Below are positions 1-21,409 of a stretch of DNA of 21,409 nt, in pieces. The DNA comes from a virus. How positions within the stretch are numbered: the first letter of the stretch is position 1; each line of letters starts with the position of its first letter. Location: the IMG/VR virus record IMGVR_UViG_3300032294_000850, positions 1-21,409 of that record; one strand, given 5' to 3'. The position numbers were made by a program, and so were the translations under genes. The notes beneath the pieces were generated by a model. It did not search any database. It was not told where the DNA came from and saw nothing but the letters and a program-made list of their open reading frames with translations.

Positions 1-450
1 CAAAACAAATTTAACCAGTTTATTAAAAACTTCCAAACAGAAATGGAAATGAAAGCTACATCTGGCCAAGTATTAGCTGGTTCACAAACAGCAGCAAGAC
101 AAGAAGCAGCCAAAGCAGTACGTGGCACTATTGCACAAGAAGCACCAAATATTGATGCACAAAACTTAATATTTAATGCTCTTAAAATGGATGCTACACA
201 AATGAACGAACAGCAACTCAAGGCAACAGCTAACGAAGTAGTTAAGATATTGACTGAGACTGATCCTGCAAGACTACAAACTATTGCTAGAGAACTTACT
301 ACACGCAGACCATCTGAAGTTATTTCAGACGTACTAACTAGAGGCGGAAGAGGCCTTATTAGTCCATATACAACTGGTGGTGTTGCTGGTAGGTTTGGCG
401 CTACAACTCAACAAAGATACTTCCCAGGTATCTTAAATAGTCAACAATGA
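1..450 (+). CDS. C-terminal part of a late phage protein (5' end outside window)
   Basis: The frame is open from base 1, with no stop before the first in-frame ATG at 43, so this is most likely the tail of a longer gene. About 149 residues are visible. They are rich in Ala, Gln and Thr and look helical, with a Gly/Arg-rich end (GGRGLISPYTTGG) finishing in NSQQ. I do not recognise a family. Placed directly before the lysis cassette, it could be the end of an internal virion or ejection protein or of a tail protein, but that rests on position only. Its stop (448-450) overlaps an out-of-frame ATG at 447. Confidence 0.6.
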   Translation, partial: QNKFNQFIKNFQTEMEMKATSGQVLAGSQTAARQEAAKAVRGTIAQEAPNIDAQNLIFNALKMDATQMNEQQLKATANEVVKILTETDPARLQTIARELTTRRPSEVISDVLTRGGRGLISPYTTGGVAGRFGATTQQRYFPGILNSQQ

Positions 451-461
451 AGGAACTAGTA

Positions 462-668
462 ATGAGTGAGATCGACCCATTTAAGTATGGACAACTTGTG
501 GCTCAAGTAGAGCAAATGGAAAAGAAGATAGACAAACTAGAAGCAGGTATGGATGAACTACTTGCTTTAGCCAATAAGTCTAAAGGTGGTTTCTGGGCAG
601 GTATGACTATCGCTTCATTTATCGGTGGGCTATTTACATTTGTTATGCACAACTGGCTTGGTAAATGA
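462..668 (+). CDS. Small coiled-coil plus single-TM protein, XhlA/holin-like
   Basis: A 68-aa protein with a charged heptad-like N-terminal helix (about residues 8-38, VAQVEQMEKKIDKLEAGMDE) and one C-terminal membrane segment (about 46-64, FWAGMTIASFIGGLFTFVM). This is the layout of XhlA/haemolysin-type small phage membrane proteins that assist lysis. I chose ATG 462 rather than ATG 447 because AAGGA at 450-454 lies 7 nt upstream of 462. Its stop overlaps the next start (ATGA), which suggests translational coupling. A lysis role is inferred from topology and from being first in the cassette. Confidence 0.6.
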   Translation: MSEIDPFKYGQLVAQVEQMEKKIDKLEAGMDELLALANKSKGGFWAGMTIASFIGGLFTFVMHNWLGK

Positions 669-1024
669 CATTCATTAATGAAAATAATATAGCGAATTTG
701 TACGACACGCTTACTCAATTTCCTGTCTTCGAAGAATATCGCTTGCCGCCCTCAAACAAAATTGACTTCCTAGTGGTGCATGACGATAGTATCTGTGGGC
801 AATATGAACCGCCAGAACAAGGTGAACCACATGTCATTACTATATCTACTGCAAAGTGTGGACATTTAGATACTGTAATTAAAACTATCTGTCACGAAAT
901 GATCCACATGATATGTTACTTAGAGTCACCTAAAACAGATAAATACACAAGTCACAAAGGCTTATTCTTAAAACTACAAAAGAGAGTAGCTAACACACTT
1001 GGCTACGATCCTAAGGAGCTATAA
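665..1024 (+). CDS. SprT-like zinc metallopeptidase
   Basis: A 119-aa protein with an HExxH zinc motif (HEMIH, H77-E78-H81) and a downstream His at about 97 in SHKGLF, placed where SprT-type proteases carry the third ligand. The N-terminal half has the short beta-strand pattern expected before the active helix. No signal peptide or membrane segment is visible. Starts are coupled on both sides: ATGA with the preceding gene and TAATG with the following holin-like gene. SprT-like proteins cleave proteins. Whether this one acts on peptidoglycan-linked proteins, capsid or host factors cannot be told. Its position between two membrane lysis-type genes is unusual. Confidence 0.75.
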   Translation: MTFINENNIANLYDTLTQFPVFEEYRLPPSNKIDFLVVHDDSICGQYEPPEQGEPHVITISTAKCGHLDTVIKTICHEMIHMICYLESPKTDKYTSHKGLFLKLQKRVANTLGYDPKEL

Positions 1025-1413
1025 TGATCGGTTCAGTTGCATCTTTAATATTACCAGCTTTAGTACCTGCATTTAGTGATGGTGTTCGTGGGATTATTGC
1101 TAAGTTTACAGGTGGTGCTGGTGGCCAACCACAAAACGTAGAAGAACGAGTTAAACTTATGGAGGCTGAAGCTGCAAAACTACAGGCTTTAGCAGCATTA
1201 GATGGTGTCAATGGTGAACCTTCCAAATGGATCATTAACCTAAGAGCTTCATTCAGATATGTTATTATTAGTGCTATTATGATATTTACTGGAGTTATTG
1301 TATTTACACCAGATATTGTAGGTGCATCTGTAGTGGCAATATTCCTTGACATGACTGGAGCTTGTATGTCTTTCGTAATTGGCGAGAGAATGTACCTGAC
1401 ACTTAGAAAATGA
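1024..1413 (+). CDS. Holin-like membrane protein (3-TM GTA-type holin)
   Basis: A 129-aa protein with an N-terminal hydrophobic stretch (residues 2-15), a charged amphipathic middle (EERVKLMEAEAAKLQALAAL) and two C-terminal membrane segments (about 78-96 and 100-120), ending in SFVIGERMYLTLRK. This order, with the conserved PSKW..N.R..FRY lead-in and GER near the end, resembles the 3-TM holins of gene transfer agents and related phages. AAGGAG at 1013-1018 is 5 nt upstream and the start overlaps the previous stop (TAATG). Likely role: permeabilise the inner membrane to release or activate the endolysin. The family is assigned from memory of its features, not from a search. Confidence 0.65.
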   Translation: MIGSVASLILPALVPAFSDGVRGIIAKFTGGAGGQPQNVEERVKLMEAEAAKLQALAALDGVNGEPSKWIINLRASFRYVIISAIMIFTGVIVFTPDIVGASVVAIFLDMTGACMSFVIGERMYLTLRK

Positions 1414-1568
1414 TCGTATTAAACATACTTAACTTTATTGGTTTAGCAATACTTAAATTATTAGTCGTATCATTGTTATTCGTAGCTATGGGCTTCTCTA
1501 TTCTCTTTATGTATGCTATGCAATATCTCACACAAGCTCTAACTTATATAGACAAAAATGTTAATTGA
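1410..1568 (+). CDS. 52-aa hydrophobic membrane protein in lysis cassette
   Basis: A short gene starting at ATG 1410, which overlaps the stop of the holin-like gene (ATGA), and ending at TGA 1566-1568, 11 nt inside the next gene. The product is almost entirely hydrophobic (LNFIGLAILKLLVVSLLFVA, then MGFSILFMYAM) with a short polar tail (TYIDKNVN), so one long or two short membrane spans. The downstream DUF5675 gene has no visible Shine-Dalgarno sequence and would depend on ribosomes ending here, which supports this ORF being translated. It could be a second holin, an antiholin or a lysis accessory. It has no recognisable spanin features. Confidence 0.6.
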   Translation: MIVLNILNFIGLAILKLLVVSLLFVAMGFSILFMYAMQYLTQALTYIDKNVN

Positions 1569-1947
1569 AGTCAAAAGGTTTGAATTTAAAGATACACACA
1601 CTATAGGCAAGATGTATATAGACGGTATATATGAATGCTACACGCTAGAAGACGTAGTGAGAAATGGCACTAAAGTCATTGGTAAAACTGCTATTCCTAC
1701 AGGTGAATATAAAGTAATTATAGACGCATCTGTACGCTTTAAACAGGATATGCCACACATACTTAACGTGCCTAACTTTACAGGTGTTCGCATCCATTCA
1801 GGAAATACATCTGCACATACTGAAGGCTGTATATTAGTAGGTACTACATGGGCAGGTAAAGACTTTATTGGTAACTCTAGGGCAGCTTATAAGAAGTTCT
1901 TTGACAAGCTAAAGAAAGCTAAAAAAGCTACAATTAAAATATGCTAG
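1558..1947 (+). CDS. DUF5675 family protein, candidate endolysin
   Basis: A 129-aa protein with the DUF5675 signature: an N-terminal beta-rich part, the segment AIPTGEYKV, then GVRIHSGNTSAHTEGCILVG. The His followed by S/T-x-GC resembles the L,D-transpeptidase (YkuD) active-site arrangement, with His at about 81 and Cys at about 91. Here the Cys, in the EGCI motif, is the probable nucleophile. The C-terminus is Lys-rich (FFDKLKKAKKATIKIC), which could bind the envelope. No classical lysozyme or amidase is found in this cassette, so this is the best endolysin candidate. There is no SD in front of ATG 1558, so translation is probably coupled to the 52-aa membrane gene. Confidence 0.7.
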   Translation: MLIEVKRFEFKDTHTIGKMYIDGIYECYTLEDVVRNGTKVIGKTAIPTGEYKVIIDASVRFKQDMPHILNVPNFTGVRIHSGNTSAHTEGCILVGTTWAGKDFIGNSRAAYKKFFDKLKKAKKATIKIC

Positions 1948-2054
1948 AGTATCTTTTGTGTGATGTATTATGTTTTATAGATCATTTTAAGCTATTGATA
2001 ATGGTAGTAATTTTATTATTAGTGTACAATAGGCAAAACAACCATCAAGGATAG
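1941..2054 (+). CDS. Possible 37-aa membrane peptide
   Basis: ATG 1941 overlaps the stop of the DUF5675 gene by 7 nt and reads 37 codons to TAG 2052-2054. The middle is strongly hydrophobic (FKLLIMVVILLLVY) and the tail polar (NRQNNHQG), consistent with a small single-span protein. No SD is seen in front of it; AAGGA at 2047-2051 belongs to the next gene. I looked for an Rz1-type lipobox; the Cys residues at 7 and 11 are not preceded by the usual G/A/S. It fills what would otherwise be a 109-nt gap in a tightly packed cassette. Confidence 0.35.
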   Translation: MLEYLLCDVLCFIDHFKLLIMVVILLLVYNRQNNHQG

Positions 2055-2056
2055 TT

Positions 2057-2764
2057 ATGTCTAAATATAAGTCGGTATTAGTAATATCTGATCTTCACAT
2101 TCCTTATCATCATCCTGACGCATTTGCATTCTTAAAAGCATTAAAAAAACAATACAAGTTTGACCACGTAGTCAACATAGGTGATGAGCTAGACCAACAC
2201 GCTATATCTATGCACGAACATAACCCAGACTTATATTCACCTGGGCATGAATTAGAAGTAGCTAAGAAAAATGTAAAAGAATTAGAAAAGATATTCCCAA
2301 AGATGACTTTGGTCCATTCTAACCATAGCTCTTTAGTTTATCGTAGAGCATTAAAATATGGCTTGCCAAAGGCTTATTTAAAGCATTATAACGAGTTTTT
2401 AGGCGTTGGTAAGGGTTGGGTATGGGTAGACGATCACACCATTACATTAAGTGATGGCAGCCGTTGTTTCTTTACACATGGCCTCTCTGCAGACGTTTTA
2501 AAGGTAGCCCAGCAGTATGGAATGAATACCGTCCAGGGCCACTATCACACTAAATTTAGTATTGGGTATTACAGTAACCCAGATGCACTAATTTGGGGAA
2601 TGCAGGTCGGCTGTTTAATACATCAAAAGTCTATGGCGTTTGACTATGCCAAAAACTTTAAAAGCAGGTTCATTGTAGGATGTGGTGTTATTATTAATGG
2701 ACAGCCAAAACTTACTCCTATGGTTCTTAACACAAACGGTAGGTGGATCGGAAAAATAGTATAG
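2057..2764 (+). CDS. Calcineurin-like metallophosphoesterase
   Basis: A 235-aa protein with the full metallophosphatase motif series in order: SDLHIP (D12, H14), IGDELDQ (D43), SNH (N89-H90), THG (H141) and GHYH (H162, H164). These residues bind two metal ions in this superfamily, which includes phosphodiesterases, nucleases and protein phosphatases. The substrate cannot be told from sequence. AAGGA at 2047-2051 gives a good ribosome binding site. It follows the lysis cassette on the same strand, so it is probably made late. No signal peptide is seen, so it should act in the cytoplasm. Confidence 0.85.
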   Translation: MSKYKSVLVISDLHIPYHHPDAFAFLKALKKQYKFDHVVNIGDELDQHAISMHEHNPDLYSPGHELEVAKKNVKELEKIFPKMTLVHSNHSSLVYRRALKYGLPKAYLKHYNEFLGVGKGWVWVDDHTITLSDGSRCFFTHGLSADVLKVAQQYGMNTVQGHYHTKFSIGYYSNPDALIWGMQVGCLIHQKSMAFDYAKNFKSRFIVGCGVIINGQPKLTPMVLNTNGRWIGKIV

Positions 2765-2775
2765 AAAGGTTTATC

Positions 2776-2937
2776 ATGCAAATTCAGCCATTAATTGATC
2801 AATTGGTCGGAGATAAAATTGTAGAGGCTGAAGCGTATTTTGATGAGAATGTATTAGCTTTAACATTCGAGTCAGGTCTTTATGTAGAAATTACAGTTGA
2901 CTCTGTACACTACGAACTCCCAGAATTAGATGACTAA
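2776..2937 (+). CDS. Hypothetical 53-aa acidic protein
   Basis: Short acidic protein (begins MQIQPLIDQLVGDKIVEAEA, ends LPELDD) with a probable helix followed by beta strands. I chose ATG 2776 because GAAAGG at 2764-2769 precedes it. An in-frame ATG at 2743 would overlap the phosphoesterase and has no SD. Family not recognised. It sits 11 nt after the phosphoesterase and 10 nt before the next gene, so it belongs to the same operon. Confidence 0.6.
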   Translation: MQIQPLIDQLVGDKIVEAEAYFDENVLALTFESGLYVEITVDSVHYELPELDD

Positions 2938-2947
2938 AGGATAGAAA

Positions 2948-3892
2948 ATGAAAGTAATAAGAGGACTTGTCGTGGATGACAATGGTAACCCATTGCCTAA
3001 CGTACCACAGCTTACAAAACAAGACATTAAAGATATGGCTCAATATGCTGCATCCGGTGCATCTATGGCCTACCCTCCTATTGGCATTCCATTAGGTGCT
3101 TATGAAATGTATCAAGGTTATACTAACCAAAGCCCTATTCAAGGTTTATTAGGCGGTTTAACGGCTGCTGGTGGCGTTGCAGGAACGCTTGCTAAAGCTC
3201 CAGGCGCTGCATTAAGATATGCAGAAGGTCAACGTAAACTATCTCCAGTCAACATTAATATTGAAGCTACATCACCTAACATTTTACAAAAAGCAAGTGA
3301 AACAGGATCAGGCCGTGCATTATCAGACTTAAGATATGGCACAGCTCAACAAGGCGCTGCATCTAAAGGTATGGAATATGCAAACATTCCTCCATCTAAA
3401 GTGCAAGGTGTATGGGTAGATCCAGCAAGTAACGTAGAAGAATTTAATAGAGTGTACAGTCAAAACTTAGGCCCTATTAATAGAATGAATATTCAGAAGT
3501 CTGGGCCATTATCAGAGTACGCTCAGTCTATGGGCGGTGACTTAGGCCAATGGGGTGTAGGTGCTACACGCTTTACTAAAATACCTATGAACTTAAATAA
3601 AGATGCTGCTAACGGTGTCTTATTTGAAAACGTATCATCTAAACAAATTATTGAAGCAGGTAAAAAATTAAACCCTAAAGGTGGCGTAGTATCAGCAACG
3701 CCTAATGGTGGTATGTTAGTGTTTGACCCTAACGGTGCAATGAGTGCTAAACAATTAGTAGGGGAGTTAAAAGGCGTAGCTAAGAGTCCTAAATACGGAC
3801 TCCTAGACTCTGCCTATTTTGATACTAGTGCTGCTGGTCAGGGTGCTTATATGAACCCTGTTGATGAGCTACTTCGTCTAAGAGGCTTCTAA
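2948..3892 (+). CDS. Hypothetical 314-aa late protein with Gly/Ala-rich hydrophobic N-terminal region
   Basis: The last plus-strand gene before the convergent junction, with AAAGGA at 2936-2941 6 nt before ATG. Residues about 35-95 are rich in Gly, Ala and Pro and hydrophobic (GIPLGAYEMYQGY, GLLGGLTAAGGVAGTLAKA), like membrane-interacting stretches of phage internal or ejection proteins. The rest looks soluble, with several W, Y and G positions (LGQWGVGATRF). I do not recognise a catalytic motif. A virion-internal or host-modifying role would fit a late gene of this composition but is only an inference. The last 68 nt overlap the 3' end of the opposing minus-strand gene. Confidence 0.65.
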   Translation: MKVIRGLVVDDNGNPLPNVPQLTKQDIKDMAQYAASGASMAYPPIGIPLGAYEMYQGYTNQSPIQGLLGGLTAAGGVAGTLAKAPGAALRYAEGQRKLSPVNINIEATSPNILQKASETGSGRALSDLRYGTAQQGAASKGMEYANIPPSKVQGVWVDPASNVEEFNRVYSQNLGPINRMNIQKSGPLSEYAQSMGGDLGQWGVGATRFTKIPMNLNKDAANGVLFENVSSKQIIEAGKKLNPKGGVVSATPNGGMLVFDPNGAMSAKQLVGELKGVAKSPKYGLLDSAYFDTSAAGQGAYMNPVDELLRLRGF

Positions 3893-4205
3893 GTTTTTTA
3901 GGATCAAACTCGTAGTCCTCATAAAAGTTATTTAAAGCATAAGATAAAAATGCACCTTTAGCAGCAGCTACTGCCGGATAATGAGCCTTGATATAAGGCT
4001 CACTACCATGCAATACATTTACATGTAATTCATCTAATGCTTCACAATAACACCACTCTATAAACTTGCATGCCACTTCAATATACTTTGGCACTCTATG
4101 AGTTTTGTAATGCTCTATTTGATCATCACTCAACCCTAACCAGTCTATCAAGTCTTCATCATCAAGTTCCAGTCGGTGCTTCCATTCATTAAAGTTGAAG
4201 TTCAT
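3825..4205 (-). CDS. Hypothetical 126-aa protein, possible N-terminal HTH
   Basis: I chose ATG 4205 (MNFNFNEWKHRL) because a run of GAGGAGGAGG lies directly upstream; the longer frame starts without an SD. The segment DLIDWLGLSDDQIEHYK followed by VPKYIEVACKFIEW resembles the end of an XRE/Cro-type helix-turn-helix, but the match is loose. The remainder is helical and acidic. It is the last gene of the long minus-strand operon. Its 3' end runs 68 nt into the end of the opposing late gene and encodes a His/Gln-rich tail. Confidence 0.6.
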   Translation of the reverse strand: MNFNFNEWKHRLELDDEDLIDWLGLSDDQIEHYKTHRVPKYIEVACKFIEWCYCEALDELHVNVLHGSEPYIKAHYPAVAAAKGAFLSYALNNFYEDYEFDPKKLRSLLDEVAHQQGSYKHPDQQH

Positions 4206-4482
4206 CCTCCTCCTCCTCTTCGTTATCATACTTCCAGTCTGCAATTAAATGCTCTGCAATTTCATAGAAGTTAGCTTGTCTTATAAATGCACCAGCATAG
4301 TCTTTAGCTAAACCATCTGGCACATCAATAAATATTACTTCTTCTACATAGTCTTCTAATTGTTTAGATAAGTCGTATGGATCTTTGGAATAGTCAGATA
4401 TATCAAAATAGTCAAATATCTCTAAATTAATTCTCCAAGTCTCGTAATTAGACCATCCATTATATTTGTTATCTGTAGTCAT
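4189..4482 (-). CDS. Conserved phage protein with GWxNYETW motif
   Basis: A 97-aa acidic protein carrying NGWSNYETWRINLEIFD near its N-terminus, a motif I recognise from small phage proteins usually left as DUF or hypothetical (possibly DUF7249; the name is uncertain). The C-terminus is a run of Glu/Asp (EEEEEDELQL). Its start overlaps the stop of the beta-clamp-like gene (TAATG) with GGAGG just upstream, so the two are co-translated. Its own 3' end overlaps the following gene by 17 nt. Function unknown. Confidence 0.7.
   Translation of the reverse strand: MTTDNKYNGWSNYETWRINLEIFDYFDISDYSKDPYDLSKQLEDYVEEVIFIDVPDGLAKDYAGAFIRQANFYEIAEHLIADWKYDNEEEEEDELQL
4206..4220 (-). promoter_or_regulatory. 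Tandem GGAGG ribosome binding run inside the upstream gene's poly-Glu codons
   Basis: On the minus strand AAGAGGAGGAGGAGG immediately precedes ATG 4205. The same bases encode the Glu run near the C-terminus of the overlapping gene 4189-4482, so one sequence serves as both coding tail and Shine-Dalgarno element. Confidence 0.6.
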
Positions 4483-5132
4483 TATGCAGCCTCCTTTACA
4501 GATACTTTAGGTTCATCAAATATAAACTTTGGTGCGCCTATAATAGATGACTCAACTCTTAATGGTGAGATCACGCCAACACAGTCAACACAGTCAAGGT
4601 CAACTAATGCTGGTTTAAGACCATTTTGACTTAATGATGCTTTTTTATTCTTAACGCCAGAAATATATTCTGCGGCTTTATTAAAGTCATTAAGATATGT
4701 AAAGTCGTAATTACCAGGTTCATTAGATACTGACTCAGGAAATACTCTTCTAAAGTCAGGATACTTACCTTCTACTGGACGTGCTTCTAACCTAACTACA
4801 TCATTCACAACGTGTATTTTCTTAACCACATTGTTTTCAACTTCTAATGATATGGTAGCTGCACCTAGTGTTGACTTAACTTTAAGTAAAGCATCAATAG
4901 TTTCAATAGGAATAACTACTCCTAATGTGTTTCTACCGTGCTGTACTTCGTTATGATAGACTGCTGTACTTAATAGTCGGTGACCATCAGTTGCAACAAA
5001 GATAGTGTTATATTTATTAAATTCAACGTAAATACCGTTAAGGTAATATCTTACGTCTTTTTTAGCCGCAAAAAGTTTAAGTGCTTTTAAGTGGCCAAGT
5101 TGTACTAATACTTCGTAGTTAAATGTTGTCAT
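4482..5132 (-). CDS. dnaN-like: DNA polymerase III beta-subunit-like sliding clamp
   Basis: A 216-aa protein with two signatures of bacterial beta clamps: FVATDGHRLL (residues about 45-54, the TDGHRLA motif of domain 1) and GKYPDFRRVFP (about 122-132, the G-[KR]-[FY]-P-[DN] motif before domain 2). Bacterial DnaN has three domains and about 370 residues, so this protein is shorter and probably has one to two domains; a dimer or trimer ring is possible but unproven. I chose ATG 5132 because AAAGGAGA lies about 5 nt upstream; the extra six codons from TTG 5150 are unlikely. It probably tethers host or phage polymerase to DNA. No polymerase is encoded in this window. A sigma70-like promoter lies upstream at 5197-5225. 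Confidence 0.8.
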   Translation of the reverse strand: MTTFNYEVLVQLGHLKALKLFAAKKDVRYYLNGIYVEFNKYNTIFVATDGHRLLSTAVYHNEVQHGRNTLGVVIPIETIDALLKVKSTLGAATISLEVENNVVKKIHVVNDVVRLEARPVEGKYPDFRRVFPESVSNEPGNYDFTYLNDFNKAAEYISGVKNKKASLSQNGLKPALVDLDCVDCVGVISPLRVESSIIGAPKFIFDEPKVSVKEAA

Positions 5133-5196
5133 GCTTTTCTCCTTTAGCAAAATTTCTTGATCGCCTGCAAGTAGATAATAAATTAGCGATATGTGT

Positions 5197-5225
5197 ATGC
5201 TATATATTTGCTAGCATGATGTCAA
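5197..5225 (-). promoter_or_regulatory. Sigma70-like promoter for the clamp gene
   Basis: On the minus strand: TTGACA (5225 to 5220), 17-nt spacer, TAGCAT (5202 to 5197). The -35 is a perfect consensus match and the -10 matches 4 of 6. The 8-bp palindrome TGCTAGCA (5209-5216) lies inside the spacer. Transcription would start near 5190 and reach the clamp ATG at 5132. Confidence 0.6.
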
Positions 5226-5268
5226 CACTTTTTTGTAAATATTTTTAATTATTTTATAAGTCATTGTT

Positions 5269-5631
5269 TTAATTGAGTTTCCACCATGTATTTATATAGC
5301 TTTTTAATGCTTCTGGGCCTTTATCTATGTAAATAAGTTTATCTTGTGTTACTTGATAAAAGTTATTTACTTCAGTTCTTTGATCATCACTATGGCCATA
5401 TATGACTAATGCGGTAAAGTTTTCTTGAGCAGCTAAACCTTTTAATACTATCTTTTGGCCTAATGACATAGGTTCATTCTCATGCTTCCATTCAGCTACT
5501 AAAAATTTTTTACCATCTTTACATACAACCATATCTAGGTTTGTTGGCAATATATTTTTACCTGGGATCATTCCAGATAAAAAGCCAAAGTCTATAAACT
5601 TGGCGTTACTATTGCGCATTCCTAGCGTCAT
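5269..5631 (-). CDS. PD-(D/E)XK-like nuclease
   Basis: A 120-aa protein with LDMVVCKDGKKFLVAEWKH, where D33 and the E47-x-K49 pair have the spacing of the PD-(D/E)XK nuclease core, followed by a helix with Q59 and K60 (SLGQKIVLKGLAA), a pattern seen in VRR-NUC/Holliday-resolvase-type members. I chose ATG 5631 because it forms an ATGA overlap with the stop of the 48-aa gene upstream; the TTG at 5664 lies inside that gene. It could process recombination or replication intermediates alongside the exonuclease and annealing protein in the same operon. The subfamily is not clear. Confidence 0.6.
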   Translation of the reverse strand: MTLGMRNSNAKFIDFGFLSGMIPGKNILPTNLDMVVCKDGKKFLVAEWKHENEPMSLGQKIVLKGLAAQENFTALVIYGHSDDQRTEVNNFYQVTQDKLIYIDKGPEALKSYINTWWKLN

Positions 5632-5774
5632 ACGCAGATGATCATATCCTGAGACACAGTACAAACAGTTACAGTACCATCTGGAGCAATAATAGTTTGA
5701 CCAAAAGACTGTTCAGTCCAAATAATAGCTAATGCAGCTAATATAGTTACGACTATCCAATATATTTTACTCAT
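5628..5774 (-). CDS. 48-aa exported two-cysteine peptide
   Basis: A short gene from ATG 5774 (or ATG 5777 one codon earlier) to TGA 5630-5628. The N-terminus is a signal-peptide-like helix (KIYWIVVTILAALAII) followed by a polar mature part (SFGQTIIAPDGTVTVC) with two Cys about 9 residues apart near the end. AAAGG lies just upstream. The gene overlaps the end of the DUF3310 gene on one side and the nuclease start (ATGA) on the other, which supports real translation. Small periplasmic peptides with IIAPDG-like segments occur in other phages as hypotheticals; their function is unknown to me. Confidence 0.6.
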   Translation of the reverse strand: MSKIYWIVVTILAALAIIWTEQSFGQTIIAPDGTVTVCTVSQDMIICV

Positions 5775-6042
5775 CATCAAACCTTTGTATTTGAGCTTCA
5801 ATTTCAGGAGGGTTTACAACTTCTTCATCTCTTAAAACTGAAATAAGTTTATTTTTGAACCATTCAGACTTTGCTAAGTCTTCTTCTACATTACCCTTAA
5901 ATGGATAGCGTAAGTCATACTTCATCTTACTACCTTTTAAGTATCCAACAAATTCTTCTCTGGTTAAGCGACTTTCAATAATATCTATGGTTTCTAGGCC
6001 TCCGATATTATAGTGTCTAGGGTGGTTTACGTTATCTGACAT
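5767..6042 (-). CDS. DUF3310 family protein
   Basis: A 91-aa protein with the clear DUF3310 pattern: VNHPRHYNIGGLETIDIIES, then LTREEFVGYLKGSKMKYDLRY and a WFKNKLI helix. DUF3310 proteins are common in phages and are sometimes annotated as nucleotide-kinase-like, but the biochemical role is not established. The acidic C-terminus (IEAQIQRFDDE) overlaps the start of the following 48-aa gene. It belongs to the minus-strand early operon. Confidence 0.85.
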   Translation of the reverse strand: MSDNVNHPRHYNIGGLETIDIIESRLTREEFVGYLKGSKMKYDLRYPFKGNVEEDLAKSEWFKNKLISVLRDEEVVNPPEIEAQIQRFDDE

Positions 6043-6050
6043 ACTGCCTC

Positions 6051-6278
6051 CTATAAATAAAATAACATTGATGACTTCTTACGTGCCTTCATCAAAGACT
6101 GTTTGTTAGTCAATGGCAATGGCAATTTTACAAGGCCCTGATCTTCTAACATCTTAGCCCTATATCTGGTAATGTAACACTCTCTATATATTTGTTTTCT
6201 GATAGCTCCAGGATGAGCTTCCATGTATGCCTTGATCTGTTCTGCTTTTTTTCTATCATCTAATACTGTATACATCAT
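6051..6278 (-). CDS. Small basic protein, possible winged HTH
   Basis: A 75-aa basic protein. Residues about 12-52 (KAEQIKAYMEAHPGAIRKQI, then YITRYRAKMLEDQGLVK) look like the helical core of a winged helix: helix, Ala/Arg turn, recognition helix, LVKL strand. ATG 6278 overlaps the upstream stop (ATGATG), so translation is coupled. Function unknown; a DNA-binding role is an inference from the fold-like pattern. Confidence 0.55.
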   Translation of the reverse strand: MMYTVLDDRKKAEQIKAYMEAHPGAIRKQIYRECYITRYRAKMLEDQGLVKLPLPLTNKQSLMKARKKSSMLFYL

Positions 6279-6481
6279 AGTCTCGTTTGCTCAAAACATT
6301 CTAAATGGCTTTTAGCAAATATATTAGGTTTAATTTCCTCATATAATTCACCTTGAATACATTTTAAATTCATGTGGTATTTTTTCATAGTACTATTATA
6401 TGTCATAATTGACCATGTAATTAAAGCGCCAATAATAGCGCCTACAATTAAATAACCATTACCTTCAAATTTAGAGTCCAT
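6275..6481 (-). CDS. Single-pass membrane protein, 68 aa
   Basis: One membrane segment near the N-terminus (YLIVGAIIGALITWSIMTY, residues about 10-28), then a soluble tail of about 40 residues with two Cys. It overlaps its upstream neighbour by 11 nt and its downstream neighbour by 4 nt. No family recognised. As an early membrane protein it could act in host takeover or superinfection exclusion, but nothing in the sequence shows this. Confidence 0.6.
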   Translation of the reverse strand: MDSKFEGNGYLIVGAIIGALITWSIMTYNSTMKKYHMNLKCIQGELYEEIKPNIFAKSHLECFEQTRL

Positions 6482-6707
6482 TATTTGCTTCCACTAAACG
6501 CTTTGAGTCGTATTTATTCATTGCTTTGTACTCTTCAAATTCATCACCTCTAAACAATGGTGTTATTTTAATATGGTGAGTTGATCCTTTTAGGTCATTA
6601 AGATATGAAAGTTCTTTTGGATGAAACGACCACAAATAAGACTTTTTAAGCTCACCTGTTTTAATATCAAACTCTTCGTACAAGTATCCTGCTGGCTCTT
6701 TTTTCAT
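6471..6707 (-). CDS. Hypothetical 78-aa protein
   Basis: A small charged soluble protein (MKKEPAGYLYEEFDIKTGEL at the N-terminus) with Tyr/Trp-rich strands and no membrane segment. I do not recognise the family. Its start lies 8 nt after the stop of the SleB-like gene and its end overlaps the next gene by 11 nt, so it is part of the same transcript. Confidence 0.6.
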   Translation of the reverse strand: MKKEPAGYLYEEFDIKTGELKKSYLWSFHPKELSYLNDLKGSTHHIKITPLFRGDEFEEYKAMNKYDSKRLVEANNGL

Positions 6708-6714
6708 AATGACC

Positions 6715-7068
6715 TCAATAAAATATGTGGTTGCCTATTGCCACTTTGACTGGTTTATCATTGGCCCAAACAGGCTTTACATCCTTGCTATGAAAATATG
6801 TAGCGCCTTTGGTTGGGTCTTTCACTTTCTTATGCAGCACATTATACGCCATAGATATATAAGGTTGCAACTGAATTGTGGAAGCTAATTGAACATTTCC
6901 AATAAATGAAAATTGTTTTGGTTTGTATAGTTCGCTACATACGTTTTTAGTATTTTGCGCTCTATTAAGTAATACGTACATCACAGCCGTTTGACCAGAG
7001 GTCGGCTCTCCTCTACTTTCGTGGTAGGCTGCCAGGGCAAGGCAAAAAGCTGCTGTTTCTATTCCCAT
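6715..7068 (-). CDS. SleB-like cell wall hydrolase (Hydrolase_2)
   Basis: A 117-aa protein covering the SleB/CwlJ-type catalytic domain: AAYHESRGEPTSGQTAVMYV with the probable catalytic Glu17, VLLNRA, then KPKQFSF, DPTKGATYFHS, PVWA and the terminal IGNHIFY. Every block of the family is present in order. SleB enzymes cleave peptidoglycan glycan strands. No signal peptide is evident, although residues 5-14 are hydrophobic. Unusually for a lysin, it sits in the minus-strand operon with replication and recombination genes, away from the lysis cassette at 462-1947. The start overlaps the upstream stop (TAATG) with GGAG nearby. Confidence 0.85.
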   Translation of the reverse strand: MGIETAAFCLALAAYHESRGEPTSGQTAVMYVLLNRAQNTKNVCSELYKPKQFSFIGNVQLASTIQLQPYISMAYNVLHKKVKDPTKGATYFHSKDVKPVWANDKPVKVAIGNHIFY

Positions 7069-7337
7069 TATGAGTCTCCTTTTAAAGCATAATACTCATT
7101 ATGTCCAAACTTTTGAATGAGCATATTTTCAATATGGTGTCTATCATATCCTGATAATATAAGACATATATCAGCTACAGGGTTCTTTTCCTTCATAAGC
7201 CAATTGTAAGACACCTTTCTACTATGCGTATTAGTACCGCATATCTCTATCATGGCCTGGATCATCACGGCCATTAATAATTTACCTTCTGGTGTTAGTA
7301 TAAGTTCTGATCTTAGCGACTCCTTTACCTCTATCAT
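7068..7337 (-). CDS. Hypothetical 89-aa protein
   Basis: A mostly helical soluble protein (LTPEGKLLMAVMIQAMIEIC, then KVSYNWLMKE and GYDRHHIENMLIQKF). It is the first gene of the second half of the minus-strand block, just left of the pqqA gene on the other strand. Only a weak SD (GTAAG) precedes ATG 7337. Family not recognised. Confidence 0.6.
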   Translation of the reverse strand: MIEVKESLRSELILTPEGKLLMAVMIQAMIEICGTNTHSRKVSYNWLMKEKNPVADICLILSGYDRHHIENMLIQKFGHNEYYALKGDS

Positions 7338-7359
7338 TTGCTTACTTTCTTTTAATGTT

Positions 7360-7389
7360 TTTACTGATAGCGAAAATGCACTTTATAGC
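7360..7389 (+). promoter_or_regulatory. Candidate promoter for pqqA
   Basis: TTTACT (7360-7365), 18-nt spacer, TATAGC (7384-7389), each matching 4 of 6 consensus bases. A second -10-like GATAAT at 7391-7396 lacks a good -35. The perfect 10-bp palindrome GCAATATTGC (7403-7412) lies between this site and the SD and could be an operator. Weak evidence, but pqqA is on the opposite strand to its neighbours and needs some promoter. Confidence 0.35.
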
Positions 7390-7435
7390 TGATAATGAAA
7401 TGGCAATATTGCATTAATTAACCGAGGATAATATT

Positions 7436-7507
7436 ATGTGGACAACTCCAGCAGCTACAGAAATGCGTTTTGGCTTTGAAGTCACAATGTACGTAATGAA
7501 CAAATAG
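7436..7507 (+). CDS. pqqA: PqqA, pyrroloquinoline quinone precursor peptide
   Basis: A 23-codon gene, ATG 7436 to TAG 7505-7507. The peptide begins MWTTPA, continues through EMRFGFEVTMY and ends VMNK. This matches PqqA in length, in the MW..PA start, in the R-x-G-x-E-V-T-x-Y core and in the exact spacing of Glu15 and Tyr19, the two residues that PqqE cross-links to build the cofactor PQQ. GAGGA at 7424-7428 is 7 nt upstream of ATG. It is a plus-strand gene lying between two minus-strand genes, and no pqqB-F gene is present, so the phage would supply only the peptide to host PqqB-E. Likely an auxiliary metabolic gene supporting PQQ-dependent alcohol or methanol dehydrogenase during infection (inference). 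Tiny ORFs arise by chance, but this many matching positions plus the SD make chance unlikely. Confidence 0.9.
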   Translation: MWTTPAATEMRFGFEVTMYVMNK

Positions 7508-7516
7508 TGTGTATGG

Positions 7517-7540
7517 GGATGCTCCTAAAAAGGAACATCC
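7517..7540. terminator. Hairpin after pqqA, shared with the 3' end of the opposing SSB-like gene
   Basis: GGATG (7517-7521) pairs with CATCC (7536-7540), and TCCT (7523-7526) with AGGA (7531-7534) around an AAAA loop; one C-A mismatch separates the two stems. It starts 10 nt after the pqqA stop. There is only a pyrimidine-rich tail and no real T-run, so it may stabilise 3' ends or terminate weakly rather than act as a full intrinsic terminator. Confidence 0.5.
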
Positions 7541-7761
7541 TCTTCACCTTCTACTGAAGGGCCACTTGGAGCATACTCACCTTTTGGTGTAATTTTACCT
7601 GTGTAAACAGGTCTTTTAGATCCTTCTTCTACTTCATTCTTAAACAATGCTAATGTATATTCTTTACCTTCTACATTAAGCATTAATGAAATATATTTAC
7701 TTCCTGCTTTACTTTCACGTAGCCAACCTGCAGCTCTGTTACTATTATCATACTCAGCCAT
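7525..7761 (-). CDS. Small SSB-like protein with acidic VPF tail
   Basis: A 78-aa protein with a compact beta-rich domain (AAGWLRESKAGSKYISLMLN, then VEGKEYTLALFKNE) and a C-terminus of EGEEDVPF. The acidic tail ending in a Phe resembles the D-D-D-I-P-F tip by which SSB recruits partner proteins. It lies directly downstream of the exonuclease and annealing protein, where phage recombination operons often carry an SSB. At 78 residues it is shorter than a normal SSB OB fold (about 110), so a minimal OB fold or a DUF736-like protein is possible. The role is an inference from the tail and context. Confidence 0.5.
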   Translation of the reverse strand: MAEYDNSNRAAGWLRESKAGSKYISLMLNVEGKEYTLALFKNEVEEGSKRPVYTGKITPKGEYAPSGPSVEGEEDVPF

Positions 7762-7764
7762 ACT

Positions 7765-8316
7765 TTACTCCTTATTAAAAATTGGTTTTTTAGTCCAGCG
7801 TTTAGGCTCTATGTCATCTTCAACATATTTGATAAACTCTAGCGCTAATGGCGTATACCATTCAAGCCATGCTTTACTTCTATCTACTACTTGTATCTTT
7901 GTTTCAAAAGGTGTCCATATATAAAAATACGCATGAGGCGCTTTACATACTTCCATTTGCATTTGCATTTGAAAGTAATAGCGCTCAGGGATCTCTTTAT
8001 ATATTTCTTGAGTGTAAGGACACTTTATCTCAATTACATTTCCTTGGTAGTACCCATCCGGACTTGCTCCAAATGGTAATTTGTCATGCAGTACAAACTT
8101 ATTGCCAGGCTCTACAATGTCATCAAACTCTTTTTCTAATGCAGATAAAGCAATAGACTCATGAATATTTCCATATTCAGTCATGTCATTGCCTTCAAAT
8201 GGTGGCTCACGTAAAGTCATTTGACGCCATAACTTTTGTCTCTCAAATACAGCAGACCAGGCGACACTAGCCGTAATGACGCTATGACGCCTATTATCAC
8301 TTAAATGAGAACTCAT
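7765..8316 (-). CDS. YqaJ-like viral exonuclease (lambda exonuclease family)
   Basis: A 183-aa PD-(D/E)XK exonuclease with the family motifs in order: an N-terminal basic helix ending ITASVA, YGNIHESIALSALE (E53), GASPDGYY (D87), VIEIKCPYTQ (E96-x-K98) and the YYFQMQMQMEV helix with repeated Gln (116-120). YqaJ/lambda-exo enzymes resect one strand of double-stranded ends to give single strands for the annealing protein. The ATGA-type overlap (4 nt) with the upstream annealing protein gene fits their usual pairing. Length is typical for a minimal family member. Confidence 0.9.
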   Translation of the reverse strand: MSSHLSDNRRHSVITASVAWSAVFERQKLWRQMTLREPPFEGNDMTEYGNIHESIALSALEKEFDDIVEPGNKFVLHDKLPFGASPDGYYQGNVIEIKCPYTQEIYKEIPERYYFQMQMQMEVCKAPHAYFYIWTPFETKIQVVDRSKAWLEWYTPLALEFIKYVEDDIEPKRWTKKPIFNKE

Positions 8317-8831
8317 GCAGACTTCTTAAGTTCGTTAGCAAACTCACGTACTTTTTCTTGTAGCTCTGGTCCAAATGTAAAGAATGCCTTTTTAAGTTCA
8401 CCAGTTCTAGCCGCCTCTGTTAGTGTATCTTTGGCAGCTTTAATTTGATCTTCAGTTACTTCTTGAATAACTGGGTTGTTTTGTTGATAGATAGCATTAA
8501 CTACTTCATTAGCAGATGCAAACTCTGTGCCTCCTAAACCTAATGCACTCAATGCTCTTCCAATTGCAGATGTCTCACAATTTTCGACATAAGATGTGCC
8601 ATTAATTTGGCTAGCCTTTCTAAACTCTTGTGCATGACCTGTAGCAAATGTTTGCACACCTGACTCTGTATGTAATCCTACATAAGCCTTAACAATACAT
8701 TGGTCATTATCAATTTGCACTATTTCTGTTGTTAAAAAGTAATTAGGAAATTGCTCTCTAAATTCTTGTACACGTAATGCTACTGTTTTATATTCTTTAC
8801 CACGTATATTAACTACTCCTTGTTTACTCAT
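8313..8831 (-). CDS. Single-strand DNA annealing protein (ERF/Rad52-like)
   Basis: A 172-aa protein beginning MSKQGVVNIRGKEYKTVALR. It shows the beta-beta-helix core of phage annealing proteins, with FREQFPNYFLTTEIVQ, IVKAYVGL, TGHAQEFRK and the segment YVENCETSAIGRALSALGLG, which is characteristic of ERF/Sak-type proteins. Residues about 125-172 form a helical Lys/Glu-rich tail. ATG 8831 is preceded by AGGAG at 8 nt; the longer frame up to 8921 lies within the neighbouring 46-aa gene. It would anneal single strands made by the adjacent exonuclease for recombination-dependent replication and end repair. Confidence 0.75.
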   Translation of the reverse strand: MSKQGVVNIRGKEYKTVALRVQEFREQFPNYFLTTEIVQIDNDQCIVKAYVGLHTESGVQTFATGHAQEFRKASQINGTSYVENCETSAIGRALSALGLGGTEFASANEVVNAIYQQNNPVIQEVTEDQIKAAKDTLTEAARTGELKKAFFTFGPELQEKVREFANELKKSA

Positions 8832-8964
8832 CCTTACTCTCCTGTAATTGTTTAATTTGTAATTCTCTAATGTAATGTTCTTTTTGATCTGCTTTGTCAT
8901 TTGACTCACGTAGATCTTCATTCATTAATTGTAACTGCTCAATAATTTTATTTAATTCATCCAT
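8824..8964 (-). CDS. 46-aa coiled-coil peptide
   Basis: A short gene from ATG 8964 to TAA 8826-8824. GGAGG lies 6 nt upstream of the ATG, a very strong SD. The product is a continuous charged helix with a heptad pattern (MDELNKIIEQLQLMNEDLRE, later RELQIKQLQ). It overlaps the membrane protein gene upstream by 13 nt and the annealing protein start by 8 nt. Function unknown; such helices often act as adaptors or antagonists by binding a partner. Confidence 0.7.
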   Translation of the reverse strand: MDELNKIIEQLQLMNEDLRESNDKADQKEHYIRELQIKQLQESKDE

Positions 8965-9158
8965 AAGTAACCTCCGTAAATTAAGATGAGTAATAACACT
9001 ATCACAAAAAACCTATTTGATGCAACCATTTCATTTTCAAAACTTTCACCACGGTGATATTCAACACCATAACGTTCTCTATAAGTCCTTGGAGTTTTAA
9101 AGTCCCATTGGTTATACCAAGTATGGTGTTTATCTCTATCCCATCCCCAGTTATCCAT
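8952..9158 (-). CDS. 68-aa C-tail-anchored membrane protein
   Basis: The N-terminal two thirds are soluble and aromatic/Arg-rich (DNWGWDRDKHHTWYNQWDF), and the C-terminus is one membrane span (RFFVIVLLLILIYGGYLW). ATG 9158 is taken because AGGAG then lies 7 nt upstream; ATG 9161 is one codon earlier. The topology suggests a cytoplasmic domain held at the inner membrane. It lies second in the early leftward operon. No family recognised. Confidence 0.65.
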   Translation of the reverse strand: MDNWGWDRDKHHTWYNQWDFKTPRTYRERYGVEYHRGESFENEMVASNRFFVIVLLLILIYGGYLWMN

Positions 9159-9264
9159 CATGCTTCTCCTGTTGTTCTAATTGATATTGCTCTTCTAATT
9201 CTTTTTGACGCCAGAATTCTTGTTGATCTAAATACTCATCATAGTCTAACCATCTTTCGTCCAT
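9151..9264 (-). CDS. 37-aa acidic helical peptide, first gene of leftward operon
   Basis: ATG 9264 is preceded by AAGGAG at 6 nt, and the frame ends at TAA 9153-9151, overlapping the next start. The product is a charged helix rich in Asp, Glu and Gln (DERWLDYDEYLDQQEFWRQK, then ELEEQYQLEQQEK). Being promoter-proximal with a strong SD, it is likely to be expressed early and well. Function unknown. Confidence 0.65.
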   Translation of the reverse strand: MDERWLDYDEYLDQQEFWRQKELEEQYQLEQQEKHDG

Positions 9265-9295
9265 TCTTCTCTCCTTAAAAAAATGTTACAAACGA

Positions 9296-9324
9296 ATGGT
9301 GATCTTGTTGAAATTAAATGTCAA
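9296..9324 (-). promoter_or_regulatory. Candidate leftward early promoter
   Basis: On the minus strand a perfect TTGACA (9324 to 9319) is followed after 17 nt by CACCAT (9301 to 9296), a poor -10 (3 of 6). Transcription would start near 9289, 25 nt before the first leftward gene. The good -35 with a weak -10 could mean activator dependence or that I have the wrong site. Confidence 0.4.
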
Positions 9325-9346
9325 GTAATTTAGCAAAATATTTTTC

Positions 9347-9375
9347 TTGCTCTATTTTTTTGCTAGCAGTATACT
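9347..9375 (+). promoter_or_regulatory. Candidate rightward promoter 1
   Basis: TTGCTC (9347-9352), 17-nt spacer, TATACT (9370-9375; 5 of 6). The palindrome TGCTAGCA (9361-9368) sits inside the spacer just before the -10, as it does in the clamp promoter at 5209-5216. Confidence 0.5.
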
Positions 9376-9396
9376 ACCGCTCTATGGATGATACAG

Positions 9397-9426
9397 TTGA
9401 ATTTTGTAGGAAAGGACGTGTATTAT
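9397..9426 (+). promoter_or_regulatory. Candidate rightward promoter 2
   Basis: TTGAAT (9397-9402), 18-nt spacer, TATTAT (9421-9426; 5 of 6). Direct repeats ACGTGT at 9416-9421 and 9438-9443, 22 bp apart, flank the -10. Either this or promoter 1 would drive the replication operon. Confidence 0.4.
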
Positions 9427-9461
9427 ACCATATTTCAACGTGTTACGCTTAAGGAGAGTGT

Positions 9462-10070
9462 ATGAAAATAAGAAACTGGAGTAAATATCAGCATTACCAT
9501 GACAGATGTCCGCCCTGGATAAAAGTCCATAGATCATTATTAGATGACTTTGAATGGCATAATTTAGATCCATTATCCGCAAAAATGCTTATCAATTTAT
9601 GGTTATTGGCCGCAGAGGATATTGATGGAAATTTACCGTCAGTCGACACTATGGCTTTTAGGTTAAGAATTGAAAAGACTTTATTAGTCAAGTGTTTATC
9701 TTCACTCACGCCATGGTTAGAAGAGCTAGATAGCAACGTGCTAGCAAACATGGAGCAAAGTGGGGGTACAGAGACAGAGACAGAGACAGAGACAGATCCT
9801 GTGGAGCAAGTTTCTATAGAAGAAACTTTCGATAGGTTTTGGAAGTTATATCCGTCTATAAGAAAAGTAGCTAAACAAAAATGTTTTGAGAGATGGAAGG
9901 CTAAAAAGTATTATAAGATAGCTGATCAAATTATAGGTCATGTAGAAACAATGAAACAAAGTAAGCAATGGAAGGATGGTTTCTCGCCAGCGCCCATAAC
10001 GTACATTCAGCAAATGCGTTGGTTAGATGACGTAGAAGTTGAACGTAAGCCATGGGAAGGTGGCATATGA
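9462..10070 (+). CDS. Phage replication initiation protein (lambda O / DnaT-like)
   Basis: A 202-aa protein. Residues 1-90 (RNWSKYQHYHDRCPPWIKVH, LLDDFEWHNL, LINLWLLAAEDIDGNLPS) form the winged-helix-type N-terminal domain common to phage replication proteins, ending in a second helical set. A Thr/Glu linker follows (TETETETE, about 103-111). The C-terminal domain (FDRFWKLYP, AKQKCFERWKAKK, PITYIQQMRW) matches the DnaT-like end of these proteins, which binds the helicase. AAGGAG at 9451-9456 is 5 nt upstream. The next gene is a DnaB-like helicase, so initiator and helicase-loader roles are likely. Confidence 0.75.
   Translation: MKIRNWSKYQHYHDRCPPWIKVHRSLLDDFEWHNLDPLSAKMLINLWLLAAEDIDGNLPSVDTMAFRLRIEKTLLVKCLSSLTPWLEELDSNVLANMEQSGGTETETETETDPVEQVSIEETFDRFWKLYPSIRKVAKQKCFERWKAKKYYKIADQIIGHVETMKQSKQWKDGFSPAPITYIQQMRWLDDVEVERKPWEGGI
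9768..9797 (+). repeat. ACAGAG hexamer tandem repeat
   Basis: Four perfect ACAGAG units (9768-9791) followed by ACAGAT. In frame this gives the Thr-Glu linker of the replication protein. Each slipped unit adds or removes exactly two codons, so length changes stay in frame. Confidence 0.9.
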
Positions 10071-10978
10071 ACATCAATGATGCAATTAGTAAACTGACTG
10101 TTAGTCAACAAGAAGTAAATAACTTTTACAATGGAGAAACTTATGGTAACGAATTTAAAATTAAAAGTGCAGATATTTTTATTGATGATCTCATTAAATA
10201 CTACTCTACTGAAATATATGCTGGCAAGACGCTACCGTGGACTAAAACGCATGATAAATTCCATGTTCGGCCAGGGGAGGTAACATTAGTCACCGGCCCT
10301 AGCGGCCACGGCAAGTCAATGTGGCTTTCACAAGTGATATTGCATCTTATGAAAAACTCTGTATGTTTGGTGAGTAGCTTAGAGATGAGGCCAGTACTAA
10401 CTATGGCACGCATGTTGGCCCAGGCGTTAGGATCACAAGAGCCTACAGATGAATACGTCACTCGTTTCTGTGAGCGTGCTGCGCAAAAACTTTATATCTA
10501 CGATCAGACTGGCGTTACTACATCTGAAGATATGATAGCGACATTATATTGGGGTAAGCATGTCCTCGGAGCTGAGGTCTTTGTGATTGACTCACTAATG
10601 AAGATGGCGGATATAGCGGAAGATAATTATAACGCCCAAAAACTTTTTGCGGACCGTCTCGCTGTGGTGTGTAGAGATCTTAACATACATATTTTTTTAG
10701 TAGCACATACTAGAAAATTATCAGATGAAGAACAGATACCTGACGCTACGGACATCATGGGCAGCTCGCATCTGCGCAACCTTAGCGATAATATCTTATG
10801 TTGCTGGCGCAACCGTTATAAAGAGCGTTTAAAAGACGAGGGTAAAACGCTTGAGGCTGACTTAAAAATTATTCCGGATGCAAAAATATTCGTCCAGAAG
10901 CAGCGTAATTTTCAGTTTGAAGGGTCGTTCAACTTTTGGTATGATCCAAAAGGTTTACGTTACAAGGAGTCTCCATGA
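10067..10978 (+). CDS. DnaB-like replicative helicase (RecA fold)
   Basis: A 303-aa protein with Walker A GPSGHGKS (about 77-84), a SLEM segment after the first core strand (about 104-107), Walker B VFVIDS (D175), LVAHTRK (H214, the sensor-like motif of DnaB/gp4 helicases) and a C-terminal Arg/Lys-rich segment (ILCCWRNRYKER, KQRNFQFEG). It lacks the N-terminal primase-binding domain of full DnaB (about 450 residues), so it is a single-motor-domain helicase. ATG 10067 overlaps the preceding stop (ATGA), with GGAAGG upstream. It should unwind DNA at the phage fork after loading by the O-like protein. Confidence 0.85.
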   Translation: MNINDAISKLTVSQQEVNNFYNGETYGNEFKIKSADIFIDDLIKYYSTEIYAGKTLPWTKTHDKFHVRPGEVTLVTGPSGHGKSMWLSQVILHLMKNSVCLVSSLEMRPVLTMARMLAQALGSQEPTDEYVTRFCERAAQKLYIYDQTGVTTSEDMIATLYWGKHVLGAEVFVIDSLMKMADIAEDNYNAQKLFADRLAVVCRDLNIHIFLVAHTRKLSDEEQIPDATDIMGSSHLRNLSDNILCCWRNRYKERLKDEGKTLEADLKIIPDAKIFVQKQRNFQFEGSFNFWYDPKGLRYKESP

Positions 10979-11172
10979 CCTTAGATAATTTACCAATTAC
11001 AGCTATCACTTCTGTTTATAATGCAGTAGAATATGTTGTGCAAAAACAAGATAAGCCTAAAGATATATTGCCACTAGAAGTAAGGCAAAAGTTTGATAGA
11101 TGGAAACGTGAAGACTTTTACAAAGATGATCATTATAAAGAAATGTGGGATAAAAATTGGATAAACAAATGA
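10975..11172 (+). CDS. Hypothetical 65-aa protein
   Basis: A small charged soluble protein with a Trp/Lys-rich C-terminal half (FDRWKREDFYKDDHYKEMW). It overlaps the helicase stop (ATGA) and its own stop overlaps the next start, so it is translationally coupled within the replication operon. Family not recognised. Confidence 0.6.
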   Translation: MTLDNLPITAITSVYNAVEYVVQKQDKPKDILPLEVRQKFDRWKREDFYKDDHYKEMWDKNWINK

Positions 11173-11348
11173 CAATAAATGAATTTATAAAAGAATGTAA
11201 AAAAGTATTTGGTGACGATATAGAATACAAAGCAACTTCTAAGGACGGACAAATATTTAAAACAAAAGGATGGAACAATAAATATGGCAAAGAGAATGAC
11301 AGTAAAAGAAGTGAATTTCCAAGAGTTCATGGATATGGTCAAAAGTGA
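11169..11348 (+). CDS. Hypothetical 59-aa protein
   Basis: ATG 11169 overlaps the previous stop (ATGA); the upstream in-frame TTG is not needed. The product (MTINEFIKECKKVFGDDIEY at the start) has a helix-strand-strand look and a Lys/Arg-rich end. Its last 65 nt overlap the NinB-like gene in another frame, so the C-terminal tail may be little conserved. Function unknown. Confidence 0.55.
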   Translation: MTINEFIKECKKVFGDDIEYKATSKDGQIFKTKGWNNKYGKENDSKRSEFPRVHGYGQK

Positions 11349-11661
11349 AATTAAAACTAATGGCCATGTTGATGTAAAGTTTTCTGACGGTGGTAAAAAG
11401 TTAAGAAGTAACTCACAGAATGATAAATACTGGGCTATGTTAAAAGAGTTAGGTGACTATCTTGGATACTATGACTATGAACTTCATGAATTATTAACGT
11501 TTCAAAACCTCGCTGAAACTAAAGTAGTAGCTGGACGTCCTATTACACACGTAAGATCAACTACGGATCTTGATACTAACGAATTTTCTGACTACCTTGA
11601 ACAAGTAAGAAGGTTCGGAATTGAATATGGGTTTAGGTTTCCAAGTGATATATCGCAATAG
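11284..11661 (+). CDS. ninB-like: NinB-like recombination protein
   Basis: A 125-aa protein resembling lambda NinB/Orf: KLRSNSQNDKYWAMLKELGD (the RSxxQNxxYWxxL motif), ELHELLTFQNLAETKVV, the segment THVRSTTDLDTNEFSDYLEQ and the closing RRFGIEYGFRFPS. NinB binds SSB and single-stranded DNA and substitutes for RecFOR-type loading in recombination. It fits the recombination genes on the other strand. ATG 11284 has an AAGGA about 12 nt upstream, which is long; M5 is an alternative start. Confidence 0.8.
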   Translation: MAKRMTVKEVNFQEFMDMVKSEIKTNGHVDVKFSDGGKKLRSNSQNDKYWAMLKELGDYLGYYDYELHELLTFQNLAETKVVAGRPITHVRSTTDLDTNEFSDYLEQVRRFGIEYGFRFPSDISQ

Positions 11662-11926
11662 TAAATTACTAAAACTTTTAAGAGAGATCCCATGTCAGTC
11701 ATGCGGTGCTAGTGACGGTACTGTAGTCGCTGCACACCGTAACGAGGGAAAAGGTATGGGTCTCAAAAATTCGGATGCGCTCACCTGTAGTTTATGTTAT
11801 CATTGTCATTATGAATTAGATGCTGGTAACAAACTTACTAAAGATCAAAAGCGTGATATGTGGAATAGAGCTTATGTAAATACCATGCAATATTTATGGG
11901 AACATGACATCATAGGAATTAAATAA
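11627..11926 (+). CDS. YbcO/DUF1364-like zinc nuclease-type protein
   Basis: About 99 aa. The core PCQSCGASDGTVVAAHRNEG, then GMGLKNSDALTCSLCYHCHYELD, matches the YbcO/DUF1364 pattern of C-x2-C, a His, GMG-K-xxD and C-x2-C-x2-CH..LD, a zinc-binding HNH-like fold found in lambdoid nin-type regions. I chose ATG 11627, which overlaps the NinB-like gene by 35 nt; the true start could be further in because no clear SD is seen. Probable nuclease for recombination intermediates, by family. Confidence 0.65.
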   Translation: MGLGFQVIYRNSKLLKLLREIPCQSCGASDGTVVAAHRNEGKGMGLKNSDALTCSLCYHCHYELDAGNKLTKDQKRDMWNRAYVNTMQYLWEHDIIGIK

Positions 11927-12207
11927 TGGGAAAAGGAAGCGCACCAAGACCGTTTACAGATAGACATACTTTTGAAGACAATTGGGATAAGATATTTAAA
12001 AATAAACAGAAAAGTGCTTACACATCACCACACCTAATTGAATATGAACTTAATAAGTCTACAGGTGAGTTAGAACGTTTATACGAAAGTACATCTAAAC
12101 CTAATAAGGATCAATTTAATGGCAGGCAAGAGTCCAACACAACTAACACTAGCGAAACTTCAGAAGGAAAATTACCCACTAGTTCAGATAGTGGAGAAAT
12201 GGAATAG
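11926..12207 (+). CDS. Conserved phage protein beginning MGKGSAPRPF
   Basis: A 93-aa protein whose N-terminus (GKGSAPRPFTDRHTFEDNWD) I recognise from small phage proteins of replication regions; no function is known. The C-terminal 40 residues are polar and Ser/Thr/Glu-rich and look disordered (SNTTNTSETSEGKLPTSSDS). This disordered part is the one that overlaps the next gene by 89 nt, suggesting the second frame shapes its sequence. The start overlaps the previous stop (TAATG), with AGGA upstream. Confidence 0.65.
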   Translation: MGKGSAPRPFTDRHTFEDNWDKIFKNKQKSAYTSPHLIEYELNKSTGELERLYESTSKPNKDQFNGRQESNTTNTSETSEGKLPTSSDSGEME

Positions 12208-12442
12208 CTGGGGTCGAGTGCGTGTTGATCTCTATGGCTGCATTGATGTCCTTGCAATATCTGAAGACGGCAATACTGTTGCTATTCAAACCACGAGTTT
12301 AAGTAATGTCAGCGCAAGGATAAGAAAAATAAAAGACAGTACTGCAATTGGTCACATTAGGAAAGCTGGTTGGATTGTGTTAGTCCACGGATGGTACAAG
12401 AAAAATAATAGATGGCATGTTAAAGAAGTTGATGTCTCATGA
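12119..12442 (+). CDS. PD-(D/E)XK-like phage protein, putative nuclease
   Basis: A 107-aa protein. The pattern SPTQLTLAKLQKEN, VRVDLYGCIDVLAI, TVAIQTTS, ARIRKIKDS, then WIVLVHGWYKK recalls a restriction-nuclease fold: D in the IDVLAI strand, and a Q-x-T strand where E-x-K normally stands. The usual second acidic residue and Lys are missing, so it may be degenerate or bind DNA without cutting. ATG 12119 has AAGGA 8 nt upstream, supporting the 89-nt overlap with the previous gene. The downstream gene is coupled through ATGA. Confidence 0.5.
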   Translation: MAGKSPTQLTLAKLQKENYPLVQIVEKWNSWGRVRVDLYGCIDVLAISEDGNTVAIQTTSLSNVSARIRKIKDSTAIGHIRKAGWIVLVHGWYKKNNRWHVKEVDVS

Positions 12443-12813
12443 AAGTAACAGCAATACAAACAAAAGCATATCGCATGAAAGATATGTTATTAGATGTAAT
12501 AGCTGAAGATGAAATTATTACATGCAAAGAAATAGCAAACCGTGTAGGTTTAAAATTTAATGATATTAAATTTGTAGTCATTAAACTTGTAGAGTGGGAA
12601 TTATTATGTGAGATCAGAGGAGGTAAAAACCTTTTTTATCATAAGCCAAAGAAACATTATCTTCAGGAGCTATACCATCCAATGCCAAACTTTAAAATAT
12701 TAAGTGTTTATAAACATACAGCAGATCATGATAAGCATAGTGTACGTAACCCATACAGAGGCATTGAGTCATTTAATGCTAGCATCCTAGGAATACCTCA
12801 TGATCCATATTGA
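12439..12813 (+). CDS. Winged-helix DNA-binding-like protein
   Basis: A 124-aa protein. Residues about 15-70 (MLLDVIAEDEIITCKEIANR, then VGLKFNDIKFVVIKLVEWEL, then RGGKNLFYH) form a recognisable winged-helix pattern with the recognition helix after VGLKF. The C-terminal half is Tyr/His-rich and unassigned. It overlaps the preceding gene by ATGA and the Q-like gene by 14 nt. Being just before Q, it may be a regulator, but the target is unknown. Confidence 0.6.
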   Translation: MKVTAIQTKAYRMKDMLLDVIAEDEIITCKEIANRVGLKFNDIKFVVIKLVEWELLCEIRGGKNLFYHKPKKHYLQELYHPMPNFKILSVYKHTADHDKHSVRNPYRGIESFNASILGIPHDPY

Positions 12814-13129
12814 TAGACTTATGCAAATATTAGATGACTGGGCCTTATGGATGAAGTCGGATAATCACCGCCTGGGTTATCCATCTAAGTCAGTTGGACT
12901 TTCTTCAGGGGGAGAGTCAACGGTGGACTCGTTTGATGAGATGATAGATATACAAGACCTTTCTAACGTCCATGTAGTCGACTCGGTCATTCATAGTTTA
13001 CCTGGTGAACAACAAGATGCCATATATCACCGCTATTTATATGCTAAAAAGCCTTTGGCTTATGAATACAAGCTAGAATTAGCTATGGATAACCTTTTGA
13101 CCATTGTATCAAAAAGAATTAATGCTTAG
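12800..13129 (+). CDS. Q-like: Antitermination protein Q-like late regulator
   Basis: A 109-aa protein with the Q-type pattern: a first helix LMQILDDWALWMKSDN, the RLGYPSKSVGLSSGG segment, then a helical second half with VDSVIHSLPGEQQDAIYHRY, similar to sigma region 4-like repeats in phage Q proteins. Q proteins bind DNA at a late promoter, load on paused RNA polymerase and let it read through terminators. The gene ends 4 nt before a consensus promoter that is followed by a strong terminator, which is what Q would control. AGGA lies 9 nt upstream of ATG 12800. The family assignment is from motif memory; the promoter context strengthens it. Confidence 0.65.
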   Translation: MIHIDRLMQILDDWALWMKSDNHRLGYPSKSVGLSSGGESTVDSFDEMIDIQDLSNVHVVDSVIHSLPGEQQDAIYHRYLYAKKPLAYEYKLELAMDNLLTIVSKRINA

Positions 13130-13133
13130 CATC

Positions 13134-13161
13134 TTGACAAAACGCATTTCCGTGGTAAAAT
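13134..13161 (+). promoter_or_regulatory. Strong sigma70-type late promoter candidate
   Basis: TTGACA (13134-13139), 16-nt spacer, TAAAAT (13156-13161): 11 of 12 consensus bases. Expected start near 13169. Around the -10 lie two dyads: CGTG (13151-13154)/CACG (13164-13167), and CGTGGT (13151-13156)/ACCACG (13178-13183), candidate binding sites for a regulator such as the adjacent Q-like protein. Confidence 0.8.
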
Positions 13162-13168
13162 ATCACGC

Positions 13169-13236
13169 AATGGGATAACCACGCCCATTAACTCCGTAAC
13201 TCTCCGTAGACCCTACTTTAACCGGTAGGGTTTTTT
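13169..13236 (+). ncRNA. Short two-hairpin leader RNA ending at terminator
   Basis: About 68 nt from the predicted start to the T-run. A 5' hairpin, AATGGG (13169-13174) with CCCATT (13184-13189), begins at the predicted first base. Direct repeats CTCCGTA at 13192-13198 and 13202-13208, exactly 10 nt apart, follow, and then the terminator hairpin. It resembles the short RNA made from lambda pR' in the absence of Q. It could also have its own function as a small RNA. Confidence 0.55.
13210..13236 (+). terminator. Rho-independent terminator before late genes
   Basis: ACCCTAC (13210-13216) pairs perfectly with GTAGGGT (13225-13231) around an 8-nt loop and is followed by TTTTTT (13231-13236). 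It lies about 40 nt downstream of the predicted late transcription start and upstream of all structural genes. Confidence 0.85.
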
Positions 13237-13241
13237 ATTTT

Positions 13242-13451
13242 ATGCGTCCCAAAATTTGCAGTACATGCGGCCAGCCGTATGATGACACCGGTTATGAACA
13301 ATGTCCTGAGTGTCAGTATGATCACACGTTTATAAGGATACCTCATGAAGAAGCCAACAACCAAGGCAGGGAAAGCCAAAAAAGTGTCAAAGGTAATGAA
13401 GGAGTGGAAGGCAGGAACTCTTCACTCAGGAAAAAAAGGTCCAGTAGTTAA
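13242..13451 (+). CDS. Small zinc-ribbon protein
   Basis: A 69-aa protein with C-x2-C (CSTC, residues 6-9) and C-x2-C (CPEC, 21-24), a compact zinc ribbon, followed by a polar Ser/Lys/Arg-rich tail. It begins 6 nt after the terminator T-run and has no normal SD. The last 107 nt overlap the DUF6496-type gene, so the tail is probably shaped by that frame. Function unknown. Confidence 0.6.
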   Translation: MRPKICSTCGQPYDDTGYEQCPECQYDHTFIRIPHEEANNQGRESQKSVKGNEGVEGRNSSLRKKRSSS

Positions 13452-13518
13452 GTCAAAAAAACAAGCCGTAGCTATCGCACTTAGCGAAGCTGGCATGTCT
13501 AAAAAAAAAGGTAAATAG
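13345..13518 (+). CDS. DUF6496-type small basic protein, 57 aa
   Basis: ATG 13345 has AAGGA 6 nt upstream and reads to TAG 13516-13518. The protein shows the conserved run KVSKVMKEWKAGTLHSGKKG, then PVVKSKKQAVAIALSEAGMS, which I recognise as the DUF6496 signature found in many phages. It is strongly basic and Lys-rich. The function is not established; DNA or RNA binding would fit its charge. It overlaps the zinc-ribbon gene in a different frame. Confidence 0.8.
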   Translation: MKKPTTKAGKAKKVSKVMKEWKAGTLHSGKKGPVVKSKKQAVAIALSEAGMSKKKGK

Positions 13519-13520
13519 CT

Positions 13521-13658
13521 ATGATGAAGTCTAATGAATATAAAAAATTAGATAAGCAAGAAGAAGCAATTGAGATGAAAAAGAAAAAGCTCAAGCAAGC
13601 AGAACTTGATAAGATGATCCGTGAAATTGTACAAAACGAAATGAAAAAAGGAAGATAA
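13521..13658 (+). CDS. 45-aa Lys/Glu-rich helical peptide
   Basis: ATG 13521 to TAA 13656-13658, two bases after the previous stop. The product is one charged helix (SNEYKKLDKQEEAIEMKKKK, then AELDKMIREIVQNEMKKG). AAAGG lies upstream at 13508-13512. No family recognised. It sits in a run of tiny basic genes. Confidence 0.6.
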   Translation: MMKSNEYKKLDKQEEAIEMKKKKLKQAELDKMIREIVQNEMKKGR

Positions 13659-13660
13659 TT

Positions 13661-13804
13661 ATGCCAATGGTAAAAACAAAAAGTGGAGTAAAAGCGTTTC
13701 CTTATACAGCAAAAGGTAAAATGGAAGCTAAAGAGTACGCAAAGAAAACAGGTAGCAAAATGGCAGCAAAGCCAATGAAAAAAGGCGCTAAACGTGGCAA
13801 ATAA
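13661..13804 (+). CDS. 47-aa Lys-rich basic protein
   Basis: ATG 13661 with AAGGA 9 nt upstream, to TAA 13802-13804. The sequence includes MVKTKSGVKAFPYTAKGKME and AKEYAKKTGSKM, with a basic tail ending KRGK. Similar small proteins with a KAFPYTAKG motif occur in other phages near structural genes. Very high predicted charge; role unknown. Confidence 0.65.
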   Translation: MPMVKTKSGVKAFPYTAKGKMEAKEYAKKTGSKMAAKPMKKGAKRGK

Positions 13805-13946
13805 GCCAGGTCTATACGCTAACATAGCAGCTAAGAGAGCTAGAATTAAAGCTGGCTCAGGCGAAAAGATGCGTAAACCAGGTACAAAAGGCGCACCTAC
13901 AGCTAAAGCATTTAAACAGTCAGCAAAGACAGCTAAAAAGAAATGA
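13794..13946 (+). CDS. 50-aa basic protein (KPGLYANI motif), GTG start
   Basis: GTG 13794 overlaps the end of the previous gene by 11 nt and the frame runs to TGA 13944-13946. The product contains NKPGLYANIAAKRARIKAGS and GEKMRKPGTKGAP, a pattern I recognise from short phage proteins next to packaging genes. It is strongly basic. No function is known. The start is inferred, because no ATG exists before residue 26. Confidence 0.65.
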   Translation: MANKPGLYANIAAKRARIKAGSGEKMRKPGTKGAPTAKAFKQSAKTAKKK

Positions 13947-14194
13947 TCAAAAAAGGTAAAGAAACGTTTTCAGGTTATAATAAACCTAAGAGAACTCCTA
14001 GTCATCCTACTAAGTCACATGCAGTATTGGCTAAAGAGGGTGACCAGGAAAAACTCATACGCTTTGGTCAAAAAGGCGTAAGTGGTGACAAAACAGATAC
14101 AGCAAGAGCAAAGTCATTCAAAGTAAGACACGCTAAAAATATTGCAAAAGGAAAAATGTCCGCAGCTTATTGGGCTAACAAAGTTAAGTGGTAA
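13943..14194 (+). CDS. DUF6321-like basic phage protein
   Basis: An 83-aa protein with the conserved series ETFSGYNKPKRTPSHPTKSH, AVLAKEGDQEKLIRFGQKGV, KARHA-like RHAKNIAKGKMSAAYWANKV and a final KW. I recognise this from many phages (DUF6321, name from memory). ATGA overlap with the preceding gene. Rich in Lys, His and Gly, so nucleic acid binding is possible. Function not known. Confidence 0.75.
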   Translation: MIKKGKETFSGYNKPKRTPSHPTKSHAVLAKEGDQEKLIRFGQKGVSGDKTDTARAKSFKVRHAKNIAKGKMSAAYWANKVKW

Positions 14195-14895
14195 AACTAG
14201 ATATATACGTAGGATATGATGGCAAGGTAGAACCAGTTGCTTATCATAACTTTTGCCAGTCAGTTATAGAAAAGTCATCTATACCGGTAAGTTTTACACC
14301 ATTAGCACTAAATACTTTAAAAGACTACGAAGAAACACATAAAGACGGTAGCAACGCATTTATTTATTCACGCTTTCTAGTGCCATATCTAAATAACTTT
14401 AAAGGTATCGCACTATTTGTAGATGGCGATATGATATGTAGAACAGATATAGCAGAGATACTAGCAAACTTTGATAATGACGAAGCAGTCAAAGTCGTAA
14501 AGCATAACTACACAACAAAGCATCCTATCAAGTATCTAGGTGCAAAGAACGAAGACTATCCTAAAAAGAATTGGTCAAGCGTAATGTTATGGAATTGTGG
14601 GCATTGGCTCAATAAACAATTAACACCTAAGTTCGTACAAGAACAAACAGGTAAATACCTACACAGGTTTGAATGGCTTAAGTATCCTGAAGAACAAGTA
14701 GGCAAGCTAGACGAAACATGGAACTGGCTAGAAACAGAATACGAATACAACCCAGATGCTAAGTTAGTGCATCACACATTAGGCACACCATGCTTTAAAG
14801 ACTATCAGAATACAGACTATAGTCAAGAATGGTGGGAAACATATCAACGGATGATCTATCCACTTAAAGGTAAAAACAGGGAAAGTGAGTTATAA
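14188..14895 (+). CDS. GT8-like glycosyltransferase
   Basis: A 235-aa protein starting at GTG 14188, overlapping the previous stop. The features are an N-terminal VGYDGKVEPVAY strand, SRFLVPYL, LFVDGDM with the metal-binding D79-x-D81, NWSSVMLWNCG and LVHHTLGTPCF (H195-H196), the order seen in GT8-type glycosyltransferases that use nucleotide sugars and Mn. No membrane segment. Substrate unknown: host surface glycan, virion protein or DNA are all possible. It is a late gene by position, between the small basic genes and the packaging genes. Confidence 0.75.
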   Translation: MVKLDIYVGYDGKVEPVAYHNFCQSVIEKSSIPVSFTPLALNTLKDYEETHKDGSNAFIYSRFLVPYLNNFKGIALFVDGDMICRTDIAEILANFDNDEAVKVVKHNYTTKHPIKYLGAKNEDYPKKNWSSVMLWNCGHWLNKQLTPKFVQEQTGKYLHRFEWLKYPEEQVGKLDETWNWLETEYEYNPDAKLVHHTLGTPCFKDYQNTDYSQEWWETYQRMIYPLKGKNRESEL

Positions 14896-14896
14896 C

Positions 14897-15340
14897 ATGG
14901 CAGATCTAGCTAAACAATTAAGACAATTACAAGATGCCCAAAGACTAAGAGAATTGGCTAACCAATTTGGTTTAGGCCAAGTACCAGCACAAGAGCTTAA
15001 CGCATTAAGGCAGGCATTGCCATTAGTAACAGGAGCAACTATGCTTCCTTCAGTACAAATGCCACAGTACAGTATGCCTTCAGGACAAATGCCTCCAGTA
15101 CCTATGCCTCAATTAGGAAGACAGCCAGGTACATTACCTCCAGCTCAAATGCCAACTATTCCACAAGGCATGACACCGGATGATATGAATGCAATGATGC
15201 GAGCTATGCCTCAAACAGCACCGTCACAAATGTCACCATATATGCAAAACTTAACTAACCCAGGCGCAACAATGCAACAAAACTACGTTGATCCAGCTAT
15301 CATAGAACAAATGTACTATAGAGGGCTATTAAGCCGATAA
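14897..15340 (+). CDS. Pro/Met/Gln-rich low-complexity protein
   Basis: About 147 aa from ATG 14897; GTG 14885, four codons earlier, is an alternative start. Residues 1-45 form a helix (LAKQLRQLQDAQRLRELANQ), and about 50-115 is a low-complexity stretch in which QMP, PMP and MPP units recur (QMPQYSMPSGQMPPVPMPQ). The short end is ordered (VDPAIIEQMYYRGLLSR). Such proteins are seen near phage packaging and head genes but lack known function. Possible scaffold, linker or minor head component, by position only. Confidence 0.6.
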   Translation: MADLAKQLRQLQDAQRLRELANQFGLGQVPAQELNALRQALPLVTGATMLPSVQMPQYSMPSGQMPPVPMPQLGRQPGTLPPAQMPTIPQGMTPDDMNAMMRAMPQTAPSQMSPYMQNLTNPGATMQQNYVDPAIIEQMYYRGLLSR

Positions 15341-15353
15341 TTAAGAGGGCAAC

Positions 15354-15370
15354 CAACCTATAAGGAGTTG
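15354..15370 (+). promoter_or_regulatory. Possible SD-sequestering hairpin before TerS
   Basis: CAACC (15354-15358) can pair with GG-A-GTTG (15364-15370, one bulged A) across a short loop, burying the AAGGAG SD of the small terminase gene. A possible RNA-level brake on translation. The helix is short. Confidence 0.3.
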
Positions 15371-15377
15371 CAAAACA

Positions 15378-15698
15378 ATGGATATTGAAGAACGAAAAAA
15401 ACTAGCAGCAGAACGTAGCTCAGAAGCTAACAAAGGTAATACACATTCTAGTAAAAACAATAGGTTATGGGCGGAAACACTTAGACGTGCTGTCATTCAG
15501 TCAGATGCTGAAAGACTACGTATGATCGCAGAGGCTTTATTAGATAAAGCAGCCTCAGGTGATGTATCCGCTATTAAAGAATTAGGCGATAGACTAGACG
15601 GTAAGTCAGTAGCAACTACAGAGTTGACTGGTGTGGATGGATCTAATTTACCTATAAGCATTGCTATAGACTTTGTAAAGCCAAAAGATGAAGGTTAA
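15378..15698 (+). CDS. terS: Terminase small subunit-like protein (DUF5681-like)
   Basis: A 106-aa protein with an N-terminal basic region (EERKKLAAERSSEANKGNTH), then LWAETLRRAVIQSDAERLRM, ALLDKAASGDVSAIKELGDR and LDGKS. The DVSAIKELGDRLDGKS end is typical of DUF5681-type proteins that lie just before the terminase large subunit. AAGGAG at 15362-15367 gives the SD. The stop overlaps the TerL start by 11 nt. The small subunit recognises phage DNA and activates TerL. Assignment rests on the motif and position. Confidence 0.7.
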   Translation: MDIEERKKLAAERSSEANKGNTHSSKNNRLWAETLRRAVIQSDAERLRMIAEALLDKAASGDVSAIKELGDRLDGKSVATTELTGVDGSNLPISIAIDFVKPKDEG

Positions 15699-16938
15699 TG
15701 CAACCTTTCCTGATAAATTACAGTTTCTCTTTGATCCGTACAGGTACAAGGTAAGCTACGGAGGACGTGGATCTGGCAAGTCATGGTCTTATGCTAGAGC
15801 ATTACTTATACAGGCTGCCAATAAGCCATTGCGTGTACTATGCGCTAGAGAGATACAAAGATCTATTAAGCAGTCGGTTCATACCCTGCTCAACGATCAA
15901 ATACAAGCGTTAGGTTTAGGAGCTTTCTATGAAGTACTGGAAGCAGAGATACGTGGTCTTAACGGTAGTACGTTCAGTTTTACTGGGTTGGCTACTAATA
16001 CTGTGGAGTCCATTAAGTCTTTTGAAGGATGTGATATCGTCTGGGTGGAAGAGGCACAAACAGTATCAAAGAAGTCGTGGGATATTTTAATACCTACAAT
16101 ACGTAAACCAGACTCAGAGATCTGGGTATCATTCAACCCAAATGTAGATACAGACGACACATATACTCGCTTTGTCGTAGAACCGCCAGAGAATGCTAAA
16201 GTAGTCAAAGTTAATTACCAAGATAACCCTTGGTTTCCAGATGTCCTTGAACAGGAACGCTTACACAGTTTAAATACTAACCCTGACTATGCAAATATAT
16301 GGGAAGGTGAATGTAAAGCAGCCGTAGATGGTGCTATATATTCTAACGAAATAAGAGAGGCCCAAGAGGCTGGACGTATTACTAACGTACCTTATGATCC
16401 AATGCTTAAGGTTCATGTAGTAATGGACTTAGGATGGAACGATAGCATGTCAGTTATCCTATGCCAAAAAGGTGTATCAGATCTACGCATCATTGGTTAC
16501 ATAGAAGATGACCATAGAACTTTAGACAGCTATTCATCTCAGTTAAAAGATATGTCATACAATTGGGGAACTATGTACTTACCTCATGACGGACAGTCCA
16601 AAGACTTTAAACATGGTATATCAGCAGAAGATATTATGCGTAAGTTTGGATGGGATGTAAGAATTGTACCTCGTATGGATATAGAAGCCGGCATCAAGAT
16701 AGCACGGATGAACTTCCATAGAGTTTATTTTGATAAGTCAGCTAACAGACTTGTTGACTGTTTAAAACATTATCGCAGATCTATTAACTCTGCAACTAAC
16801 GAACCTGGTGCGCCATTGCATGATGAGTATTCTCATGGAGCAGACGCATTCAGATATTTATGTACCTCTGCAGATAGCATGAAGAATGAGTCATGGACTA
16901 AAGAGAAGATACAATATACAAATAGAGGAATTGTTTAA
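15688..16938 (+). CDS. terL: Terminase large subunit
   Basis: A 416-aa protein. The ATPase domain has Walker A GGRGSGKS (about 25-32) and Walker B IVWVEEA (about 117-123), followed by SFNPN (coupling motif region, 148-152). The nuclease domain has VMDLGW (D247), LPHDGQ (D301) and HDEYSHGADAFRY (about 383-395) as the RNase H-like acidic cluster. This is the PBSX/Terminase_3-6 layout. It packages DNA into procapsids by ATP hydrolysis and cuts it at the ends. The type of packaging (cos or headful) cannot be told from this sequence. Confidence 0.95.
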   Translation: MKVNATFPDKLQFLFDPYRYKVSYGGRGSGKSWSYARALLIQAANKPLRVLCAREIQRSIKQSVHTLLNDQIQALGLGAFYEVLEAEIRGLNGSTFSFTGLATNTVESIKSFEGCDIVWVEEAQTVSKKSWDILIPTIRKPDSEIWVSFNPNVDTDDTYTRFVVEPPENAKVVKVNYQDNPWFPDVLEQERLHSLNTNPDYANIWEGECKAAVDGAIYSNEIREAQEAGRITNVPYDPMLKVHVVMDLGWNDSMSVILCQKGVSDLRIIGYIEDDHRTLDSYSSQLKDMSYNWGTMYLPHDGQSKDFKHGISAEDIMRKFGWDVRIVPRMDIEAGIKIARMNFHRVYFDKSANRLVDCLKHYRRSINSATNEPGAPLHDEYSHGADAFRYLCTSADSMKNESWTKEKIQYTNRGIV

Positions 16939-18941
16939 TGAAGATACAAGACATGGAGATCATTGCGCAGATAGAGGCAGAAGAAAATATTGCCTATGGT
17001 GTAAATGATAGCGCATTATCTAATGACAGAGCAGAAGCAATTGACTATTACTTAGGTCAACCTTTCGGTAATGAAGAAGAAGGTCGTAGCCAAGTTGTAT
17101 CTTATGATGTACAAGACACAATAGAGTCAGCTCTGCCTCAGCTTTTAAAAGTATTTATCTCTGGTGACCAAGTTGTTAGGTTTGAACCAAAAGGCCCAGA
17201 AGATCAAGACGCTGCTGATCAAGAGACTGACTATGTCAACCATATCGTTATGGAAAAGAACGAAGGGTTCAAGATATTCTACGTATGGTTTAAAGACGCA
17301 TTACTATCTAAAAACGGATATGTAAAAGTATATTCAGAAGACGAAGAAGAGGAAGAAGAGTACGAATACGAAGGACTAACAGACGCACAGCTTCAGATGT
17401 TAGCTTCAGATGAAAAGACTGAAGTATTAGAGCATGAAGCTTATCCTGATCCTAGTGTAGACATGAATATGCTCATGGACCAAGCATTAGCTATGGGCCA
17501 AGATCCAGCTACTATTATTCAACCTATGCTACATGATGTTAAGCTTAAGGTTACAGAAAAGAAAACTGAAATTAACATTGAAAACGTAGCACCTGAAAAC
17601 ATGATGGTATCTGTAGAAGTATCAGGTCCTAACTTACAAGATGCACGTTTCGTTCAGCATAGAGAAGTTATGCAGTTAGCTGACATTGCTGAAACATTTG
17701 ACAAGCCACTAGAATACATTAAGTCTATCATGTCAGACCTTCGTGATACATTTGAAGAAGAGTCTAATGCACGTGATATTTATGACGAAGAATATGACAG
17801 AGCTATTGAGTCTAACGAAGCTCTAGTTAAAGACACATACATTAAGTTAGAAGGTAAGAGACACAGAGTGGTAGTGTTAGGCAATACTATCCTATACAAA
17901 GAACCATGCGAGTATGTTCCATTTGCATGTATCACACCAATGATCATGCCACATAGACATATTGGTCGTTCTTATGCTGACTTGACTATGGACATTCAGC
18001 TTATCAAGTCTACACTTATTCGTGGTCAGTTAGATAACATGTATCTAGCTAACAATGGTCGTTATGCTATCTCTGACAGAGTAAACCTAGACGATATGTT
18101 GACAAGCCGTCCAGGTGGTATTGTTCGTGTAGAAGGTGACCCAGGCTCAGGTATTATGCCTTTATCACATCCACCACTACCAGCATCATCATTCGGTATG
18201 GTTGAATACATGGACTCTATGAAAGAAAAGAGAACAGGTATCACAGCATATAACCAAGGCTTAGACTCTAATAGTCTTAACAAGACAGCTACAGGCGTAG
18301 CACAAATTATGTCTGCTGCTCAACAAAGAGTTGAGTTAGTAGCACGTACATTTGCAGAGACAGGTGTTAAAGAGCTATTTAAGTTAGTACATAGACTAGT
18401 AAGAATTACACTTACTAAGCCAGATATTGTACGTATACGTAATAAATGGGTAGAAGTAGATCCAAGAGAATGGGAAGACCGTAAAGACTTATCTATCTCT
18501 GTGGGTTTAGGTGCAGGTAACAAAGATCAACAGTTAGCTCATTTGGCTACTATTTTACAAGCTCAAAAAGAAGCGCTAGCTATTGGTATTACTTCACCAG
18601 AAAAGATCTATAATGCACTATCCAAACTTACACAGAACGCAGGCTTTAAAAACCCAGAAGAGTTCTGGATCAACCCAGCTAATACACCTGCACAAGAAGG
18701 TCAGCAGTCTAAACCTTCAGAGGCTGAGATCATGGTTCAAGGTCAATTAGCTATAGAACAACAAAAAGCGCAAGCTCAACTACAACAAGAGCAAGTACGT
18801 TCTCAAAATGATGTTATAATTGAACGTGAGAAGATAGCAGCTCAAGCTGAGTTAGAACGCTTTAAAGCACAATTAAAAGCAGAAACTGACTTAGCTATTG
18901 CACAAATTAAAGCACAGTCAGGATTAAACTATGGCGGATAA
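16938..18941 (+). CDS. Portal protein (P22-like, podovirus type)
   Basis: A 667-aa protein, close to the 725 residues of P22 gp1. N-terminal ALSNDRAEAIDYYLGQPFGN and VVSYDVQDTIESALPQLLKV, then FKIFYVWFKDALLSKNGYVK, are the typical start of this portal family. The middle has HRHIGRSYADLTMDIQLIKS and the wing/stem region GITAYNQGLDSNSLN, with TATGVAQIM. The C-terminal 120 residues are a Gln/Ala-rich coiled coil (the barrel region). An acidic run EDEEEEEEYEYE lies near residue 140. A dodecamer at one vertex would take DNA from TerL. TAATG overlap with TerL; GAGGA SD. Confidence 0.9.
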   Translation: MKIQDMEIIAQIEAEENIAYGVNDSALSNDRAEAIDYYLGQPFGNEEEGRSQVVSYDVQDTIESALPQLLKVFISGDQVVRFEPKGPEDQDAADQETDYVNHIVMEKNEGFKIFYVWFKDALLSKNGYVKVYSEDEEEEEEYEYEGLTDAQLQMLASDEKTEVLEHEAYPDPSVDMNMLMDQALAMGQDPATIIQPMLHDVKLKVTEKKTEINIENVAPENMMVSVEVSGPNLQDARFVQHREVMQLADIAETFDKPLEYIKSIMSDLRDTFEEESNARDIYDEEYDRAIESNEALVKDTYIKLEGKRHRVVVLGNTILYKEPCEYVPFACITPMIMPHRHIGRSYADLTMDIQLIKSTLIRGQLDNMYLANNGRYAISDRVNLDDMLTSRPGGIVRVEGDPGSGIMPLSHPPLPASSFGMVEYMDSMKEKRTGITAYNQGLDSNSLNKTATGVAQIMSAAQQRVELVARTFAETGVKELFKLVHRLVRITLTKPDIVRIRNKWVEVDPREWEDRKDLSISVGLGAGNKDQQLAHLATILQAQKEALAIGITSPEKIYNALSKLTQNAGFKNPEEFWINPANTPAQEGQQSKPSEAEIMVQGQLAIEQQKAQAQLQQEQVRSQNDVIIEREKIAAQAELERFKAQLKAETDLAIAQIKAQSGLNYGG

Positions 18942-19203
18942 GTCACTAGAAGAAGTAAAACGTGGTGAACAAGCAGCACAAATATTAGACAACCCTATCT
19001 ATAAAGAAGCAATAGATAAGGTGCGTGAGAATATTGTAGCTAGTATGACCAACAGTCCATTAGGTGATGAGAAGACTCATAACCGTTTAGTTATTGCTTT
19101 ACAGTTATTAAACCAAATTAACAAGCAGCTTACAGATGTAATGCAAACAGGTAAGCTCGCAGCCATTCAAACAGATAGGCCTAAGTTTAAGATATTTGGG
19201 TAA
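18931..19203 (+). CDS. Conserved head-region protein, 90 aa
   Basis: A helical soluble protein (SLEEVKRGEQAAQILDNPIY, then IVASMTNSPLGDEKTHNRLV and ALQLLNQINKQLTDV) ending in RPKFKIFG. I recognise it as a typical small protein between portal and scaffold in podovirus-like genomes; its function is not known. It overlaps the portal end by 11 nt, and a strong terminator follows its stop directly, so it ends a transcription unit. Confidence 0.65.
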   Translation: MADKSLEEVKRGEQAAQILDNPIYKEAIDKVRENIVASMTNSPLGDEKTHNRLVIALQLLNQINKQLTDVMQTGKLAAIQTDRPKFKIFG

Positions 19204-19207
19204 GGAC

Positions 19208-19242
19208 AAGCCCACTTAAAGCTCACTTCGGTGGGCTTTTTT
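19208..19242 (+). terminator. Terminator with alternative 5' arms and UUCG loop
   Basis: GTGGGCTT (19231-19238) can pair with AAGCCCAC (19208-19215, 8 bp) or its GTGGGC with GCTCAC (19221-19226) around the very stable UUCG tetraloop (19227-19230). A T-run follows (19237-19242). The two forms exclude each other. Confidence 0.85.
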
Positions 19243-19267
19243 ATTGTCTAATTTTAAGGAAAATATT

Positions 19268-20263
19268 ATGAGTGACCAAGTCGTAGAACAGTCACCACAA
19301 AGCCGTTTAGAGGCTATGCTAGGTGATGATATTGTATCTGATGTGCAAGCTAATTTAGATGCACCTGAAGAGAAAGAACAACCACCACTAGAGGCTGAAG
19401 CAGAAGCTGATCCTACTGAAGAAGTAGAGTCAGAAGAAGCAACAGATGATGCACCGGATGATCAAGCCGAAGAAGAAGAACAGTCGCAAGATGAAGTTCC
19501 TGCTATCCTAAAGCTAAAGGTCAATGGTGAAGAAGTCGAAAAGCCACTAGACGAAGTCGTAGCATTAGCACAACAAGGGCTTGACTACACACAAAAGACA
19601 CAACAAGTAGCAGAACAACGTAAAGAGCTAGAAGCCTATGCCCAGCAAATACAATTGCAAGAGCAAGCCTTTCAAGAGCAAATGCAACTTAATAACGTGT
19701 TAATTGATGATGTAGCGAAGATCACAGCATTAGACCAACAATTAAACCAATATAGCAATATTAATTGGCAAGAATTGTCTGATAATGACTTTGTGGAAGC
19801 GCAAAAACATTTCTTTACATATAACCAGCTACAACAACAACGTAGCTCACTCGTTTCACAGTTTGAAGCCAAAAAGCAACAAATAGCAAGTCAGCAAGCG
19901 CAATTGATGGCAGACAGAGTGGCAAAAGGAAAAGAAGTCTTAGCTAAAGAGATACCAGGATGGAGTCAAGAGACTACCCAGAAACTTGTATCTGTAGGCA
20001 AAGAGTATGGCTTTTCAGATGCTGAACTCAACTCAATTGTTGACCCACGTCACGTAAAGGTACTGCATGACGCTATGCAATGGCGCAAACTTCAACAGAA
20101 TTCTACTGTAAAGAAAAAAGTATCAAGCGCTAAACCTGTAGTGAGACCAGGTGCTAAAGATACAAAAGCGGAAGCTACATCTAATGTCCGTCAATTACGT
20201 GAGCAATTACGTAAGACAGGCAAGTCAGATGCAGCAGCAAAACTTATCGAAAACATGCTTTAA
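19268..20263 (+). CDS. Scaffolding protein
   Basis: A 331-aa protein with a very acidic N-terminal third (EEVESEEATDDAPDDQAEEE), a short folded segment (LKLKVNGEEVEKPLDEVVAL, with LDYTQKTQQVAEQR), a long Gln-rich coiled coil (about 90-210) and a basic Lys/Arg-rich C-terminus (VKKKVSSAKPVVRPGAKD, then LREQLRKTGK), the end that binds coat protein in P22-type scaffolds. I chose ATG 19268 because AAGGA lies 8 nt upstream; the frame from TTG 19244 starts in the terminator tail. It sits directly before the major capsid gene, the standard position. Confidence 0.85.
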   Translation: MSDQVVEQSPQSRLEAMLGDDIVSDVQANLDAPEEKEQPPLEAEAEADPTEEVESEEATDDAPDDQAEEEEQSQDEVPAILKLKVNGEEVEKPLDEVVALAQQGLDYTQKTQQVAEQRKELEAYAQQIQLQEQAFQEQMQLNNVLIDDVAKITALDQQLNQYSNINWQELSDNDFVEAQKHFFTYNQLQQQRSSLVSQFEAKKQQIASQQAQLMADRVAKGKEVLAKEIPGWSQETTQKLVSVGKEYGFSDAELNSIVDPRHVKVLHDAMQWRKLQQNSTVKKKVSSAKPVVRPGAKDTKAEATSNVRQLREQLRKTGKSDAAAKLIENML

Positions 20264-20281
20264 TTTACAAAGGAAAAAATT

Positions 20282-21235
20282 ATGCCAGCATCAGCAACCA
20301 ATAGCTATACCGGTAAAGGTATAGCGGAGTCATTCGAAGATATTATCTTTGATATTTCTCCAGAAGATACACCATTACTTTCACTCGCAAAGCGCATGAG
20401 CGCAGGCCAAACTTATCATCAATGGCAAACTGACGCACTTGCAGCAGCAGGTACTAATACATCTGTTGAAGGTGATGACGCTTCATTCGCAACATTACCT
20501 GCTACAACAGTATTAGGTAACTACACACAAATTTCACGTAAGACAGTTCAAATTTCAAACACATACGACGTAGTACGTAAGTATGGTCGTAAGTCTGAAG
20601 TTGCTTACCAACTTATGAAAGCTGGTAAAGAACTTAAACGTGACATGGAATATGCAATTGTTCGTAACCAAGCTTCTTCAGCAGGTGGCCCAGCAACAGC
20701 TCGTTCAACTGCAGGCGTTGAGTCTTGGATTACTAACCGAGTATTAGCAACAGGCTCTACAGCAGGTACAACACCTGGCTTCGTAAATGGCACAGTAGCA
20801 TCACCAACAGATGGTACTTCTGTAACATTCATTGAAGCAGACTTAAAGTCAGCATTACAATTAGCATGGACAGACGGTGGTGAGCCATCACTTATCCTTA
20901 TGTCAGCTACAAACAAAGCTCGTTTCTCAGGCTTTGCTGGTATTGCTACTAAGTTCAACAACGTTCAAGGTACAACACAAGCTACAATTACTGGCGCAGC
21001 AGACGTTTACGTTTCTGACTTCGGTAACCATACTGTAAAACTTGACCGTTTCATGCGTGACCAAGCTGTTTTATGCGTTGACCCAGGTTATGTTGGCTTA
21101 GCTTCATTACGCCCAATGGCTAAAGAAGAACTAGCTAAAACTGGTGACAGCACAAAATGGTTACTCACAGCAGAATACGCATTAGTGGTTCAAAACCCAG
21201 ATGCACATGCTAAAGTACAAAACGTAGGTGCTTAG
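20282..21235 (+). CDS. Major capsid protein (SU10/DUF5309 family)
   Basis: A 317-aa protein whose sequence fits the SU10-type capsid family: SYTGKGIAESFEDIIFDISP, EDTPLLSLAKR, THQW-like TYHQWQTD, NYTQISRKTVQISNTYDVVR, GRKSEVAYQLMKAGKELKRD, MEYAIVRNQ, and later LILMSATNKARFSGF and VDPGYVGLASLRPM. These pieces cover the N-arm, E-loop and P-domain of an HK97-type fold. AAAGGA precedes ATG 20282. A terminator follows at 21256-21287, and the next gene begins 56 nt downstream. It forms the icosahedral shell. Confidence 0.9.
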   Translation: MPASATNSYTGKGIAESFEDIIFDISPEDTPLLSLAKRMSAGQTYHQWQTDALAAAGTNTSVEGDDASFATLPATTVLGNYTQISRKTVQISNTYDVVRKYGRKSEVAYQLMKAGKELKRDMEYAIVRNQASSAGGPATARSTAGVESWITNRVLATGSTAGTTPGFVNGTVASPTDGTSVTFIEADLKSALQLAWTDGGEPSLILMSATNKARFSGFAGIATKFNNVQGTTQATITGAADVYVSDFGNHTVKLDRFMRDQAVLCVDPGYVGLASLRPMAKEELAKTGDSTKWLLTAEYALVVQNPDAHAKVQNVGA

Positions 21236-21255
21236 TAACTAGCTATGATATAATG

Positions 21256-21287
21256 GAGGGAGTTAATTCTCCCTCTGTTGTATTTTT
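21256..21287 (+). terminator. Terminator after capsid gene
   Basis: GAGGGAG (21256-21262) pairs perfectly with CTCCCTC (21269-21275) around TTAATT, followed by a T-rich tail with TTTTT at 21283-21287. Confidence 0.75.
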
Positions 21288-21290
21288 ATT

Positions 21291-21409
21291 ATGCCAATAT
21301 TATTTGACCACAATAGCGTAACAGGTGTAAGTCAGTACTTTGACTATGACCCAGCTAAAGATACATACTACCTAACTAGCACTCAAGATGTGAGTGGCAT
21401 GTTAGACAA
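21291..21409 (+). CDS. Start of a head-region gene (3' end outside window)
   Basis: ATG 21291 opens a frame running off the right edge; 39 full codons are visible (MPILFDHNSVTGVSQYFDYD, then AKDTYYLTSTQDVSG). It begins 4 nt after the T-run of the capsid terminator and has no SD, much like the gene at 13242. By position it should be a head completion or connector gene. No family can be named from this much. Confidence 0.6.
   Translation, partial: MPILFDHNSVTGVSQYFDYDPAKDTYYLTSTQDVSGMLD

Follow-up and report, generated by a model that had tools for sequence, protein, structure and literature searches.

The stretch of viral DNA analysed here, 21,409 nucleotides of the IMG/VR record IMGVR_UViG_3300032294_000850, from a lake-type phage (hereafter the window), very probably holds a Q-dependent antitermination switch for the late genes, with a compact Q protein and a divergent loading site. 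On the comparative evidence the switch is real, and its mode of action is most likely antitermination by Q. It is set apart from the known Q switches because the family models miss the protein and the expected binding site in the promoter spacer is unrecognisable. The parts of the proposed switch and the genes that it would control are the following:

12800-13129, + strand: Q-like antiterminator open reading frame of 109 aa, predicted to consist of a helix (residues 4-19), a disordered loop (23-43) and four helices of the sigma-region-4 type.
13134-13161, + strand: putative late promoter (pR'-like), with the -35 TTGACA at 13134-13139 and the -10 TAAAAT at 13156-13161, recurring in relatives.
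13168-13169, + strand: predicted transcription start, placed by spacing 7-8 nt after the -10.
13208-13236, + strand: intrinsic terminator (tR'-like), with a 10-bp stem (13208-13217/13224-13233), a 6-nt loop and a U run.
15688-21235, + strand: late genes behind the terminator, with TerL (15688-16938), portal (16938-18941) and major head protein (20282-21235).
19208-19238, + strand: second strong terminator, within the late operon and ahead of the open frame at 19244, also in loci L385 and L387.
21247-21284, + strand: third strong terminator, shortly behind the gene for the major head protein, also in L383, L385 and L387.

The stop codon of the Q-like frame ends at 13129 and is followed by the four nucleotides CATC (13130-13133) and by the TTGACA that begins at 13134, and the spacer of 16 nt ends in TGG (13153-13155) directly before the TAAAAT, in agreement with an earlier note, which had placed the end of the gene 4 nt upstream of a near-perfect promoter. 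The same note had put a strong terminator between this promoter and the head and packaging genes, which is also borne out, given that the intrinsic terminator at 13208-13233 lies ahead of the TerL, portal and capsid genes. In a scan of window positions 1-20000, the promoter scored 11/12, the sole site to do so among 58 sigma70-like sites, and shuffles averaged 69.8 such sites at an equal threshold; as the number of sites is not above that of the shuffles, the case for the promoter rests on its rank, which is first, and not on the count. The terminator has the most pairs among the 15 terminator-like sites of the same positions, and a stricter scan of the whole window returned three terminators on the + strand (13208, 19208 and 21247) and none on the other.

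At the early stage of infection, the RNA polymerase of the host would initiate at the promoter (13134-13161) and stop at the terminator, releasing only a leader RNA of approximately 68 nt. The Q-like protein, accumulating at the end of the early operon, would then be loaded onto the polymerase at a pause some 15-22 nt from the start of the leader, and its flexible N-terminal loop may occupy the RNA exit channel, as in the Q of phage 21, where hairpins would no longer form. Judging by homology, the Q-modified polymerase would pass the leader terminator and the two further strong terminators of the late region.

Three other regions of the window were observed in passing: the + strand at 11284-11926 carries sub-threshold NinB-like and DUF968/YbcO-like frames before Q, reminiscent of the lambdoid nin region; 14188-14895 (+ strand), in the late region, weakly matches family-8 glycosyltransferases; and 4482-5150 (- strand) encodes the central domain of a DNA polymerase III beta subunit, or sliding clamp (PF02767, E 2.7e-13).

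Homologues of this Q are present in several hundred viral contigs, relatives having been confirmed in 124 of the 129 stretches that matched the search pattern in the first scan and in 557 of 567 with the alignment, and, when single copies served as the query, in 136/142 (MW202481), 41/46 (Venkman) and 3/9 (EBPR podovirus), with sets that overlap and with at most 80 relatives per scan taken on. In the collection of bacterial and archaeal genomes, tblastn confirmed no relative among 64 pattern matches. Most relatives are 108-110 aa long, and the identities span 99% down to 31-34%, an EBPR-type relative at 33-34% (L287) still keeping the module of promoter, leader and terminator.

This module was sought in 284 Q-homologue locus entries (several contigs being entered twice), up to 1.3 kb past Q, by choosing the best-scoring promoter and terminator and making no use of the leader sequence. 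Matches were obtained in 251 entries, or in 249 once two spurious ones (L249 and L251) are set aside. The 33 entries that gave no match are made up of six in which the sequence after Q is too short (L044, L055, L058, L120, L129 and L183), L127, in which no module occurs in the 818 nt after Q, L196, whose altered terminator gave no match, and 25 Venkman-like entries, which together with the two spurious ones form a Venkman-like group of 27. The module is therefore carried by 249 of the 257 entries outside this group, usually directly after Q, as in the window, where the gene for Q closes the early operon immediately ahead of the putative late promoter. It amounts to 128 distinct module sequences, and the terminator lies downstream of the promoter in every clade that has the module. 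In at least nine loci (L033, L048, L054, L110, L118, L121, L124, L136 and L285), approximately 600-970 nt of other sequence stand between Q and the kept module. By eye, this insert often contains an open frame resembling a DNA methyltransferase. Four loci (L191, L200, L212 and L240) have two copies of the leader terminator in tandem.

A stricter definition of the module was also applied, which takes a TAWAAT, a -35 with at least 4/6 identities, GG-N8-YG at the right place and a terminator. In the 1.04 Mb of the 284 Q entries it matched 191 times, in every case on the strand of Q and no more than 1.3 kb behind it, and nowhere else. The 120 loci drawn by a partial leader pattern (1.04 Mb), which is too loose in viral contigs and was used solely as a background set, gave two matches, located in the only two loci with a Q homologue, and a single match came from a further 112 loci (0.33 Mb), in the record MW202481, where this Q is present. 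Across the approximately 2.4 Mb searched, the module was found only with this Q family. Such recurrence in relatives is the strongest argument against chance, and, as the sequences are related, its instances are not independent events.

The 27 Venkman-like entries, with a Q homologue and no adjoining module, count against a Q switch. In Venkman, whose record is covered in full by L082, L290 and L291 taken together, the module was found on neither strand. As a separate observation, the late genes of Venkman lie on the opposite strand, and the phages resembling it (L082, L246-L271) keep the Q homologue without the module beside it.

The gene's position alone was judged insufficient for its identification as Q, and the window protein has no PF06530 (none at E 1 or better), PHROG or NCBIfam match; having no match of its own, it is not assigned to PF06530. 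An identity as a T4 glucosyltransferase was set aside as a spurious match at 0.0056, and a profile search of the PDB with the protein found no relative. Among 46 aligned relatives, 13 weakly match PF06530 (Phage_antitermQ; best E 5.4e-4), with scores that, to judge from the E-values, are probably below Pfam's 26-bit cut-off, and 16 weakly match sigma-70 region 4 (best 9.7e-4). QuuD of the Escherichia coli prophage DLP12 is a clear member of PF06530 (3.5e-53) and matches the phage-21 Q (21Q) in the PDB at 7.6e-7, and, between residues 5 and 81, the profile of the 46 members can be aligned with one built from QuuD and seven further Qs (E 2.5e-4, with a probability of only 42.7), the register being such that W14 and W17 stand opposite W11 and W14 of QuuD. 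In the sections of PMC6606751 used here, W26 of 21Q is described as contacting the beta-prime dock, and W17 of the present family may be its counterpart, as traced through the ST64T sequence. The invariant W14 and the conserved loop LGYPSKS..GGEST sit where 21Q has its H1 and its exit-channel loop.

An AlphaFold model made with the 46 sequences (pLDDT 79.9) places helices at residues 4-19, 41-48, 51-66, 69-80 and 88-108 and disorder at 23-43, which corresponds to the plan of the 21Q fold, i.e., an N-terminal helix, a flexible loop and a four-helix part that resembles sigma region 4. The earlier note had proposed a comparison of the predicted structure with known Q proteins, and its outcome speaks for a Q: VIA-align ranked chains of Q21 first, second and fifth (Z 7.2, 6.8 and 5.9) among sigma-region-4 chains, with the rows of other folds at Z 3.5 and below, though Foldseek alone placed 21Q at rank 13 with a non-significant E of 5.2. 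The best Q21 chain has 13% identity over 95 aligned residues at an rmsd of 5.7, which is modest by VIA-align's own note. Taken together, sequence and model are best explained by a very distant relative of the phage-21 Q that is without the extra length of the latter, and the phage-21 fold would, on the same grounds, best explain the protein in preference to the fold of lambda Q. Two GenBank records (MW202481 and MT375522) name relatives antitermination proteins, which is the opinion of their annotators only; the literature searches listed no published description of this Q family, and the term "antitermin" is absent from the main text of PMC9004378 and PMC8163748. One copy (L045:2401-2730) has a single in-frame stop at the otherwise invariant W14, which may be either a sequencing error or a broken gene.

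The site at which phage-21 Q binds consists of direct 6-bp repeats offset by 8, according to the part of PMC6606751 consulted. A binding element of this type (a TGAGCA-type direct repeat between the -35 and the -10) was not recognisable in the window or, in general, in the 128 modules: 6-bp repeats at offset 8 with at least 5/6 identity occur in 12% of the distinct modules versus 4% of shuffles, and the HK639 control has 5/6. Given this, the site itself is not presented here as being of the lambda or the phage-21 type. In clade C, the spacer between the -35 and the -10 is variable, whereas the first 36 transcribed nucleotides are nearly fixed, a contrast that is clearest where the spacer has 18 nt (32 modules), the 16 modules with a 17-nt spacer retaining more of the spacer sequence. 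Loci with an identical C-terminal 103 aa of Q also differ in the spacer, with which a short spacer site remains compatible. An inverted repeat GCAT...ATGC in the spacer was considered and dropped, because by eye its place differs between clades. The conserved putative signals lie in the transcribed leader, which in the window holds the following elements:

13169-13189, + strand: predicted 5'-terminal RNA hairpin, an inverted repeat AAUGGG-N9-CCCAUU.
13171-13179, + strand: TGG-GATAAC, a candidate pause element of the extended -10-like kind, among the first transcribed nucleotides.
13172-13183, + strand: elemental-pause consensus GG-N8-CG, with C-1 at 13182 and G+1 at 13183, for an RNA length of about 14-15.
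13190-13198, + strand: AACTCCGTA, similar to CTCTCCGTA, between the hairpin and the terminator.
13200-13208, + strand: CTCTCCGTA element, between the hairpin and the terminator.

The elemental pause signal is G-10 Y-1 G+1 in the passages of PMC12288461 used here, and a sequence match to it lies near +16, G-11 and G-10 preceding C-1 in the window. Among 66 distinct leaders, GG-N8-YG with the Y 20-23 nt after the -10 occurs in 55, versus 7% of shuffles, again as a match of letters, and the 11 leaders that lack it belong mostly to clade B; in the relatives, this motif fits an elemental pause signal that would act at an RNA length of about 14-17. Several clades have GATAGT, GATAAT or GAGAAT at the place of the -10-like element, 12-18 nt downstream of the -10, and -10-like hexamers that have A2 and T6 are modestly enriched, occurring in 53% of the same leaders versus 34% of shuffles. 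Between the hairpin and the end of the terminator stem, CTCC is present in 105 of the 128 distinct modules; in the window, CTCCGTA occurs twice in this interval (13190-13208).

The 70-nt RNA from the predicted start folds as the 5' hairpin (13169-13189) followed by the terminator, at -18.9 kcal/mol (z -2.2 versus shuffles), and such a hairpin is predicted in most leaders, the folding z averaging -1.3 over 56 segments, one of them spurious. In 24 distinct sequences, mostly from clade A, 93.3% of the cells pair, versus 28-55% with the partner slid, there are 11 two-sided changes, and none of 500 shuffles reaches that pairing. In addition, the loci L122/L123, L118/L119 and L278/L279 share the C-terminal 103 aa of Q within each pair and have different arms that still pair. 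This covariation and these swaps of arms indicate that the pairing matters in that clade, a sister of the window's own. In 21 sequences from the clade of the window, clade C and others, the pairing is 79%, no better than in shuffles, and the innermost varying pair is mismatched four times. A hairpin common to all clades, supported by the set of 24 and unsupported by the set of 21, was thus not retained, and the transcribed arms are unlikely to be a base-specific Q site, since the same three pairs of loci differ in them.

We regard as possible, and rather doubtful, a route in which Q is loaded through the start of the transcribed leader instead of a site between the -35 and the -10, by means of the GG-N8-YG halt and the 5'-terminal RNA hairpin behind the polymerase. 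In this case, the hairpin would be kept by its base pairing and not by its sequence, and would either recruit Q or form a knot that keeps the RNA from slipping back through the Q ring and prevents backtracking. If true, this would be an RNA-assisted loading of a nozzle-type antiterminator. The start of lambda pR' also has an inverted repeat, CAACGA-N13-TCGTTG (L085:1088-1112), so a hairpin at the start may be more general; the same interval has a GATGGGTTAATTCG stretch, much like the GATGGGATAATTACG of the relatives.

The sigma-like features of the protein allow another reading, in which it would be a sigma-region-4-like activator or repressor of the late promoter and the terminator would merely close the early operon or make a small RNA. 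The weak sigma-70 region 4 matches of 16 of the 46 members, the ranking of sigma-region-4 folds just below Q21 and the near-consensus promoter so close to the gene are all in its favour, but a promoter near consensus should need no activator, the terminator follows the promoter in all of the clades that bear the module, and two more terminators follow in the late region. Since W14 and the LGYPSKS..GGEST loop also fall where 21Q has the parts named above, we consider this reading improbable.

Less probable still is that the leader is an RNA device, such as an attenuator, put-like or controlled by the hairpin, or a small RNA with a regulatory role, beside which the protein would be incidental. 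The widespread prediction of the 5' hairpin would suit it, as would the pairing that is kept between same-Q loci with different arms and that covaries in one clade; against it, the module tracks this Q family and occurs nowhere else in the sequence searched, the pairing in the alignment with the window's clade does not exceed that of shuffles, and Rfam gave no match over the leader. Finally, a chance juxtaposition of promoter-like and terminator-like sequences in an AT-rich phage could appeal to the numbers of both kinds of site in the region, which are no higher than in shuffles, but each of the two sites is the best of its kind in 20 kb, and in relatives the two are found together again only behind Q, by which this reading is already contradicted and may be given almost no weight.

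As a Q-dependent switch, the arrangement would carry nozzle-type Q antitermination beyond coliphages and Pseudomonas, into a large group of podovirus-like phages from aquatic habitats, most of them uncultivated, whose Q has only some 109 aa. How Q finds the polymerase becomes directly testable with the natural variants, in which spacers and hairpins differ while Q stays the same, and Q with its module would provide a sequence handle for annotating the starts of late operons in metagenomic phages.

With lambda, the window shares the order of the parts (Q, pR', tR'), and of the lambda-type switch proposed in the earlier note it is this order, continued by the late genes, together with its recurrence, that holds; the protein is better explained by a fold of the 21Q type, and, the Q-binding element being unrecognisable, the site is not assigned to the lambda type. 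The lambda terminator lies at about +194, much further from the start than that of the window, and a pause sequence in lambda pR' was reportedly described by Bird et al. in 2016. By our own reading of L085, lambda pR' has a G-10 Y-1 G+1-type pause site at about +16, similar to the one described above, and the -10-like element is at +1 to +6 in lambda, while the best candidate here is at about +6 to +11. The pause length at lambda pR' is roughly 16 nt in the portion of PMC4604602 used, the known Qs are loaded where the polymerase pauses, roughly at +14 to +17 (PMC6606751 and PMC4604602, in the parts consulted), and lambda Q differs in fold (PMC6606751, same sections).

With QuuD and PF06530, the family shares a profile alignment in register over residues 5-81, the tryptophans included, and it differs in that the window protein has no PF06530 match. 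AlpA of Pseudomonas aeruginosa, which acts with the alpB promoter and tB, has a 21Q-like fold and a binding element together with a -10-like element, as given in part of PMC9371919; it differs in belonging to a bacterial programme and in a binding element mapped in the spacer, where none was seen here. Its terminators begin 54 and 26 nt downstream of the start, according to the sections of PMC7969949 used.

There is also a close resemblance in arrangement to phage 21 (6JNX, 6P18), HK639 and ST64T, all of which have Q, promoter, short leader and terminator. The 21Q protein has the sigma-region-4-like fold and the flexible N-terminal loop (PMC6606751, in the part used), but it has 162 aa, in contrast with the 108-110 aa of most relatives, the identity to it is low, and the TGAGCA-type direct repeat of the phage-21 spacer is not recognisable here. 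In HK639, which has a 21-like Q, the leader is about 68 nt by our own count, equal to that of the window, the annotated terminator lying 66-90 nt after Q, and in ST64T, of the 21 type, it is about 47 nt, also by our own count; in both, the -35 falls, by our own reading, inside the 3' end of Q. The earlier note was thus right that the leader, at about 68 nt, is shorter than that of lambda, but the special problem that it saw for the loading of Q falls away, because, with HK639 and ST64T at these lengths, the terminators of AlpA so close and the known Qs loading at about +14 to +17, a short leader is ordinary for switches of this kind.
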